Position numbers and translations under genes: made by a program
Notes under the pieces: model-generated
The model's database searches: none
Seen by the model: only the letters and a program-made list of their open reading frames with translations
Told to the model about the DNA's origin: nothing
From: Phytohabitans houttuyneae
Lineage (GTDB): Bacteria > Actinomycetota > Actinomycetes > Mycobacteriales > Micromonosporaceae
Reading direction: 5' to 3'
DNA length: 64,000 bases
Assembly: GCF_011764425.1 (NCBI RefSeq)
Contig: NZ_BLPF01000001.1
Span: forward strand, 2,347,001 to 2,411,000
Shown here: positions 1 to 64,000 of the stretch, in pieces
Numbering within the stretch: the stretch's first letter is position 1
How the letters are laid out: each line of letters begins with the position of its first letter

Positions 1-609
1 GCTGCCGCTGGCCCCGGCGATCGCCAGGTGCAGGCGCGAGTCGGCCACGCGCCGCGTGCCCGGTTCGCGGTCGCGGGAGGCGGTCAGGCACGCCACGAGG
101 TGCTGCCGCTCGGCGGCGGAGAGGGCGCGGCTGGCGGCCAGCCCGGCCCCGCCCGGCTCCACCACCCGCCGGAAGTCCAGCGCGTCGTGCAGCGTGTCGC
201 CCATCTCGCGGGCGAGGTCGGCCGCGGCGCCCCGGCGAGCCAGCGGCGTGACGCTCGCCGCCGGCACCGCCTTGCGGCCGGGCCTGCCCCGCGGCTGGGC
301 CGGCGGCCGTCCCGCCCGGGAGACGACGAACGTGCCGCCGGTGCGCCCGCGCCGGGACTCCAGGTAGCCGGCCTCCCGGAGCGCGCGAATCGCCTCGCGG
401 AGCGTGACCCGGCTGACCTGGAGCTTTTCGGCGAGCTCGCGCTCGGCCGGCAGCCGCTCTCCCTCAGCCACCAGCCCGAGCTTGATCGCCTGGGCCAGCC
501 GGGACACCGTGATCTCGAACGCGTTGCCGCCGCGCACGGGTCGCCACAGGGGCATGGCTGTGCTGCTGAACTCCTGTCCCGGCAGCGAGGTGACCCCGTC
601 GCTCGGCAT
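1..609 (-). CDS. FadR-type GntR transcriptional regulator (3' end outside window)
   Basis: Only the first 203 codons lie in the window. Residues about 30-95 form a GntR winged helix, with ERLPAERELAEKLQVSR followed by VTLREAIRALREAGYLESRR. The helical region after it (ADLAREMGDTLHDALDFRRVVEPG) is the start of an FCD/FadR effector domain. The start is the ATG at 609, three bases after the permease stop codon, so this is the last gene of a leftward operon with the permease and kinase-like genes. GntR/FadR proteins bind TGGT-N3-ACCA palindromes, and one such site lies at 3229-3241 in the divergent promoter region. I infer local control of the catabolic genes by a metabolite of the pathway. Confidence 0.88.
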   Translation of the reverse strand, partial: MPSDGVTSLPGQEFSSTAMPLWRPVRGGNAFEITVSRLAQAIKLGLVAEGERLPAERELAEKLQVSRVTLREAIRALREAGYLESRRGRTGGTFVVSRAGRPPAQPRGRPGRKAVPAASVTPLARRGAAADLAREMGDTLHDALDFRRVVEPGGAGLAASRALSAAERQHLVACLTASRDREPGTRRVADSRLHLAIAGASGS

Positions 610-612
610 CGA

Positions 613-2187
613 TCACCCCTCAGTGCTAGCCGCCTCGACCTCTGCCTCGTCGATCGTACGGCGCGGTCCGGTGAACCATTTGCGGGCCGAGGCGTACCAC
701 CAGACCGCCACGAGCAGCAGCAGGCCGCCGACCGCGATCGGCGCGTAGTTCACCGACGACCAGCTGAAGTCGTCGTTGCCGGGCACGCCCGCCGGGACGA
801 TCGGCATGATGAAGTACAGGCAGATCACGGCGATCTCGATGACCGCGATCCAGCCGAGCACCTTGTACTTGCGGCCCAGCGTCCACGGCCCGGGCACGAA
901 GCGGTCGCCCATCCGCAGGCGCAGCGCGATCGGGATGAGGAACGCGAGGTAGAGGCCGATGACCGCGACCGAGACGACCGCGTAGAACGCGACCGGGATG
1001 CCGGCCGGGCTCTTGTACAGCGCCGGCAGGGTGAGGATCAGGCCGGCGACGGTCGCGCCGATGATGGCGTTGACCGGCGTACCGTTCCGGTCCACCTTGG
1101 ACCACAGCCGCCAGCCCGGCACGGCGCGGTCGCGGCTGAAGGCGTACGTCATCCGGGACATGCTCGTCACGCAGCTCATGCCGCAGAAGAACTGGCCGAT
1201 CGTGGAGATGATGATGACGGCCTTGAAGAAGAATGGCGTGAGCGCGCTTTCGAAGATGGCGCCGGAGAAGCCGCCGGCCTCGTTTATGGCGTCCACATTG
1301 GTCGCCGCGAACAGGAACGACAGCAGCAGGATCCAGCCGCCGATCGCGGAGTAGAAGATGGACCGCCAGAGCCCCTTCGCGGCCGCGGTCGAGGCACCCT
1401 TGGTCTCCTCGGACACGTGCGCGCAGGCGTCGAAGCCGGTGATCGTGTACTGGGTGAGCAGGAAGCCCAGCGGCAGGATGTAGAACCAGAACGTCAGCCC
1501 GTTGTTGTCGCCGCCGGCGAAGCCCGAGTTGTTGAACTTCTCGGTGAAGACGAACTGCATGCTCTGGTGGTTGTCCGGCACGAAGACGAGGATCAGCACG
1601 ACCGCCGCGGCGCCGACCACGTGCCACCACACCGAGACGTTCTGCAGGATGTCGATGATCTGGTGGCCGAAGATGTTGATGATGCCGTGCAGCGTCAGGA
1701 TGATGACGAAGAGCAGGAAGGCCTGGTTGAGCGTGCCGGCCCAGCCTTCGAACAGCGCCGAGAGGGTCAGGTTCAGGAAGGTGGCACAGCCGTAGTCGAC
1801 CGACGCGGTGACCGCGACCAGGCCGATCAGGTTGAGCCACCCGGTGAACCAGCCGTGCACCGGCTTGCCCATCTTCGAGGCCCACCAGTAGATGCCGCCC
1901 GCTGTCGGGTACGCCGACACGAGCTCGGACATGCAGAAACCGATGATCAGGATGAACAGCGAGATGAGCGGCCAGCCCCAGCTGATAGCGACCGGGCCGC
2001 CGTTGTTCCACGCCTGGCCGAAGGTGGTGAAGCAGCCGGCCAGGATCGAGATGATGGAGAACGAGATGGCGAAGTTGGAGAAGCCGCTCCACTTGCGGCG
2101 CAGCTCCTGCTTGTACCCGAGTTCGGCAAGGCGATGGGCGTCGTCGTCCATGGGGTGCTCGGCCGTCGCCGGCGCGGTGGTTGCCAT
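613..2187 (-). CDS. APC-superfamily amino acid/amine permease
   Basis: A 524-residue integral membrane protein with about 12 hydrophobic segments and the actinobacterial APC opening ELGYKQELRRKWSGF then FAISFSIISILAG. This fits the amino acid/choline/GABA transporter group of the APC superfamily. The start chosen is the ATG at 2187, which has GGGAGA eight bases upstream. An upstream in-frame ATG at 2340 would overlap the kinase-like gene and adds 51 residues of non-membrane sequence. It lies between the kinase-like gene and the GntR gene in one leftward operon, divergent from a dimethylglycine/sarcosine dehydrogenase-like gene. The likely substrate is therefore a small amino acid or methylated amine, but specificity cannot be read from sequence. 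Confidence 0.87.
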   Translation of the reverse strand: MATTAPATAEHPMDDDAHRLAELGYKQELRRKWSGFSNFAISFSIISILAGCFTTFGQAWNNGGPVAISWGWPLISLFILIIGFCMSELVSAYPTAGGIYWWASKMGKPVHGWFTGWLNLIGLVAVTASVDYGCATFLNLTLSALFEGWAGTLNQAFLLFVIILTLHGIINIFGHQIIDILQNVSVWWHVVGAAAVVLILVFVPDNHQSMQFVFTEKFNNSGFAGGDNNGLTFWFYILPLGFLLTQYTITGFDACAHVSEETKGASTAAAKGLWRSIFYSAIGGWILLLSFLFAATNVDAINEAGGFSGAIFESALTPFFFKAVIIISTIGQFFCGMSCVTSMSRMTYAFSRDRAVPGWRLWSKVDRNGTPVNAIIGATVAGLILTLPALYKSPAGIPVAFYAVVSVAVIGLYLAFLIPIALRLRMGDRFVPGPWTLGRKYKVLGWIAVIEIAVICLYFIMPIVPAGVPGNDDFSWSSVNYAPIAVGGLLLLVAVWWYASARKWFTGPRRTIDEAEVEAASTEG

Positions 2188-2206
2188 GAGGGTCTCCCTA
2201 TATCGG

Positions 2207-3154
2207 CTAGGGATGGAGTGAGGCGCGGCCCGCGGCCGCGCGCAGGAGCGTGCCCAGCGCGGGATCGTCCATGTCCCGGCAGGCCTGGCCCCACTTGTCG
2301 GTCGCCTCGGCCCAGTAGTCGAATGTCGACTCCGGGTCACGCAGCAGGCCGTGATGCACGGTGAACCACAGCGTCCAGGTGACGTTGGAGAGTAGGAGGT
2401 TCAGCCGTACCCGGGCGATCAGCGCGGCCGTCGTCTCGGCGCCGAAGTAGGCGGCGGTGAGGTCCGCCGTCTGATCCGGGTCGAAGTCGGCCTCGGCCGC
2501 GATGTCGCCCAACTCGAACGAGGGGTCGTTGTTTCCGGACAGCTGGTAGTCGACGATCCGGATCCGGCCGCCGACGTCGATGAAGTTTTCCGCCAGAAGG
2601 TCGTTGTGACAGGGCAAGGTCGGCATCGGTAGGACAGCCAGCGCCGACCGCACGTGCTCCACGATGGACAGCCGCTCCAGGTAACCGTCGGGCAGCGGCA
2701 GGTCGTTGTGGCGGCACACGTCCAGCAGCTCGTACAGCTTGCCGATGATGTCGAAGTCGCTGCCGAAGCGGGGCCCGGCGTGCAGGCGTCGGCAGGCGGC
2801 CGCGATTCGCGGAATCGCGCTCGCCTCCCGGACCGACGCCGGGTCCAGCGTGCGTCCCGGCAGGAACTCCAGCACCAGCGCGGGAACGTCGGGCAGTACC
2901 TCGTAGACCCGGGCACCGGCGCCCGACTCCGCCGCCAACCGAGTATTTTCGATCTCCAACGGCGGGGGCACCCCCAACCCCGCCGCGGAGACCGCGGGCT
3001 CGAGCACGCGCAGCACGTAGCTGCGGCCCCTCACGTCGACCCGCCAAATGTGGTGCGAAAGGCCGCCCGTCAGCGGCCTGTGGGTGACCGGCTGGCCAGC
3101 CCACATCGAGACGCGCCCCAGCACGTCTTCGACATGGACCGTCCGTGCACCCAT
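2207..3154 (-). CDS. Choline/ethanolamine kinase-like phosphotransferase
   Basis: 315 residues with the aminoglycoside-phosphotransferase/choline-kinase fold. The catalytic loop reads CHNDLLAENF (HxDxxxxN, Brenner motif) near residue 185 and the metal-binding DxE-type segment reads IVDYQLSGNND about 15 residues later. An acidic substrate-binding tail follows (FELGDIAAEADFD), as in LicA-like choline kinases. It is first in the leftward operon, 19 bases before the permease start. A kinase beside an amine permease and a DMGDH-like oxidase suggests a role on choline, ethanolamine or a related amine. The substrate is inferred from family and context only. Confidence 0.8.
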   Translation of the reverse strand: MGARTVHVEDVLGRVSMWAGQPVTHRPLTGGLSHHIWRVDVRGRSYVLRVLEPAVSAAGLGVPPPLEIENTRLAAESGAGARVYEVLPDVPALVLEFLPGRTLDPASVREASAIPRIAAACRRLHAGPRFGSDFDIIGKLYELLDVCRHNDLPLPDGYLERLSIVEHVRSALAVLPMPTLPCHNDLLAENFIDVGGRIRIVDYQLSGNNDPSFELGDIAAEADFDPDQTADLTAAYFGAETTAALIARVRLNLLLSNVTWTLWFTVHHGLLRDPESTFDYWAEATDKWGQACRDMDDPALGTLLRAAAGRASLHP

Positions 3155-3228
3155 GGCTGAGTTTCAGCCCGTGGGCTGAGGAGCGTCAATACACCCCCGG
3201 TTAAGTTTTGAGTGGCCGCTCAGCTCTT

Positions 3229-3241
3229 TTGGTCTGACCAA
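3229..3241. promoter_or_regulatory. Candidate FadR/GntR operator (perfect 13-bp palindrome)
   Basis: TTGGTC-T-GACCAA is a perfect palindrome in the 107-bp space between the divergent kinase-like and dehydrogenase genes. It fits TGGTCnGACCA, the core bound by E. coli FadR and many FadR-subfamily regulators. A FadR-type gene ends the adjacent operon. It lies about 20 bases upstream of the GTG start at 3262, where a repressor would cover the rightward promoter or leader. Confidence 0.6.
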
Positions 3242-3261
3242 TTAGGTGATACGACTCACGT

Positions 3262-5676
3262 GTGCGGACTGAAGCGCGGGTGGTCGTGGTGGGCGGCGGC
3301 GTCGCCGGCTGCAGCGTGGCGTACCACCTGGCCCGGCTCGGCTGGACCGACGTGGTGGTGCTGGAGCAGCACGAGCTGACCGAGGGCACGACCTGGCACT
3401 CGGCCGGCTTCGTCGGCCAGCTCCGCTCCACCGTCAGCCAGACCCGCATGATCATGTACTCCTCGTCCCTCTACGCCGAGCTGCGTGAACGCACCGGACT
3501 GGACCCCGGCTGGCGCGGTGTCGGCGGGCTGCGGCTGGCCACCACGCCGGAGCGCGAGCAGGAGCTGCTGCGGCAGGTCAGCGCCGCCACGACGTACGGG
3601 CTGGAGATGGAGCTGCTCTCCCCGGCGCAGGCCCTCTCCCTCCTGCCCATGCTCGACGTCTCCGACGTGCGGTCGGCTGGCTGGCTGCCGGGCGACGGCT
3701 ACCTGCGTCCGGAGCCGCTCGCCGCGGCGCTCGCGGCCGGCGCGCACCAGCTCGGCGTGGGGTTCCACACGGGGGTGCGGGTCACCGGCGTCGAGGTCGA
3801 GCGGGGCCGGGTGCGGGCGGTACAGACGGACAAGGGCCGCATCGCCACCGACGTGGTCGTCGACGCGGCCGGCGCGGCGGCCGGGCACGTGGGGCGACTG
3901 GCGGGTGTGGCCATCCCGATCGTGCCCATCAAGCACCAGTACGTGGTGTCGTCCTCATTGGACGGCGCCGACCTGCCCGGCATCCCGACCGTGCGCGACC
4001 CGGACCACATCGTCTACTTCCGCGGCGAGGGCGACGGGCTGCTGGTCGGCGGGTACATCCGCACTCCGGAGGTGTGCTGGCCGGAGGATGGTTCACCGCC
4101 GCTGGCCACCGCGCGCACGCTCTTCCCGCCCGACCTGGCGAAGTTCGAGGAGTCGTGGGCAAACGCGGGCCGCCGCGTTCCAGCCCTGCGGGCGGCGCGG
4201 ATCGACCGGGTGGTGCACGGGCCGGAGGCCTTCACGCCGGACGGCGAGTTTCTGCTCGGCGAGACGGCCGTGGGCGGCTTCTGGGTGGCGGCCGGCTTCT
4301 GCGTGCACGGGCTGGCGGCGGCCGGCGGGGTCGGCAAGGTGCTGGCCGAGTGGATCGTGGACGGCCAGCCCGAGTTCGACGTGTCCCACATGGACATCCG
4401 CCGCTTCGGCGGGCATGCGGCGAGCCGCTCCTGGGCCACCGCGAAGGCGCTGGACGCGTACTCCCGCTATTACGACGTGGTGTACCCGTACACCGAATGG
4501 TCCGCCGGGCGCCCATTGCGCCGCTCCGCGACCTGGCCGCGGTTGGAGCCGCTGGGCGCCGCCCTCGGCGAGAAGGCCGGGTGGGAGAGGGTCAACTGGT
4601 TCGCGCCGCCGCCGGCTTTCGTGCCCTCGGCCCCCCGCCCGACCGGTTGGGCTGGGCAGGTCTGGTCGCCGGCCATCGAGGCGGAGTGCCGCGCGACGGC
4701 GGAGGCGGCCGGCCTGTTCGACCAGTCGTCGTTCGCCAAGCTTGACGTGCACGGCCCGGCCTCCTTCCTGCAGCGGATGTGCGCCGCCGATGTCGACCGT
4801 CCGGTGGGGACGGTGGTCTACACCCAGCTGCTCAACGCCCGCGCCGGCATCGAGGCGGACCTCACTGTCACCCGGCTCGGCGAGACACACTTCCGGATCG
4901 TGACGAGCACCGCGTCGGGCGTACGCGACCTGGCCTGGCTGCGCCGGCACGCGCCCGACGGGGTCAGCGTCGAGGACGTCACCGGCGGGTACGGGTGCCT
5001 GTGCCTGTGGGGCCCGGCCGCCCGGGACATCCTGCAGCCGCTGGTCGACGAGGCGCTCGACTTCCGGTTCATGCGGGCACGGCGGCTGACCATCGGCCCG
5101 GTGCCGGTGCTCGCCCAGCGGGTCACGTTCGTCGGTGAGTTCGGCTGGGAGCTCTACACACCGACCGAGTACACGCTGACGCTGTGGGACCTGCTGCTGT
5201 CGACCGGCGGCCCGTCCGGGCTCACCCCCGCCGGCTACCGGGCGATCGACGCGATGCGGCTGGAGAAGGGGTACCGCGTCTGGGGTTCCGACATCACCCC
5301 GGAGACCACCCCCGACGAAGCCGGCCTCGGTTTTGCGGTCCGGACCGAGACCGACTTCCTCGGCCGCGACGCGCTGCTGGCCGCCCGCGCCGCCGGCGGA
5401 CCGGACCGGCGCCTGCGCTGCCTTGTGCTGGACGATCCCCGCACCGTCTGCCTGGGCACCGAACCGGTCCGCGTGGACGGCCGTCCCTGCGGCCGCGTCA
5501 CCTCCGGCGGCTACGGCTACCGCGTCGGCGCCTCCATCGCGTACGCCTACCTGCCGTCCACAGTGGATGTCGGCACCAAGGTGGAGGTGGGCGTCTTCGG
5601 CTCGTGGCAGAGCGCGGAGGTCCGCTCCGACCCGCTCTACGACCCGAGGAACACCCGCGTCCGCGGCGTCAGGTAA
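3262..5676 (+). CDS. FAD-dependent dimethylglycine/sarcosine dehydrogenase-like protein with GcvT domains
   Basis: 804 residues with the architecture of dimethylglycine and sarcosine dehydrogenases. An N-terminal DAO-type FAD domain has VVVVGGGVAGCS at residues 7-18. A short FAO-M linker lies near 375-430, and GCV_T plus GCV_T_C folate-binding domains run from about 440 to the end. TTWHSAG near residue 48 carries the His that covalently holds FAD in DMGDH. Expected chemistry is oxidative N-demethylation with transfer of the one-carbon unit to tetrahydrofolate. The start is GTG at 3262 with AGGTGA about 12 bases upstream. The gene is divergent from the permease operon, and its stop overlaps the convergent alcohol dehydrogenase gene by 8 bases. 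The exact substrate (dimethylglycine, sarcosine or another N-methyl amino acid) is not resolved. Confidence 0.85.
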   Translation: MRTEARVVVVGGGVAGCSVAYHLARLGWTDVVVLEQHELTEGTTWHSAGFVGQLRSTVSQTRMIMYSSSLYAELRERTGLDPGWRGVGGLRLATTPEREQELLRQVSAATTYGLEMELLSPAQALSLLPMLDVSDVRSAGWLPGDGYLRPEPLAAALAAGAHQLGVGFHTGVRVTGVEVERGRVRAVQTDKGRIATDVVVDAAGAAAGHVGRLAGVAIPIVPIKHQYVVSSSLDGADLPGIPTVRDPDHIVYFRGEGDGLLVGGYIRTPEVCWPEDGSPPLATARTLFPPDLAKFEESWANAGRRVPALRAARIDRVVHGPEAFTPDGEFLLGETAVGGFWVAAGFCVHGLAAAGGVGKVLAEWIVDGQPEFDVSHMDIRRFGGHAASRSWATAKALDAYSRYYDVVYPYTEWSAGRPLRRSATWPRLEPLGAALGEKAGWERVNWFAPPPAFVPSAPRPTGWAGQVWSPAIEAECRATAEAAGLFDQSSFAKLDVHGPASFLQRMCAADVDRPVGTVVYTQLLNARAGIEADLTVTRLGETHFRIVTSTASGVRDLAWLRRHAPDGVSVEDVTGGYGCLCLWGPAARDILQPLVDEALDFRFMRARRLTIGPVPVLAQRVTFVGEFGWELYTPTEYTLTLWDLLLSTGGPSGLTPAGYRAIDAMRLEKGYRVWGSDITPETTPDEAGLGFAVRTETDFLGRDALLAARAAGGPDRRLRCLVLDDPRTVCLGTEPVRVDGRPCGRVTSGGYGYRVGASIAYAYLPSTVDVGTKVEVGVFGSWQSAEVRSDPLYDPRNTRVRGVR

Positions 5677-6598
5677 CGGTCAGGACGATCTTGCCGGTGG
5701 CGCGGCCGCGCTCGCCGAGCTCGTGCGCCTTCGCGGCCTCCTCCAGCGGAAACGTGGTGGCGATCGTGACGTTCAGGTCGCCGGACCCGGCGAGGGCGGC
5801 CACCTCACGCATGCCGGCGTGGTCGGCTTCCACGACCATGAACGCCGCGCGCCTGCCGGCTGCCCGCGCCGGACCGGCCAGCGCCGCCTCGGCGGGTGAG
5901 GCGAGGGAGACGACGAGCCCGCCCGGCTTGAGCACGCGCAGGGAACGCGGACCGTACGGCCCGCCGATCGTGTCCACGACCACGTCGACGTCGCGGACGG
6001 CGGTGGTGAAGTCCTCGCTCGTGTAGTCGACCAGCTGGTCGGCACCGAGCCCCTTGACGAAATCGTGCTTGGCACCGCTGGCCGTGCCGATCACCTCCGC
6101 GCCGAGCCGTTTGGCGATCTGCACCGCGACGTGGCCGACGCCGCCCGCCGCGGCGTGCACGAGGACGCGCTGCCCCGGCCGCACCCCCGCGGTGTCGGTC
6201 AGTGCCTGCCACGCGGTCAGCGCGACCATCGGCAGGCCGGCGGCCTCCACATGGGACAGCCGCGACGGCTTGCCGACCAGGTGGCGGGCCGGGCAGACAA
6301 GATATTCGGCGTACGCCCCGGCCGGCCGCGGCTGCCACGGCATGCCGAACACCTCGTCGCCGGGCTCGTGCAGGGTCACTCCCGGGCCGACCGCCTCGAC
6401 GACGCCCGAGACGTCCCAGCCCAGCCGGATCGGCCGGCCGGCAAGGCCACCGGTGGCGCGGTGCCAGAAGTCGGTCGGGTTCACCCCCGCCGCGTACACC
6501 CGTACCAGCACCTCGCCGAAGCCCGGCTCCGGGCGCGGCACCTCGACCACTTTCAGCACCTCAGGCCCGCCGAGGACGTCCTGACCAATCGCTCGCAT
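5669..6598 (-). CDS. Zinc-independent NADP-dependent alcohol dehydrogenase/quinone oxidoreductase (MDR)
   Basis: 309 residues of the medium-chain dehydrogenase/reductase superfamily. A GroES-like N-terminal half (VRVYAAGVNPTDFWHRA) is followed by a Rossmann domain with the nucleotide motif HAAAGGVGHVAVQIAKRLGA near residue 150. It lacks the structural-zinc Cys cluster and the GHE zinc motif, as in quinone oxidoreductase-type members that reduce enones or quinones with NADPH. The ATG at 6598 is chosen because the family N-terminus (MRAIGQDVLGGPEVL) begins there. It is divergent from a GlxA-type AraC regulator that probably controls it. It ends in an 8-base convergent overlap with the DMGDH-like gene. 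Confidence 0.85.
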   Translation of the reverse strand: MRAIGQDVLGGPEVLKVVEVPRPEPGFGEVLVRVYAAGVNPTDFWHRATGGLAGRPIRLGWDVSGVVEAVGPGVTLHEPGDEVFGMPWQPRPAGAYAEYLVCPARHLVGKPSRLSHVEAAGLPMVALTAWQALTDTAGVRPGQRVLVHAAAGGVGHVAVQIAKRLGAEVIGTASGAKHDFVKGLGADQLVDYTSEDFTTAVRDVDVVVDTIGGPYGPRSLRVLKPGGLVVSLASPAEAALAGPARAAGRRAAFMVVEADHAGMREVAALAGSGDLNVTIATTFPLEEAAKAHELGERGRATGKIVLTVT

Positions 6599-6636
6599 AC
6601 CCGGCAGCCTGCCGGCCCGGGAGCCGGACGGACCAG

Positions 6637-6671
6637 TGGCCAGATCGACATCATGTGGAAGGATCTGGCCA
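6637..6671. promoter_or_regulatory. Perfect 10-bp inverted repeat over the AraC-family gene start
   Basis: TGGCCAGATC (6637-6646) is repeated in inverted form as GATCTGGCCA (6662-6671) with 15 bases between. The right arm contains the first base of the regulator ATG at 6671, and the spacer holds its Shine-Dalgarno sequence GGAAGGA. The repeat sits in the 72-bp space between the divergent dehydrogenase and regulator genes. It could be an operator for both, an RNA hairpin that hides the start codon, or both. Confidence 0.5.
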
Positions 6672-7666
6672 TGCACCGCGTCGCCGTACTCGCCCTCGAC
6701 GGCGTCTATCCGTTCGAGCTGAGCATCCCCAAGCGCATCTTCGGCACCGCCACCGACCCGCACGGCCACCCGCTCTACGACGTGACCACCTTCAGCCTCG
6801 ACGGCCGGCCGGTCGCGACGGACGCCGACTTCACCATCGCCGTCGAACACGACGCCGGCCTGCTGACCACCGCGGACACGCTGGTCATCCCACCGTTCGC
6901 CGGCTGCGACCAGGTCGACCACGACTGGCTGCCCGAGCCCCTCGCCACCGCACTGGCCCACCGCCGGCCAGGCACCCGCATCGTCTCGATCTGCACCGCC
7001 GCCTATGTGCTGGCCGCCGCCGGCATCCTGGACGGCCGCCCGGCCACCACCCACTGGAACCAGGCCCGCCACTTCCAGCAGACGTTCCCCGCGATCGACC
7101 TGCGCCCCGACGTGCTCTTCGTGGACGACGGCGACGTCCTCACCGCCGCCGGCGTCGCGGCCGGCATCGACCTCTGCCTGCACCTGGTCCGCCGCGACCA
7201 CGGCAGCGAGGTGGCCAACCGCGTCGCCCGGCTCTGCATCGTGCCGCCCTGGCGCGACGGCGGGCAGGCGCAGTTCGTGCACCGTCCGGTACCCGAGCCG
7301 GACATCGCCACCACCACCGCGCTCCGGCAATGGGCACTGGACCGGCTGCACCAGCCGCTCACTCTGTCCACATTGGCCGCCGAAGCGCGCATGAGCGTGC
7401 GCACCCTGAGCCGGCGCTTCCGCGACGAGGTCGGAATGACCCCGGGGCAGTGGCTCACCCAGCAACGGATCCAGCACGCGCGCCACCTGCTGGAAACGAC
7501 CGACCTGCCGGTGGACCGGGTGGCCACCGAGGCCGGCATGGGCACCGGCGCCTCCCTGCGCCAGCACCTGACCGCCGCCGTCGGACTGTCCCCCACCGCG
7601 TACCGCCATCGCTTCCGCGGCACACCCGCTCCGGTGCCGTTCCAGGCCGGTTCCAGCGCGCGCTGA
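6671..7666 (+). CDS. GlxA-family AraC-type transcriptional regulator
   Basis: 331 residues. The N-terminal DJ-1/PfpI-like domain (residues about 1-170) has the nucleophile-elbow region IVSICTAAYVLAAAGILDG and the family TTHW motif. A double helix-turn-helix AraC domain covers about 215-315 (MSVRTLSRRFRDEVGMTPGQ, then the second helix pair ending LSPTAYRHRFR). This is the layout of GlxA-type regulators. The ATG at 6671 has GGAAGGA seven bases upstream. An in-frame ATG at 6653 lacks a ribosome-binding site. It is divergent from an MDR dehydrogenase with an inverted repeat over its own start, suggesting autoregulation and control of that enzyme. The effector is unknown. Confidence 0.88.
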   Translation: MHRVAVLALDGVYPFELSIPKRIFGTATDPHGHPLYDVTTFSLDGRPVATDADFTIAVEHDAGLLTTADTLVIPPFAGCDQVDHDWLPEPLATALAHRRPGTRIVSICTAAYVLAAAGILDGRPATTHWNQARHFQQTFPAIDLRPDVLFVDDGDVLTAAGVAAGIDLCLHLVRRDHGSEVANRVARLCIVPPWRDGGQAQFVHRPVPEPDIATTTALRQWALDRLHQPLTLSTLAAEARMSVRTLSRRFRDEVGMTPGQWLTQQRIQHARHLLETTDLPVDRVATEAGMGTGASLRQHLTAAVGLSPTAYRHRFRGTPAPVPFQAGSSAR

Positions 7667-7699
7667 CATCGTCCTCCCACGCGGCGGCGACGGCCGCCG

Positions 7700-7990
7700 G
7701 ACGACAATCTGCTGACCGCGACCGCCGGTCCTGCCTCAGCCGAGGATCAGCCCTGTAACCAGGGCGAGCATGGGCTCTACAACGCGTGCCTGACGATCGC
7801 CTACGCCGGCGGCAGCCGATGGAACGTCCACGCCGGCTACGACGGTCACATGCCCAAACGAACCGCCGACGACCTCGTGGCTTGCCCAGGCGGTTTCTCC
7901 ATCTTCGCGGAGCTGTGGGGCTGGGACGGCGGCCACCCTTACAACGACCACCTCGGGTACATCCCGCTCCTGCCCGGCTGGCCGTTGCCG
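7700..7990 (+). pseudogene. Remnant of a secreted protein, no start or end
   Basis: One frame reads like a mature exported protein. LLTATAGPASAEDQPC resembles a signal-peptide end with an AxA cleavage site, then NQGEHGLYNACLTIAYAGG, GYDGHMPKRTADD, CPGGFSIFAELWGWDGG and YIPLLPGWP. The frame stays open in both directions but has no initiator or hydrophobic signal core upstream. The protein-like character is lost after about 7990. I read it as a decayed or truncated secreted protein gene. Family unknown, and a chance frame is possible. Confidence 0.35.
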
Positions 7991-8370
7991 CCGGCACCGC
8001 GGGTGGCCGCGACAAGCTCCGTGCGCTCGGCGGCAGACCAGGCCAGCGCTTCGCCTGCGGTACACGGGCTTTCGGGCCGCACGCCCGGAAGCGGGTCGGT
8101 GAGCGGGATCGTGTTCCAGGTGTGCGCGCGGGCGGCGAAGGACGCCCTGGACTCCGTCACGTACCAGTGGCCGTGGCGGGCCAACCGGGTGGTGAGGTGC
8201 CGGATCACCGGCCAGCCAGGACCGCCTTACGACGCCGGCCCGGCACCGGCCGGACCTCGGGCGCCAGGATCTCCACCGAGCCGAGCAGTCTCACCTGCAT
8301 TGGAAGGCCCACCCCTAGCCGCAGATGCGCCCGATAGTGAGCGGTCTGGTTATCCCAAGTCGAAAGATTC
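7991..8370. other. Region without a supported gene
   Basis: About 380 bases between the secreted-protein remnant and the VOC gene. Short open frames exist on both strands, but none has a start with a ribosome-binding site, recognisable motifs or a neighbour-like composition. No RNA gene or strong hairpin was seen. Confidence 0.5.
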
Positions 8371-8805
8371 TCAGTCGAGGCAGAACTCGTTGCCTTCGAC
8401 GTCCTGCATCACGAGGCACGACTCGTTTTCCTCGTCGGCGAGCATCAGGCGCTGGCGGACAGCGCCGAGGGCGACGAGTCGTGCGCATTCGGCCTCTAGT
8501 GCGGCCACGCGCTCTTCACCCACGAGGCCGGTGCCGACGCGGACATCGAGATGCACCCGGTTCTTGACGACCTTGCCCTCGGGAACGCGCTGGAAATACA
8601 GTCGGGGACCCACACCGGTGGGATCGACACACGCGAAGGCCGAGTCCTGCTTCTCGGGCGGAAGCGAGCGGTTGTAATCGTCCCAGGTCTGGAACTCGTC
8701 GGGCGGCGGCGGCACCACGTACCCCAATACCTCGCACCAGAACCGAGCGACACGCTCAGGCTCCGCGCAGTCGAAGGTGACCTGGACCTGCTTGACCGAC
8801 GCCAT
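8371..8805 (-). CDS. VOC (glyoxalase/bleomycin-resistance) family protein
   Basis: 144 residues, one vicinal-oxygen-chelate domain. It opens VKQVQVTFDCAEPERVARFW, the usual first beta-alpha unit, and ends VMQDVEGNEFCLD, the conserved last strand with the metal-site Glu region (the DPxGNEF-type motif of glyoxalases). The start is the ATG at 8805 with GGTGGA just upstream. VOC proteins of this size include hydrolases, isomerases and antibiotic-binding proteins, and no substrate can be assigned. It stands alone, divergent from the GT-C glycosyltransferase. Confidence 0.82.
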   Translation of the reverse strand: MASVKQVQVTFDCAEPERVARFWCEVLGYVVPPPPDEFQTWDDYNRSLPPEKQDSAFACVDPTGVGPRLYFQRVPEGKVVKNRVHLDVRVGTGLVGEERVAALEAECARLVALGAVRQRLMLADEENESCLVMQDVEGNEFCLD

Positions 8806-8841
8806 CGGTCCACCATAGGGGCAGGGTCGTTCGCCGCCCAC

Positions 8842-8847
8842 TATATT
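8842..8847 (+). promoter_or_regulatory. Possible -10 element (TATATT)
   Basis: TATATT is one of few AT-rich hexamers in this stretch and ends eight bases before the GTG at 8856, so transcription could begin at or next to the start codon and give a leaderless message. No clear -35 was found. AGGAG at 8849-8853 is too close to the GTG to be an ideal ribosome-binding site. Confidence 0.35.
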
Positions 8848-8855
8848 CAGGAGTC

Positions 8856-10568
8856 GTGCAGCCGGTCGCCGTAGATTCTGATTCCGCTCCCTCCCCCGAG
8901 CCGCCCGCCGACCCCCCAGCCCCTGCCGAGGCCGGTCGCTCCTGGGCGGTCTGGAGGTGGGCCGCTGTCGGCCTCGTCGTGCTGGTCGGGATCGCCGGGC
9001 AGGTGCGGGTCTGGGCGAGCGATCGTGGCCTCTGGGGCGACGAGATCTACATCGCGGTAAACCTGCGGGGTAAGAGCTGGTGGGAGCTGACCGGCCCGCT
9101 GGCGTACTCGCAGATCGCCCCGCCCGGCTGGCTGTTCGAGAGCAAGTTCTTCTATCACGCGCTCGGCGGAGACGAGCAGTCCTTGCGGTTTGCCGGGCTG
9201 CTCGGCGCGGCGACCACGCTCATCCTGACCGCGTTCCTCGCCCGGCGGGCGATCGGTTGGGGCGGCGCCGTGCTCGCCAGCGCGCTGGTCGCCCTCAGCC
9301 CGGGGATGCTCTACTACGCCGGAGAGCTCAAGCAGTACTCGACCGAGGCGGCCGCCGCGATGCTGCTGCTGCTGGCGATGGGGCTGTTCGTCGAGTACGA
9401 CCAGCGATCGACGAACCCGCGCCGGCGCTGGCTGCACGCCGCCGCGCTCGCCGTGACCGGCCTGGTGGTCGCGCCGTTCAGCTACAGCGCCATCATCGTG
9501 GTCGCGGGCGCGACCGCCGGCGGCGTGCTTGTCCTGCTGCTGTCCCGCCGTCGCGGCACCGCGCTGGCGCTCGGCCTTGCCGTGACACCCGCGCTGGCGG
9601 TGGTGGCGCTCATGGTCTGGCGGCGTATGCAGTACACGATCCCGGGCAACCAGTACCAGATCTTCCCCAAGGGCTTCCCGGCCGAAAACGCGGGTCCGTC
9701 CGAGTTTGTGGCGTGGCTGCCGCGGATGTGGTCGGGCTTCGCGGACGACCCGCTGGGTTGGCGGTACCCCCTCGTCTTGCTCGTGCTCGTGGTCGCCGGC
9801 CTGGTGGCGATGGTGCTGCGCGGCAAGGCGATCTGGGCCGGCCTGATCGGCGGCCTGGGCGTCGCGGCGCTCGGCGCGGCCGCGCTCCGCGCCTACCCCT
9901 GGGAAGGCCGGATCGCCGTCTACCTGCTGGCGCCGATGCTTGTGGCGGCGGCGGCCGGTGTTGACGCGGCGGTCCGGGTGGTTCTGCACACGGCGCGGAC
10001 CCTGCGCTCCGGCGAGCGCTCGTGGCGGCCGGTGGCGGCACTGGTGGCCGCAGCGGTGGCCATCGTCATGACGGGCGTGGCGGCGACGCCGTCGTTCGCC
10101 GACGGGGTGCATCAGGCGCGCGAGCCGCGCTACCGCGATCAGGGCCGCGACATCCTCAACGAGGTCGCCGCCCGGCTGCAGCCGGGTGACGTGATCATCT
10201 TCTACCGGTTCAGCCGGCCCATCGCCGACTGGTACGGGCGTGGCGGCCGCGATCTGCCGATACCCGGTTTCTTCCGGATGACCAGTGCCGACGCCTGCCA
10301 AGCGGGCTCGGTGGACGCGGCGCTGGCTGGCGCGAAGCGGGTGTGGTTCGTGCGGGCGGCCCGCTTCTCCGGCGACCCGGTCGACTACTTCGTCCGGATC
10401 GTCGACGCCCTCGAAGAGCGCGGCCGGGTGGTCGACTCCCACCTCTGGACCCCGTCAGAGCCCGACTCGACCGGCTGGACGCTGATCGACCTGACCGCGC
10501 CGCCCGACCCCGGCCGGACGACCCCGCCGCCGGATCCCGCCTACGCGTGCCTGGACTTCATCAAGTAG
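8856..10568 (+). CDS. GT-C fold membrane glycosyltransferase (ArnT/PMT-like)
   Basis: 570 residues. A Pro-rich cytoplasmic N-terminus is followed by about ten transmembrane segments and a soluble C-terminal domain from about residue 410. The first extracytoplasmic loop has RGLWGDEIYIAVN, matching the acidic catalytic loop of GT39/ArnT-type enzymes that use polyprenyl-phosphate sugars. The loop YYAGELKQYSTE further on also suits this fold. It probably transfers a sugar from a lipid carrier to a cell-envelope acceptor. Acceptor and donor are unknown. The GTG at 8856 is the first possible start after a TATATT box. The alpha/beta hydrolase gene follows 15 bases after its stop. Confidence 0.72.
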   Translation: MQPVAVDSDSAPSPEPPADPPAPAEAGRSWAVWRWAAVGLVVLVGIAGQVRVWASDRGLWGDEIYIAVNLRGKSWWELTGPLAYSQIAPPGWLFESKFFYHALGGDEQSLRFAGLLGAATTLILTAFLARRAIGWGGAVLASALVALSPGMLYYAGELKQYSTEAAAAMLLLLAMGLFVEYDQRSTNPRRRWLHAAALAVTGLVVAPFSYSAIIVVAGATAGGVLVLLLSRRRGTALALGLAVTPALAVVALMVWRRMQYTIPGNQYQIFPKGFPAENAGPSEFVAWLPRMWSGFADDPLGWRYPLVLLVLVVAGLVAMVLRGKAIWAGLIGGLGVAALGAAALRAYPWEGRIAVYLLAPMLVAAAAGVDAAVRVVLHTARTLRSGERSWRPVAALVAAAVAIVMTGVAATPSFADGVHQAREPRYRDQGRDILNEVAARLQPGDVIIFYRFSRPIADWYGRGGRDLPIPGFFRMTSADACQAGSVDAALAGAKRVWFVRAARFSGDPVDYFVRIVDALEERGRVVDSHLWTPSEPDSTGWTLIDLTAPPDPGRTTPPPDPAYACLDFIK

Positions 10569-10583
10569 GACCCACGATCACGT

Positions 10584-11408
10584 GTGACCACCCGTGAGCT
10601 CCATGCGACCTCCGCCGACGGAACCCGAGTGGCGGCGATCGACCAGGGCCGGAGGCGGGGCGCCACGGTCCTGATCGTTCATCCCGGGTCGAGCGATGCC
10701 TCGTCGTGGGAAGGGGTCGCGGTCAAGCTGTCCCACCGGTTCCGGGTCGTCCGGATCCACCGCCGGCTGTACGCCGCGGGCGGTGCGGCGTTGGCGGGCC
10801 ACACGATGGCGACCGAGGTCGACGACCTGCTGGCCGTCGGCGCGCTCCTGGAGGGGCCACTGGTGCTGGTGGGTCACTCGTCCGGCGCGGTGGTGGCCCT
10901 CGAGGCGGCGCTGGCCCGGCCGGCTCTGTTCGCCGCGATGTTGCTCTACGAGCCGCCGGTGGCGGTCACCAGCCCGCTGGGCGGCGAGGCGGTGCTACGC
11001 GCGCGAGCGGCTCTGGACGCCGGCCACCCGGGGCGGGCCATGGCCATCCATCTACGGGAGATTGTCCAGGCGCCCAGGTGGCTGGTCCGGGCCGTCCGGC
11101 TGAGTCCTTCGACCTGGCGCCGGCTGCGGGCGTTCGCACCGGCGCAGATCACCGACGACGAAGCGATCGAGGCGCTGGGGGTCGGCGTTGACCGCTACGC
11201 CGGCGTGGACGTCCCCACCTGCCTGCTCGGCGGCGACCGTAGCCCCACGAACCTCCGCCAGCGCCTTGACGCGCTGGCGGAGGTCCTGCCCCGCCTGCAG
11301 TCGGTCGAGATCCTCCGCGGCCAGGGCCACGCCGCACATCTCACCGCACCCACGGAAGTGGCCTGGACGATCGAAGACCTCGCCGAGACCGTTTTGGGCC
11401 GGCGCTGA
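10584..11408 (+). CDS. Alpha/beta hydrolase
   Basis: 274 residues of the alpha/beta hydrolase fold. VLIVHPGSSDASSW carries the HPG oxyanion region and VLVGHSSGAVVALEAA the GxSxG nucleophile elbow (Ser near residue 98). CLLGGDRSP gives the acidic residue strand, and GQGHAAHL near the end provides the catalytic His. It starts with GTG at 10584, 15 bases after the GT-C gene, so the two are probably co-transcribed. A terminator-like hairpin follows. The family is too broad to name a substrate. Confidence 0.82.
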   Translation: MTTRELHATSADGTRVAAIDQGRRRGATVLIVHPGSSDASSWEGVAVKLSHRFRVVRIHRRLYAAGGAALAGHTMATEVDDLLAVGALLEGPLVLVGHSSGAVVALEAALARPALFAAMLLYEPPVAVTSPLGGEAVLRARAALDAGHPGRAMAIHLREIVQAPRWLVRAVRLSPSTWRRLRAFAPAQITDDEAIEALGVGVDRYAGVDVPTCLLGGDRSPTNLRQRLDALAEVLPRLQSVEILRGQGHAAHLTAPTEVAWTIEDLAETVLGRR

Positions 11409-11434
11409 CGAGCGGTTAGTAGTTTCGCGTCTGG

Positions 11435-11464
11435 ACGGGCGCGGCGTGGCTGCGCCCGTTTATT
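11435..11464 (+). terminator. Probable intrinsic terminator after the alpha/beta hydrolase gene
   Basis: ACGGGCGC (11435-11442) pairs perfectly with GCGCCCGT (11452-11459), and the right arm runs into TTTATT. This stem plus T-rich tail is one of the few classical terminator shapes in the window. Confidence 0.6.
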
Positions 11465-11590
11465 CGACGGTGGCGAAAAGACCCAGGTCAACTGCGTGAA
11501 TCAGAAAAGCCAGCTTGTGTGATCTGGATAGAGTGGCGTGCCGCACCACTGGGAATTGGTGGCTCAAGCCTCATCGGGGGTGACGGGGCG

Positions 11591-12601
11591 ATGCGGATCC
11601 ATTTCACCGGCCACGACCTTGCGCAGACTTTTCTCCTCGACGGTTATGACGCGATGTGGGAGCTGGTAAACAGCCTGCAGGCACTACAGGGCGGCTACGG
11701 CCGTACCACGTTCGGCGCGTGGCGACGGCGGGTGGCGGAAGACCTGCGGCGCAGCGGTCTGGCCCGAGTGGTCCGGCACCAGCTGTTCCCCGTCGCGCCG
11801 CACGCCGCGTACTTTCCCGATCTGCTCACGCCGCCGGTCGGCAGGCTGGGCCCGGCCGCCGGGATCGACGCGGTACTGCACACGCCGGCCCGACGCTGGG
11901 CAGCCGAGCTTGGCCGGCTCGGTGGCGCAGCTGGCGCCGGCGCGTGGCTGGACGGCTTGCGGGCCGGCGGCCGGCGGGCGCTGGGCGAGCTCGGCGCCAC
12001 GTTGGCGGCGTACTACCGCTGCGCGGTCTCGCCTCACCTGGAAGCCATCGCCGGCAGCGTCCACGACGACCTCGCGGCGCGCCGCGGTGCTGCCCAGGAC
12101 GGCGGCGTCGAGGCGCTGCTCACGACGTTTCGGCCCATGATGCGGTGGGATCCGCCGGTGCTTGAGGTACCGAGCCACCCGTCCAGGCGGGACATCCATC
12201 TGGAGGGACGCGGCCTGGTCCTGGTGCCGTCGTACTTCTGCCGGCTTCACCCGCTGACCATCTTCGACCCGGAGCTGCCGCAGGTGCTGGTCTACCCGGT
12301 GGCGCACCGATCCTCGCCGCCGCGCCTTGCCGCGAGCCACGAGGCGTTGGTCCGGCTGCTCGGCGAGACCCGCGCCCTTGTGCTGCTGGCGGCCTTCGGC
12401 GGGGCCACAAACGGCGAGTTGGCCCGGCGGATCGGCGTGTCCACGGCCGCGGTCAGCCACCACACCACCGTCCTGCGCGACGCCGGCCTGCTGGTCAGCC
12501 ACCGGCGCGGCAACACGATCCGGCACTCGACGAGCCGCCTCGGCGCCGCGATGATCCGGCACGATCCTGACCGTCCCGCCGCGGAGACTCAGGCCGGATG
12601 A
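11591..12601 (+). CDS. ArsR-like winged-helix regulator with large N-terminal domain (DUF5937 type)
   Basis: 336 residues. The N-terminal 230 residues have no named catalytic motif (MRIHFTGHDLAQTFLL, then a helical region and LVLVPSYFCRLHPLTIFD), a pattern seen in actinobacterial DUF5937 regulators. The C-terminal 80 residues are an ArsR-type winged helix, TNGELARRIGVSTAAVSHHT then VLRDAGLLVSHRRGN. ATG at 11591 is taken because the family N-terminus begins there and GGGGGTG lies upstream. It ends in a 13-base convergent overlap with the next gene. The regulated gene is unknown. Confidence 0.78.
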   Translation: MRIHFTGHDLAQTFLLDGYDAMWELVNSLQALQGGYGRTTFGAWRRRVAEDLRRSGLARVVRHQLFPVAPHAAYFPDLLTPPVGRLGPAAGIDAVLHTPARRWAAELGRLGGAAGAGAWLDGLRAGGRRALGELGATLAAYYRCAVSPHLEAIAGSVHDDLAARRGAAQDGGVEALLTTFRPMMRWDPPVLEVPSHPSRRDIHLEGRGLVLVPSYFCRLHPLTIFDPELPQVLVYPVAHRSSPPRLAASHEALVRLLGETRALVLLAAFGGATNGELARRIGVSTAAVSHHTTVLRDAGLLVSHRRGNTIRHSTSRLGAAMIRHDPDRPAAETQAG

Positions 12602-13320
12602 GCCCGCGGAGGGGTGGAGAGGTCACCGCTCACCCGGGAGAGGAACGCGTCGAGCGGCTCGGCGGATGTCCACCACGAGCTGTAGTAGTCGCGGAACGAA
12701 CTCACGGACGAGGGCGCGTCGAGCCGGTGGCCGCTCATGAAGGATCCTTCCGAGGTCAGAAGGATCAGGACGGCCTTCTCGTCGATGATGGCGATGTTGA
12801 TCGCGTCGACGTCGCCGTCGAGGGGGACGACGCGGGCGTGGTAGTTGGCGACGCCGCGCATCTCCTGCTGGTGCTGCACCAGCCAGCGAAGCATCTCGCC
12901 GCGGTAGGGCTCGGTCGAGGGCACGCCGATGATCCGGTGAAACGAGGCTCCGGGGTTGCGCTTCGTCCACTGCACGACGTCCCGGAAGTACTGCTTCGCC
13001 GCGGGCGACTGGAAGCTCGGCGGTGGGGTCCTGCGCACGTAGCTGGTGTAGATGCGCCGCTCGGCTGACTGCACCAGCCGGCTGAACGAGGTGAAGAACT
13101 CGTCGCTGTGGTTGTAGTGGGTGAAGGTGGACGGCTTCTGGTTGTCCCGGATCTCCATGAGCAGCGACAGGACGATGTAGAGCGCGGCGAAGATCAACGG
13201 GATCTGCCACTTGACGTCCCATGCGAGCAGGTTGGCCAGGACTGAGCCGCCGACCACGACCGGGAGCGAGATCAGGAGCGCCTTGCGCTCGACAGACTGG
13301 ACGTCAACCTTTCGGCGCAC
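12589..13320 (-). CDS. Membrane-anchored PLD-like domain protein
   Basis: 243 residues. Two adjacent transmembrane helices (about residues 14-34 and 36-56) are followed by a soluble domain. Segments RRIYTSYVRRTPP, FHRIIGVPS, and NIAIIDEKAVLILLTSEGS match the strand pattern of phospholipase-D-like domains, but no HKD motif is present, so it is probably a ligand-binding or inactive version. The GTG start at 13320 has GGAGGG five bases upstream. It is divergent from a nuclease-like/HEAT protein, with about 200 bp between them. Function unknown. Membrane location and neighbours suggest a sensor or effector of an accessory system. Confidence 0.6.
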   Translation of the reverse strand: MRRKVDVQSVERKALLISLPVVVGGSVLANLLAWDVKWQIPLIFAALYIVLSLLMEIRDNQKPSTFTHYNHSDEFFTSFSRLVQSAERRIYTSYVRRTPPPSFQSPAAKQYFRDVVQWTKRNPGASFHRIIGVPSTEPYRGEMLRWLVQHQQEMRGVANYHARVVPLDGDVDAINIAIIDEKAVLILLTSEGSFMSGHRLDAPSSVSSFRDYYSSWWTSAEPLDAFLSRVSGDLSTPPRAHPA

Positions 13321-13523
13321 CGAATCCCTCCGCGAGTTGAGGTGGGTCGCCGAAGCGTACCGCCGGCGGACAACGGGCGGGCCCGCGCGCATTCGACCTC
13401 GGCGGCGGCGCGTCTGTCGTACCGCCGACAGTGGACACTCGCGCCCGGAAAAGCATGATCTGCGCTTGATAGAGTCGTGGCTGCCCGGCGCTCCCCCTCT
13501 GACGCCCTCCATACGGACATGCC

Positions 13524-15767
13524 ATGACGAATTCCCCGTCCGCATTCATCCAGTGGCTGACGAACGCTTTGCGGCTGATCGATTCGGATGACGTTTCTCT
13601 GCATATCCGGCGGCAGTCGGAAACCGTTCTCGAAGCGTCTTTGGCCTCCGCTCTCCGCATAGACGAGGCGCGCCAGGGCGTTCGAGAATTCATGCTCCTG
13701 GCCGTCGACAAGGGCGGCGGGCCGGTCGAGCACTCCGATGTGGAGCGCTTCTGCCTCGAGCACTCGTCCCGGGTCGGCGTGCTCGGTTCCTTCCTGCTCT
13801 CCACCGGCACGCCCGACGAGCGGGCCAGAGAAGCCCTGGCAAACAGTCCCGTCGTGTTCGTGTCGGTCGCGGGCCACGAGGAAAACACCGAGCCGACGCC
13901 GGAGAGCGTCGCCAACTTCTCCCAGCTCCTGCTCGGCGCCGTCTCGGTCAACTCCGCCGTCAAGCGCCTGGCTGAGCTGGAGCGCGGCGCGACCGCGGAT
14001 GCTGCCGCCAGCACCGAGGACCCGCTCCACAGTGCCTACCTGGCGCTGCTGGTGCTCTACCACTCGGAGCTGGAGTTTCTCGCCGACGGCAGGGGCGGCC
14101 GCAGCACGGTCGCCGTGTCGGGGTCGGGGGTCGAGACGGCGATGTCGGCCGGCTACGCCCTGCAGATCCATCCCCGCGACGGGCGGCAGGAGCGCGTGTT
14201 CCTCCCCAGCGCGGCCGAGATCGAGCGAGGGATCTCGCTCGCGGGGACGGCCTACGAGCTGTCGTTGCGGGCGGAGCGGACCGGCGGCGACGAGCCGCTG
14301 GCGCGGATGCTCAGTCACGTCTCGCGGCAGTTCATCTCGTACTATCTCGCCTGGGCCGACGGCCGACGCCACGAGCTTCCGTTCGCGGAGCTGCGCGAGC
14401 AGTTCGAGGCCTTCGTCGGCGAGCCGCACATCTCGATCCTCACGGGACAGCTAGCCGACTTCCGGCCGCCGCAGCAGGTGACGTTTCTGGAGATGCTCCG
14501 GCACCTGCGCGCCCGGGCTGCGACGGCCGACCTGCTCGACGCCCTCGACTCGATGGTCCCGAAGGTCCAGGAGGTGTGCCTGAAGACCCTCGCGGACTTC
14601 GGCACCCTCGACGACCTCGCACCGCTGGAGCCGTTTCTCCGGTCCCGGCGCGAGTCGCTGCGAGACGCGGCGCTCGACGTGATCGGAAAGCTCGGCGGGG
14701 ACGCGGCGGCGCTACATCTCATCCAGCTGCTCAACACCGACACGGTGCCACTGACGGAGTCGGTCCTGCAGGCGATCGCGCGCACGCGCTCCGTCCTCGG
14801 GCTGGGCGCCCTCATCGACTTCGGCTCGGGGCGGCGGGAGGTCGAGCTGCCGGTGCTCAAGGCCGTCGAGTCCTGCCTCGACGCAGTCGACGTGGACGCC
14901 GTGCGCGGTGACGGCGCGCGGTACCTGGCGCCCGAGGTGCTCGAACGCTACGTCGCCCTCCTCTTCGACGCCGATACCGACCCGGCCAAGCGGCTGGCCC
15001 TCAAGCTGGCCGCCGCGTACCAGCTTCCCGCCGGCGTCGAGTACATCGAAAAGGCCCTCGCGGACGAGTCGCTGGTGACCCGGTTGCGCGCCATCCAGGT
15101 GGTGCCACTTGTTGCTTCGGACCGGCTCGTCCAGGCCATGACGGACTCCCTGGCCAGCCTGCCCGAAGACTACGAGACGCAGAAGCTGGTGACGTGGATG
15201 ACCACGAACCTGGGCGTGCGGCACGGGCGCGACGGGCCGGCGGGCGAGCTCGGCGCCACCTCGGACCTGGACCTGCACCGGGCCGTCGCCACCTCGCTCT
15301 CCAAAGTGGACAGCGACCTGGCGCGGGCCCGCCTGGAGGAGCTGCCGGCCGCCGTGCCCGACGACGAGTCCGGCGACGCGGAGCAGCACGACTGGCAGAG
15401 CGTGCCGCTGATGAACTCCGTCTTCGCCTGTCCGAACGGGCTGACCATCTGGGTGGCGCACAGCACCCGCGAGCGCGAGGCCGACGGCGTGGCTTTCGCG
15501 ACCCTAATTCACGGCAACACCTTTGACGACGCCATGCGCGTGCCTGAGGCGGCAAACATGCTCAGCGGCGGCATGAGCATGACACAGGGCACCGAGACGG
15601 AAATCCTGGAGGACGTGGTATTTCCGTGTCTGCGCGGCGAGCAGCCGCGCTTTCCCACCTCCGTCGGGATGGGCGAGTTCGTGCGGACGACCGTCGAGGG
15701 CGGCAAGACCGTTGTCGAAGACCGGACCGACCTGCACGACCCTGACAGTCGCGATCGGGCGGGGTGA
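13524..15767 (+). CDS. Restriction-endonuclease-like N-terminal domain plus HEAT-repeat protein
   Basis: 747 residues. Residues about 30-135 resemble the Mrr-type PD-(D/E)xK fold: a core strand (REFMLLAVDKGG) where VECK-type residues would be, then HSDVERFCLEH, VGVLGSFLLSTG and ALANSPVVFVSVAG. The catalytic acidic/Lys set is not clearly conserved, so it may be inactive. Residues about 315-570 are helical HEAT-like repeats (ATADLLDALDSMVPKVQEV, RESLRDAALDVIGKLGG). The C-terminal 170 residues are of unknown type. ATG at 13524 lacks a good ribosome-binding site. The next gene starts three bases after the stop, so they are an operon. Confidence 0.6.
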   Translation: MTNSPSAFIQWLTNALRLIDSDDVSLHIRRQSETVLEASLASALRIDEARQGVREFMLLAVDKGGGPVEHSDVERFCLEHSSRVGVLGSFLLSTGTPDERAREALANSPVVFVSVAGHEENTEPTPESVANFSQLLLGAVSVNSAVKRLAELERGATADAAASTEDPLHSAYLALLVLYHSELEFLADGRGGRSTVAVSGSGVETAMSAGYALQIHPRDGRQERVFLPSAAEIERGISLAGTAYELSLRAERTGGDEPLARMLSHVSRQFISYYLAWADGRRHELPFAELREQFEAFVGEPHISILTGQLADFRPPQQVTFLEMLRHLRARAATADLLDALDSMVPKVQEVCLKTLADFGTLDDLAPLEPFLRSRRESLRDAALDVIGKLGGDAAALHLIQLLNTDTVPLTESVLQAIARTRSVLGLGALIDFGSGRREVELPVLKAVESCLDAVDVDAVRGDGARYLAPEVLERYVALLFDADTDPAKRLALKLAAAYQLPAGVEYIEKALADESLVTRLRAIQVVPLVASDRLVQAMTDSLASLPEDYETQKLVTWMTTNLGVRHGRDGPAGELGATSDLDLHRAVATSLSKVDSDLARARLEELPAAVPDDESGDAEQHDWQSVPLMNSVFACPNGLTIWVAHSTREREADGVAFATLIHGNTFDDAMRVPEAANMLSGGMSMTQGTETEILEDVVFPCLRGEQPRFPTSVGMGEFVRTTVEGGKTVVEDRTDLHDPDSRDRAG

Positions 15768-15770
15768 GCC

Positions 15771-16985
15771 ATGCTGAAGCGCAAAGAGCTGGCCTGCATG
15801 TACTTCCCCTACGCCGACCCGAGGCCCACACCGGCCCTGCTGTCCGCCGCGTTGCTCTTCGACACGATCTACTTCCTCGAGCTCAACTTCTTCCGCCCGC
15901 CGAGCACCGACGGCGCCGGCCCGCGTGACAGCCGCCTCTCCCAGGAGCTGCGGGATCTGCGCTGCTTCGCCGAGATCGGCCCGGACCTGCTGGGTTTCAA
16001 CTCGTCGGTCAGCCCCGGCCGCGCCGTGATGGACGCGGGCATCCGCACGGAGATACAGGCGAGCATCAGCGACGACCTCAACAACGAAGGGCTGAGGCGA
16101 CTCGCGGACGACAGTGGCAAGGTGCATTGGTACCTGCCCAACGGCCAATACCTGTTCTGGTCCGGGCTGGGCATCATCTTCGACTACCTCAGAAACAGCC
16201 AGGGGGAGCTGGCACCGGTACCCGAGATCCTGGCCACGCGCCCGAAGTCCTATGAGGAAGTCCTTGGCGCGTGGGGATACGGGACCGAGATCCGGTCCTT
16301 CGAGGAGGCGAGGCTGCGCGACCCTTCGGGCGAGCTGATGGTGCGGCTCCCCTTCCTGGCGGCCGAGTCCCTCATGATGACCGTCGCCCTGCACGCCTGC
16401 CGGGAGATGGGTCTGGTGCCATTCACCGACAGCGCGTTGCACCAGCGGTTTCTGACCAAGAAGATGAGCCATCTCGCCAGCCGGTTCGGCGACGACGCCG
16501 ACCTGCTTCCGGATCTCTCGCCGGCCTACTCCCGAGTCGGCACGAAGCTGATCGAGCTGAGCCTTCCCCGCGTCGAAAACCTCACCCCGGCCCGGGTGCT
16601 CCAGCTGCGCGACAAATGCGCCGACCAGCTGTCCCGCTTTCGGCAGGAGCTGCTCAAGATGGCCGCCGAGATCGAGGTCAACGCCTGGGAGCCCGCGTTC
16701 GAGCGGCACCTGAACAGATACGTCGACGCGAACGTGCGTCCCGCGCTGCTCGACCTGGAAAACAAGCTGCGCGACCTGCGCCGCGACCTCGGGCTCGTGA
16801 TCCTCGAAAAGTCGGCGACCACGGCCCCGCTGCCCTTTCTCGTGAGCATCTTCACCGGCATGCCGGTCGAGTGGGTGCTGCCGGCGAGCGTGGGCGTCGT
16901 CTCCCTTAAAGAAGTGCTCTCCTACCTGTCAAACCAGTCGAAGCTGAAACGCAACGGGCTGAGCTTCCTCCTGACCCTCACCTGA
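15771..16985 (+). CDS. Unknown protein coupled to the HEAT-repeat gene
   Basis: 404 residues, mostly helical, not recognised with confidence (a DUF6236-like relationship is possible). It opens ACMYFPYADPRPTPALLSAA, a pattern of proteins that begin with a short beta strand and then helices. Charged helical segments (LRDKCADQLSRFRQELLKMA) near residue 285 suggest a coiled coil. The C-terminus has a hydrophobic stretch (FLVSIFTGMPVEWVLPASVG) that could insert into a membrane. GGGGTGAG overlaps the end of the preceding gene and serves the ATG at 15771, so both are translated together. No function is proposed. Confidence 0.65.
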   Translation: MLKRKELACMYFPYADPRPTPALLSAALLFDTIYFLELNFFRPPSTDGAGPRDSRLSQELRDLRCFAEIGPDLLGFNSSVSPGRAVMDAGIRTEIQASISDDLNNEGLRRLADDSGKVHWYLPNGQYLFWSGLGIIFDYLRNSQGELAPVPEILATRPKSYEEVLGAWGYGTEIRSFEEARLRDPSGELMVRLPFLAAESLMMTVALHACREMGLVPFTDSALHQRFLTKKMSHLASRFGDDADLLPDLSPAYSRVGTKLIELSLPRVENLTPARVLQLRDKCADQLSRFRQELLKMAAEIEVNAWEPAFERHLNRYVDANVRPALLDLENKLRDLRRDLGLVILEKSATTAPLPFLVSIFTGMPVEWVLPASVGVVSLKEVLSYLSNQSKLKRNGLSFLLTLT

Positions 16986-16994
16986 AACAGGCCC

Positions 16995-17111
16995 AGTGCG
17001 GTGACCACTAACGTTTCTGGGTCCGCCCGCTGCGCGGGCGGACCCAGAAGCCCTGCGCCTGGCAGGGCCTGGTTCGCCGGGGAACCCGGCGAACCACAGT
17101 GTCACCGCACT
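16995..17111. repeat. Cloverleaf of three perfect hairpins closed by an outer inverted repeat
   Basis: AGTGCGGTGAC (16995-17005) and GTCACCGCACT (17101-17111) are perfect inverted copies. Between them lie three back-to-back perfect hairpins: a 16-bp stem with a 3-base loop (17015-17049), a 7-bp stem with a 5-base loop (17050-17068) and an 11-bp stem with a 3-base loop (17071-17095). The element fills almost the whole gap between two convergent genes. The right outer arm overlaps the kinase stop codon. It may act as a two-way terminator or be a palindromic mobile/REP-like unit. Confidence 0.75.
17015..17049. terminator. 16-bp perfect hairpin, likely bidirectional terminator
   Basis: Arms at 17015-17030 and 17034-17049 are perfectly complementary around a TGC loop. 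The hairpin begins 30 bases after the stop of the rightward gene and lies 60 bases beyond the stop of the leftward kinase gene. No T-tract follows, which is common for actinomycete terminators. Confidence 0.55.
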
Positions 17112-18963
17112 AGCCGGTGAAAGTGCGGACCTCGACATTGCTGAAGGCGACCGTAAAAGGCGGCTCGTGGTCCTGCGTCTCCGGGTAGATGCCGAGCACC
17201 ACCCGGCCCACTGTGAATGTGCTGTCCTGGACCGTGCCCACCTGCTGGCCGTCGCGTTCAAGTGTGATTGTCGTGCCCTGCATCGAGATGCCCACGCGGG
17301 TCGCCGTGTCCAGCGGGATCGGCGTGGTAAACGGCATTGTCCGCAGCGGCAGCACCTTTTTGCCGTCTTCGACGCCGTGGGTGCTCACGTGGAATGCCTC
17401 CGGGCAGATGCGCACGAGATAGCCGGCCTTGCCCACGAAGCGAAACCACATCGCCGCGCACGCACCCTCGTCGCGCAGGCGCACGTCCACCGTCATCGAA
17501 AAGTCGGTGAACGGGTCCATCGGGCCCGGGCAGCGGTACGGGCCCTGCTTGTCGCGGGTGATCACCAGGGCGTCTTCGAACGTGCAGGTGGTGAGCTCGC
17601 CCTGGTCTTCGCGCAGCAGCCACAGCTTGGGCTTGTCCAGCGGGTCCTGCATGACGACCTCGCTGGCGGGCGGTGACGGGGAGGGCGTCGCGGGGGCGGT
17701 GGTCGTAGGCGCGGGGGCGGCGGAGGTGGCGGTGGTTGCCGAGCCGGACGGGGTGCCGCCGTCGCCGAAGGGCAGCACGCCGCTCGCGATGCCGGCCACG
17801 GTCAGCGAGGTCACGAGCACGGCCAGTGCCATCGCGACGTTCGCGATGCGACCCCAGCGGCTCCCACCCCTGGCCGCGGGCGCGGGCGGTGGCGGTGGCG
17901 TCGCCTCCCGGGTAGAGGCAGACCACGCCGCCGGCCTGGTGGCCGGTGCCGCGACGGGGGCCACCTCCGTCTCACCGGCGGCGACGGTTTCAAGCTCCGG
18001 GGGTACGGCCGCCGCCGTCATCGCGTGCTCCGGACGCTGCTCGGTCGCCGCCTGCGCCTCCTCGGCCGCGAGCAGCAGTCCCGGCTGCCGCGCCAGGGCG
18101 GCGGCCACGGCGGGTTGGCGGTCGGGACCGGCGGCCAGCAGCAGGTCGAGCAGCTCGCGGGCGGTGGGGCGGGCGGCCGGGTCCTTCGCGAGCGTGCGCT
18201 CGACAAGGTCACGCAGCGGCGGCACGAGGCCGGTCAGGTCGGGCGGCTGGGTCAGGATGCGGGCGGCGACGACCGGCGGTGACTCGGCCGCGAAAGGGGT
18301 ACGGCCGGTGCCCGCGTAGGCCAGCACCGCACCCCAGGCGAACACGTCCGCCGCCGGCGTGATGACCGCGCTCGCGTTGTCGCCGAAGCGTTCCGGCGCC
18401 ATGTACGCCACCGTGCCCAGCCACTGGTTCGTCGCGGTGTGCTGGCTCGTCGGCTCGACCGTCCGCGCGATGCCGAAGTCGATGACCTTCGGGCTGCCGG
18501 GCGGGAGCAGAACGTTGCTGGGCTTGAGATCGCGGTGGATGACGCCGGCGCCGTGGATGGCGGTGAGCGCGGTGGCCATGCCGATGGCGAGCGCGTGCAG
18601 GTTGGCGGGGCTGAGCGGGCCGCGCTCGGCGACCACCGCGGAAAGGCTGGGGCCGTCGACGTACTCGACGACGAGGTAGGGCCGCTCGTGGTCGGGGTCG
18701 GCGTCGAGCACCTCGGCGGTGCAGAAAGGCGGCACCTGGCGAGCCCGGTTGACCTCGCTGCGGAAGCGGCGGCGGAACTCCTCGTCGACCTCCAGGTCGG
18801 CGCGGATCATCTTGATCGCCACCTGCCGGCCGTCGGCGGCACGGGCGAGAAAGACGACTCCCATGCCGCCCTCGCCGAGCCGGCCAACCAGCTCGTACCG
18901 CCCCAGCTTGCGCGGGTCGCCCTTGCGCAATGGCGCAGCACGCGACCCTGATTCCCCGCTCAC
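17110..18963 (-). CDS. Receptor-like Ser/Thr protein kinase
   Basis: 617 residues from the GTG at 18963, which has GAGGA seven bases upstream. An ATG at 19029 adds 22 residues but lacks a ribosome-binding site. The kinase domain (about 20-280) has GEGGMGVVF, the AIKMI lysine, HRDLKPSN near 140, DFG in VIDFGIA and an APE-like motif. After a Pro/Ala linker, one transmembrane helix (about 375-397) and a Thr/Pro/Ser stalk lead to an extracellular beta-rich, LamG-like domain of about 170 residues containing Cys residues. There are no PASTA repeats, so it is not a PknB orthologue. It probably senses an external glycan or ligand. No substrate gene is adjacent. Confidence 0.88.
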   Translation of the reverse strand: MSGESGSRAAPLRKGDPRKLGRYELVGRLGEGGMGVVFLARAADGRQVAIKMIRADLEVDEEFRRRFRSEVNRARQVPPFCTAEVLDADPDHERPYLVVEYVDGPSLSAVVAERGPLSPANLHALAIGMATALTAIHGAGVIHRDLKPSNVLLPPGSPKVIDFGIARTVEPTSQHTATNQWLGTVAYMAPERFGDNASAVITPAADVFAWGAVLAYAGTGRTPFAAESPPVVAARILTQPPDLTGLVPPLRDLVERTLAKDPAARPTARELLDLLLAAGPDRQPAVAAALARQPGLLLAAEEAQAATEQRPEHAMTAAAVPPELETVAAGETEVAPVAAPATRPAAWSASTREATPPPPPAPAARGGSRWGRIANVAMALAVLVTSLTVAGIASGVLPFGDGGTPSGSATTATSAAPAPTTTAPATPSPSPPASEVVMQDPLDKPKLWLLREDQGELTTCTFEDALVITRDKQGPYRCPGPMDPFTDFSMTVDVRLRDEGACAAMWFRFVGKAGYLVRICPEAFHVSTHGVEDGKKVLPLRTMPFTTPIPLDTATRVGISMQGTTITLERDGQQVGTVQDSTFTVGRVVLGIYPETQDHEPPFTVAFSNVEVRTFTG

Positions 18964-19077
18964 GGCCGTCCTCGCTCCCCCTGGATCGGCTCCGACCTCC
19001 ACGGAACCGTGCCAACCAGCCGACAGCATCCCATTCAGGCGGCGATCACGACACCCCCGGAGCGCGCTTCTGCCTCT

Positions 19078-21297
19078 TCAGCGGGTTGACCGCAACCGCG
19101 CCGTGATGTCGTCGGCGGATGTGGCGCCGCCGAAGAGCAGTCCCTGCCCGGTGTCGCACTCCAGCGCCCGCAGCAGCTCGGCCTGCTGGGCCGTCTCGAC
19201 CGCCTCCGCCGTCACGGTGAGGCCGAGGGCGTGCGCCAGCCGTACCAGCGCGTCGACGATCCGCTCGTCGGCCATGCTCGCCGAGTCGACGACGCCACCC
19301 GCGCGCAGCCCTTCGATGAACGGCCCGGCGAGCTTGAGCGAATGGATCGGCAGCCGCCGCAGGTAGGCGAGGTTGGAGTAGCCGGTGCCGAAGTCGTCGA
19401 TGGCGATCCGCACGCCCGTGTCGGCGAGCCCGCGCAGCGAGCGCACCGGCTCGCCAGCCGTAGGCATCACGGCGCTTTCGGTGAGCTCCAGCTGGAGCTG
19501 GCCGGCCGGCAGCCCGGTGCGGGCCAGCACGCCGGCCACCTCTTCGACGATGCCGGGCGCGTTCGCCTGGCGTACGGCGAGGTTGACGCTCACCACGAGC
19601 GGCGCGTCGGGAAACTCGCGGTACCACCACGCGCCCTGTTCGCACGCCTGCTCCAGCACCCACCGTCCAAGTCGGACGATCATGCCGGTCTCCTCGGCCA
19701 GCCCGATGAACCGGTCCGGGGGCACCATGCCCAGCTCCGGGTGGCGCCACCGCACGAGCGCCTCGACCGCGCGCAGCCGCCCGCTCTCCAGTCCCACGAT
19801 CGGCTGGTACTCCAATGTGAACTCACCCCGGTCGAGCGCGCCGGGCAGTGCGGCCGCGAGCGCCGCGCGGGCCAGCTGGTGTGCGCCGCGCACCGGGTCG
19901 AACAGCGCCCACTGCCCCCGCCCGTCGGCCTTGGCCCAGTAAAGCGTGGTGTCGGCGGCCTTCATCATCTCGGTAGGGCTTGTGCCGTCGACCTCCCGCT
20001 CCACGATGCCGATGCTGGCGGTGACCGAGAGCGGCTGGTGCGAGTCGATCTTCACGGGCTCGGCCACGGCGGCGAGGGCCGCCTCGGCGACCTCGATGGC
20101 CGCGTCGGTGCCGGTGGAGTCCTCGACCAGGATCACGAACTCGTCGCCGCCCATCCGCGCGACAAGGTGGCCGCGCGCCGAGACCGAGGCGGCCAGCCGC
20201 CGCGCGACGACAACGAGCAGCTCGTCGCCGACGTAGTGGCCGAGGCTGTCGTTGACCGCCTTGAAGCCGTCGAGGTCGAGGAAGCAGACGCCCACCCGGC
20301 TGGCGGCGCCGTCGAAGACCGCGGCGAGCCGTTCGAAGAAGAGGGTGCGGTTGGGCAAGCCGGTGAGCGGGTCGTGGAGGGCCTGGAAGCGCAGGCGCTC
20401 CTGCAGCTCGTACCGGTCGGTGATGTCCTCGACCATGGCGACGGTGAAGCGCGGCTGGCCGTCCTCGTCGCGGATGAGCGAGACGGCCAGCTCGGTCCAG
20501 AGGATCGTGCGGTCCTTGCGGTAGTACCGCTTTTCCACCCGAGCCCCGTCGCGCTTGCCCTCGATCATCTCCTTGTACATGTCCCACATGCCCGGCGCGT
20601 CGTCCGGGTAGAAGAGATCGGCGACGTTGATCTCGAGCATCTCGTCGACGGTGTACCCGAGCATGTCGGCGAACGCCTGGTTGACGTCGATGATCCGCCC
20701 GTCCATGTCGGCGATGCCGATCCCGATCGCCGCGCCGGCGAAGACCGCCCGGAAGCGGGCTTCGCTGGCCCGCAGGTCATGCTCGATCTGGTTGCGCGCG
20801 GACCAGACCGCGCGGCCGATGCGTTCCTGCTGGGTGAACGTGCGGTCGCGCAGGCCGCGCGCGTAGCCGGCGGCCAGCGCGGCCTGAAGCGCCACCGCGC
20901 GGTCGGCGTGCACGCGCCCGTCCGCCGGCACGACAAGCTCCAGAAACCGCCGCCCGAAGGTGAGCAGCGTCTGGTCCAGAAACTCCGGGGCGGTGAAGTG
21001 CGCGTCGACGAGCGCCCGCCCGACTGCGTGCGCGGGTGCGGTGGTGAACGGCTCGGCCACCAGCGCCTCGGCCAGCCGCTGGGTGTGGCTGTGCAGCATG
21101 CGCTCGGTCTCGTCCGGGCTCATCGGCACATAGCCGAGCGCCGCCCCGGCACGCGCCCACAGGTGCGCGTACCGCTCCACTCCCTCCGCGTCGAACCGGT
21201 CGATCGTCGCCTCCAGCGCGTCCCGGTCAGCCGGTCGCCCGGTCGTTGCGGCCGACGCCGCCGAAGGCGCCGAACCGCTCCGGGTGTTCGTCCACAT
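19078..21297 (-). CDS. PAS-GGDEF-EAL cyclic-di-GMP protein
   Basis: 739 residues, no transmembrane segment. After a helical N-terminal region (about 1-175), a PAS domain (about 180-300, FAGAAIGIGIADMDGRIIDV) precedes GGDEF (about 305-465) and EAL (about 480-735). GGDEF is intact (RMGGDEFVIL), so cyclase activity is plausible. The RxxD inhibitory site is not present at the usual position. EAL residues are largely present: VEALVRW, the Asn of VSVNLA, ELTES, DDFGTGYSN, the Lys of SLKL, AEAVET and QG near the end. The Asp that normally follows the Lys (KxD) is replaced. It starts inside the methyltransferase gene, a 71-base overlap that suggests coupled expression. Confidence 0.87.
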   Translation of the reverse strand: MWTNTRSGSAPSAASAATTGRPADRDALEATIDRFDAEGVERYAHLWARAGAALGYVPMSPDETERMLHSHTQRLAEALVAEPFTTAPAHAVGRALVDAHFTAPEFLDQTLLTFGRRFLELVVPADGRVHADRAVALQAALAAGYARGLRDRTFTQQERIGRAVWSARNQIEHDLRASEARFRAVFAGAAIGIGIADMDGRIIDVNQAFADMLGYTVDEMLEINVADLFYPDDAPGMWDMYKEMIEGKRDGARVEKRYYRKDRTILWTELAVSLIRDEDGQPRFTVAMVEDITDRYELQERLRFQALHDPLTGLPNRTLFFERLAAVFDGAASRVGVCFLDLDGFKAVNDSLGHYVGDELLVVVARRLAASVSARGHLVARMGGDEFVILVEDSTGTDAAIEVAEAALAAVAEPVKIDSHQPLSVTASIGIVEREVDGTSPTEMMKAADTTLYWAKADGRGQWALFDPVRGAHQLARAALAAALPGALDRGEFTLEYQPIVGLESGRLRAVEALVRWRHPELGMVPPDRFIGLAEETGMIVRLGRWVLEQACEQGAWWYREFPDAPLVVSVNLAVRQANAPGIVEEVAGVLARTGLPAGQLQLELTESAVMPTAGEPVRSLRGLADTGVRIAIDDFGTGYSNLAYLRRLPIHSLKLAGPFIEGLRAGGVVDSASMADERIVDALVRLAHALGLTVTAEAVETAQQAELLRALECDTGQGLLFGGATSADDITARLRSTR

Positions 21298-22045
21298 CTC
21301 CCGGCGACTCCGGCCGCCACAACGGCAGGTGTACGAGCCCGGGGTCGATGAGCGTGAAGTCGCCGAAGTACGACGTGATCTCGGCGTGGGAACGCAGTGT
21401 GATCTCGGTGGCGGTGCGCTTGGAGAGCTGCTGCGCGTCGAGCATCTCCTGCGGCTGGTCCTCGAACGTCGAGTGGGAGATCACCAGGTAGCTGCCCGGC
21501 CCGACGGCCGCCCGGAGCGTGGCGATGACCTCGGCCGGGCGGTCGGCGTCGGGCAGGAAGTGGACCACGCCGCCGAGCAGCACCGCGATGGGGCGGTCGA
21601 AGTCGAGCAGGTCGAGCTTGCGGGTCGCGGCGAGGATGCGCTCGGGGTCGCGCAGGTCGCCTTCGAGCACCGCGGTCTGCTTGTCACCCTCCAAAATGGA
21701 GCGACTGTGCATGACGGCCACCGGGTCGATGTCCACGTACACGACGCGGGAGGCGGGGTTGGCCGCCTGGGCGACCTCGTGCACGTTGCCGACCGTCGGG
21801 ATGCCGGAGCCGATGTCGAGGTACTGGTCGACGCCCTCGGCCGCGACGGCGCGCACCGCGCGGCGCAGGAACGACCGGCCGGCCCGCATCGTGTCGGCGA
21901 GGTTGGGCGTGAGGCTGGCGATCTGCTCGGCGAGGCGGCGGTCGATCTCGAAGTTGTGCGCCCCGCCGAGGAAGTAGTCGTACACCCGGGCCGCGCTCGG
22001 ACGGCTCAGGTCGATTTCCGTCGAGAGGTCGCGCGGCTGTTCCAT
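21227..22045 (-). CDS. DUF574-type SAM-dependent methyltransferase
   Basis: 272 residues. SRPSAARVYDYFLGGAHNFEIDR near the start is the hallmark of the large actinomycete DUF574/SAM_MT family. QYLDIGSGIPTVGNVHEVA is the SAM-binding motif I and VVYVDIDPVAV the acidic motif II. These proteins are numerous in actinomycetes and their substrates are unknown. ATG at 22045 gives the standard length. It heads a two-gene leftward unit with the cyclic-di-GMP protein, whose start lies inside this gene. Confidence 0.87.
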   Translation of the reverse strand: MEQPRDLSTEIDLSRPSAARVYDYFLGGAHNFEIDRRLAEQIASLTPNLADTMRAGRSFLRRAVRAVAAEGVDQYLDIGSGIPTVGNVHEVAQAANPASRVVYVDIDPVAVMHSRSILEGDKQTAVLEGDLRDPERILAATRKLDLLDFDRPIAVLLGGVVHFLPDADRPAEVIATLRAAVGPGSYLVISHSTFEDQPQEMLDAQQLSKRTATEITLRSHAEITSYFGDFTLIDPGLVHLPLWRPESPGDVDEHPERFGAFGGVGRNDRATG

Positions 22046-22095
22046 GATCCGCCTTCGGGGTCCGGCCGTGAGAGAAGTTCGCGATCACCCTACCG

Positions 22096-23289
<1,194 letters not shown>

Positions 23290-23290
23290 C

Positions 23291-24721
23291 TCAGAAAGGA
23301 TATGTCGGTACGTCGCCACGGACAGTTACCCAGCGGGTCTCGGTGAACGCCTCGACGTTGGCGGCCGCACCGCCGAAGCGGGCACCCGTCCCCGAGGCGC
23401 CGACCCCGCCGAAGGGCACGTTCGCCTCGTCGTTGACCGTCTGGTCGTTGATGTGCACGATGCCCGTGGGAATGCGGTCGGCCAGCGCCAGTCCCTTTGT
23501 CACGTCGCGGGTGATGATGCCGAGCGAGAGGCCGTACTCGGTGCCGGACGCGAGCGACGCCGCCTCGTCCAGGCTGCCGAAGCGGGCGACCGGCGCGACA
23601 GGGCCGAAGACCTCCTCGGCGTAGGCCGGCATCTCCGGCGTGACCTCGGCGAGCACCGTCGGGCGGTAGAACAGCCCGGTGAACGTGCCGCCGGCCGCGA
23701 GCCGCGCGCCCCGCTCCACGCTGCCGGTCACCAGCGCGTGGATCTTGTCGCGCTGACCGGCGTCGATGACCGGGCCGAGCTCCAGCGCGTCGGCCTTCTT
23801 CGCCAGGCGCTCCACGTACTCGTCGTAGATCGACTCGTGCACCAGGTGGCGGCCGGTGGTCATGCAGATCTGGCCCTGGTGGTTGAACGAGCCCCACGCG
23901 CCGGCCGATATCGCCCGGTCGAGGTCGGCGTCGTCGAGGACCACCAGCGCCGAGTTGCCGCCCAGCTCCAGGTGCACGCGGGTCAGGTTGGCGGCGGCCA
24001 CCTCGCCCACCCGGCGGCCGGCGCGCGTGGATCCGGTGAACGACACGACGCGTACCCGCGGGTCCGCGATGACCGCCTCGCCCACGTCGGGGCCGCCTGG
24101 CAGCACGTGCAGCAGGCCCTCGGGCAGCCCGGCCGCGGCGAAGATGCCGGCTAGCAGCAGGCCGCCGCTGACCGCGGTGCGCGGGTCGGGCTTGAGCAGG
24201 ACCGCGTTGCCGAGCGCGAGCGCGGGCGCGACCGAGCGGATCGACAGGATCAGCGGGAAGTTGAAGGGCGAGATGACACCGACCACGCCGGCCGGCACCC
24301 GCCGCGCCATGCTGAGGCGCCCGTCGAGGCTGGGCAGCAGCTCGCCGTACGGGCGGGAGGGCAGCGCCGCCGCCTCGTAGCACTCCTGCGCGGCCACGCC
24401 GATCTCGAAGTCGCCCTTTGGCGGAACGGCGCCGGTCTCGCGCACGATCCAGTCACGCACCTCTTGGGCGTTCTCCTGCCACAGGTCACCCGCCTTGCGC
24501 AGCACGGCGGCACGCGCGGGGTGTGGCAGGGCCGCCCACTCCACCTGTGCGGCGGCCGCGGCGCGGGCCGCGGCGCCCACGTCGGCCGGGGTGGCGATGC
24601 CCACGCGGCCGAGCTCCGTACCGGTGGCCGGCTCGACCACGGCCGCGTCGCCGCCGTCGCCGGAAATCCAGCCGTTACTGAAGAACCTGCTTTGCCAGGT
24701 CGGTTGGTCGAGCAACATCAT
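23291..24721 (-). CDS. Aromatic aldehyde dehydrogenase (benzaldehyde/vanillin type)
   Basis: 476 residues of the NAD(P)-dependent aldehyde dehydrogenase superfamily. VSFTGSTRAGRRVG binds the nucleotide, the general-base Glu is in HLELGGN, and the nucleophile Cys in GQICMTTGRH. The QICMT context is typical of benzaldehyde and vanillin dehydrogenases rather than fatty-aldehyde types. It probably oxidises an aromatic aldehyde to the acid that feeds protocatechuate. Tandem ATGs at 24721 and 24718 follow GGGGAG. The start overlaps the end of the ABC ATPase gene by 47 bases, so it belongs to the importer operon. No ring hydroxylase or O-demethylase is present, so the exact substrate remains open. 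Confidence 0.82.
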   Translation of the reverse strand: MMLLDQPTWQSRFFSNGWISGDGGDAAVVEPATGTELGRVGIATPADVGAAARAAAAAQVEWAALPHPARAAVLRKAGDLWQENAQEVRDWIVRETGAVPPKGDFEIGVAAQECYEAAALPSRPYGELLPSLDGRLSMARRVPAGVVGVISPFNFPLILSIRSVAPALALGNAVLLKPDPRTAVSGGLLLAGIFAAAGLPEGLLHVLPGGPDVGEAVIADPRVRVVSFTGSTRAGRRVGEVAAANLTRVHLELGGNSALVVLDDADLDRAISAGAWGSFNHQGQICMTTGRHLVHESIYDEYVERLAKKADALELGPVIDAGQRDKIHALVTGSVERGARLAAGGTFTGLFYRPTVLAEVTPEMPAYAEEVFGPVAPVARFGSLDEAASLASGTEYGLSLGIITRDVTKGLALADRIPTGIVHINDQTVNDEANVPFGGVGASGTGARFGGAAANVEAFTETRWVTVRGDVPTYPF

Positions 24722-25505
24722 GACTCCCCACTGTGGACTCTCTCTTGGCGGCCTGGATCTGCGCGTACACGTGGGAGCGCAGCTCCGTGAAACGGCTGTC
24801 TGACCGCGTGGTCAGCTGGTCGCGCCGGTCGGGCAGGTCGACGTCGAGCTCCTCGCGCACCACGGTGGGCGAGGAGGACAGGATGATCACACGTTGCCCG
24901 AGGTAGACCGCCTCGTCGATGTCGTGTGTGACGAACAGGATCGTGACGCCCAGCTTGCGCCACAGGTCGCGGATCAGATCCTCCAGGTCCGCCCGGGTCT
25001 GCGCGTCGACGGCCGCGAACGGCTCGTCCATCAAAAGCACATCCGGTTGGTACGCGACCGCACGCGCGATCGCCACCCGCTGCTGCATGCCGCCGGACAG
25101 CTGCCACGGGTACGCGTGGTGGGCGTCGGAAAGGCCCACGGACTCCAGCGCCTGCGCCACGAGGTCCTGCCGCAGCTTGCGCGCCACGCGCTTGTTGCGC
25201 AGCGGCAGGTCCACGTTGTCCCGCACGCTCATCCACGGAAACAGGCTGCGCCCGTACTCCTGGAATACAACGGCCATGCCCGGCGGCGGCCCGCTGACCA
25301 CCTTGTCCCGCAGCCGCACCTCGCCAGCGGTCGGCGTCAACAGCCCGGCCATGCACTTGAGCAGCGTGGTCTTGCCGCAGCCGGACGGGCCCACCAGGCA
25401 CACGAGGTCGCCCGCGTCGAGGCCGAACGTCAGGTCGCGTACCGCTTCGACCGGGCGCTGGCGGCCTTCGTACACCTTCTTGAGGCCGCGGACGTCGAGC
25501 AGCAT
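24675..25505 (-). CDS. ABC importer ATPase, nitrate/sulfonate/taurine family
   Basis: 276 residues. Walker A GPSGCGKTT, Q-loop in VVFQEYGRSLFPW, signature LSGGMQQR, Walker B LLMDEPFAAVDAQ and switch His in FVTHDIDEA are all intact. The fold and partners are those of SsuB/TauB-type importers. ATG at 25505 gives the family start (LLDVRGLKKVYEG). It follows the second permease gene after 14 bases and overlaps the aldehyde dehydrogenase start. Gene context points to uptake of an aromatic acid or aldehyde. The phthalate importer of Rhodococcus jostii RHA1 is a precedent for ABC uptake of such compounds in actinobacteria. Confidence 0.88.
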   Translation of the reverse strand: MLLDVRGLKKVYEGRQRPVEAVRDLTFGLDAGDLVCLVGPSGCGKTTLLKCMAGLLTPTAGEVRLRDKVVSGPPPGMAVVFQEYGRSLFPWMSVRDNVDLPLRNKRVARKLRQDLVAQALESVGLSDAHHAYPWQLSGGMQQRVAIARAVAYQPDVLLMDEPFAAVDAQTRADLEDLIRDLWRKLGVTILFVTHDIDEAVYLGQRVIILSSSPTVVREELDVDLPDRRDQLTTRSDSRFTELRSHVYAQIQAAKRESTVGSHDVARPTDLAKQVLQ

Positions 25506-25519
25506 CGTGCGTTGTCCTT

Positions 25520-26299
25520 TCAGGACGGTCCGCGCTGGGCGCGGCGCTGGCCGTGGTACCAGGCCAGTGCCCGGCTCTCCACGAGTCGAAAGAGGACGGA
25601 CAGGGCGAGGCCGAGCAGGCCCAGCAGCAGGATGCCGCTCCACATGTCGGGAATCGCGAAGCTGCGCTGGAACTGCACGATGGTGAAGCCGAGCCCGTTG
25701 CTGGCGGCGAACATCTCGCTGATGACCATAAGGATGATGCCGATCGACAGTGCCTGCCGCATGCCGGCCGCGATCTGCGGGCTGGCCGAGCGGAGCACGA
25801 GGTGGCGCACGCGGTTGGCGCCGGTGATGCCGTACGACCGGCAGGTGTCCGCGAGAACGCTGTCGACGGCCCGGACGCCCTCGACGGTGTTGAGCAGGAT
25901 CGGCCACACGCAGCCCGCCGCGATGACCACGACCTTCATCGTGTCACCGATTCCGGCGAAGAGCATGATGACCGGCACCAGAACCGGCGGCGGGATGGCC
26001 CGGAAGAACTCCAGCACCGGCTCCAGCACGGCCCGTACCCGGCGGCTGCCGCCGACCAGCAGGCCCAGGGCCACGCCGGCGAACACGGCGATCGTGTAGC
26101 CGACGGCGAGGCGGATCAGGCTGGGCAGCACGTCGGCGCGGATGCGGTCCCACGTCCAGACGTCGGGGAAGGTCTGCAGGATCTCGCGCAGCGGCGGCAC
26201 GTAGAAGTTGTCGCTGCCCTCGGTGGCGACCCACCAGATGGCGAACAGGACGGCCGGCAGCGCGACCGCCAGCCCGACCTTCGTGAGGACGCGGCTCAT
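25520..26299 (-). CDS. ABC importer permease (second of two)
   Basis: 259 residues, about six transmembrane helices, with the binding-protein-dependent permease EAA-type loop (SYGITGANRVRHLVLRSA) near residue 150 that contacts the ATPase. It resembles SsuC/TauC/NrtB proteins. ATG at 26299 overlaps the stop of the preceding permease gene by four bases (ATGA). Two different permeases imply a heterodimeric channel. Confidence 0.86.
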   Translation of the reverse strand: MSRVLTKVGLAVALPAVLFAIWWVATEGSDNFYVPPLREILQTFPDVWTWDRIRADVLPSLIRLAVGYTIAVFAGVALGLLVGGSRRVRAVLEPVLEFFRAIPPPVLVPVIMLFAGIGDTMKVVVIAAGCVWPILLNTVEGVRAVDSVLADTCRSYGITGANRVRHLVLRSASPQIAAGMRQALSIGIILMVISEMFAASNGLGFTIVQFQRSFAIPDMWSGILLLGLLGLALSVLFRLVESRALAWYHGQRRAQRGPS

Positions 26300-27081
26300 A
26301 TCAGGACCTCCCCGCGCACGGACTGGTGCCAGGAGAGCAGGAGCCGCTCGACGCCGCGGGCGGCGAGGTTGATGGCCACGCCGAGCAGGCCGGTGACGGC
26401 GATCAGCGCGTACATGTTCGCCACCGCGTTGGAGCTCTGCGCGACGGCGATGCGGCTGCCGAGCCCCGGCGCGCCGATGACCAGCTCGGCGGTGATCGCG
26501 AGCACGAGGGCCACCGCGGCGGCCAGGCGGATGCCGGTCATCACGTACGGCAGGGCGGTGGGCCACAGCACGTACCGCACGCGGTACCAGGGGCTGAACC
26601 CGAAGCTGCGCGCGGTCTCCTCGGCGACCGGGTCGACGTCCTGCACCCCGTAGAGCACCTGGATCAGCACCTGCCAGAACGAGGCGTACACGACGAGCAT
26701 GAGCGTGGACTGGATCTCCGTGCCGTAGAGCAGGACGGCGAGCGGGATCAGCGCGACCGACGGGATCGGTCGCAGGAACTCGATCGTCGAGGCGGTCAGC
26801 GCCCGCAGCACGGGGACCGCCCCGATCACGATGCCGACCACGATGCCGGCGACCACGGCGATGGTCAGCCCGATCGCCCAGGCCAGCAGGGTGTCCCACA
26901 GCGCGGCCCAAAAGGCGCCCTCGGCGAGCTCGTCGCCGAGCGCGGCGGCGATGCGGTGCGTGGGCGGCAGGTAGTCCGCCGACACCACCCCGGTGTACGG
27001 CAGCAGCTCCACGAGCAGGAGGAGGCCGGTGAGCCCGGAGAGTCCCAGGATCACCGGCGTCGCCCGTACCGCTCGTGTCAT
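26296..27081 (-). CDS. ABC importer permease (first of two)
   Basis: 261 residues with about six transmembrane helices and the cytoplasmic coupling loop SFGFSPWYRVRYVLWPTA. It belongs to the same SsuC/TauC-type family as its partner. It overlaps the binding-protein gene upstream (ATGA at 27078-27081) and the second permease gene downstream by four bases each, so the transporter is one translational unit. Confidence 0.86.
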   Translation of the reverse strand: MTRAVRATPVILGLSGLTGLLLLVELLPYTGVVSADYLPPTHRIAAALGDELAEGAFWAALWDTLLAWAIGLTIAVVAGIVVGIVIGAVPVLRALTASTIEFLRPIPSVALIPLAVLLYGTEIQSTLMLVVYASFWQVLIQVLYGVQDVDPVAEETARSFGFSPWYRVRYVLWPTALPYVMTGIRLAAAVALVLAITAELVIGAPGLGSRIAVAQSSNAVANMYALIAVTGLLGVAINLAARGVERLLLSWHQSVRGEVLI

Positions 27082-28043
27082 GGCAACAGCTGGCTGAGGT
27101 CGGGCGTCTTGTCACCGAAGACGCCGTCGTTCTTGCCCAGCGTCGCCAGCGTCTCGATCGACGCCTTGTTTATCTCGGTCGGCCACTGCGGCAGCGTGAT
27201 CGCGTCGCGGGTCTTCTGGTCGATCTGCGTGTACGTGCCCAGCACCTGCCGCACCTCGTCGGCATGCGCGGAGGCGTAGGTCAGCGACTCGTTCATCGCC
27301 TCGGTGAAGCGCTTGACCAGGTCGGGGTTTTCCTGCATGAGCTTGTTGGAGGCGAAGTAGGTGGCGACGGTGAGGTCGGGCGCGGCGTCCACGTAGTTCC
27401 ACGCGACGACCCGGCCGCCCTGTGCCTTGATGACCGACAGGGACGGCTCGACCACCCAGGCCGCGTCGACCTGGCCCTCGGCGAGCGCGGCCGGCATCTG
27501 CGGGAAGCCGATCTCGACGAAGCTGATCGTGCTGGGGTCGCCGCCGGCCTTGCGGACCGACTCGCGCACGGTGGTGTCGCCGATGTTCTTCAGCGTGTTG
27601 ACCGCGACCTTCTTGCCGGCCAGGTCCTTGGCGGACTGGATCGGGCTGTCGCCCTTGACGGTCACGCCACCGAAGTCGCCACCGTCCTTGCCGGTCGAGG
27701 CCACACCGTTGGCCACTACCTTGATCGGCACGCCCTGGGTCTGCGCGAGCATCAGCGACGTCACGTTGCTGAAGCCGAACTGGAACTGGCCGCTGAGCAC
27801 GCCCGGCACGATCGCGGCCCCACCCTGGCCGCTTTCCATCGTGAGGTCGATGCCGCGGCTGGAGAAGAAGCCCTTCTCCTTACCGAGGTAGATCGGTGCG
27901 ACGTCGACGATCGGAATCACGCCGACCGTGACTTTGGTGGGACTGCCTTCGTCGGCGGGGCTCGACGGGGAGTCGGACGACCCGCATGCCGCGGCGCCCA
28001 GCAGGGCTGCGACCACAGAAAGGACTGCGAAGGACCGGCGCAA
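27078..28043 (-). CDS. Lipoprotein solute-binding protein of the ABC importer
   Basis: 321 residues from a TTG start at 28043 with GGAGG five bases upstream. An in-frame ATG at 28086-28088 lies inside the predicted -35/-10 spacer and so is not expected on the transcript. The signal peptide RRSFAVLSVVAALLG ends in a lipobox (LGAAAC, Cys20). The mature part is an NMT1/SsuA-like periplasmic-binding fold (KVTVGVIPIVDVAPIYLGKE, the family first strand). It probably delivers an aromatic compound to the importer. The ligand is inferred only from the neighbouring pca and aldehyde dehydrogenase genes. Confidence 0.84.
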   Translation of the reverse strand: MRRSFAVLSVVAALLGAAACGSSDSPSSPADEGSPTKVTVGVIPIVDVAPIYLGKEKGFFSSRGIDLTMESGQGGAAIVPGVLSGQFQFGFSNVTSLMLAQTQGVPIKVVANGVASTGKDGGDFGGVTVKGDSPIQSAKDLAGKKVAVNTLKNIGDTTVRESVRKAGGDPSTISFVEIGFPQMPAALAEGQVDAAWVVEPSLSVIKAQGGRVVAWNYVDAAPDLTVATYFASNKLMQENPDLVKRFTEAMNESLTYASAHADEVRQVLGTYTQIDQKTRDAITLPQWPTEINKASIETLATLGKNDGVFGDKTPDLSQLLP

Positions 28044-28065
28044 GGGGACCTCCGGGAGTGCGTAC

Positions 28066-28094
28066 GGTATACGAACGGCGGTTCTCATCGTGAA
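28066..28094 (-). promoter_or_regulatory. Promoter of the importer-aldDH-pcaF operon
   Basis: On the minus strand TTCACG (28089-28094) and TATACC (28066-28071) are 17 bases apart, a good sigma-70-type spacing. Transcription would begin about 15-20 bases before the TTG start at 28043, leaving a short leader with GGAGG. Confidence 0.55.
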
Positions 28095-28151
28095 CGTACG
28101 GCGTGACCACGCTCACGTCAACGCCACGGTTCTGAAGTATGGAGTGACTCG

Positions 28152-28180
28152 TTGACAGCGCTCTGCCACGGTCGTAGCGT
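28152..28180 (+). promoter_or_regulatory. Promoter of the pcaIJHGBDC-pcaR operon
   Basis: TTGACA (28152-28157) and TAGCGT (28175-28180) are separated by 17 bases, close to consensus. The 34-bp palindrome at 28179-28212 begins inside the -10 element and covers the expected start point, so a bound regulator would block or reshape initiation. Confidence 0.68.
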
Positions 28181-28212
28181 GCGGATTGCGAACTAAAGTT
28201 CTAGCACCGCAC
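28179..28212. promoter_or_regulatory. 34-bp two-part palindrome, candidate PcaR operator
   Basis: The symmetrical layout is GTGCGG, five bases, GAACT, AA, AGTTC, five bases, CCGCAC. Inner and outer arms are both perfect. It lies over the start region of the pcaI promoter. The operon ends with an IclR-family regulator, a family whose members (PcaU, PobR, PcaR) bind palindromes at such promoters. Confidence 0.62.
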
Positions 28213-28239
28213 AGGTACGCATAGGTCGAGGAAGGTCGT

Positions 28240-29058
28240 ATGGGGGTCATAGCCTCGCTGCCCGACGCGATCGCCGAGTTGGTCCGCGACGGGGCGACCG
28301 TGGCCCTGGAGGGGTTCACGCACCTCATCCCGGTGGCGGCCGGACACGAGATCATCCGGCAGGGGCGGCGCGATCTCACGCTGGTGCGGATGACGCCGGA
28401 CGTCGTCTACGACCAGATGATCGGCGCCGGGTGTGCCCGCAAGCTCGTCTTCTCCTGGGCCGGTAACCCCGGCGTCGGCTCCCTGCACCGCTTCCGCGAC
28501 GCCGTGCAGCGCGGCTGGCCGGCGCCGCTGGAGATCGAGGAGCACAGCCACGCCGGCATGGCCAACCGGTACGTGGCCGGCGCGACAGGGCTGCCGTTCG
28601 CGGTGCTGCGGGGGTACGTCGGCACGGACCTGCCCGCGCAGACCGCGACCATCAAGCCGATCACGTGCCCGTTCACCGGCGAGGTGCTCACCGCCGTGCC
28701 GGCCCTCAACCCCGACGTCGGCATCGTGCACGCCCAGCGGGCCGACCGCGCGGGCAACGTGCAGATGTGGGGCATCACGGGCGTACACAAGGAGGTCGTG
28801 CTCGCCTCGCGCCGCTCGCTGGTGACCGTCGAGGAGATCGTCGACGAGCTCGACCCGCGCCCCGGCGCGGTGATCCTGCCCACCTGGGCGGTCAGCTACG
28901 TCGCCGAGGTGCCCGGCGGCGCCCACCCGTCGTACGCGATGGGCTACAGCGAGCGGGACAACGAGTACTACCAGGCGTGGGACGCGATAAGCCGCGACCG
29001 GGAGACGTTCACGGCCTGGCTGAAGGAGCACGTCCTGGATCGGGTACGGGTCACGTGA
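28240..29058 (+). CDS. pcaI: 3-oxoadipate CoA-transferase, alpha subunit
   Basis: 272 residues of the family I CoA-transferase alpha subunit. VALEGFTHLIPVAAGHEIIRQG is the first strand-loop unit, followed by FSWAGNPGVGSLHRFRDA and GIVHAQRADRAGNVQMWG. With the beta subunit it transfers CoA from succinyl-CoA to beta-ketoadipate. The long form (about 270 residues) matches actinobacterial PcaI rather than the shorter proteobacterial ones. ATG at 28240 has GAGGAAGG upstream. It heads the pca operon and overlaps pcaJ by four bases. Confidence 0.85.
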   Translation: MGVIASLPDAIAELVRDGATVALEGFTHLIPVAAGHEIIRQGRRDLTLVRMTPDVVYDQMIGAGCARKLVFSWAGNPGVGSLHRFRDAVQRGWPAPLEIEEHSHAGMANRYVAGATGLPFAVLRGYVGTDLPAQTATIKPITCPFTGEVLTAVPALNPDVGIVHAQRADRAGNVQMWGITGVHKEVVLASRRSLVTVEEIVDELDPRPGAVILPTWAVSYVAEVPGGAHPSYAMGYSERDNEYYQAWDAISRDRETFTAWLKEHVLDRVRVT

Positions 29059-29804
29059 GCTGGTCCGCTGACGAGATGATGACCGTCGCGGCGGCGCGCG
29101 CGCTGCGCGACGGCGACCGCTGCTTCGTGGGCATCGGCCGGCCCAGCACCGCTGCCAACCTGGCCCGCCGCACGCACGCGCCCAACCTGGTGCTCATCTA
29201 CGAGTCCGGCACGATCGGCGCCAAGCCGGCCACGCTCCCGCTGTCGATCGGTGACGGCGTGCTGGCCGAGACCGCCGACGCGGTCGTCTCGGTGCCGGAG
29301 ATCTTCAACTACTGGCTGCAGCCCGGCCGGGTCGACGTGGGCTTTCTCGGCGCGGCGCAGATCGACCGGTACGGCAACATCAACACCACGGTGATCGGCG
29401 AGGACTACCGCGACCCGCGGGTGCGCCTGCCCGGCGCCGGCGGCGCGCCGGAGATCGCCGCCTCCTGCCGCGAGGTCATCGTGATCGTCAAGCACAGCCC
29501 GCGCACGTTCGTGGAGCGGGTCGACTTCGTCACGTCGGTCGGATATGGCGGCGGGCCGGGCGACCGCGGCAAACTCGGCCTGACCGGCCGCGGCCCGGTG
29601 CTGGTCATCACCGACCTGGGCGTGCTGGAGCCGGACCCGCGCACCGCCGAGCTCACGCTCACCCAGGTGCACCCCGGCGTCGAGCCGGCGCACGCGGTCG
29701 AGGCCACCGGCTGGCCGCTGGCCGTCGCGCCGTCGCTGCGCGTCACGCCCGACCCGAGCGCGGCGGAGTTGTCCGCGCTGCGGCTGCTGGAACGGCAAGA
29801 TTGA
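29055..29804 (+). CDS. pcaJ: 3-oxoadipate CoA-transferase, beta subunit
   Basis: 249 residues. YESGTIGAKP near residue 46 contains the Glu that forms the CoA-thioester intermediate in family I CoA-transferase beta subunits. QIDRYGNINTTVIG and RVDFVTSVGYGGG are further family motifs. The GTG start overlaps the pcaI stop (GTGA). It forms the heteromeric enzyme with PcaI. The gap to pcaH is 21 bases with a strong GAGGAGG. Confidence 0.85.
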   Translation: MSWSADEMMTVAAARALRDGDRCFVGIGRPSTAANLARRTHAPNLVLIYESGTIGAKPATLPLSIGDGVLAETADAVVSVPEIFNYWLQPGRVDVGFLGAAQIDRYGNINTTVIGEDYRDPRVRLPGAGGAPEIAASCREVIVIVKHSPRTFVERVDFVTSVGYGGGPGDRGKLGLTGRGPVLVITDLGVLEPDPRTAELTLTQVHPGVEPAHAVEATGWPLAVAPSLRVTPDPSAAELSALRLLERQD

Positions 29805-29825
29805 CTCTGTGAGGAGGCCTTCGCC

Positions 29826-30544
29826 ATGACCGCCGCTGGCCGGCTCGCCGTGCCCGGGTACCGCCCGGACGGCACCGGCACCCACCCCCACTGCTGTCGC
29901 CCGGCTACAAGTCGACCCTCCTGCGCGCCCCCGCCCAGGCGCCGCTGCTGCTGCCGCACACGCTCACCGAGGTCACCGGGCCGCTGCTGGGCGAGGGGCG
30001 GGTCACCGCCGCCGACGCCGACCTCACCCACCACGCCGGTGGCGAGGCGCAGGGCCAGCGGATCATCGTGCACGGGCAGGTGCGCGACAGCGACGGCCGG
30101 CCGGTGCCGGACACGCTCGTCGAGGTGTGGCAGGCCAACGCCGGCGGCCGCTACCTGCACAAGTGGGACCAGCACGACAGCCCGATCGACCCGCACTTCC
30201 TCGGGGTGGGCCGGGCGCTGACCGACTCGGTGGGGCGCTACCGCTTCGTCACCATCAAGCCCGGCGCGTACCCGTGGCGCAACCACTTCAACGCCTGGCG
30301 GCCGGCGCACATCCACTTCTCGGTCTTCGGCCGCGCGTTCACCCAGCGGCTGGTCACCCAGATGTACTTCCCCGACGACCCACTCTTCCCGCACGACCCC
30401 ATCTACAACTCGGTGCCCGAGGCGGCCAGGCACCGCATGGTGTCCCGCTTCGACCTGGCCGAGACGGTCGAGGAGTGGGCGCTGGGCTTCGAGTTCGACA
30501 TCGTCCTACGTGGACGCGAGGCGACCCCGATGGAGGAGTCGTGA
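29826..30544 (+). pseudogene. pcaH: Protocatechuate 3,4-dioxygenase beta subunit, apparent frameshift
   Basis: The reading frame from ATG 29826 (VPGYRPDGTGTHP) is PcaH-like for about 21 codons, then becomes non-homologous. The next frame carries the rest of PcaH, from LLSPGYKSTLLRAP through IIVHGQVRDSDGRPVP to the end at 30544. One extra C in the C5 run at 29885-29889 would restore a single frame. All four iron ligands are present downstream: Tyr of GGRYLHK, Tyr of GAYPWRN and the two His of AHIHF. GAGGAGG precedes the start, and pcaG overlaps the stop. Either the sequence lacks a base here or the strain cannot cleave protocatechuate by this enzyme. Confidence 0.8.
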
Positions 30545-31089
30545 ACACCACGCCTTCGCAGACCGTCGGGCCGTACCTGTCGATCGGACTGCCCTGGCCG
30601 GACGGGCCGGACGTGGTCGCCGAGGGCGTGGCGGGCGCACTGTGGCTGCACGGTGTGGTCACCGACGGCGCGGGTGAGCCGATCCCGGACGCGCTCATCG
30701 AGACCTGGCAGGCAGATCCCGACGGCCGCTTCGACCACCCCGACGACCCACGCGGCGCGGTCGCCGGCTTCCGGGGCTTCGGCCGCTGCCCGACCGACGA
30801 CAGTGGACGGTACGGGATACGCACCCTCAAGCCGGGACCGGTGCCCGGCCCGGACGGCGCCCCGCAGGCACCGCACATCGACGTGTCGGTCTTCGCCCGC
30901 GGGCTGCTGCACCGGGTCGTCACCCGGATCTACTTCGCGGACGAGCAGCGGGCGAACGCGGCCGACGCCGTGCTGGCGAGCGTGCCCGAGGCACGGCGGG
31001 CCACGCTGCTGGCGGTGCCGGACCAGACCGGCTACCGGTTCGACATCCGCTTGCAGGGCGACGATGAGACAGTCTTCTTCGCGATCTGA
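30541..31089 (+). CDS. pcaG: Protocatechuate 3,4-dioxygenase alpha subunit
   Basis: 182 residues of the intradiol dioxygenase family. SQTVGPYLSIGLPWPDG is the family opening. ALIETWQADPDGRF and GRCPTDDSGRYGIRTLKPG parallel PcaH. The alpha subunit lacks the iron ligands but completes the active-site pocket. The GTG at 30541 overlaps the pcaH stop by four bases and its end overlaps pcaB by 26 bases. With PcaH it opens the ring of protocatechuate to beta-carboxy-cis,cis-muconate. Confidence 0.87.
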   Translation: MNTTPSQTVGPYLSIGLPWPDGPDVVAEGVAGALWLHGVVTDGAGEPIPDALIETWQADPDGRFDHPDDPRGAVAGFRGFGRCPTDDSGRYGIRTLKPGPVPGPDGAPQAPHIDVSVFARGLLHRVVTRIYFADEQRANAADAVLASVPEARRATLLAVPDQTGYRFDIRLQGDDETVFFAI

Positions 31090-32359
31090 CCCGCCGGGCC
31101 TCTTCGACGGCGTGCTCGCCGCCGGCCCGGTGCGCGAGGCGACCGGCGATCAGGCGTGGCTGAGGGCGATGCTGGAGGTCGAGGCGGCACTGGCCGCGGC
31201 CGGCGGCGCACCTCCGGAGGCGGTCGAGCAGATCAAGGCCGCTGACCTCGACGTCTCCGCCCTCGGCGCCGCGGCCGCCGAGTCGGGCAACCCGGTCGTG
31301 CCGCTGGTCCGCGCGCTGCGGGCGGCCGTCTCCCCCGCCTCGGCCCACCACGTGCACCGCGGCGCCACCAGCCAGGACATCCTCGACTCGGCCGCGATGC
31401 TCATCGCCCGGCAGGCGCTGGGCCTGATCGTCGCCGACCTGTCCACCGCGGCCAGCGCCGCCGCCGGGCTCGCGCAGGCACACCGGGACACCCCGGTCGC
31501 CGCGCGCACGCTGATGCAGCAGGCGCTGCCGACCACGTTCGGGCTCGTGGCGGCCGGCTGGATGGACGCCCTGGACGGTGCCGCCGACCGGCTCGCCGCG
31601 CTGCGGGACACCGGCCTGGCCGTCCAACTGGGCGGCGCGGCCGGCACGCTCGCCGCCTTCGGCTCACCGTCCATCGTGGAACGGGTGGCGGCGCTGCTGG
31701 GCCTGCCCGCGCCCGCCTTGCCGTGGCACGCCGACCGCACGCGCGTCGCGGACCTCGCCGGCGCGCTCGGCACCGCGTGCGGCGTGGTCGGAAAGGTGGC
31801 CGGCGACGTCGTGCTGTACGCACAGACCGAGGTCGGTGAGCTCGCCGAGGGGCAGCCGGGCGGCTCGTCCAGCATGCCGCACAAGCAAAACCCGGTCGCC
31901 GCCATCTCGGCCCGCGCGTGCGCCGCACAGGCACCCGGCCTGGTCGCCACGCTGCTGGGGTCCATGGGGCACGAGCACCAGCGGGCGGCCGGCGCGTGGC
32001 ACGCGGAGTGGGCGCCGTTGACCGGGCTGCTGCGCTCGGCCGGCTCGGCCGCGCACTGGCTGGCTCGCTGCCTGGCGCACCTGCGCGCCGACCCCGCCCG
32101 GATGCGGGCCAACCTCGACCTGACCGGGGGCGCGCTGCTGGCGGAGCGGGTCAGCGCCGCGCTCGCGCCGAAGCTGGGCGCCAGCCAGGCACACGACCTT
32201 GTCCGCGAGGCGGTCGCCAGCGGGCGCCCGCTCGCCGAGGCGCTGTCCGGCCACGTGGAGGCGGCCGAGCTGGCCGCTCTGCTGGACCCGGCGTCGTACC
32301 TGGGTGCCGCGCCGGCGCTGACCGACCGCGCACTCAAACGGCACGGGCAGCGGCAATGA
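31064..32359 (+). CDS. pcaB: 3-carboxy-cis,cis-muconate cycloisomerase
   Basis: 431 residues of the fumarase/aspartase superfamily. The signature loop GSSSMPHKQNP near residue 265 holds the catalytic Ser, and HRGATSQDILDSAAM is the second active-site segment. It converts beta-carboxymuconate to gamma-carboxymuconolactone. The ATG at 31064 is inside the pcaG end, and its stop overlaps pcaD (ATGA). Confidence 0.88.
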   Translation: MRQSSSRSDPPGLFDGVLAAGPVREATGDQAWLRAMLEVEAALAAAGGAPPEAVEQIKAADLDVSALGAAAAESGNPVVPLVRALRAAVSPASAHHVHRGATSQDILDSAAMLIARQALGLIVADLSTAASAAAGLAQAHRDTPVAARTLMQQALPTTFGLVAAGWMDALDGAADRLAALRDTGLAVQLGGAAGTLAAFGSPSIVERVAALLGLPAPALPWHADRTRVADLAGALGTACGVVGKVAGDVVLYAQTEVGELAEGQPGGSSSMPHKQNPVAAISARACAAQAPGLVATLLGSMGHEHQRAAGAWHAEWAPLTGLLRSAGSAAHWLARCLAHLRADPARMRANLDLTGGALLAERVSAALAPKLGASQAHDLVREAVASGRPLAEALSGHVEAAELAALLDPASYLGAAPALTDRALKRHGQRQ

Positions 32360-33120
32360 CCGTCTACTCCATCGTGGATGGTCCGGCCGGCGCGCCGGTG
32401 CTCGTGCTCGCCAACTCGCTCGGCACCACAGTGGACATGTGGGAGCCGCAGCTGCCCGCGCTGGCGCGGCGTTTCCGCGTGGTCCGTTTCGACACGCGTG
32501 GGCACGGTCGCTCGGCGGTGCCGCATGGCCCGTACACAATCGGGGATCTTGGTGGCGATGTGCTGGCGCTGCTCGACGAGCTCGGAGTCGCGCGGGCCCA
32601 TTTTTGTGGTCTTTCCCTGGGCGGCATGGTCGGCATGTGGCTGGCGGCGCACGCGCCGCAGCGGATCGACCGCCTGGTGCTGTGCTGCACGTCGGCGCGG
32701 CCGGCGGCGCCCGAGTCTTGGGCGCGGCGCGCGGCCACGGTACGGGCCGAGGGCACCGCGGCGATCGCCGAGGTGGTGGTGAGCCGGTGGCTGACGCCGG
32801 AGTACGCGCACCGCGAGCCGGAGCTGGTCGCCCGGCTGCGCGCGATGCTCGCCGCCACACCCGCCGAGGGGTACGCGTCCTGCTGCGACGTCATCCAGAC
32901 GCTCGACCTCACCCCGGTGCTGCCCCGCATCACGGCGCCGACGCTGGTCCTGCACGGCGCCGACGACCCGGCGATCCTGCCCTCGCACGGCGCGGACATC
33001 GCGGCGGCCGTGCCGGGCGCGCGGCTCGCGCTGGTGCGCGAGGCCGCCCATCTGGCCAATGTGGAGCAGGTCGACGTGGTGACCGCGCTGATCGTCGACC
33101 ATCTGGGGGGGCGCAAGTGA
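32356..33120 (+). CDS. pcaD: 3-oxoadipate enol-lactonase
   Basis: 254-residue alpha/beta hydrolase. VLANSLGTTVDMWEPQLPAL is typical of PcaD. The nucleophile is in FCGLSLGGMVG, the acid in LHGADDPAI, and the His in REAAHLANVEQ. It hydrolyses the enol-lactone to beta-ketoadipate. In many actinobacteria pcaD is fused to pcaC as pcaL. Here the two are separate genes overlapping by four bases (GTGA). Confidence 0.88.
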   Translation: MTVYSIVDGPAGAPVLVLANSLGTTVDMWEPQLPALARRFRVVRFDTRGHGRSAVPHGPYTIGDLGGDVLALLDELGVARAHFCGLSLGGMVGMWLAAHAPQRIDRLVLCCTSARPAAPESWARRAATVRAEGTAAIAEVVVSRWLTPEYAHREPELVARLRAMLAATPAEGYASCCDVIQTLDLTPVLPRITAPTLVLHGADDPAILPSHGADIAAAVPGARLALVREAAHLANVEQVDVVTALIVDHLGGRK

Positions 33121-33494
33121 CTGACTTCGAACGCGGAATGGGCGTGCGCCGCGAGGTGCTCGGCGACGCGCACGTCGACCGCGCGATCGCCGGCACGACG
33201 CCGCTGACCGCACCGTTCCAGGAGTTCATCACCCGGTACGCATGGGGTGCGGTGTGGGGCCGCGACGGGCTGGACCGCCGCACCCGCAGCTGCGTCACGC
33301 TCGCCGTGCTGGCTGCCCTGCGGTGCGAGGAGGAGCTGGCCATGCATGTACGCGCGGCCCGCCGAAACGGCCTCACCGCCGCCGAGATCGGCGAGGTGCT
33401 GCTCCACACGGCCGTCTACGCTGGTGTGCCGGCCGCGAACAGCGCGCTGGCGGTGGCACAGCGTGTGCTCGACGAGCTTGAGGGGGATGCGTGA
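33117..33494 (+). CDS. pcaC: 4-carboxymuconolactone decarboxylase
   Basis: 125 residues, a single CMD/AhpD-like helical domain. FERGMGVRREVLGDAHVDRA and FQEFITRYAWGAVWGR open it, then RTRSCVTLAVLAAL and EIGEVLLHTAVYAGVPAAN, the conserved active-site region. It removes CO2 from gamma-carboxymuconolactone to give the enol-lactone substrate of PcaD. GTG at 33117 overlaps pcaD, and the end overlaps the regulator gene. Confidence 0.88.
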   Translation: MTDFERGMGVRREVLGDAHVDRAIAGTTPLTAPFQEFITRYAWGAVWGRDGLDRRTRSCVTLAVLAALRCEEELAMHVRAARRNGLTAAEIGEVLLHTAVYAGVPAANSALAVAQRVLDELEGDA

Positions 33495-34294
33495 CGGACG
33501 TGGGGCGGGAGGCCCACTTCGTGCAGTCGCTGGAGCGCGGGTTGGCCGTCATCCGCGCGTTCGACGCCGAGCACCCTGAGCTGACGCTCAGCGAGGTGGC
33601 GCGCATCTGCGACCTGACCCGCGCCGCCGCCCGCCGCTTCCTGCTGACCCTCACCGATCTGGGGTATGTGCGCACCGACGGCCGCCTCTTCAGCCTCACG
33701 CCGCGGGTGCTGGAGCTGGGCTACGCGTTCTTGTCGAGCCTCTCGCTGCCGGAGGTGGCCGAGCCGCACCTGGAGCGCCTGGTCGCCCAGGTGCACGAGT
33801 CGTCATCGGTGTGCGTGCTGGACGGCGACGACGTGGTCTACGTCGCCCGCGTACCCACCTCCCGCATCATGACCGTCGCGATCAACGTGGGCACACGCTT
33901 CCCGGCGTACGCCACGTCGATGGGCCGCGTGCTGCTGGCCGGGCTGCCCGACGAGGACCTGGAGGGGTACCTCGATCGGGTGAAACTGTCCCGCCTCACC
34001 GCCCGCACGGTGGCCACGCCCGCCGCGCTGCGCACGGAGCTGCGCAAGGTGCGCGCCCAGGGCTACGCGATCGTCGACCAGGAGCTCGAGGAGGGCTTGC
34101 GCTCGGTCGCCGCCCCGATCCGCGACCGCGCGGGCGCCGTCATCGGCGCGGCCAACGTTTCGGTGCACGCCAGCCGCAACTCGGTGGAGTCCATCCGCCG
34201 TGACCTGCTCCCCCACCTGCTCGCCACGGTGGCGAAGATCGACGCGGATCTGCGGATCGCCAACCCGCGCCGCACCCGCCACCGCGTCGGCTGA
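33491..34294 (+). CDS. pcaR: IclR-family regulator of the pca operon
   Basis: 267 residues. The N-terminal IclR winged helix (SLERGLAVIRAFDAEHPELT, LSEVARICDLTRAAARRFLL) is followed by an effector domain from about residue 85 (SLPEVAEPHLERLVAQVHES, GLRSVAAPIRDRAG). IclR proteins of the PcaU/PobR/PcaR group respond to protocatechuate or beta-ketoadipate. It is the last gene of the operon, overlapping pcaC by four bases, and so is controlled by the promoter it probably regulates. The palindrome at 28179-28212 is its likely target. Confidence 0.83.
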   Translation: MTDVGREAHFVQSLERGLAVIRAFDAEHPELTLSEVARICDLTRAAARRFLLTLTDLGYVRTDGRLFSLTPRVLELGYAFLSSLSLPEVAEPHLERLVAQVHESSSVCVLDGDDVVYVARVPTSRIMTVAINVGTRFPAYATSMGRVLLAGLPDEDLEGYLDRVKLSRLTARTVATPAALRTELRKVRAQGYAIVDQELEEGLRSVAAPIRDRAGAVIGAANVSVHASRNSVESIRRDLLPHLLATVAKIDADLRIANPRRTRHRVG

Positions 34295-34927
34295 CCTCCA
34301 AGATTGGGTCTCGGTCCGGACCGCGTGGCTGAGCCCACCGTCAGCGGACGTGGCCCTGCTTGGTGGGCAGCTCATGTCCTGCGCAGAGCACGATCACGCG
34401 GAGGGCGACGTGCGACCGGGGACGGGGACCTTGGCCACCGCGGAGGGTGAGGCCGCGGGAGCAACGGTCCGGACCACCGCGGACGCCGCGGTAGCTCACA
34501 TCTGGATCTTGTTTGGTCGGCGGCCGCTTACCGGCGCAGGCCTCCTCGACGCGATGAGTCGCGCCGGCGGGTGGCCAGCACCGCCGCCGGCGGCGTGGAC
34601 GGGATGGCTGCCCTCTTCGCCGGCGGCGGCGCCACTGGTATTGCCCGCACTCGGCCCGCGCCACTCTCCGCCAGCGCGCAATTTGCATCCGACGTGAATA
34701 CGCCACCTGGCGGACGTACGCGAAGCCCGCTCGGGAAAGGATGAAGTCCAAGCCGCTGAGAGAGCGGGACCGATGAGAGAAGTCCCAGCCCGCGTACTGC
34801 CAAGGGGCTGCGCCGGCTGGCCGACAAGGGGTGCGTGTGAGCGCACCCCATCGGTAGGTTGGGGGTGCAGTCCTTGATCGGCGTTCGCGGGGCTGCGCAT
34901 GTCGGACCGCAGTCGTAGCCTCCCCGC
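34295..34927. other. Region without a supported gene
   Basis: About 630 bases after the pca operon. Frames open on both strands but are low-complexity Arg/Pro/Ala sequences without starts, ribosome-binding sites or motifs. I saw no RNA gene or strong terminator. TAGCCT at 34916-34921 could be a -10 for a leaderless transcript of the next gene. Confidence 0.45.
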
Positions 34928-35254
34928 ATGCGAATTACGTACCCCGATTCCACGCCACCCCACGCGCAGTCGGTCGAGGATCGCGCCAGGGCGTTGGCCC
35001 TCGTGGAGCGGATCTGCGGCCCGCTGGACGTGGCGACCCGCCGGACCGGCGCTGTCCTGCAGGCGCACGGGGCCGCCCTGGCTTGGGTGCGGGAGACGAC
35101 CGGGCGTTACCCCTCTCCCCGACCGGTCGCGGATGCCATCCAGCAGACGGCGGCCCGCCTCCGCGACGTCGCCGACGACCGCGATCCACACCAGGTTCTT
35201 CTCCGCGTCGCCGAAGAGGCTCTGGCCGAGCACATGGCCGCACGGTCTTCGTGA
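34928..35254 (+). CDS. Small helical protein, possible antitoxin of the downstream gene
   Basis: 108 residues, helical and charged (VEDRARALALVERICGPLD, RLRDVADDRDPHQVLLRVAE), with no recognised domain. Its stop overlaps the GTG of the next gene by four bases. The size and coupling to a PIN-like protein suit the first gene of a toxin-antitoxin pair, but no DNA-binding motif is visible. The ATG lies seven bases after a TAGCCT hexamer and has no ribosome-binding site, so it may be leaderless. Confidence 0.5.
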   Translation: MRITYPDSTPPHAQSVEDRARALALVERICGPLDVATRRTGAVLQAHGAALAWVRETTGRYPSPRPVADAIQQTAARLRDVADDRDPHQVLLRVAEEALAEHMAARSS

Positions 35255-35655
35255 GCGAGCAGACGGGCTTCGTGCTCGACGATCTCGCGCTCGTCGCGGG
35301 CCTCACCGGCACGGCCGGCGAGCATCCCCGCCGGGGCCTGTCGTGGCTGATCCACAGCGCGGTGGTGGGCGGGTCCAAGCTCGACGTCCCGGCGCTCTGC
35401 CTGGCCGAGGCGACCACCGCCCACCATTCCATCGCCGCGCATGTGGCCGACCTTGTCGCGTCGGCTCCGCCGGGCGCCGTGACAGTGCGCGAGCTGATCC
35501 GCGATGCGACGCTCGACGCCGTGCGGACCGCCGATCCCTCGCTCGACTGGGCAGGGACGCACGCGGCGCTCCGCGCGCTCGGCACCGACCAGCCGGTCGT
35601 GACACTGGCCCCCGAGCGCTACGAGGGGCTCGGCATCGACGTGGTGCCGCTTTGA
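35251..35655 (+). CDS. PIN-like domain protein, possible toxin
   Basis: 134 residues. The pattern FVLDDLALVAGL at the start, LDVPALCLAEATTAHH in the middle and VVTLAPERYEGLGIDVV at the end follows the strand order of PIN-fold ribonucleases. Acidic residues occur in the first strand (Asp-Asp), in CLAEA and mid-protein. Not all four canonical PIN acids can be placed, so activity is uncertain. It is translationally coupled to the small helical protein upstream. Confidence 0.5.
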   Translation: MSEQTGFVLDDLALVAGLTGTAGEHPRRGLSWLIHSAVVGGSKLDVPALCLAEATTAHHSIAAHVADLVASAPPGAVTVRELIRDATLDAVRTADPSLDWAGTHAALRALGTDQPVVTLAPERYEGLGIDVVPL

Positions 35656-35715
35656 TCGTCGGCAGTTGATGTCGTGGGAGGGCGGTAGGGTCGCGGTGGG
35701 TAGGGAGGGCCGCCG

Positions 35716-36285
35716 ATGACGCAGCAGCCGGTGCCGCAGCAGCCGGTGCCGCAGCAGCCGGTGCCGCAGCAGCCGGTGCCGCCGGAGCCGGTTTCGTTCG
35801 AAGAGTTTCGCCTCTACCACGCGACCACGGAGCGGGTGACCGACCGGCGGCTCGCGCTGAACCGGTGGAACTACTCGATCCTCGTCGCCACGCTCCTCGC
35901 GATCGGCGGCGTCCTCACGTGGTCCACGTCCCGCCCGTCGTATGTGCTGGTCGGGCTCGGCGGCGTGCTCGTGCTGTCGGTGGCGGCGATCCTGCTGTGC
36001 ACGTACTGGATCCAGCAGATCAGCGACTTCAAGTCGCTCAACGCGGCAAAGTTCCGCATCCTCAACGAGATGGCCCCGCTGATCGTCTTCGACGGGCCGA
36101 GCGGGCCGTCCGCCGCCCGGTCTTACCGCCCGTTCGAGCGCGAGTGGGAAGACCTCCAGGACCAGCAGGCGGTCAGCAAGGTCCCGACCGGCCGGCTGCG
36201 CCACACGTTGGCGCTGAGCTCCTCGGGTGCCGAATATTTCATCCCGAGGGCGTTCCGGGTGCTCTTCGCGGGATCCTGGTGGTGA
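35716..36285 (+). CDS. Two-helix membrane protein, RipA-like
   Basis: 189 residues. After the repetitive Pro/Gln N-terminus (residues 4-23), a charged segment (FRLYHATTERVTDRRLALNR) leads into two transmembrane helices (about 52-70 and 77-97). A cytoplasmic part follows, with ISDFKSLNAAKFRILNEMAP and a later EWEDL. The layout of two helices followed by a conserved LNxAKFxxLxE segment matches RipA-family octameric membrane proteins. It begins 60 bases after the PIN-like gene and is followed by a TIR/NDT-like gene. Assignment rests on pattern only. Confidence 0.55.
   Translation: MTQQPVPQQPVPQQPVPQQPVPPEPVSFEEFRLYHATTERVTDRRLALNRWNYSILVATLLAIGGVLTWSTSRPSYVLVGLGGVLVLSVAAILLCTYWIQQISDFKSLNAAKFRILNEMAPLIVFDGPSGPSAARSYRPFEREWEDLQDQQAVSKVPTGRLRHTLALSSSGAEYFIPRAFRVLFAGSWW
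35722..35781 (+). repeat. Four tandem 15-bp repeats coding VPQQP units
   Basis: The unit CAGCAGCCGGTGCCG occurs four times without change at the 5' end of the following gene and encodes a Pro/Gln-rich tail. Exact 15-bp units keep the frame, so copy number could vary without disrupting the protein. Confidence 0.85.
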
Positions 36286-36373
36286 CGGTAGCGTTCGCGG
36301 TGATCAGCCATGACGCCGTGTTCGACCAGATCTCGCCGTTCAGTGGCACCGGCGCGGACGGAGGGGATGCACC

Positions 36374-36811
36374 GTGACACCCATCGTCTACGTGATCATG
36401 CCGGTGGGTTCCGACCCGGCGTACGAGCGCCGCCGCGCCGCCATCGAGCGGGTCACGGCCACGCTGGGGCTGGCAGCGCTGCTGCCGGCCGACCGGTTGC
36501 ACGCGGAAATGCCGTTCGACCTCGACCACGCCCGCCGCGACCTGCGTCGCGCGCGGGTGGTGGTGGCCGACCTGACGCTGGAGCGGCCGAGCTGCTACTA
36601 CGAGGTGGGGCTGGCCCAGGCGCTCAGCCGGCGCGTGGTGCTCGTCGCCGAGCGCGGCACCGCGATCCACCAGGCGCACGACCGCGACAAGGTGATCTTC
36701 TACGACTCGCTGGACGACCTGTCGGCCAAGCTGACCAAGGTGCTGCGCCCGATCGCCACGGCGGCGGCCAAGGCCACGACGAAGGCTCCGGCAAAGGCGG
36801 CCGGCATCTAG
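36374..36811 (+). CDS. Nucleoside 2-deoxyribosyltransferase/TIR-like protein
   Basis: 145 residues. The opening VYVIMPVGSD, a middle VVVADLT and CYYEVGLAQALSRRVVLVAE match the flavodoxin-like fold of nucleoside 2-deoxyribosyltransferases and related TIR-like effectors. The Glu in YEVG corresponds to the usual catalytic Glu in ElG motifs. A Lys/Ala-rich tail (about 130-143) could bind nucleic acid or membrane. The GTG at 36374 has GAGGGG seven bases upstream. It may cleave a nucleotide glycosidic bond (NAD or a deoxynucleotide). Its neighbour is a small membrane protein. Confidence 0.6.
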   Translation: MTPIVYVIMPVGSDPAYERRRAAIERVTATLGLAALLPADRLHAEMPFDLDHARRDLRRARVVVADLTLERPSCYYEVGLAQALSRRVVLVAERGTAIHQAHDRDKVIFYDSLDDLSAKLTKVLRPIATAAAKATTKAPAKAAGI

Positions 36812-36841
36812 GCGCGGTCGCTCGGTCAGTACAGCTCGAAC

Positions 36842-37660
36842 CTATTTGGCCAGGCGGTTGAGCAGCCCACTCGCGATGCCGATCGCCACGGCGGCCGAGC
36901 CCACCAGCACCAGGTAGTCGAGCCAGAGGCGGGCCGGTGTGCCGATCAGCAGGCCGCGCAGGGCCTCGACCTGGTAGCTGAGCGGGTTGGCGTGGTTGAT
37001 TGCCTGGAGCCAGCCGGGCATGAGGGAGACCGGGTAGAGGGCGTTCGAGGCGAAGAAGAGCGGCATCATGATGGCCTGGCCGATGCCCATCATGCGGTCG
37101 CGGGAGAGCACCAGGCCGGCGATGATGATGGACAGGCAGCAGAAGAACGCCGAGCCGAGCAGCACCGCCACGACGACGCCGAGCAGCCGCAGCGGGTTCA
37201 TCGACAGGCTGACGCCGAGCAGGGCCGAGAGCACCAGCACGACCAGCACCTGGCTCAACGCCCGCATCCCCGCCGCGAATGCCTTGCCGGTCACCAACGC
37301 GGCCCGTGGGGTCGGGGTCACCATCAGCTTGGCGAGGATGCCGGCGTCGCGGTCCCAGATGATCTGGATGCCGTAGAAGATCGAGATGAAGAGCGCGGAC
37401 TGGGCGATCACGCCGGGCGTGAGGTAGTCGAGGTACGGCACGTCGCCGGTCGGGATGGCCTTGATCTTCGTGAACGTGACGCCGAAGACCAGCAGCCACA
37501 GCGCCGGCTGCACGCACCGGAAGAGCAGCTCCGCCTTGTCCCGCCGCATCTTCTGCAGCTCGACGAGGCACATCGCGCCCACCCGCGCGAACAGCATCCG
37601 GATGCTGCCGCTCCAGGTCTCAACCGAGGCGCGCGGCAGTGCGTCGAGTCTGGCGGACAT
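36842..37660 (-). CDS. ABC-2 type exporter permease (DrrB-like)
   Basis: 272 residues with about six transmembrane helices and an ABC-2 membrane domain: FGVTFTKIKAIPTGDVPYLD, DRDAGILAKLMVTPTPR and ALYPVSLMPGWLQAINHANP, the last a typical DrrB segment. The ATG at 37660 is preferred because AAGGGA lies seven bases upstream. An ATG at 37696 extends further into the ATPase gene. The 41-base overlap with the ATPase gene implies coupled translation. It exports a drug or lipid-like substrate with its ATPase, under MarR control. Confidence 0.86.
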   Translation of the reverse strand: MSARLDALPRASVETWSGSIRMLFARVGAMCLVELQKMRRDKAELLFRCVQPALWLLVFGVTFTKIKAIPTGDVPYLDYLTPGVIAQSALFISIFYGIQIIWDRDAGILAKLMVTPTPRAALVTGKAFAAGMRALSQVLVVLVLSALLGVSLSMNPLRLLGVVVAVLLGSAFFCCLSIIIAGLVLSRDRMMGIGQAIMMPLFFASNALYPVSLMPGWLQAINHANPLSYQVEALRGLLIGTPARLWLDYLVLVGSAAVAIGIASGLLNRLAK

Positions 37661-38426
37661 TGCGGAATCCCTTCGTCTCGTCGTCCCAGTCGTCACCCGC
37701 GTACACCCGGAAGACCTCGTCGAGGGTGGCCGGGCCGGCGGCGTCGAGGCTGGCGACCAGCTCGGCCGGCGTGCCCACAGCCCGGATGTGGCCGCGGTGC
37801 ATCAGCGCCACGCGGTCGCAGGACTGCTCGGCCTCGTCCATGTAGTGGGTGGTGACCAGCACTGTCATGCCCGTCTCGCGGCGCACCTGCGCGATCCGCT
37901 CCCACACGCCGGCCCGCGCGACGGGGTCGAGGCCGATCGTGGGCTCGTCCAGCACGAGCAGCTGTGGCGAGCTGACCAGCGCCTGCGCCAACTCCAAGCG
38001 GCGGACCATGCCACCGGAGTACGTGCCGGCGGGCCGGCGGGCCGCCTCGGTCAGCCCCATCGCGGCGATCGCCTCGTCGACCCGGGCGGAGCGCTCGCGC
38101 CGGGGCACGTCGTAGAGCCGGGCGAACAGGCTGACGTTTTCCCGGCCGGTGAGGGCGCCGTCGGCGGAGAGAAGCTGCGGCACGTACCCGATAAGGCGCC
38201 GCACCGCGATCCGCCGCCGCCGCACGTCGAGCCCGAAGACGGTCACCGTCTCGCGTGGCACCGGCAGCAGCGTGGTTATCGCGCGGATGGTGGTGGTCTT
38301 GCCCGCCCCGTTGGGCCCGAGCAGGCCGAAGATCTCGCCCGGTGTGACGTCGAGGTCGATGCCGTCGACCGCCACCGTGTCACCGAACGCGTACCGCAGC
38401 CCGCGGACGCTCACCGCCTCAGTCAT
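37620..38426 (-). CDS. ABC exporter ATPase (DrrA-like)
   Basis: 268 residues. Walker A GPNGAGKTTT, Q-loop in YVPQLLS, signature YSGGMVRRLELA, Walker B LLVLDEPTIGLD and switch His in TTHYMDEAEQ. The C-terminal tail after about residue 220 resembles DrrA accessory regions. It overlaps the MarR gene by four bases and the permease gene by 41. It energises multidrug-type export. Confidence 0.88.
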   Translation of the reverse strand: MTEAVSVRGLRYAFGDTVAVDGIDLDVTPGEIFGLLGPNGAGKTTTIRAITTLLPVPRETVTVFGLDVRRRRIAVRRLIGYVPQLLSADGALTGRENVSLFARLYDVPRRERSARVDEAIAAMGLTEAARRPAGTYSGGMVRRLELAQALVSSPQLLVLDEPTIGLDPVARAGVWERIAQVRRETGMTVLVTTHYMDEAEQSCDRVALMHRGHIRAVGTPAELVASLDAAGPATLDEVFRVYAGDDWDDETKGFRNVRQTRRTAARLG

Positions 38427-38872
38427 GCCGGCCCCTCCTCGTCACGAACCTGCTCCAGCAGGCGGTGCAGCGCGGGCAGCGCGGCCGCGACCGCTTGGCG
38501 GTCGGGCTCGTCGAGCCGCTCCATCGCTCGTGCCACAAGCTCCGCCCGCGCCGCGCGCCAGTCGTCGAGCCGGTCGCGGGCGGCGGGTGTGAGGAACAGC
38601 CGCGCGGCCCGCCGGTCCGCGGGGTCGGTCTCACGGGCGAGAAGGCCGGCGTCCACGAGGACGTTGACAAGCCCGCTCACCGAGTTGTCCGCGAGGTGCA
38701 GGGCGCGGGCCGCGGCCGCCACGCCGGTGCCCGGGTTTTCCTCGATCGCGATCAGCAGCTCCACCTGCGCCGCCGGCAGCCGGAGCGGCCGTGACGCCCC
38801 CAGCCGGCGCCGCACGACCCGCCGCATGCCGGCGAGCACCTGCATCAGCTCGCCGGCCACCTTGGTGTCCAC
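38423..38872 (-). CDS. MarR-family regulator of the exporter
   Basis: 149 residues, the standard MarR length, from the GTG at 38872 with GGGGAG four bases upstream. The winged helix reads AAAARALHLADNSVSGLVNV then LVDAGLLARETDPADRRAA, with the wing Asp/Arg pair typical of MarR proteins. It is first in the operon with the ABC exporter. A perfect 21-bp palindrome lies 11 bases upstream of its start, so it probably represses itself and the exporter until a ligand binds. Confidence 0.87.
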   Translation of the reverse strand: MDTKVAGELMQVLAGMRRVVRRRLGASRPLRLPAAQVELLIAIEENPGTGVAAAARALHLADNSVSGLVNVLVDAGLLARETDPADRRAARLFLTPAARDRLDDWRAARAELVARAMERLDEPDRQAVAAALPALHRLLEQVRDEEGPA

Positions 38873-38882
38873 GCTCCCCAAA

Positions 38883-38903
38883 ATACCTCGGTTACCGAGG
38901 TAT
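38883..38903. promoter_or_regulatory. Perfect 21-bp palindrome, candidate MarR operator
   Basis: Half-site ATACCTCGGT is mirrored exactly around a central base at 38893. It lies just upstream of the MarR start codon, where binding would block transcription of the regulator-exporter operon. Confidence 0.78.
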
Positions 38904-39518
38904 CGCACCACCAGCGTCGATAGTCCCAACCCGCAGGACACAGCACCCCGAACCCGGCAATGACCTGCAGATTCAATCCGCGCACAAGCGCGAGTCAATA
39001 GATGTGCGCCCACCTTGGCCATTCCGTCTTCGTCATCACAATGCGTATTCATGACTTGCGATCTGATAAGACTTCGCGAACCAGCCGGGCCGACCACTTG
39101 CGACATGCGGACCGAAACTTTCGAACGCCGCACGCCACCTCACACCCCCGTCAGCGGCAACCGGCTCGCCCACGCGAGGCAATCCCCGCCCGCCGCGACG
39201 TCTCCGCGCGGCCAGAGCTATGACCAGGTAACTCCTCGCCAAACCGCTGACGCTCAGATCTACAGCACAGCGCGCGCGGCCGACTTTGACAGGCGCCGAG
39301 ACGCGCCTTGTCCCCAAAAGTGGGCACTCCGCCTGCGTCCCATTGTGCTAGATTCATCGATCATTACCAGTGTCGCTGGTTCCGGAAGACGTGCGAAACG
39401 ATCTTCCGGAGCGGCTACTGACAGTGATGCAATGACCATCGATACACAGGGGGTGCCTCGCACCGCCCGGAGGCGGTTATAAACGACTTCTTGATCGCGG
39501 ACCATTTCGGGGGCAAGG
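38904..39518. other. Long intergenic region with an inverted repeat before the LuxR gene
   Basis: About 615 bases, less GC-rich than the surroundings and without a convincing gene. TCCGGAAGA (39381-39389) and TCTTCCGGA (39402-39410) form a perfect 9-bp stem with a 12-base loop. A TAGATT hexamer at 39349-39354 could be a -10. The space probably contains the promoters of the exporter operon (leftward) and the LuxR gene (rightward). Confidence 0.45.
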
Positions 39519-40121
39519 TTGATCCGGGTCGATATCATCGATAGTTCTCCAGTATTTCTGGTTGGGTTGGTGCAGATCCTTTCGGAAAGTGGAATCAAAG
39601 TCCTGGGTGCCAGGACATCGCCTGACGAGAAGGTTTCCTGGCTGGCTGACGCCGTCCTGGTCGATCCGGACGCGTTGTCTCCGCCGGACGACATGGAATA
39701 CCTCTTACACCTCGCGAGGACGACGTCGGTGGTCGTCCTCACCTCCCGCTCGCCGGCCGAGCACGAGCGATACCTACGGGTTGGCGCCTCAGCGGTGGTC
39801 AGCAAGCGGGAGCCGGGCCAAGCCCTGGTCAACGCGGTGAGGGCGGTAACGGCGGGTTCGGCGGCGGCACCGCACGGTGCAAACGGCGCGCCGGCCGCGG
39901 AGCGGCTCGAGCCGCCGGTCCAGCACCTGTCCGAGCGTGAGGAGCAGGTGTTGCGGCAGATCTCCCAAGGCTTGACCCATGGGCAGATCGCCACCCGGCT
40001 CGGCATCAGTCAGCACACCGTCGATACGTACGTCAAACGCATCCGCGCCAAACTCGGCGCCGGCAACAAAGCGGAGCTAACCCGGGCGGCGCTGCTCGGA
40101 AACGTCGTCGACGCCTCTTAA
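39519..40121 (+). CDS. Orphan LuxR/NarL-type response regulator
   Basis: 200 residues from a TTG at 39519. The receiver-like domain keeps an acidic pocket ([10 protein letters not shown]), a phosphoacceptor-position Asp in AVLVDPDAL, the Thr/Ser strand VVVLTSRS and the Lys of VVSKREP, though the surrounding sequence is divergent. The C-terminal LuxR helix-turn-helix is clear: [20 protein letters not shown] then [17 protein letters not shown]. No histidine kinase is nearby. It stands at the left edge of the biosynthetic cluster in the same orientation and is a candidate cluster regulator. Confidence 0.85.
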
Positions 40122-40141
40122 AAGCACCTGCGCGCGCATTC

Positions 40142-40209
40142 GGCGGGCCAGTCCCGCGAACGGGGTACTGGTCCCGCCGAGCCGAGGTTGCGACCGTTCT
40201 CGTTGCGAC
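40142..40209. promoter_or_regulatory. Inverted repeat and GTTGCGAC direct repeats before the cluster
   Basis: GGCGGGCCAGT (40142-40152) and ACTGGTCCCGCC (40167-40178) form a near-perfect hairpin after the LuxR gene. GTTGCGAC then occurs twice in direct orientation (40187-40194 and 40202-40209), 15 bases apart, about 30-50 bases before the amidohydrolase start. Direct repeats upstream of the first cluster gene may be an activator site. Confidence 0.45.
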
Positions 40210-40238
40210 AGCCACGGGCATAGATGCGAGGAGACCAG

Positions 40239-41723
40239 ATGCCAGCGGTTGGAACGTCCGCCTCCGCGCAGGTCAGGGCTCGGCTGAGCCACCCGGTAGT
40301 GGATTGTGACGGGCATTGGACCGAGCCCATCCCGCTGTGGGCCGAGTACGTCAGGAAGCTTGCCGGCTCCAGCGCTGCCGACACGTTCACGCGGATGCAG
40401 CGCGGCCGGGGCGACGCCTGGTACTCGATGACGCCGCAGGAGCGGCTCCGCCAGCGGTACTGGCGACCAGCCTGGTGGGGCTTCCCCGGTAACACGCTGG
40501 ACCGCGCCACCGCGATGCTGCCGGAGCTGATGTACCAGCGGCTGGACGACTTCGGCATCGACCTGGCCCTCATCCTGCCCACCCGGGGAAACACGCCCGA
40601 CTACATCCCCGACCCCGCGCTGCGCAGTGCCGTGGTGCGCGCGGCGAACATCATGCACGCCGAGGTCTTCGAAAAGTACGGCGACCGCATGCTGCCCGCC
40701 GCCACCATCGCCACCAACACGCCGGAGGAGGGCATCGAGGAGGCCGAGTTCGCGGTCAAGCAGCTCGGCCTGCGGGTCGTGGTGCTCAACGGAAGCCTGC
40801 GGCGCACGGTCCCGGCCTTCGAACGCGACGGTGCCGACCCGGCCGCACTGCCGTACTACATCGACAACCTCGCGCTCGACAGCCCGCACGACTACGACGG
40901 CCTGTGGGCCAAGCTGGCGGAGCTGCGGGTCGCGCCGATGACGCACAGCGGCAGCCGCGGCTGGGTCGACCGCTCCTCGGTGACCAACGACGTGTTCAAC
41001 CACATGGGTCATTTCGCGCAGGCGGCTAACTGCTTCGCCCGCGCCCTGTACCTCGGTGGCGTGCCACGGCGGTTTCCCACGTTGAAGTTCGCCTTCCTCG
41101 AAGGTGGCGTCGCCTGGGCCCGCAGCCTCTGCGCCGACCTGATCGGGCACTGGGAAAAGCGCAACGAGCGCGCGCTGCTCGAGCACCTCAGCCCGGCAAA
41201 CCTCGACCTCGCCATGCTGACCGAGCTCATCGTCAAGCACGGCGGCCCGTGGATGGCCGAGCACGTCGACGCGTTGCTGGCCAACCTTGACGTGCTGTTT
41301 CCCGGCACGAGCGTCGAGGAGCTCGTCGCGCGGGAGACCGACCTCGACGACTTCGCCGCCATCGGTGTCACGTCCGCCGAGGAGGTGGGCGAGACCTTCG
41401 CGCGAAACTTCTACTTCGGCTGCGAGTCCGACGATCCGCTGGTGTCGGTGGCGTTCGACACCCGGCTCGGGCCGGCGTTGAAGCCCTTCTTCAGCTCGGA
41501 CGTCTCGCACTTCGACGTCACCGACATGACCGAGGTGCTGGCCGAGGCGCACGAGCTGACCGAGCACGGCCTGCTCGACGCCGACCAGTTCCGCCGGTTC
41601 GTCTTCAGCAACACGGTCGAGCTGCACGGCGGCACCAACCCCGACTTCTTCCGGGGCACCGTGGTGCAGGCGGAAGCCGAGGCCGAGCTCGCCCGGCTCA
41701 GCGCACCCGGTGAGGTTTCGTGA
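40239..41723 (+). CDS. Amidohydrolase-family metal-dependent hydrolase/decarboxylase
   Basis: 494 residues from ATG 40239 with GAGGAG five bases upstream. The opening VVDCDGHWTEP is the HxH-like first metal motif of COG2159 amidohydrolases (here DGHW, so one His is replaced, as in some members). LALILPTRGNTPDYIP, PMTHSGSRGW and SSDVSHFDVTDM supply later His/Asp metal positions. Family members hydrolyse or decarboxylate cyclic or carboxylated substrates. It is the first of six genes joined by 4-base overlaps. The substrate in the pathway is unknown. Confidence 0.75.
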   Translation: MPAVGTSASAQVRARLSHPVVDCDGHWTEPIPLWAEYVRKLAGSSAADTFTRMQRGRGDAWYSMTPQERLRQRYWRPAWWGFPGNTLDRATAMLPELMYQRLDDFGIDLALILPTRGNTPDYIPDPALRSAVVRAANIMHAEVFEKYGDRMLPAATIATNTPEEGIEEAEFAVKQLGLRVVVLNGSLRRTVPAFERDGADPAALPYYIDNLALDSPHDYDGLWAKLAELRVAPMTHSGSRGWVDRSSVTNDVFNHMGHFAQAANCFARALYLGGVPRRFPTLKFAFLEGGVAWARSLCADLIGHWEKRNERALLEHLSPANLDLAMLTELIVKHGGPWMAEHVDALLANLDVLFPGTSVEELVARETDLDDFAAIGVTSAEEVGETFARNFYFGCESDDPLVSVAFDTRLGPALKPFFSSDVSHFDVTDMTEVLAEAHELTEHGLLDADQFRRFVFSNTVELHGGTNPDFFRGTVVQAEAEAELARLSAPGEVS

Positions 41724-42868
41724 CGGCCACGGACGACGTCGTGTGCACCCGTTGCGGACTTCCCGCGACACGGCGCACCGTCACCCTCGACCAGGACACC
41801 GTCTGTTCGGTGTGCCGGCACCACGAGGTGAAGCACACGGGTATCGACTGGGCCGAGCGGGCGGCGTCTCTTGCCGCGCTCGCCGACGAGGTTCGCGGGC
41901 GTGGGCAGTACGACGCGGTCGTGCCGTTCGGCGGTGGCAAGGACGGCGCGTTCGTCCTGTACCACCTCGTCCGCGAGCTTGGCCTGCGCTGCCTCGCGGT
42001 GACGGTGGACAACCGCTTCCTGCGCCCTCGGGCATGGGGAAACTGCCAGGCGGTGCTGGACGGGCTCGGGGTGGACCAGGTCATCTACCGCCCGCCGATG
42101 CCGCTCGTCAAACGCCTGATGCGGGTGGGCCTCGACCTGGCCGGCACCGTGTGCTGGCACTGCAACGCGGCGATCGCGGCGGTGCCGGTACGCACCGCGC
42201 TGCGGCTGGGCGTGCCCCTGCTCGTACACGCGCACAGCGTCGCCGAGTACCACAGCTACACCGGCCGCACCTACGCGGACGCGCCCACCGGCGACGTCGT
42301 CGACGCCGAGTGGTACGAGATGGTCACCGGCCTGACCTTCGACAAGGTGGCCGCCGCACTGTCCGATGTGGATCCCGCAGAGCTGGAGCCGTTTCGGCTG
42401 CCGGACGACGCCGAGGTGCGGGCCGCCGGCTTGCGCACCATCTTCCTGAGCAACTACCTGCGGTGGGACGAGCGGCGCCAGGTCGGTGTCATCGAGGAAC
42501 AGCTCGGCTGGTCGCGTGACGTCCAGGAGGGCATCCCGGCCGGCTTCGAGTACGAGAAGATCGACTGCTTCCTCGTCGGCACGCGGGACTACCTCCGCTA
42601 CATCCAGGAGGGGTACGGCCGTGGTGCCCGCCTCGGCGCGATGGAGGTACGGCTGGGTCGGATGTCCCGGGCCGAGGCCGAGGCGCTCGGCAGGGAAACG
42701 GACGGTCGGCGGCCGGCGAGTCTCGACACGGTGCTCGGCATGCTCGCCATCGACGAGGAGGAGCTACTCGACGCGGCGGACGCCTACACGACGCCGGGAC
42801 GCGAGTTCGACCTGGAGTCCGTGCGGCGCGGCGAGCCGCTGCCGGACGCCGCGGCGATGCCGCGATGA
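41720..42868 (+). CDS. PP-loop amidotransferase/sulfurtransferase-like protein
   Basis: 382 residues. An N-terminal Cys4 site (CTRCG and CSVC) precedes a PP-loop ATP pyrophosphatase motif, PFGGGKDGAFVLY near residue 70, and a central CWHCN. Proteins of this layout include N-acetyl sugar amidotransferases of the PseA/WbpG group, which install amidine or amino groups by adenylation, and TtuA-type sulfur carriers with a Cys-held cluster. The central CxxC makes sulfur transfer possible too. GTG at 41720 overlaps the amidohydrolase stop. It probably activates a carbonyl or acid of the product for nitrogen or sulfur addition. Confidence 0.72.
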   Translation: MTATDDVVCTRCGLPATRRTVTLDQDTVCSVCRHHEVKHTGIDWAERAASLAALADEVRGRGQYDAVVPFGGGKDGAFVLYHLVRELGLRCLAVTVDNRFLRPRAWGNCQAVLDGLGVDQVIYRPPMPLVKRLMRVGLDLAGTVCWHCNAAIAAVPVRTALRLGVPLLVHAHSVAEYHSYTGRTYADAPTGDVVDAEWYEMVTGLTFDKVAAALSDVDPAELEPFRLPDDAEVRAAGLRTIFLSNYLRWDERRQVGVIEEQLGWSRDVQEGIPAGFEYEKIDCFLVGTRDYLRYIQEGYGRGARLGAMEVRLGRMSRAEAEALGRETDGRRPASLDTVLGMLAIDEEELLDAADAYTTPGREFDLESVRRGEPLPDAAAMPR

Positions 42869-44976
42869 CCGCACGGCCGGAAGCGAACGGATCGCCGCCC
42901 GTGGAGTGGGACGACGCGCCGGCCGCCACCGGGCCCGCGGACGTGCTGCCCTTCAGCGCGATCGTCGGCCAGCCGGCCATGCGGGCAGCGCTGATGCTCA
43001 ACGTGGTCGATCCGTCGATCGGCGGGGTGCTGATCGGCGGCGAGCCCGGCACCGGGAAGTCGACCGCCGTGCACGGGCTGCGCGCGCTGCTGCCACCGAT
43101 CGAGGTGGTCGCCGGCTGCCCGTTCAACTGCCCACCGACCGGCGCGGGGCCGCGCTGCCCCGCCTGCCGGGACCGGCTCGCCGAGGCCGGCCGCCTGCCG
43201 GTCGCGCGGCGGCCGGTGCCGCTGGTCTCCTTGCCCATCGGCGCCACCGAAGACCGGCTGCTCGGCACGCTCAACCTCGACGCCGCCCTGCGACACGGCC
43301 AGCGGCGACTGTCGCCCGGCCTGCTCGCGGCCGCACACCGCGGCATCCTGTACCTGGACGAGGCGAACCTTGTCGCCGACCACCTGCTCGACGCCCTGCT
43401 GGACGCCGCGAGCTCGGGCTGGCACCGGATCGAGCGGGACGGGGTCTCCGCCGCCCACGCGGCCCGGTTTTCGCTCGTCGGCACCATGAACCCGAGCGAG
43501 GGCAACCTCCGGCCGCAGATCCTGGACCGGTTCGGGCTGAGCGTCACCGCCGAAGTGCTGCATGACCAGGCCAGCCGGGTGGCGGTGCTCCTGCGGCGGC
43601 TTGAGTCGCAGGACGCCTCGCAGCGGCGGTACGCGGACGCCGACGCCGCGCTGGCCGCCAGGCTGCAGCGGGCCCGCGCCATCCTGTCCCGCGTGAGCTG
43701 CACCCGGTCGACGCTGGAGTCCGTGGCCGCGCTCGTCGTCCGGGCCGGTGTCGCGAGCCATCGCGCCGACCTCGTGATCGTCCGCACCGCCCTGGCGAAC
43801 GCGGCGCTCGGCGGGCGCCCGGCCGTCACCCCCCAGGACGTGGCGGTCGCGGCCACCCTGGCTCTCGGGCACCGGGTGGCCGACGACGGTGCGCGGCTCG
43901 CGGCCGCGGTGACCGCGCTCGTCGGCGAGGAGGCGGGCAGCGCCGACGAGATCATCCGCCGCTGGGCCGAACCGGCGGACCTGCTCGACGGAGCGGACCG
44001 GGACTCGCCCCAGCCCCCGGCTGACAACACGCCTGGCGGCCGCGACGGCCCGGATCGCGCCGCCGGAAACGGCGCGATGCCCGGTCACAGCCTGAACGGC
44101 GGGACCGCCGCCGTGGTCGCGGGCGGGTCGGAGCCCTTCCTGGCGCCCGACCCCGGCCGGCCGCCCGCCGCCGCTCCGCACGGGTGGACCGCCGTCCTGG
44201 ACGCACCCACGCCCAGCCGCGATCTGCTGGCGCTGTCCCGGCGTCGGGTCGCCCACCCGCTTGCCGTACGCGCCCGCGGAAGGGCGGGGGGCGTGCCGGC
44301 GGGCACCGCACAGCGCGGGCCGATCTCGCTGCCGCTCTCCATCGTGGCGGCCACGCTCCGGCAGGCCGCGTCGCCGACCGCGCTCGGTCCGGATCGCCGG
44401 CTCGAACTGGGCCCCGGTGACCTGGTCCGGTCCGCTCACGCCGGGCGGCCGCGCCTCGCCACGGTGGGGGTGCTCGACTCGTCGTGGTCGATGGCGATGG
44501 ACGGCCTCTTCGCCGAGGCACGGCAGATCATGTCCGGCCTGTTCGCCGCGGCGCCGCGCGGCGACCGCGTCGCGCTGGTGGTCGCCGGCGGGGCGAACGC
44601 CCACGTCGCCGTGCCGTTCGCCCGGACGCCGGAGGCGGCGCTCGACGTTGTGCGCCGGCTGCGGCCACGCGGCCGCACTCCGCTTGTCGACGGCCTGCGC
44701 CGCGCCGTCGAGCTGTGCGGCAAGCGGTGGTTGTTCCGCAACGGCGGGATGGCACCGGCGGTGGTGATGGTGACCGACGGCCGTGGAGACCACGGGCGCG
44801 CGGACGACGAGGTGGCCCGGCTCGTAGCGACGGTTCGCCGGCTCGCACTGCCCGGGGTGATCGTGGTGCCGGCCACCGCCGGCTTCAGCTGGCGGAGCGA
44901 GAGCGCCACCCAGGCGCTGGCCCGCCGGCTCGGCTGGCGGCTCGTGGTGGCGGCACCGGCGGGAGGCCCGACGTGA
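42865..44976 (+). CDS. Fused chelatase-type AAA+/VWA protein (ChlI-ChlD-like)
   Basis: 703 residues. The AAA+ part has Walker A GEPGTGKST (59-67), Cys-rich insertion CPFNCPP with CPAC, and Walker B GILYLDEANL. A Pro/Gly/Asp linker follows (about 370-460). The C-terminal VWA domain has a complete MIDAS opening, Asp538, Ser540 and Ser542 in VLDSSWSMA, and a later TDGRGD. This matches fused BchI/BchD-type subunits of magnesium or cobalt chelatases. No large chelatase subunit (BchH/CobN) is nearby, so here it may instead load metal into, or remodel, another cluster enzyme, as MoxR-VWA pairs do. ATG overlaps the PP-loop gene (ATGA). Confidence 0.78.
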   Translation: MTARPEANGSPPVEWDDAPAATGPADVLPFSAIVGQPAMRAALMLNVVDPSIGGVLIGGEPGTGKSTAVHGLRALLPPIEVVAGCPFNCPPTGAGPRCPACRDRLAEAGRLPVARRPVPLVSLPIGATEDRLLGTLNLDAALRHGQRRLSPGLLAAAHRGILYLDEANLVADHLLDALLDAASSGWHRIERDGVSAAHAARFSLVGTMNPSEGNLRPQILDRFGLSVTAEVLHDQASRVAVLLRRLESQDASQRRYADADAALAARLQRARAILSRVSCTRSTLESVAALVVRAGVASHRADLVIVRTALANAALGGRPAVTPQDVAVAATLALGHRVADDGARLAAAVTALVGEEAGSADEIIRRWAEPADLLDGADRDSPQPPADNTPGGRDGPDRAAGNGAMPGHSLNGGTAAVVAGGSEPFLAPDPGRPPAAAPHGWTAVLDAPTPSRDLLALSRRRVAHPLAVRARGRAGGVPAGTAQRGPISLPLSIVAATLRQAASPTALGPDRRLELGPGDLVRSAHAGRPRLATVGVLDSSWSMAMDGLFAEARQIMSGLFAAAPRGDRVALVVAGGANAHVAVPFARTPEAALDVVRRLRPRGRTPLVDGLRRAVELCGKRWLFRNGGMAPAVVMVTDGRGDHGRADDEVARLVATVRRLALPGVIVVPATAGFSWRSESATQALARRLGWRLVVAAPAGGPT

Positions 44977-45965
44977 GCGGCTGGCATCCGTACGTTGTCG
45001 ACCTGACCGGCGACGCGGCCGCCGCGGCCCTGGCGCTGGCCGGCGACGCCGCCCGCGAGTACGGCACCGTCGAGAGCCCGGACCTGCAGGCAGAGGCGCT
45101 CACGATCGCTCAGGAGCTGCCCCGCGACGTACGCCGGGCGCTGAACGCGTTTCGACTCTCCGAACCCTCCTGCGTATGTCTCGTCCGCGGCCTTCCCGTC
45201 GACGACGCGGCGCTCGGGCCGACCCCGCGGACCAGGGCGGAGCGCGAACGCGGTGGCCAAACCGCCGCGGAGGTCTTCTTCTACCTGTGTGCCGCGCTGC
45301 TCGGCGACCCGATCGCGTGGTCCACCAAGCACAGCGGGCGGATCATGCACACGATCGCGCCCCTGCCCGAAGACGAGGACGAGCAACTCGCATCCAGCAG
45401 CACGACGCCGCTGACCTGGCACACCGAGGACGCGTTCCACCCGCTGCGCGCCGACTACGTGGCCCTGCTGTGCCTGCGCAACCCGGACGGTGTACCGACC
45501 ACCGTCGGCTGCGTGGACAACCTCACCCTGCCGCCGCGGGTGCGGGAGGTGTTGTCGCAGCCCCGCTTCACCATCACGCCCGACGGCTCCCAGCTTGCCA
45601 GCGGCGGGATGGCCGCGATGGCCGCAAACCCGGAGCCGGTGCCGCTGCTCTTCGGCGCCCAGGACGCGCCGTACCTGCGACTGGACCAGTTCTACACGCG
45701 ACCCCTCGACAGCGACGCCGAGGCGCGGTCGGCGCTTGACTCGCTGCTCGCCGCCACCGACGCGAGCCTTTCCCGGTACGCCCTGCGCCCCGGTGAAGTG
45801 TGCATTGTGGACAACTACCGGGCGGTGCACGGCCGGGACAGCTTCCGGGCGCGTTACGACGGTACCGACCGCTGGCTGCGGCGCCTCAACATCGCCCGCG
45901 ACCTTCGCCGCTCCCGGGCCCTGCGGGCCGCGCCGGCGGTACGCGTGCTCGGCACCAGCGCATGA
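44973..45965 (+). CDS. Fe(II)/2-oxoglutarate amino acid hydroxylase (MppO/VioC-like)
   Basis: 330 residues of the clavaminate-synthase-like/TauD fold. The iron facial triad is visible as His150 and Glu152 in WHTEDAFHP, and His286 in NYRAVHGRDSF, with the 2-oxoglutarate Arg shortly after. The HTEDAF and YVALLCLRN context is that of VioC, AsnO and MppO, which hydroxylate the beta carbon of arginine, asparagine or enduracididine. The GTG overlaps the chelatase-like gene. With the MppP- and MppR-like genes nearby, beta-hydroxylation of an arginine-derived residue is the best guess. Confidence 0.8.
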   Translation: MSGWHPYVVDLTGDAAAAALALAGDAAREYGTVESPDLQAEALTIAQELPRDVRRALNAFRLSEPSCVCLVRGLPVDDAALGPTPRTRAERERGGQTAAEVFFYLCAALLGDPIAWSTKHSGRIMHTIAPLPEDEDEQLASSSTTPLTWHTEDAFHPLRADYVALLCLRNPDGVPTTVGCVDNLTLPPRVREVLSQPRFTITPDGSQLASGGMAAMAANPEPVPLLFGAQDAPYLRLDQFYTRPLDSDAEARSALDSLLAATDASLSRYALRPGEVCIVDNYRAVHGRDSFRARYDGTDRWLRRLNIARDLRRSRALRAAPAVRVLGTSA

Positions 45966-46771
45966 ACGGAGACGACGACACCGTGCACCTCGCCGGATAC
46001 ACCCTGCCGCTGTCGCCATCGGGCCGCTCGGCGCTGGTACCGCCGCCGCCCTGGCACTTCTCCGGGGACGTCCTGGCGGTGGAGTACCTTGCCGACCCGG
46101 CCGCGGTGCGGTCGTTCCTCCCGCCCGGCATCACCCCGGCGGACCCGCCCGGACTCGCCTTCGCGATCTTCGGCGACTGGCAGTCCTGCACAGACCAGGG
46201 TGCGGAGCTCACCGACCCGGTCCGCAGCCAGTACCGGGAGTTCTACGTCGCGCTCGCCGGGCAGTGGGAGGGCGACCTGGTTGCCCGTTGCCCGTTCTGC
46301 TGGGTGGACCAGGACTTTTCGCTCGTCCGCGGGCTCATCCAGGGGTACCCCAAGAAGCTGGGCCGGATCGGCATCACCCGCCTCTTCGACGTCGGCCGGG
46401 CCACCCCCGGCCTGCTCCCCGGCGCTGTGTTCGGCGCGAGCCTCGCCGGCGCCGACCGCCGGCTGGTCGAGGCGGAGGTGACGCTGCGCGGGCCCGGTGA
46501 GGCGCCACCGCTGATGTCCGCACCCCTCGTCCACACCCGGCTGTTTCCGGCCTGGACGCCGGACGGGGCACCGGTCGAAGAGCTCGTGACCGGCGGCAGC
46601 ACCGACCTGACCATCGCAAACGTGTGGACCGGCGACGCGACCCTCTCGTTCTTCGAGTCGCCGGTCGACGAGCTGGCCCTCCTGCGACCCGTCGAAGTGC
46701 TGCGGGGCTACCGGTTCAGCTTCGCCGAGACGATCGTCGGCGGGCGCCTCCTGTCCGGTACCGCGCGATGA
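45962..46771 (+). CDS. Acetoacetate decarboxylase-like enzyme (MppR-like)
   Basis: 269 residues of the acetoacetate decarboxylase superfamily. The Schiff-base Lys pair is in IQGYPKKLGRIG (Lys131/132). VEYLADPAAVRSFLPPGI and FYVALAGQWEGD are other family segments. MppR of mannopeptimycin biosynthesis has this fold but acts as a cyclase that forms 2-ketoenduracididine from 4-hydroxy-2-ketoarginine. The presence of an MppP homologue in the same cluster favours that role over simple decarboxylation. It overlaps the hydroxylase and citrate-synthase-like genes by four bases each. Confidence 0.75.
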   Translation: MNGDDDTVHLAGYTLPLSPSGRSALVPPPPWHFSGDVLAVEYLADPAAVRSFLPPGITPADPPGLAFAIFGDWQSCTDQGAELTDPVRSQYREFYVALAGQWEGDLVARCPFCWVDQDFSLVRGLIQGYPKKLGRIGITRLFDVGRATPGLLPGAVFGASLAGADRRLVEAEVTLRGPGEAPPLMSAPLVHTRLFPAWTPDGAPVEELVTGGSTDLTIANVWTGDATLSFFESPVDELALLRPVEVLRGYRFSFAETIVGGRLLSGTAR

Positions 46772-47871
46772 GCGCCTTCCAGTCCGGCCTCGAAGGCGTC
46801 GTCGTCGCGCAGACGGAGATCAGCGAGGTCGACGGCGAGCGCGGCCGGCTGATCTACCGTGGCGGCAATCTCATCGAGGGGGTGTGGCAGCGCAACGTCC
46901 CCGAGATCGCCCACCTCCTCTGGTACGGCCGGTTTCCCACCGCCGCGGAGCTTGCCGATTTGGAGCGCGTGCTCGCCAGCCGCCGTGCGCTCAACCCGGC
47001 TGCCCGGGCCGCGCTCGCCGGCCTGCCGGTCGATGCCGACCCGATGGACGCGCTGCGCACCCTGCTGTCCGCCGCCGGCGCCGGCCCGGGTTGCCCGTCC
47101 CCGTCGATCGACCAGGCGAAGACCATCACCGCGCAGGCCGCTACCGCGCTGGCGGCGTTCTGGCGGCACCGGCGCGGGCTGCCGCCGGTGGAGCCCTGCG
47201 CCGAGCTCGGCCACGCCGAAAACCTGCTCTACATGATGCGCGGCGAGCGGCCGACCGCGGACGAGGTGCGGTGGCTCGAGGCGTACCTGGTCATCACGGC
47301 GGACCACGCGCTCAGCCCGTCCACGTTCACGGCCCAGATCGTGGGCTCGGCCGGCGGCGACCTGTGGTCGGCGATCGTCGCGGCGATCAGCACGCTCAAG
47401 GGGCCGGCGCACGGCGGTGCCATCGCGGCCGCGACGGCCATGCTCGCCGACGCCGGCACGCCGGAGAACGCCGAGCGGTTCGTGGTGGACCTGTTGGACC
47501 GCGGCGGCCGGCTGATGGGATTCGGCCACCGCGAGTACCGCGTCTACGACCCGCGGGCCCGGCTGCTGGGGGCGGTCTGCCGGGAGGCCAACCCCGCCTT
47601 CCACGAGGTGGCCTCGGCGGTGGAGGAGGCCGCGCTGCGCGAGCTGGCCCGCCGGTACCCGCACCGCCCCAACTTCACCAATGTCGACTTCTTCGCCGGT
47701 GGCATCCTGTCGCGGCTCGGCTTCGACCCGGACTTCTTCGCGTGCGTGTTCGCCGCGGCGCGGGTGGTCGGGTGGTCGGCGCACGTGGTGGAGTACCTGG
47801 ACCGCGGTGGGCGGATCATCAGCCCGAAGTCGGAGTGGATCGGCCCGGAGCCGGCCTCAGATCCGGGTTGA
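46768..47871 (+). CDS. Citrate synthase-like enzyme
   Basis: 367 residues. Catalytic positions of citrate synthases are all recognisable: His in TADHALSPSTFTA, His in KGPAHGGA, His in MGFGHREYRVYDPRA, and Asp in TNVDFFAGGI. It should condense an acyl-CoA with a 2-oxo acid. It is somewhat short, like 2-methylcitrate and secondary-metabolism forms. It closes the six-gene overlapping run and ends in a 15-base convergent overlap with the flavoenzyme gene. A cluster function on a keto-arginine or other 2-oxo acid is possible, but a primary-metabolic role is not excluded. Confidence 0.8.
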   Translation: MSAFQSGLEGVVVAQTEISEVDGERGRLIYRGGNLIEGVWQRNVPEIAHLLWYGRFPTAAELADLERVLASRRALNPAARAALAGLPVDADPMDALRTLLSAAGAGPGCPSPSIDQAKTITAQAATALAAFWRHRRGLPPVEPCAELGHAENLLYMMRGERPTADEVRWLEAYLVITADHALSPSTFTAQIVGSAGGDLWSAIVAAISTLKGPAHGGAIAAATAMLADAGTPENAERFVVDLLDRGGRLMGFGHREYRVYDPRARLLGAVCREANPAFHEVASAVEEAALRELARRYPHRPNFTNVDFFAGGILSRLGFDPDFFACVFAAARVVGWSAHVVEYLDRGGRIISPKSEWIGPEPASDPG

Positions 47872-49050
47872 GTCGATCGCCTCACCGGCCAGCAGCCCGC
47901 CGGCCAGCGCGTAGAACTCCGGTCCCACGCCCGCGTGCTGCGTGATCGTGTACATGTCGCGCAGGTGGCGCTGCACGGACGCGCCGTCGTACACGCCGAC
48001 CGAGCCGCTGCACCGGTACGCGACGTCGACCACCTCGGCGGCCACCGCGACGACCCGCGAGCTCGTCGCCCGCAGCCGGGCCCGGTCGAGCAGCGAAAAC
48101 AGGTGACCCGCGCTGGCCAGGTGCCACATCTCTGCGGCGTCGGCGTACAGCAGCGCGCGTGCGGCGCGCAGGCTGGCGTCGGCTTCGCCGAGCCGGTGTT
48201 GAAACAGCGGAGCCGCGGCGAGCCGCTGCCCGCCGTACGCGGCGCGCTTGCCGGCCCGGGCCACGGCGGCGACGTCGTCGAGCGCGGCGCCGGCGATGCC
48301 GAGCGCCACCGCGGCGATGAAGAGCCCGAGCTGCGCGACCGACGGAATCTCGAAGACCGTGCCGGGCACGGTGGGCGCCCCGCCGAACAGCCGGCATGTG
48401 CGTTCGGGCGGGCACAGGACGCCGTCCAGCCGCACGTCGTGGCTGCCGGTCCCGCGCAGGCCGAGCGCCTGCCAGGTGTCGACGACCTCGGCGTCGCGGA
48501 CCGGGGTGAGAGCCAGGCGCAGCTCGGGCGCGCCACCGGCGTCGAGCACGGGGGCACCTTCGCCGGTGACCACCCGGCTGTGTGTGATCAGCCAGCTGCT
48601 GTGCTCGCATCCGCTGGCGAACGGCCACTGTCCCCGGATGAGGTATCCCCCGGCGGCCACGGTGGCGGTGCCCTTCGGCGCGTGGGAGCCGGCCGAGATG
48701 ACGTCGGGGCCGTCCGCGTAGACGGCCCGGAAGGTGTCCGCGGGAAACAGCGAGAAGACGATGATGTTGCTTGCCGCGATCATGACGTTCCACCCGGTCG
48801 AGCCGTCCGCTCTGGACAGTTCCTCGACGACGGCGAGTGCCTGGTCGACGCGGAGCTCGTCCCCGCCGTACTCCTTCGGCAGGAGCATCCGGAAGCATCC
48901 GGCCGAGGTGAGGTCGGCCAGGACGTCGGGCGGGAGGCGGCGGGCCGCCTCGATCGCGGCGGCGCGTTCGGACAGGGCGGGCGCCAGGTCCCGCACGTTG
49001 GCGAGGGTCGGCGACGCCGGCAGCGGTGACCCGGAGGCGGTGGCGTTCAC
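47857..49050 (-). CDS. Acyl-CoA dehydrogenase-like flavoenzyme
   Basis: 397 residues of the acyl-CoA dehydrogenase/HpaC-partner hydroxylase superfamily: FRMLLPKEYGGDELRVDQAL, then RGQWPFASGCEHSSW and WQALGLRGTGSHDVRLDG. The catalytic Glu of acyl-CoA dehydrogenases is not evident. The FASG pattern is closer to flavin-dependent monooxygenases of this fold that act in secondary metabolism. It begins at GTG 49050, two bases after the MppP-like gene stop, so both form a leftward operon. It probably oxidises or hydroxylates the amino acid or carrier-bound intermediate. Confidence 0.75.
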   Translation of the reverse strand: MNATASGSPLPASPTLANVRDLAPALSERAAAIEAARRLPPDVLADLTSAGCFRMLLPKEYGGDELRVDQALAVVEELSRADGSTGWNVMIAASNIIVFSLFPADTFRAVYADGPDVISAGSHAPKGTATVAAGGYLIRGQWPFASGCEHSSWLITHSRVVTGEGAPVLDAGGAPELRLALTPVRDAEVVDTWQALGLRGTGSHDVRLDGVLCPPERTCRLFGGAPTVPGTVFEIPSVAQLGLFIAAVALGIAGAALDDVAAVARAGKRAAYGGQRLAAAPLFQHRLGEADASLRAARALLYADAAEMWHLASAGHLFSLLDRARLRATSSRVVAVAAEVVDVAYRCSGSVGVYDGASVQRHLRDMYTITQHAGVGPEFYALAGGLLAGEAIDSTRI

Positions 49051-49052
49051 GG

Positions 49053-50168
49053 CTACCGCGTCCTGGTGGCCTCTGCCAGGTGCGCCAGCGCGGTGTCCAC
49101 GTCGACGGTGTTGCGGGCCAGCGCCAGGCGCAGGTAGCGACCGCCCTCGCCCGGTCGCGCCCAGTGGAACTGCTGGCAGGGCAGCAGATGGATGCCACTG
49201 CCGCGGAGCAGGCCCAACACGCGGCTGGCCGCCTCGGCGGAGTCGAACCGCAGGCGGCAGACGCTCACCCGTGCGTCCGGATCGGCGACGGCGACGCCGG
49301 GCAGGTCGGCAACGGCCGCCGTGACCCGGGACCGGTTGGTCGCGATGAGCTCGTGCAGGGCGCCCATTCCACTCGCCGCGGCGTCGAGCGACAGGGTCTC
49401 CACGAGCTTGAGCACAAGTGGGGAGACGCTGAGCAGTACCTCGCTGAGCGCGTGCGCCACGGCTTCCCGGAGGTCATCGCTGACCGCGAGGAAGCCCAGC
49501 TTCAGCTCGGCCATCGGCCAGATCTTGCCGGTGTCCTCGATGACGATGTACGACACACCGGACCGGTCGAGGATCTCGTAGGTGTCGTACTGGGCGCGCA
49601 CGTCGAAGCCGCGGAAGGACGTGTCGAGGCACAGCAGGATGCCGTTGACCTTGCAGGCCTCGGCGAGCGTCTTCAGGGCGGCGCTGTCCAGGTACCAGCC
49701 GGTCGGGTTGTTGGGCGTGGTGACGAACAGGGAGGTCGCACCCTGCTGGACGATCTCGTCGAGCGCGGGCGGCGCGCAGTCGTCCTCCCCCACCGGCAGC
49801 ACGGTCACGCTCCGGCGGAGCAAATCCGAGATGTTGTCGAAGGTCGGGTGCAACAGCGCCAGGCGGTGCTGCCGCTGGGCGAGCACGTTGCCCACCACCA
49901 TCGTGGCGACCGAGGAGGAATAGACGCTGAACACCCGGCCGTCGGCGATTGGCGCGCGGTGCTGACCGAGCATCGCGAAGAAAGCCCGCTGCGCGTGTTC
50001 CTCAATGTGGTCCGCGGGGAGGGCCAGCGCCACCTCGAACAGTTCCGGCAGCGCGTGAATGATCTTCCATTGTTCGTCGGTCGGGTCCTGGCGCGGGTGG
50101 CCGTCCGCCATGTTGAGATGTGAGACGAGTGCCTGTTGCTCAAGTTCGGTGAGATTGAGCACGCGCAT
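49053..50168 (-). CDS. PLP-dependent L-arginine hydroxylase/oxidase (MppP-like)
   Basis: 371-residue type I aminotransferase-fold protein that shares diagnostic segments with MppP and its relatives (RohP, Ind4): LNMADGHPRQ (18-27), YSSSV, LLHPTFDNISDLLR, TPNNPTG (151-157), LDTSFRGFD, IEDTGKIWP with PLP Lys215, and PCQQFHWARP. MppP is an O2-consuming enzyme that turns L-arginine into 4-hydroxy-2-ketoarginine without transamination. The ATG at 50168 is chosen because the family N-terminus begins there. It leads a leftward operon with the flavoenzyme and is divergent from argS. This is the strongest clue that the cluster makes an arginine-derived product. Confidence 0.85.
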   Translation of the reverse strand: MRVLNLTELEQQALVSHLNMADGHPRQDPTDEQWKIIHALPELFEVALALPADHIEEHAQRAFFAMLGQHRAPIADGRVFSVYSSSVATMVVGNVLAQRQHRLALLHPTFDNISDLLRRSVTVLPVGEDDCAPPALDEIVQQGATSLFVTTPNNPTGWYLDSAALKTLAEACKVNGILLCLDTSFRGFDVRAQYDTYEILDRSGVSYIVIEDTGKIWPMAELKLGFLAVSDDLREAVAHALSEVLLSVSPLVLKLVETLSLDAAASGMGALHELIATNRSRVTAAVADLPGVAVADPDARVSVCRLRFDSAEAASRVLGLLRGSGIHLLPCQQFHWARPGEGGRYLRLALARNTVDVDTALAHLAEATRTR

Positions 50169-50229
50169 TCCCCTATTGGACGATGAAGGCCCTGGGGCCA
50201 AAGAGTAGTTTCGATGCGACAAGAGGTGC

Positions 50230-50249
50230 CGTCCCGTGAAAGCGGGACG
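50230..50249. promoter_or_regulatory. Perfect hairpin in the MppP-argS divergent region
   Basis: CGTCCCG (50230-50236) and CGGGACG (50243-50249) pair around TGAAAG. It lies mid-way between the divergent starts at 50168 and 50317. TAACAT at 50305-50310 may be the -10 of argS, which would give a nearly leaderless message starting at GTG 50317. Confidence 0.4.
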
Positions 50250-50316
50250 CCCGGCGGCGCGTGGGGCGGCGTGGTGGCGCGTCGGGGGTAACAGTGACTT
50301 TGGGTAACATGGTCGC

Positions 50317-51975
50317 GTGATGCCAACCCAGCTTGCTGAAGCCGTTCATGGTGCCGCGGCGGCGGTCCTCGCCGAGCGGGGCTTGGACCAGTCGGTCCTG
50401 CCCGACCAAGCGACCGTGAGCCGCACCAAGCGACCCGAGCACGGCGACTACGCCTCGAACATCGCGATGCAGGTGTCCAAGGGCGTGGGTGTGCCGCCGC
50501 GAGAGCTGGCCGGCGACATCGCCAGCCATCTGGCGAACTACCCGGGTGTGCGCGGCGTCGAGGTGGCAGGTCCCGGGTTCCTCAACATCTGGGTGGCGGC
50601 CGCTGCGGCGGGTGGGGTGGTCCGGGAGATCGTGCGCCAGGGCGATGCCTACGGCCGCACCGAGACGCTGGCAAACGACCGCGTCAACCTGGAGTTCGTT
50701 TCGGCCAACCCGACCGGCCCGATCCACGTCGGCGGGGTGCGCTGGGCGGCGGTGGGCGACGCGCTGGCGCGGCTGATGCGTGCTGCCGGTGCTGATGTGG
50801 TCACTGAGTACTACTTCAACGACGCCGGCGCGCAGATCGATCGGTTCGCCCGCTCGTTGATGGCCGCCGCCAAGGGCGAGGCGGTCCCCGAGGACGGGTA
50901 CGTCGGCGACTACATCGGCGAGATCGCCGCGGCGGTCGTGGAGCGGCGGCCGGACGTGCTGAGCCTGCCCGAGCCGGAGGCGCAGGAGGTCTTCCGCGTC
51001 GAGGGCTGCGCCTTGATGTTCGACGAGGTGAAGGCGTCGCTGACCGAGTTCGGCCTCACGTTCGACGTGTTCTTCAACGAGCAGACGCTGCACGAGCGGG
51101 GCGAGGTGCAGGCGGCGTACGACCTGCTGACCGAGCGCGGCTACGTGTACCCGAAGGACGGCGCGTTCTGGCTGCGCACGACGGCCTTCGGTGACGACAA
51201 GGACCGCGTCATCCGCAAGTCGAACGGCAACTGGGGCTACATCGCGGCCGACTGCGCTTACTACCTGGACAAGCGCCGCCGCGGGTTCGAAAAGGTGATC
51301 CTGGTGCTCGGCGCCGACCACCACGGCTACGTCGGCCGGCTGCGGGCGATGGTCGCGTGCTTCGGCGAAGACCCGGACCGCCACCTGGAGCTGATCATCG
51401 GCCAGCTCGTCAACCTGACCCGCGACGGCAAGCCGGTCCGGCTGTCCAAGCGGGCTGGCACGCTCGTTACTCTCCGCGACATTATCGACGCTATCGGTGT
51501 TGACGCGGCGCGGTACGCGCTGGCCCGCTACTCGGTCGACTCCGCCATCGACCTCGACCTCGACCTGTGGACGCGGCGCTCCAACGACAACCCCGTCTTC
51601 TACGTGCAGTACGCCCACGCCCGCATGGCGAGCGTGCTGCGCACAGCGGCCGAACGGGGCGTCTCGCGCGGCGACGACTTCGACCCGTCGCTGCTCGTGC
51701 ACGAGCGCGAGGGCGACCTCGTGCGCGCGCTTGCCGCGTTTCCCAGCGTGGTCGGGATGGCGGCGGAGCTGCGCGAGCCGCACCGGGTGGCCCGCTACCT
51801 GGAGGAGCTGGCCGGCACGTACCACAAGTTCTACGACACCTGCCGGGTGCTGCCGCACGACGACGAGGAGCCGACCGACCTCAACCGGGCGCGGCTGTGG
51901 CTCGTCGAGGCCACCGGCACCGTGCTCGCCAACGGCCTGTGGCTGCTCGGCGTCTCCGCGCCGGACCGGATGTAG
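50317..51975 (+). CDS. argS: Arginyl-tRNA synthetase inside the biosynthetic cluster
   Basis: 552 residues, complete class I ArgRS. N-terminal additional domain ([12 protein letters not shown]), HIGH motif as HVGG (137-140) within [25 protein letters not shown]-equivalent LSKRAG (376-381) and the DALR anticodon domain ending [10 protein letters not shown]. It charges tRNA-Arg with arginine. The GTG at 50317 is followed by an in-frame ATG at 50320. It sits between arginine-modifying genes, not next to lysA/hom/thr genes as housekeeping argS often is in actinomycetes. It may be a second copy giving self-resistance or supplying Arg-tRNA to the pathway, or the only copy in the genome. Confidence 0.93.
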
Positions 51976-51991
51976 CCCGAGGGCTTCAGGT

Positions 51992-52990
51992 TCACGCGCC
52001 CCGAAGGTACGTCTCGGTGAACACCTGGACGACCGTGTCGACCATCGCGCGGGTCACGTGCGAGCCGTCCGGCAGCCGGCTGAACTCGGGGTCGGCGCCG
52101 GTGACAAGCTCGTAGCTCGGGAAGTAGTGCACGTCGGGGTGGCGGAACGCCCATGCCTCCGCCACCGCGCGCAGCACCGCCTTCGAGTAGGTGTTCGCGA
52201 CGATCACGTCCCGGCCGGTGAAGGTACACCGCATCGTCACCGGTGACACCGTGACGACGATGTCCGGCCCGCCGGTGCCGCCGGCCGGGTGCAGCAGCTC
52301 GTAGATCCGCTCCAGGTTGCGCAGGTTTTCGCCGTAGTCGGTGACCTCGAACTGGTACCGGTCCGGGTGCAGCTCGCGCATCTGGGCGGTTGGCGCGCCG
52401 TTGAGGTAGTAGCCGGTCAGCTGGTCCCGCCAGACCTCCACGAGGCCGAGGGTGACGACGACGACCCGCGCCCGCGCGATCCGGGCGGTGAGCGTGTCGT
52501 GCTGCCGGCGCCGCCGCAACGTGCCGTCCAGGTCGACGAGCTCCAGCGCGTGGTGGGCGTGCGGGTCCACGACAAGGCCGCCGTCCAGGCGGACCAGCCC
52601 CGCGTCGGGAAACTGCGCGGCCGGGTCAAGCGCCCATTCGATGGCCTGCACCATCGAATGCGTGTGGTACTTGTTCGTCACGTGATCGGGGCGCCCGACC
52701 TCACCGTCCGGCATCCGCTCACCGGCGAACTCGCGGCCCAGGCTCAGCACCGGATAACCGCCGGCGTCCAGCGCGTACTCGATGTTTCGCGCGAAGCACG
52801 AACCGATGCAGAAGACCGGGTCGTCACGGCGCAGGTGGAAATCCGCCGGGATGGTGAGCCGAGGTATCCGCTCGCGCAACCGCACACCCGCCGGTGGATG
52901 GGGATACGGCTCGTCGTCGTACCAGTACGCGGCCGGATTTTCCGCCAAGCGCCGGAAGGCATCGTCGGCCGTCAAACGCAGCAGTGCCAA
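51992..52990 (-). CDS. GSCFA-domain SGNH-like protein
   Basis: 332 residues. FCIGSCFARNIEYAL is the GSCFA motif with the Ser nucleophile block, DHVTNKYHTHSMVQAI the next family block, VVVVTLGLVEVW and IVVTVSPVTMRCTF further blocks. GSCFA proteins are SGNH-hydrolase relatives thought to act on acyl groups of glycans or lipids. A C-terminal His-containing segment (DVHYFPSYELV) fits the family. It is convergent with argS and lies head to head with the radical SAM gene. Substrate unknown. Confidence 0.8.
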   Translation of the reverse strand: MALLRLTADDAFRRLAENPAAYWYDDEPYPHPPAGVRLRERIPRLTIPADFHLRRDDPVFCIGSCFARNIEYALDAGGYPVLSLGREFAGERMPDGEVGRPDHVTNKYHTHSMVQAIEWALDPAAQFPDAGLVRLDGGLVVDPHAHHALELVDLDGTLRRRRQHDTLTARIARARVVVVTLGLVEVWRDQLTGYYLNGAPTAQMRELHPDRYQFEVTDYGENLRNLERIYELLHPAGGTGGPDIVVTVSPVTMRCTFTGRDVIVANTYSKAVLRAVAEAWAFRHPDVHYFPSYELVTGADPEFSRLPDGSHVTRAMVDTVVQVFTETYLRGA

Positions 52991-53176
52991 GACGTCCTCT
53001 TCCGGATGCGGTCGCCGGGCAGCGGGCTACGAGTCAACGTACCGACAGCGGCGCGGGGTCCGGCGTAACCAAAACTCGGGGCAGTCGCACGACCTCCCGC
53101 TCTGGTTACGGTCCATCCCGATGGATATCCGCTGCCGGCTCCGAACCCGGACCGCGTTCCCGGAGGGAGGCGGACC

Positions 53177-55162
53177 ATGCCGGACAGTCATCTAGTCCCC
53201 CGCTACGAGGCCGACAAGGGCCATGTGCGATTCGCCGACGATGTCGTCTTCCACGTCCGCAGCGGCGCCATCGGTACCGCGGACGGACCCTGCACCTGCG
53301 CACAGGACGAGCCGATCTTCCATCCCGCGGGGTACCGCGAGGCCGTCCCTCAGCTGCAGCTGTCCCTCACCGACGCGTGCAACATGGGCTGTACCTACTG
53401 CTCCTTCCGCGACCGCGTGCACGCCGACGGCAAGCCTGTACGGATGCCGATGCCCGTGGTGCGGCAGGCGGTCGACTTCTTCCGGCGCGAGGTCGTCGAC
53501 GACCAGACGCGGTACAGCCGGGTCGACTTCGGCCTGGCCGGCGAGACGATGCTGGTACGGCACCTGCATGAACAGGTGCAGGAGACGGTCATCGCGGGGC
53601 TTGAAGGCTCGCCGGTCGCCACCGTCTGGAGTGGACCCAACGTCACCAACGGCACGCTCTCCATGGACGCGGACCTCGCCGACCAGCTCGGACCGCCGCA
53701 GGACATCAGCCTTGACGGGCCGCGGGAGGTGCACGACCGCGTCCGCTTCTACACCAACGACCGTGGCGGCACCTACGACGACGTGCGTCCGGTGCTGGAC
53801 CGGGTGCTCGCCCGCCATCCCGACATGGGTGTCTCGTCGGTGCTGACCGCGTACTGCACGGACTTCGCCAGCATCTTCTCCCACCTCTACGACGACGTGG
53901 GCGCGCGAAACATCTACATGAAGCCGGTCAACGCCAGCCACGACAAGGACTACGCGCTCAACCGCACGACTCTGCCCGCCTTCGAAGAGGGATACCTGGG
54001 CCTTGTCGAGCACATCCTCGACCACGACGCCGCCGGGATCCTCGGCCGGCTCATGGCGTTGAGCACCGAGGACTACTTCATGCGGTTCTTCTACCGGGTC
54101 AAGGACCAGACGGTTCAGGTGTACCGGTGCGGGGCCGGCAAGAGCGGCGCCTATGTGGACACCAACGGCAGGCTCTACGCCTGCGCCCATTTCATCGGCA
54201 AGTCCGGCTGGGACATCGGGCACGTCAGCACGGGCTTCAACGAGGAACGGCGCCGGGAGTTCGCCGACATGACCGTCGACGACCGGCCCGGGTGCCGCGA
54301 CTGCTACGCCCGCTACGCCTGCGGCGGCGGCTGTCACTACCAGGCGGTCCTCGCCAACGGTGACATCAGCCGTCCGGACGAGGTCAAGTGCGACCTCATC
54401 CGCTTCCTCGTCCGGCTGGCCCTGCGCCTGTTGACCTATCTGGACAGACACCACCCGGAGGTGCTCGCGGCGCTACCGGCACCGTTCGGGATCGACCCGG
54501 CACTCGCGGAAGCGCCCGCCCAGGCCGCGTACCGGCCGGTCGGAGCGCTCGTCGCCGGCAGCGGGGCCGCGCCGGTGCGCCTCGGTACGCCGGGCCGCGT
54601 CCGTGGCGGCCTGCCACCGGAGTGGGATCACCCGGCGCTGCTTCGCGTCGACGACGGCCAGCTGACGGTGGACCTCGGCGGCCCGCCGCCGCACGACGGG
54701 GAGCTGCGCGCCGGTGTGGCCGCCCTGCGGCTGTGGCTGGTGCGCTACGACGACATGACGCTCGGGGACCTGACAGTGCGAACCCCGCAGAACGACGGGA
54801 TGCTGTTGCGGGTGACCGCCGCCGGGGCGGCGTGGCGCGAGGCGAGCCAGGAACGCTTCCGCCGCGTGCCGCACCCCCCGGCCGTGTGGCGCCCCGCGCC
54901 GGAGGTCGAGGTCGCACCGGACGGCGAGCGGGTCCGGGTACGCGTCGACATTGCCGCGCTGGCCGGTGCCGGCGCGCTCGGCCTCAACCTCTTCCTCGAC
55001 CTGTCCTCGGGCGGCCACGCCGCGCTCGCCGTACGCGAGCCGTTCGTCGGCCTCTCCCCGGGGGTGTCCGGCTCGTTGCGGCTCACCGGACCCGACGCCG
55101 ATCGCGACCAGTCGCTGCTTCCGCTGAGTCGCTGGGCAGGTCTGCAGCCCAATGTCTGCTGA
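53177..55162 (+). CDS. Radical SAM/SPASM protein with C-terminal extension
   Basis: 661 residues. The radical SAM cluster is Cys68, Cys72 and Cys75 in CNMGCTYCSF. A SPASM-type auxiliary cluster region lies at about 315-415 (CGAGKSGAYVDTNGRLYACA, then CRDCYARYACGGGCHYQ and CDLIR). The last 230 residues (about 430-661) are an unrecognised beta-rich domain (LRLWLVRYDDMTLGDLTV). SPASM enzymes modify peptides or small molecules at unactivated carbons. GGAGGGAGG precedes ATG 53177. It heads the right-hand run of eleven overlapping genes. No peptide precursor gene is seen next to it. Confidence 0.82.
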   Translation: MPDSHLVPRYEADKGHVRFADDVVFHVRSGAIGTADGPCTCAQDEPIFHPAGYREAVPQLQLSLTDACNMGCTYCSFRDRVHADGKPVRMPMPVVRQAVDFFRREVVDDQTRYSRVDFGLAGETMLVRHLHEQVQETVIAGLEGSPVATVWSGPNVTNGTLSMDADLADQLGPPQDISLDGPREVHDRVRFYTNDRGGTYDDVRPVLDRVLARHPDMGVSSVLTAYCTDFASIFSHLYDDVGARNIYMKPVNASHDKDYALNRTTLPAFEEGYLGLVEHILDHDAAGILGRLMALSTEDYFMRFFYRVKDQTVQVYRCGAGKSGAYVDTNGRLYACAHFIGKSGWDIGHVSTGFNEERRREFADMTVDDRPGCRDCYARYACGGGCHYQAVLANGDISRPDEVKCDLIRFLVRLALRLLTYLDRHHPEVLAALPAPFGIDPALAEAPAQAAYRPVGALVAGSGAAPVRLGTPGRVRGGLPPEWDHPALLRVDDGQLTVDLGGPPPHDGELRAGVAALRLWLVRYDDMTLGDLTVRTPQNDGMLLRVTAAGAAWREASQERFRRVPHPPAVWRPAPEVEVAPDGERVRVRVDIAALAGAGALGLNLFLDLSSGGHAALAVREPFVGLSPGVSGSLRLTGPDADRDQSLLPLSRWAGLQPNVC

Positions 55163-56380
55163 CCCAGCCCGGGCGCCGGGCGGCGCCGGCCGTGACGCGG
55201 GTGCGCACGTCCTGGTCATGAGCAACCGGTACGACACCGAGCCCGGCGCCGGCGGCACGGAGGCCCTGACGGCCGATCTCGTCACCGCGCTGACCGCACG
55301 GTCGCTGCGGGTCACCTGGTTGACGCCGGCGGCCGCCGGCCAGCAGCGGGCCGGCGCGGTGCCCCGCCCGCGCGTGCCTGGCGGGAGCGGGAGGACGACC
55401 AGGCCGCCGCGCTGGCACCCGTGCTGGGCCGGCTGGCCCCGGTCGACCTTGTCCACCTGACCCACTTCAGCCGGACCGGGCTGGCGTTTCTCGACCAGCC
55501 GCCGCTGCGTCACGTGCCGCTGGTGGCGACGCTGACCGACTACACCGCGGTCTGCGCCGACTACCAGATGGTGCACCGCCGGACCGGAGACGAGTGCGCG
55601 GCGCCCGTGCCGGCCGAGGACTGCGCGAATTGCCTGGCCACACATCCCGACGGCGCGGCGCCGTCGGCCGCGGAGGTCGCGGGGTGGCGACACCGCAACC
55701 TGCGGCTGCTGAACGACCGCTGCCGGGCGGTGTGGGTACAGACGCCGCATCAGGGTCGGGTCCTCGTCCGCGCCGGGCTACGCAAGTCGCTGATCGTGCG
55801 CGACCGCGCCGAGTACGACATCCCCGCGCACTGGGGGCCCGCGCCGCGGTCCGCGCCGGTCGTGCTGTTCGTCGGGCGGGCCTCGCCGGAGAAGGGCCTG
55901 CACGTCCTGCTGGAGGCGTTTCGGCAGTGGGCAGGGGCGGCGCGCCTGGTGGTCGTCACCAGCGCCGACGACCCGGCCTACGAGGCGCGGCTGCGCGAGC
56001 GCGCGGCGGCCGACCCGCGCGTGGAGTGGCGACCACCGCTGCGCCGGGGCGACCTCGGCGCGCTGCTCGCCGGTGCCGGTGCGCTCGCGGTGCCGTCGCA
56101 GTGGCCGGAAAACTACCCGATGGTCGTGCACTACGCGCGGGCGCTCGGCGTGCCGGTGGTGTGCTCGTCGGTGCCGTCGATGGAGCATCTCGGCCAGCGG
56201 GACGGGGTGTGGCTCGTCGACCGGCGGGACGACCCGCGGGCCTGGGTGGACGCGCTTGACGCGGTCCTCAGCGGGCCGGCCGGCGCGCGGGAGGACCGCA
56301 CCGGGCAGTTCCGGGCGGCCTACAAGCAGTTCGTCGACGAGATCGCCGGCGTCTACGCGACCGTGCTGGCGGGCCGATGA
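55152..56380 (+). pseudogene. GT4-type glycosyltransferase, apparent frameshift
   Basis: The first frame, from ATG 55152, gives a glycosyltransferase N-terminus (HVLVMSNRYDTEPGAGGTEA). The remaining 330 residues are in another frame, from WREREDDQAAALAPVLGRL through FVGRASPEKGLHVLLEAF and VPSQWPENYPM. One extra C in the C4 run at 55362-55365 would join them exactly. The full-length protein would be about 409 residues with the donor-binding Glu of GT4 in SQWPEN. It overlaps both radical SAM genes. The gene is either interrupted or the base was missed. Confidence 0.78.
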
Positions 56381-57414
56381 GCCGGACGCCGATGGCCGAG
56401 GTGCCGGCCCGCTTCCACAAGTTTCTCGTGCCGGACGACTTCACCCGCTACGGGCTCAGCCTGGACACGCCCGCGGCGAGCCCCCGGTACCTGCAGATCG
56501 AGCTGACCGACCTGTGCAACCTCGCCTGCGCCGGCTGCGTGCGTGCGAGCCACGAGAGCACCGGAAGCACGTTCAGCTTTCCGGACTTCGTGCGGCTGCT
56601 GGACGACATGCCGGAGCTGACCCAGGTGTCGTTCGTCGGCGCGGGTGAGGCGCTGATCGTCCGCGACCTGGCCCGCTACGTCGAGGAGTGCACCCGCCGC
56701 GGCATCCTCTCGTCGAGCAACACCAACGGCCTGCTCGTCGCGCGGCGGCTGGGCCCGGTGGTGGAGGCCGGCCTCGGCATGCTCGCCGTGAGCGTCGACG
56801 GCGCCGACGACGCCACGCTCGCCGACATGCGCTCCGGCCTCCGCCTGCGGCAGCTCACCGCGAGCATCGCCGCCGCGGTACGGATAACCAGCGGCACCAC
56901 CACGCGGCTTTCGGCCGCGGTGACGCTGTCGCTGCGCAACATCGCCGGCTTCCCGGGGATCGTGGAGTACCTCGCCGACCAGGGCGTCGACGAGGTGAGC
57001 GTGGAGAGCCTGCACCACTGGGGTGACGACAAGACGCTCAACACCGAGTCCCTGTTCGCCGCCGACCCGGCCACCGTGGTCCCCCACCTGGAGCGGGGAC
57101 TGGAGGTCGCGCTGCGGCGCGGGCTGACGGTCCGCGTCTTCGACTACCGCCGGCTCGGCGATCCCCGCGCCGACCAGGTGTGCCCATGGCCCTGGGACGC
57201 GTTCTACGTGACCCGTGACGGGCGGGCCACGCCGTGCTGCGTCCAGATCGAGGCGGACGACAGCAACACCATCGGCAACGTCCTCGAGGACTCCGTCGCG
57301 GCGATCTGGACCGGTCAGCGCCTGACCGACCTGCGAGCCGGCCTGCGGCACGGCGGCGGCTGGACGTCCTGTGTGGACTGTGTCTACCGGAGGGAGTTCG
57401 GACATGCTCGATGA
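56377..57414 (+). CDS. Second radical SAM protein with SPASM-like tail
   Basis: 345 residues. Cys47, Cys51 and Cys54 in CNLACAGC form the cluster motif. SFVGAGEALI is the GGE-type SAM motif. The tail has Cys residues in VCPWPWDAFYVTRDG, TPCCVQIE and CVDCVYRR, the spacing of a SPASM/Twitch auxiliary cluster. It overlaps the glycosyltransferase gene (ATGA) and the decarboxylase gene by 11 bases. With the first radical SAM enzyme it gives the cluster two separate radical steps, whose targets are unknown. Confidence 0.82.
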   Translation: MSRTPMAEVPARFHKFLVPDDFTRYGLSLDTPAASPRYLQIELTDLCNLACAGCVRASHESTGSTFSFPDFVRLLDDMPELTQVSFVGAGEALIVRDLARYVEECTRRGILSSSNTNGLLVARRLGPVVEAGLGMLAVSVDGADDATLADMRSGLRLRQLTASIAAAVRITSGTTTRLSAAVTLSLRNIAGFPGIVEYLADQGVDEVSVESLHHWGDDKTLNTESLFAADPATVVPHLERGLEVALRRGLTVRVFDYRRLGDPRADQVCPWPWDAFYVTRDGRATPCCVQIEADDSNTIGNVLEDSVAAIWTGQRLTDLRAGLRHGGGWTSCVDCVYRREFGHAR

Positions 57415-59046
57415 GGACCCGCGGTCCTGCTGCGTGACCTGCCCGCCTCCGAGCTGGCCCGGCTCGCGGCTCGGGCGGTGGCGATCGGTACGGACTTCGT
57501 CGCGGGCGGGCTCCGCGACGGGCTGGTGCTCAACTACGCCAGCGAGCGGGAGATGATCCAGCGGTTCGCCGGGCCACTGCCCGAGCGCGGCCGGCCGATC
57601 GACGGCCTCCTGGACGAGCTGGCCGAGGTGGCGCACTGGTCCGTCGCCCAGAGCGACCCCCGCTACCTGGCCTTTCCGGACAGCGGATCGAGCGTGGCGG
57701 CGGCGCTGGCGAGCATCGTGTCGACCTTCCTCAACCAGAACCTCATCACCTTCGACCGCGGCGCGCCGGCGGCGAGCGTCATCGAGCTGCAGCTCATCGG
57801 CTGGCTGCGCGAGCTGGTCGGGTACCCGACGCGGCCGCTGACCGAGTACGACGGGCTGCGCGGCGTGGGCGCCATGTGGACCTCCGGCGGCAACATGAGC
57901 AACCACGTCGCCATCGCGACCGCCCTGGCGGCACGGTGGCCGCAGGTGCACCGCGAGGGGGTTCGCGGGCTGCCCGAGCGCCCGGTCATCGTGCTGGCCC
58001 GGCAGGTGGAGCACTTCTCCTACCGCGCGGCGGCACAGGTGCTCGGGTTGGGCTCCGATGCGCTGGTGTGGTCGGCCGCGGCTCCGAACCACACGAGCGA
58101 CGTCGCCGCCCTGGCCGCCGCGCTGGCGGACCCGCCGGACGGGGCGCGGCCGTTCATGGTCGTGGGCGTCGCGGGCAACTGCCGCACCACCGGGATCGAC
58201 GACCTGGCCGCCATCGCGGACGTGTGCGCCGAGCACGACGTGTGGTTTCACGTCGACGCCTGCCACGGCGGCAGCCTGCTCTTCTCCGAGCGGCTGCGGG
58301 GCCGGCTCACCGGCATCGAACGGGCCGACTCGGTGTCGCTCGACCCGCACAAAGGGCTGTTCGTCACGTACCCGTCGAGCTACCTGCTCGTCCGCGACCC
58401 GGCCGACCTGGCGCGGTTCGCCCGGTACCCGGAGAAGCTCAACGACCCCGACTGCCTCGACCTCGGCCTGATCACCCCGTTCTACGGCTCGCGCGGCTTC
58501 GAGTCCCTGCGACTCTGGGCCCTCATCACCCACCTGGGCCGGGCCGGCGTCGCCGCCCTCGTCGAGCGGCGGCAGCACACCTTCGAAGAGATGTCCCAGC
58601 TGCTGCGCGACACCGGCATGTTCCGCTTCGTCGGCGACTCCGACTTCTACCGGTGCGCGTTCGTCTTCTGCCCGCGCCCCGCCGGCGAGTTGCTCGAGCA
58701 GCTCAGCGCCCGCCGCGAAACCCGTCCGCCGCTGCGCGCGATCGTCTCCAAGTACACCCGGGCCTACGCCGAGGAGCTGTACCGCTCGGGCGCCGTCGTG
58801 TTCGACCTCTTCGCGCTGGAGGACCTGGCCGACCGGCTCGGGCTCGGCACCACCGACAAGTTCGACGTGATGGGGATGTGCGTCGGCCATCCCGACATCG
58901 ACGACGCGACCCGGCAGCAGATCACGGAACACCTCGTGGCCACCGGCGAGAAGCTCATGCCGGCGATGTTGGCGGAGCTGCGGCTGCTGGGTGACGGCGA
59001 GGCCGCCGACGACTCCTGCCTGGTGCTCGGGCCGGCTGGCTGGTGA
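57404..59046 (+). CDS. Group II PLP-dependent decarboxylase, apparent N-terminal frameshift
   Basis: From GTG 57478 an intact 522-residue frame has the group II decarboxylase fold. MWTSGGNMSNHVA binds phosphate, FHVDACHGG holds the PLP Asp, and SLDPHKGLFVTY carries the PLP Lys (residue 292 of this frame). It resembles aromatic and glutamate-type decarboxylases. The natural start is probably ATG 57404: its first codons (MLDEDP) join the downstream frame (AVLLRDLPASELARLAARA) if one C is added to the C3 run at 57418-57420. It may decarboxylate an amino acid or act as a PLP oxidase/aldehyde synthase. It is tightly coupled to the radical SAM gene. Confidence 0.78.
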
Positions 59047-59846
59047 CCGTGGACAACGCCTGCCCACCCGAGTTCACCGTGGTGTTCCTCGTCCACGGGC
59101 CGATCGAGCTGCTCGACCGCACCGTCCCCACGACGATCGAGGCGCTGACCGCGCGTACCCGGCGCACCGTCGACCTGGTGCTGGCCATCGACGGCGCGGA
59201 GACCGCGCCGGTCGACGCGCTGCTGGAGCGGGCGCCGCGGTGGGGCATCGACGAGGTACGGCTGCGCCGCCGCGACCGGAACGTCGCCGGCGGTGACCCG
59301 TCCAACAACGGACACGCCCACCTGGTCCCCGGCAAAGGACGGTTTCTGATCACAGTGGAGGGTGATGTGGTCGCCTTCCGCGCCGGCGAGGGCGATCCGC
59401 TCGCGTTCCTTGCGGAGACCTTCGACCGCACGCCGGAGCTGGCCCTCGCCACGCGGATCGACGACCACGCCTGCTGGCGCGAGCCGCTATTGGACGTCGG
59501 GTCGCCGCTCGCGCCCGGTGTCCGGTCCGTCAACCGGGTGGCGTCCCATTTCCTCGTCTACGACCTGCCGCGGGCGCTCCCGGTGATCTGGGCGGCCGGT
59601 GGCGTGCCGGCCAGCAGCTTCCATGACAGCGACGAGGCCTGGTTCAACTACGAGGACTGGCTGTCCCGCACGTTCGCGGCGCCGGCCGGGCCCGGCATCG
59701 GCTACCTGTCCGAGCTGCCGGTACGGGTGTTCCACTGCGACGAGAAGACCGCGCCCGGCGCCGCGACGTACACCCGCAGCCTCGACGTGCGGTTGCGGGT
59801 GTTCGAGCGGGCCCGACGCGCGTGTGCCGGCCATGCCACCGTTTGA
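59043..59846 (+). CDS. Glycosyltransferase family 2-like protein
   Basis: 267 residues. FTVVFLVHGPIELLDRTVPTT opens a GT-A fold and VLAIDGAETAPV is the nucleotide-binding strand. ITVEGDVVAF holds an acidic metal motif near residue 105. The usual second ExDE motif is unclear. NYEDWLSRTF near residue 205 may supply the later acidic pair. The GTG overlaps the decarboxylase stop by four bases. It probably transfers a sugar in the product pathway. Confidence in the exact family is moderate. Confidence 0.65.
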   Translation: MTVDNACPPEFTVVFLVHGPIELLDRTVPTTIEALTARTRRTVDLVLAIDGAETAPVDALLERAPRWGIDEVRLRRRDRNVAGGDPSNNGHAHLVPGKGRFLITVEGDVVAFRAGEGDPLAFLAETFDRTPELALATRIDDHACWREPLLDVGSPLAPGVRSVNRVASHFLVYDLPRALPVIWAAGGVPASSFHDSDEAWFNYEDWLSRTFAAPAGPGIGYLSELPVRVFHCDEKTAPGAATYTRSLDVRLRVFERARRACAGHATV

Positions 59847-60606
59847 GCCGGCCCGCCTGGTCAGCCGGCCGGTCTTCATCCTCGCGCCGATCCGGTCGGG
59901 TTCCACCCTGCTGCGCTGCCTGCTCAACTCGCACCCGGCCGTGCTGGCGCCGCACGAGCTGCACCTGCGCTATCTCGACGTGGACATCGGCAGCGAGTAC
60001 ACCGATCTCGCGATGGGCACCCTCGGCTGGAGCCGCGCCGAACTGCGTCACATGCTGTGGGACCGGATCCTGCACCGGCAGCTTCAGGCCAGCGGGCGAG
60101 CGGTCGTGGTCGACAAGTCGCCCAGCAACACCTTCATCGTCGACGAACTGCGCGCGTGCTGGCCCGAGGCGCGGTTCATCAGGCTTCGCCGCCACCCGGC
60201 GGCGATCGCGGCGTCCATCGTCGCCGCGGACGACGGTCGCGACCTCGCCGCGGCGGTGGAGCACGTCCTTCGCGTCGCCGCGCTGATCGACGAGCGGACC
60301 GACCTGGACGGCGCGGCGGTCGTCCGGTACGAGGACCTCACGGCCGATCCGGCAAAGGTCTGCGCGGAGCTGTGCGAGTTCCTCGGGATTCCGGCCGATC
60401 CGCGGATGGTCGACTACGGCCGCCACGACCACGGGCCCTTCGTCTACGGCATCGGCGACTGGAGCGAGCGGATCCGGTCCGGACGCGTGCAGCCGCCCGC
60501 CCGGGTGCCGCATCCGTGTCCAGCGGCCCTGCACGAGCTCTGTGAGCGGTGGGGATATCCGGTCGCCGCGGAGCCCGTCGAAAGTCCGATGAGGACAGTC
60601 GGATGA
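59833..60606 (+). CDS. PAPS-dependent sulfotransferase
   Basis: 257 residues. VFILAPIRSGSTLLRCLLN is the 5' phosphosulfate loop of sulfotransferases (RSGST), and FIRLRRHPAAIAASIVA the 3' phosphate site. VVRYEDLTADPAKVC is the conserved family strand. It transfers sulfate from PAPS to a hydroxyl or amine. ATG 59833 starts inside the glycosyltransferase gene. Product sulfation is a reasonable inference. Confidence 0.82.
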   Translation: MPPFEPARLVSRPVFILAPIRSGSTLLRCLLNSHPAVLAPHELHLRYLDVDIGSEYTDLAMGTLGWSRAELRHMLWDRILHRQLQASGRAVVVDKSPSNTFIVDELRACWPEARFIRLRRHPAAIAASIVAADDGRDLAAAVEHVLRVAALIDERTDLDGAAVVRYEDLTADPAKVCAELCEFLGIPADPRMVDYGRHDHGPFVYGIGDWSERIRSGRVQPPARVPHPCPAALHELCERWGYPVAAEPVESPMRTVG

Positions 60607-62360
60607 GGACGGAGGGCTGGCCGGCGGCGGTACACGCGGTCAGGACGCTCCTGCGCCCCGGTCCGGTGCGGCCGGCGGCGGACTTTCCCACCGACCTGGA
60701 CCCGCACGCGCGGATCCGCCGGGTACGCGTCGGGCGGCGGGTCTTCGTGGCGAAGTCGTGCCGGACGCCGGCGGCCCGCGAGGAGCGGCGCCGGGCGCTG
60801 CACGCGCGGCGGCGAGCCGGTGCCATCCGGGTGCCGGGCCTCGGTCCGCTGGTGGTAGTGGTGCCCCAGGTCGTGACGCTCGCCGGCAGCACGGCCGCCC
60901 TGATCACACCGGATCTCGGCGAGCCGCTCAGCAAACGCTCCGACGCCGCACGCCTCGTACCGGTGAATGCCCTTCGGGCGACCCTGGCGGCGCTGCTGGC
61001 GGCCGGTGTGGAAGCGCCCGGCCTGGTCCCGCGAAACTCCTTCCTGATCGGACCGGCCCTGCATGTGATCGACTGGGAGGACGCCACCTTCGACCCGGTC
61101 GCCGGTCCGGACCCGGTCACCACCGCCAAGTGGGACGTGGGATGGTCCGACGTCTACCGCACGGATCCAGGACTGCGGTACAGCCTCGCGGGCGCCGCAA
61201 CGGACGCCGTGGCGCTGGACGGGTTCGAGACGACGCTGGGTCACCTGCTGGAACAGCCCACCTCGGCGCCGCGCCTGCGGGCCTTGGGCGTGCACCTCAC
61301 CCTCGCCAGCGAGCTGAACACACCGGCGCGGACCCGCGTGACACCGGCCGTGCTCGGCCACCTCGCCGACGAGGTTCTCGCCCCGGCGCACAGCGTGTTC
61401 CACACCGCGCTCACCGCCGCCGTGCGCCTGCGGTCGGGTGAACCCGCGTACGCCGCGCTTGTCGACAGGCTGTGGGGTCGCGTCGGGAGCGCGGTCGAGT
61501 CGGTCCGCCGTGGCGGTTCGGCCGAACGGGACTGGCTGCGCGCGCTGGTGTTCGCCGCGGACGCGGTCCAGCCGGATGCCGACCGCCGGGCGCCGGCCGG
61601 CCTCGACGCGACCGCGCGGCAGTACGCCAGGCTCGGTACCCGGATTGGGTGGGCCGCCGGCCGGCGGCGAGCCGAGCTGGCCGAGCGGCTGACGGTGGCC
61701 ACCTGGCAGCTGGTGGCCGCCGCCTTCGACCTGCGCCGGCTCCAGCTGATCCTGCGCGGCTCGCTCGCACAGGGCATGCTCACCCGGCGAAGCGACGTCG
61801 ACTTCGAGCTCAGCTCCCCCGAGCATCCGGACGGGCACCGGGCCGCCGAGCAGCTCGTGATCGACATCCTGGCCGCGCTCGGCTGCCCCGCGGAAGGTTC
61901 CGCGAGCCGGCCGGTCGAGGTGGACCTGCGCGCCGGTCCGGTCCACCGTGACCTGCACGAGTGGATGGAGCTGCGCAGGGCCGGCTCGCGACGCCACGAC
62001 CCGGGTTGGCTCGGCCCCGTGCTGGGCCAGGTCCCGAACGGGTTCGACCTCGGCTCGCGGAGCACCTACGAGCGCGCGGGCCGCACGCTGACCGGCAAGG
62101 GACTCTGGTTCGAAGCGCGGGCGGTGCTCGCCCGCCTCACCTTCCCCACCGGCGACGTCCCGCCGGTGCGCCTGCCGGACCAGGTCGCGGCGCTGTCCAC
62201 AGTGGTCGGCCGCCGGGACGCCGAGCGGGTGGCCGCCCTGGTACGGACCGCCTTCGACCTGCGCGAGCGCACGCACGTGGGCGCCGGTGAACTCGCCGCC
62301 CTGGCCGGCCGGATCGATGCCGTGCGCCAGCGCTTCGGCCTGCCCGGGACCCGGCCATGA
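60603..62360 (+). CDS. Kinase-like/nucleotidyltransferase fusion
   Basis: 585 residues. The N-terminal half looks like an aminoglycoside-phosphotransferase remnant (PRNSFLIG then HVIDWEDATFDPVAGPDPVT), but the HxDxxxxN catalytic loop is replaced, so kinase activity is doubtful. The C-terminal half has a polymerase-beta-type nucleotidyltransferase motif: Gly386-Ser387 in LRGSLAQGM and Asp398/Asp400 in SDVDFE. It could attach a nucleotide to a product or to tRNA/sugar, or give resistance by nucleotidylation. ATG overlaps the sulfotransferase stop and the end overlaps the carrier/thioesterase gene. Confidence 0.62.
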   Translation: MRTEGWPAAVHAVRTLLRPGPVRPAADFPTDLDPHARIRRVRVGRRVFVAKSCRTPAAREERRRALHARRRAGAIRVPGLGPLVVVVPQVVTLAGSTAALITPDLGEPLSKRSDAARLVPVNALRATLAALLAAGVEAPGLVPRNSFLIGPALHVIDWEDATFDPVAGPDPVTTAKWDVGWSDVYRTDPGLRYSLAGAATDAVALDGFETTLGHLLEQPTSAPRLRALGVHLTLASELNTPARTRVTPAVLGHLADEVLAPAHSVFHTALTAAVRLRSGEPAYAALVDRLWGRVGSAVESVRRGGSAERDWLRALVFAADAVQPDADRRAPAGLDATARQYARLGTRIGWAAGRRRAELAERLTVATWQLVAAAFDLRRLQLILRGSLAQGMLTRRSDVDFELSSPEHPDGHRAAEQLVIDILAALGCPAEGSASRPVEVDLRAGPVHRDLHEWMELRRAGSRRHDPGWLGPVLGQVPNGFDLGSRSTYERAGRTLTGKGLWFEARAVLARLTFPTGDVPPVRLPDQVAALSTVVGRRDAERVAALVRTAFDLRERTHVGAGELAALAGRIDAVRQRFGLPGTRP

Positions 62361-63412
62361 GCGCGGATCCGATCGCGGGCCTCCTCCTCGACGCCTTCCG
62401 GGACGTCATGTGCTACCCCGAACTGCGCACCGACGAAAACCTCTTCGAGGCCGGCTGCACGTCGCGGATGGCCATGGAGGCGATGGGCCGGGTGCGCCGG
62501 CACGGGATTTCGGTGGACCTGCGCGACATCCTGGAGCGGCCGTTCGTCGAGCAGTTGGCACGGCACGCGGCCGAGGAGGTCATGTTCGACGGCCGGATGT
62601 GGGCGCCGTTCGACCTGTCCGGCCGGTTCGTGCCGATCAAGGCGCACGGAACCGGCCAGCCGCTGGTCGTCGTGCACCCGGCGATCGGCGAGCCGCTGTC
62701 GCTGTGGAACCTGGGAGTCAGCGACGTGCCGTGCCCGATCCTCGGCGTACGCGCCGTCGGGCTGGACCCGGGCGAGCGCCCGCTGGCCCCGATGGAACGG
62801 ATCGCGAGCCGCTACCTGGCCGACCTCGCCGCGGCCGGCATCGGCCACCCGCACCTGCTGGGCGGCTACTCGATGGGCGGCCTTGTCGCCCTCGAGATGG
62901 CCCGGCAGCTTGTCGAGGCGGGCCAGCCGGCCAAGCTGCTGGTCATCTTCGACACCGTCGTGCCCGAGCTGCGGGCCGACCACAGCCGCGGCCTGCTCGA
63001 CGTCGACCTGGCGCACGTCCGCCGGCACCGGCACGACCTGCTGCTGGGCGAGTTGCGCGGCCGGACCGGCCGGGACCTGCCCGCCGGGGCGAGCTACGCC
63101 GACATCCACGAGGCGCTGCGGCAGGAAGGGGTGCTGGAGCCGGCGACCACGCTGGACAGGTTCATCCGCATCCAGGAGGTGTGGTGCCACAACACGTACT
63201 CCGCCCTGCGGTACGCGTGCAGGCCGGTTCCGGTTGACACCGTCTACTTCCGCGGCACCCGGACCGGCGGCTCAGACCTGCAACGCGAGTACTGGGCGGC
63301 GCTGCAGCGCGGGCACATCACGTTCATCGATCACGCGGAGGACCACGACACCCTGATGCGCAGCCGCGCGGTCGGGCGGGACGTGGTCGAGCTGCTGGCG
63401 CGGTCGTCATGA
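62357..63412 (+). CDS. Carrier protein-thioesterase didomain
   Basis: 351 residues. Residues 1-75 look like an acyl/peptidyl carrier domain. ENLFEAGCTSRMAMEAMG contains Ser36 at the phosphopantetheine position, though the usual GGxS is changed to CTS. The rest is a type I-like thioesterase: GGYSMGGLVALEMA with Ser172, the acid in VIFDTVVPE and His in FIDHAEDHDTL. Such a free-standing pair would hold and then release an intermediate. No adenylation or condensation domain lies in the window. It overlaps both neighbours by four bases. Confidence 0.78.
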   Translation: MSADPIAGLLLDAFRDVMCYPELRTDENLFEAGCTSRMAMEAMGRVRRHGISVDLRDILERPFVEQLARHAAEEVMFDGRMWAPFDLSGRFVPIKAHGTGQPLVVVHPAIGEPLSLWNLGVSDVPCPILGVRAVGLDPGERPLAPMERIASRYLADLAAAGIGHPHLLGGYSMGGLVALEMARQLVEAGQPAKLLVIFDTVVPELRADHSRGLLDVDLAHVRRHRHDLLLGELRGRTGRDLPAGASYADIHEALRQEGVLEPATTLDRFIRIQEVWCHNTYSALRYACRPVPVDTVYFRGTRTGGSDLQREYWAALQRGHITFIDHAEDHDTLMRSRAVGRDVVELLARSS

Positions 63413-64000
63413 CCGCGGGATCGGTGGCGGTCATCGGCAGCGGCGGGTTTCTCGGCTCGCACCTGGTCCGCTCGTTGCGGGCCGCCCGCATCCGGGTGTC
63501 CGCCTTCACCCGGCACCGCCCCCTCCCACACGCGCTGCGGGCCACGACCGTGTTCTTCGTCGCGGGCTCGGTGACGCCCGCCACCGCCGAGTCCCGACCC
63601 GGTCTCGTCGCGGCCGACCGTGCCCTGCTCGACCGGGTGCTCGCCGCCGTGGGCCGGGCCACCGAACCCACCATGCTCGTGCTGGCGAGTTCGGGAGGGA
63701 CGGTCTACGCCCCCGACGCGCAGCCGCCGTACACGGAGCGGACCCCGGTGGGACCCGACACGGCGTACGGCGAGATGAAGCTCGCGATGGAGGGCGCGGT
63801 GCTCGGCTGCCCGTGGGTGCGGCCGGTCGTGCTGCGGTTCGCCAACGTGTACGGGCCGGGCGAGCGGGCCACCAAGGGACAAGGGGTGATCGCGCACTGG
63901 ATGGCGGCGCTCGCGGCCGGGCGCCCGCTGACCGTGTACGGCGATCCCGCCACCAGCCGCGACTACGTCTACATCGACGACGCGGTCAGCGCGATGATGC
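63409..64000 (+). CDS. NAD-dependent sugar epimerase/dehydratase (3' end outside window)
   Basis: The first 197 codons are present. VAVIGSGGFLGSHLVRSL is the Rossmann GxxGxxG motif. SSGGTVYA and TAYGEMK supply the catalytic Ser and YxxxK, and FANVYGPGERATKGQGVIAH the substrate region of GalE-type enzymes. It probably makes a sugar donor for the cluster glycosyltransferases. ATG overlaps the thioesterase stop, and the gene and cluster continue beyond the window. Confidence 0.85.
   Translation, partial: MTAGSVAVIGSGGFLGSHLVRSLRAARIRVSAFTRHRPLPHALRATTVFFVAGSVTPATAESRPGLVAADRALLDRVLAAVGRATEPTMLVLASSGGTVYAPDAQPPYTERTPVGPDTAYGEMKLAMEGAVLGCPWVRPVVLRFANVYGPGERATKGQGVIAHWMAALAAGRPLTVYGDPATSRDYVYIDDAVSAMM

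Follow-up and report, generated by a model that had tools for sequence, protein, structure and literature searches.

A locus of the actinomycete Phytohabitans houttuyneae raises the question of which product might be made from arginine by homologues of the enduracididine enzymes MppP, MppR and MppO when these are encoded among genes for a chelatase-like protein, a citrate-synthase-like protein and two radical SAM proteins. The stretch of DNA analyzed here, termed the window, comprises 64,000 nucleotides of contig NZ_BLPF01000001.1. Pfam and NCBIfam matches indicate that the chelatase I/D-like, citrate synthase and two radical SAM neighbors named in the original prediction are real. The cluster in the window consists of 17 genes at 40224..64035, the last of them running past the window end (identities are to the Micromonospora counterparts described below):

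40224..41723, +, Amidohydrolase_2 family protein, start may be 40299 (Pfam PF04909, 1.1e-9)
41720..42868, +, WbuX-like PP-loop ATPase/amidotransferase (NCBIfam TIGR03573, 231.7 bits, above the cut-off of 203.2)
42865..44976, +, fused chelatase I/D-like AAA+ ATPase with VWA domain (TIGR02442, 479 bits, below the cut-off of 779)
44973..45965, +, Fe(II)/2-oxoglutarate oxygenase (FeOG) of the MppO/GntD/VioC type (GntD model, 398.9 bits; Lys119 at the VioC Gln137 position)
45962..46771, +, predicted MppR-type ADC-fold cyclase (TIGR04460, 287.1 bits, E 1.3e-85, below the cut-off of 380)
46768..47871, +, citrate-synthase-type enzyme (CitS), with Ser352 replacing a conserved Arg (Pfam PF00285, 4.6e-100)
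47857..49050, -, HsaA-like flavin monooxygenase of the acyl-CoA-dehydrogenase fold (HsaA model, 200 bits, below the cut-off of 450)
49053..50168, -, predicted MppP-type PLP arginine oxidase, Lys215 in EDTGK (TIGR04462, 296.8 bits, below the cut-off of 450)
50317..51975, +, second arginyl-tRNA synthetase (ArgS; TIGR00456, 376.9 bits, above the cut-off of 261.65)
53177..55162, +, radical SAM/SPASM protein 1, 661 aa (PapB-type maturase model, 143.9 bits, below the cut-off of 340; 65%)
55250..56380, +, group 1 glycosyltransferase, start uncertain (Pfam PF13692, 6.1e-19; 55-57%)
56377..57414, +, radical SAM/SPASM protein 2 (Pfam PF04055, PF13186; 63%)
57478..59046, +, PLP group II amino acid decarboxylase (Pfam PF00282, 4.4e-43; 65%)
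59043..59846, +, putative glycosyltransferase-like protein, read from the translation (no Pfam or NCBIfam match; 70%)
59833..60606, +, sulfotransferase-like protein (Pfam PF13469, 1.4e-25; 65%)
60603..62360, +, protein with a weak nucleotidyltransferase-like motif (Pfam NTP_transf_2 at E 0.074 only; 49-50%)
63424..63999, continuing to 64035, +, NAD-dependent epimerase/dehydratase (Pfam PF01370; 48%)

Six of the window genes are joined by 4-bp overlaps at five junctions. No large chelatase subunit was found among the scanned genes of the window. The amidohydrolase has a distant PDB match to 5-carboxyvanillate decarboxylase (E 6e-4), and an AlphaFold model of the 60603..62360 protein proved useless (mean pLDDT 38.9, 2 sequences).

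The enduracididine-type enzymes

The PLP enzyme had been described as MppP-like, and its closest PDB chain is indeed MppP 5dj1 (305 bits, as against 188 bits for 6c3a, which we take to be RohP). The equivalents of MppP T12, E15, D27, H29, D188, D218, K221 and R352 are identical in the window enzyme, and of the 14 positions examined, 13 are identical to 5dj1, with position 85 differing. With 297 bits it falls short of the TIGR04462 cut-off of 450, which the canonical loci L024 (580) and L047 (489) pass. Against the GntC cyclase model it scores 57.5 bits (cut-off 415), and the VioD model of the capreomycidine pathway gives 43.5 bits (cut-off 390.9). In the tree, a split with 97 SH-aLRT separates it, together with MppP, from RohP and 7n79. 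As the trees compare the PLP enzyme with RohP and 7n79 and the ADC-like protein with Sbi00515, they address only in part a grouping with ordinary aminotransferases or true acetoacetate decarboxylases, which the original prediction had named as counting against it.

The ADC-fold protein with a Lys pair was likewise correctly recognized: the pair is Lys131-Lys132, the closest PDB chain is MppR 4jm3, and Lys131 corresponds to the catalytic Lys156 of MppR. Its TIGR04460 score of 287 is below the cut-off of 380, which L024 (481) and L047 (442) exceed. Further, the residues His150, Glu152 and His286 proposed for a VioC/MppO-like Fe/2OG enzyme align with VioC H168, E170 and H316, and the 2-His-1-Glu triad is kept (H150, E152, H286) together with the substrate carboxylate arginine (R304). 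This oxygenase passes the GntD model (398.9 bits, cut-off 345) and fails the VioC model (351.5 bits, cut-off 418.6). The GntD label was dropped as proof of an enduracididine hydroxylase, because all seven oxygenases scanned, including two VioC-like ones, pass that cut-off.

Distribution of the seven-gene core

A core of WbuX, chelatase, FeOG, MppR, citrate synthase, MppP and HsaA genes occurs in the same order in only two of 80 MppP loci, namely those of Micromonospora sp. NBRC 107566 (L020) and Variovorax sp. dw_308 (L021), which are also the only two of the 80 with a citrate-synthase match. Relative to these sister cassettes, the MppP and HsaA genes are inverted in the window. The WbuX-like protein is 66% identical in L020 and 61% in L021, and the chelatase-like protein 48% and 43%, respectively. 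The HsaA-like protein is 49% identical in L021, while the Micromonospora cluster may be broken, because its HsaA gene is split. Ten genes beyond the core are common to the window and Micromonospora, among them the amidohydrolase, which is 75% identical in L020 and has no match in L021.

Searches of 394 genomes of the host's class (1e-75) and 299 genomes of the Variovorax family (1e-60) retrieved only the window's own cassette and that of L021, respectively, and the best match in a plasmid search for further cassettes was 49%. Additional cassettes may nonetheless exist, since the scan for MppP loci required exact short patterns and retained 80 of 84 confirmed places. The E-values exclude chance, as does the finding of the same block in two further genomes. 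In the trees, the cassette proteins form clades apart from, and beside, the ordinary enduracididine enzymes (99/96 for MppR, 100/100 for FeOG); the corresponding MppP clade has 96 SH-aLRT in a tree built by a faster method, which flagged long branches for the rows of the window and L021. Rows left out were the MppP of L095 (short) and the MppR of L062 and L034 (a stop inside the read frame). No inverted repeats of at least 10 bases were found within 150 bases of the Micromonospora breakpoints. In the favored reading, the seven-gene core has moved between phyla.

Proposed fate of the keto acid

In PMC11496134, mannopeptimycin is described as needing four enzymes, MppP, MppR and MppQ followed by MppO, and the first three are also given in PMC10367076. 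With the L022 MppQ as a tblastn query, MppQ was detected in 38 of 41 MppR loci (37 at 1e-30 and L031 at 1.8e-29), and in 37 it lies within 2 kb of MppP. The same search found none in L020, L021 and L060, with flanks of at most 10 kb, nor in the window and 39 kb rightward of it. The MppQ model has 19 matches in the host genome, none of them over the cut-off of 540; the L022 MppQ itself scores only 298.6, and the absence is therefore judged from position and tblastn. Hence, for lack of an MppQ-type aminotransferase, the keto acid would not be turned into enduracididine. A 31% identical aminotransferase is encoded about 35 kb to the left of the Micromonospora cluster, and an aminotransferase encoded elsewhere could act in place of MppQ.

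Two substitutions point in the same direction. CitS keeps the catalytic residues His215, His254 and Asp307 (roles presumed from pig citrate synthase), and all three cassette copies have a serine (Ser352 in the window) where an arginine is found in six of six full-length citrate synthases of the three cassette-bearing genomes and in both PDB citrate synthase chains; two shorter citrate-synthase-like paralogues also lack this arginine. We take it to be the third substrate-binding arginine of citrate synthase (xRP motif), a role that a literature search did not confirm. The substitution would argue against oxaloacetate as substrate. Similarly, the substrate-amine position of FeOG is a lysine in all three cassette copies (Lys119 in the window) and a glutamine in the 27 other loci; it is also a glutamine in VioC (presumably PDB 6dax) and CmnC. 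According to PMC6224419, VioC Gln137 contacts the substrate α-nitrogen, and 6DAW, which has a leucine here, is NapI. Lys119, in place of the Gln or Glu that binds the substrate α-amine in MppO/GntD-type hydroxylases, thus would argue against an ordinary α-amino acid as the FeOG substrate.

Taken together, the missing MppQ, the CitS serine and the FeOG lysine suggest that the keto acid might be extended with acetyl-CoA rather than aminated. The MppP-type oxidase is predicted to convert L-arginine to 4-hydroxy-2-oxoarginine and the MppR-type enzyme to close the ring to 2-oxo-enduracididine, both steps being supported by sequence. Instead of amination to enduracididine, CitS could then join 2-oxo-enduracididine and acetyl-CoA to a citrate-like hydroxy-diacid carrying the cyclic guanidine, which FeOG might hydroxylate. 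The WbuX-like PP-loop enzyme could amidate a carboxylate, the flavin monooxygenase might oxidize the product further, and the glycosyltransferases, epimerase, sulfotransferase, decarboxylase and two radical SAM enzymes would decorate this core. The original prediction of a new arginine-derived metabolite from an unusual cluster thus probably stands, in that the cluster product is probably an undescribed one, while the implied product, β-hydroxyenduracididine, is not the expected end point in light of the MppQ absence in all three cassettes and the FeOG and CitS substitutions. A literature search, covering mainly open-access texts and hence weak evidence of absence, returned no recognized description of this gene set.

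The foremost competing explanation is that β-hydroxyenduracididine is made conventionally, with a housekeeping aminotransferase replacing MppQ, FeOG hydroxylating L-enduracididine in the manner of MppO/GntD, and CitS, WbuX and the chelatase making another part of the product. It would account for the intact MppP residues and the MppR catalytic lysine, for the FeOG score over the GntD cut-off, and for the below-cut-off aminotransferases of the host genome as possible substitutes. However, that cut-off does not discriminate, MppQ is missing in all three cassettes, from two phyla, as opposed to its presence in 38 of 41 MppR loci, the FeOG glutamine at the amine-binding position has become a lysine, and in the two collinear loci the citrate synthase gene is flanked by those of MppR and MppP. 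We hence regard this explanation as somewhat unlikely, though as the strongest of the alternatives.

The second arginyl-tRNA synthetase and further alternatives

For the proposed acetyl-CoA-extended product, a possible target is indicated by ArgS. In 61 genomes of the host's family (E 1e-60), two ArgS copies occur in two, one in 56 and none in three; the two genomes with a second copy are the two cassette carriers (2/2, as against 0/59 of the others), and only they have a cassette-type MppR (≥70%), with two others showing 43-46% matches. The two copies from the clusters group as sisters (100/99), separate from either housekeeping copy, and share Gly307 where the 30 others have a threonine, a position that we take to adjoin the arginine-binding tyrosine; in the 5yym ArgRS it is a leucine. 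ArgS is absent from the Variovorax island, whose genome has a single ArgS, and is hence not part of the core. Self-resistance by target duplication is expected to show as a second copy of an essential enzyme that is linked to the cluster and distinct in its phylogeny, and this is the pattern seen here. ArgS is perhaps a resistant copy of the target, which would make the product an ArgRS-inhibiting arginine mimic, perhaps blocking arginine use in protein synthesis. To our knowledge, no natural ArgRS-directed antibiotic has been described, and a literature phrase search on this subject returned, by title, only work on an insecticidal toxin from a fungus and on how toxins are degraded in the rumen.

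We assign a probability of about 45% to the scheme as a whole, i.e., that a 17-gene cluster, apparently without its own NRPS and built around a rare mobile cassette, would direct synthesis of an acetyl-CoA-extended keto acid ending in an ArgRS-inhibiting arginine mimic; like its parts, it is drawn from sequence comparison. The wider proposition of a new branch of arginine chemistry, in which a cyclic-guanidine citrate analogue becomes a glycosylated or sulfated ArgRS inhibitor, with producers protected by a resistant ArgRS and the core mobile between phyla, is more doubtful.

Alternatively, the extra ArgS, which keeps the ArgRS domains and occurs together with the cluster, might charge tRNA for a tRNA-dependent amide-forming step, a role compatible with any other reading; a Pfam scan of 20 proteins revealed no recognizable aminoacyl-tRNA-using enzyme, making this unlikely.

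A further alternative concerns the MppR-type protein, which could be an aldolase or dehydratase like Sbi00515, whereby 4-hydroxy-2-oxoarginine would be cleaved or condensed and not cyclized. Its Lys-Lys pair is that of Sbi00515, whereas MppR has Lys-Gln (Gln at 157 in 36 of 37 canonical rows), and its score is below the MppR cut-off. On the other hand, this pair is also present in L022, where MppP and MppQ are encoded alongside, and the window protein is nearer MppR than Sbi00515 by bit score (250 for 4jm3, 197 for 4zbo, presumably Sbi00515) and by path length. This supports the placement sought in the original prediction, although the tree is no test of it, Sbi00515 being its only outgroup. 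Overall, the aldolase or dehydratase alternative appears improbable. The MppR substitutions were also considered as proof of a new substrate and ruled out: L022 shares many of them despite having MppQ, and they are therefore uninformative regarding the route of the keto acid.

The earlier observation that no NRPS is visible holds for the window alone: a carrier/condensation-like gene, as judged by its translation, begins 308 bp beyond the right edge (64308), and farther along there are Pfam Condensation matches at 77324, 86840 and 90690 in window coordinates. An NRPS as part of the cluster first seemed likely, but comparison with Micromonospora and Variovorax led to this being dropped. The lack of an NRPS is by itself not special, since nine further MppR loci also have no NRPS/PKS-type match in the searched flank. 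That the cluster is the tailoring end of this NRPS/PKS cluster, supplying it with an arginine-derived building block, is the least probable alternative. In its favor, genes of NRPS/PKS type and for P450, ligase and exporter proteins occupy 64308-97762, and 30 of 41 MppR loci have an NRPS/PKS-type match in the searched flank. Against it, a search of 94.6 kb of the Micromonospora contig with the 20 genes that follow the window on the right gave no match, and on the 72 kb Variovorax contig the matches were confined to P450 and ABC ATPase stretches (the L022 control gave 11 matches). In addition, no Condensation domain was found on contig G398:C38 (3/3 matches listed) or on G397:C13 among 16 of 18 matches listed.

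Comparison with known systems

If true, the acetyl-CoA-extended scheme would add a carbon-extending branch to enduracididine-type metabolism, extend the acceptors known for citrate-synthase-type enzymes by a new one, and give a starting point for finding a natural arginyl-tRNA synthetase inhibitor, with CitS Ser352, FeOG Lys119 and ArgS Gly307 as the key residues that make each step testable on single purified proteins. Among its closest known relatives is the mannopeptimycin/enduracidin pathway (MppP, MppQ, MppR, MppO), with which it shares MppP- and MppR-type enzymes with their catalytic residues and an MppO-type Fe/2OG enzyme. It differs in the lack of MppQ, in scores below the MppP and MppR cut-offs, and in the addition of the citrate synthase, WbuX, chelatase, flavin monooxygenase and ArgS; moreover, the conserved cluster yielded no NRPS. 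The guanitoxin pathway (GntB-GntC-GntD) resembles it in that the window oxygenase exceeds the GntD model cut-off, but the window has no GntC-type cyclase (57.5 as against 415 bits). The azomycin pathway likewise uses a PLP arginine oxidase of the same superfamily, RohP; however, the window enzyme falls on the MppP side, and MppR and CitS stand in place of the other Roh enzymes. Finally, phosphinomethylmalate synthase of phosphinothricin biosynthesis parallels the reaction proposed for CitS, in that it carries out citrate-synthase-type chemistry with a keto acid that is not oxaloacetate, while differing in substrate and pathway.

Gene content and family assignment

The cassette is a rarely found and mobile form of the enduracididine route. 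The original prediction, of an uncharacterised cluster pointing to a new arginine-derived metabolite, was right as a whole in its observation and in part in its interpretation: a variant of that route is present, but the amination gene (MppQ) is absent and a citrate-synthase-type gene has been gained. Domain, family and PDB matches recover the three enduracididine-type homologues where they had been placed, with the motifs and the oxygenase triad His150/Glu152/His286 correctly read.

Genes of the cluster
40224-47871 (+), six genes with 4-base overlaps at five junctions: amidohydrolase, WbuX-like PP-loop enzyme, chelatase I/D-like ATPase with VWA domain (Chel), Fe/2OG enzyme, MppR type, citrate synthase type
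44973-45965 (+), Fe/2OG enzyme (FeOG)
45962-46771 (+), MppR type
46768-47871 (+), citrate synthase type (CitS)
next (-), HsaA-like flavin monooxygenase
49053-50168 (-), MppP type
50317-51975 (+), arginyl-tRNA synthetase (ArgS)
after ArgS, in order: radical SAM protein, glycosyltransferase, second radical SAM protein, PLP decarboxylase, glycosyltransferase-like protein, sulfotransferase, unknown protein, epimerase
51992-52990, GSCFA
62357-63412, carrier-thioesterase protein

Measured by NCBIfam equivalog cut-offs, the MppP-type (296.8 bits against 450) and MppR-type (287.1 against 380) proteins fall below but are clear relatives; two canonical loci pass both. FeOG exceeds the GntD cut-off, as do 7/7 other oxygenases scanned, including two VioC-like ones, and the label therefore carries little weight.

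The trees took in neither ordinary aminotransferases nor true acetoacetate decarboxylases; among their members, a 97% split puts the PLP enzyme on the MppP side, with RohP and 7n79 on the other. The ADC-like protein is nearer to MppR than to Sbi00515, the single outgroup of its tree and so outside that tree's test, by bit score (250 versus 197) and by path length only.

Distribution and genomic setting

Scanning single genomes of a stated 84,980 species with an MppP alignment gave 84 confirmed places, from which 80 loci were kept. Only two of these 80, in Micromonospora sp. NBRC 107566 (L020) and Variovorax sp. dw_308 (L021), have the cassette neighbours, both in the core order WbuX-Chel-FeOG-MppR-CitS-MppP-HsaA, and only they have a citrate synthase match. 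Trees join the three cassettes in a single clade for MppR (99/96), FeOG (100/100) and MppP (96 SH-aLRT, by a quick method with long-branch warnings), and no description of this cassette was recognised in the literature search. The MppR sister of the cassettes (100/98) lies in Streptomyces aureocirculatus (L022), where MppP-MppQ-MppR of the sister type (10001-13215) adjoin NRPS genes, possibly the ancestral form.

Ten further window genes recur in Micromonospora (ArgS, both radical SAM, both glycosyltransferases, decarboxylase, sulfotransferase, epimerase, unknown protein and amidohydrolase); GSCFA and the carrier-thioesterase protein have no match at that cluster. In Micromonospora the gene for the HsaA-like protein is interrupted near residue 111, its halves lying 25 kb apart in opposite orientation at both cluster ends (L020, L108-L110), one adjoining an integrase-like gene, as inversion of the entire cluster would leave; inverted repeats sought at the breakpoints were not found. 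In Variovorax the GC content of the block is 54.5%, compared with 63-64% in its surroundings, and two copies of about 1.07 kb, 82% identical, flank the block, which was therefore probably acquired. That low-GC island (L112-L115, 44.8-58.3 kb of the contig) also carries genes we read as adenylate-forming-ligase-like and P450-like.

Elsewhere, in fourteen loci (L068-L072, L074, L076-L078, L085, L094, L095, L098, L099), an MppP relative occurs together with a VioC-like oxygenase but with no MppR in the examined flank, apparently another arginine pathway. An MppP-like clade is made up of nine Nocardia loci (L082-L084, L086-L089, L091, L093), whose examined flanks hold neither MppR nor Fe/2OG matches.

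That no NRPS is visible holds for the window but not outside it: a gene we read as carrier/condensation-like starts at 64308, followed by Pfam Condensation matches. It opens a large NRPS/PKS-type group (64308-97762 in window coordinates, L018-L019), 308 bp beyond the right edge, which also holds a P450, a ligase, carrier proteins, thioesterases and ABC exporters. None of 20 genes right of the window matched in 94.6 kb round the Micromonospora cassette, and only P450 and ABC stretches did in 72 kb round that of Variovorax. By this comparison the cluster is apparently free of an NRPS of its own, and in the window's own strain, too, the neighbouring NRPS/PKS-type group may be a separate unit. Within L018, two near-identical C-terminal stretches (68107-68931, 70330-71184), carbamoyltransferase-like by our reading, are a local duplication.

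The second arginyl-tRNA synthetase

The genomes of the window and of Micromonospora each carry two ArgS genes, and that of Variovorax one. In a family sample of 61 genomes, 58 have an ArgS match at 1e-60, with two copies only in the window's genome and G1060, the latter at the same places as in Micromonospora; the same two alone have cassette-type MppR (at least 70% identity), two others reaching 43-46%. The cluster copies are sisters (100/99). The window genome's non-cluster copy groups with a same-genus genome (100/98) among relatives' single copies, and that of Micromonospora joins relatives' single copies weakly (85/0), though 80% identical. One position is Gly in both cluster copies, Thr in 30/30 others and Leu in chain 5yym; the adjacent Tyr we take to bind arginine. 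On a plain reading the extra ArgS would be a resistant target; it may instead charge a tRNA.

Missing amination gene and changed residues

The known route runs through MppP, MppR and the aminotransferase MppQ, then MppO, according to PMC11496134, the first three also according to PMC10367076. With the L022 MppQ as query, MppQ was found in 38 of 41 MppR loci (37 at 1e-30, L031 at 1.8e-29), but not in L020, L021 or L060, nor in the window and 39 kb to its right. In 37 of the 38 it lies no more than 2 kb from MppP. Across the whole genomes of the carriers, no MppQ match exceeded the cut-off, which L022 also fails, its best match (298.6 bits) adjoining MppP. In Micromonospora an aminotransferase of 31% identity lies some 35 kb to the left of the cluster and was not counted as a member.

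In alignment, the catalytic residues (two His and one Asp) and two Arg are retained in all three CitS copies. At one further position these copies have Ser (Ser352 in the window), where Arg stands in 6/6 full-length citrate synthases of the same genomes, a count without two shorter citrate-synthase-like paralogues that also lack the Arg, and in two citrate synthases from the PDB. This Arg is presumably pig Arg421, which binds substrate from the neighbouring subunit, a role for which the literature search gave no confirmation. Additionally, the position of VioC Gln137 is Lys in 3/3 cassette FeOGs and Gln in 27/27 other loci; in VioC, according to PMC6224419, this Gln touches the substrate alpha-nitrogen. 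The Ser of CitS, the Lys of FeOG and the missing MppQ would together fit an acid without an alpha-amine as substrate.
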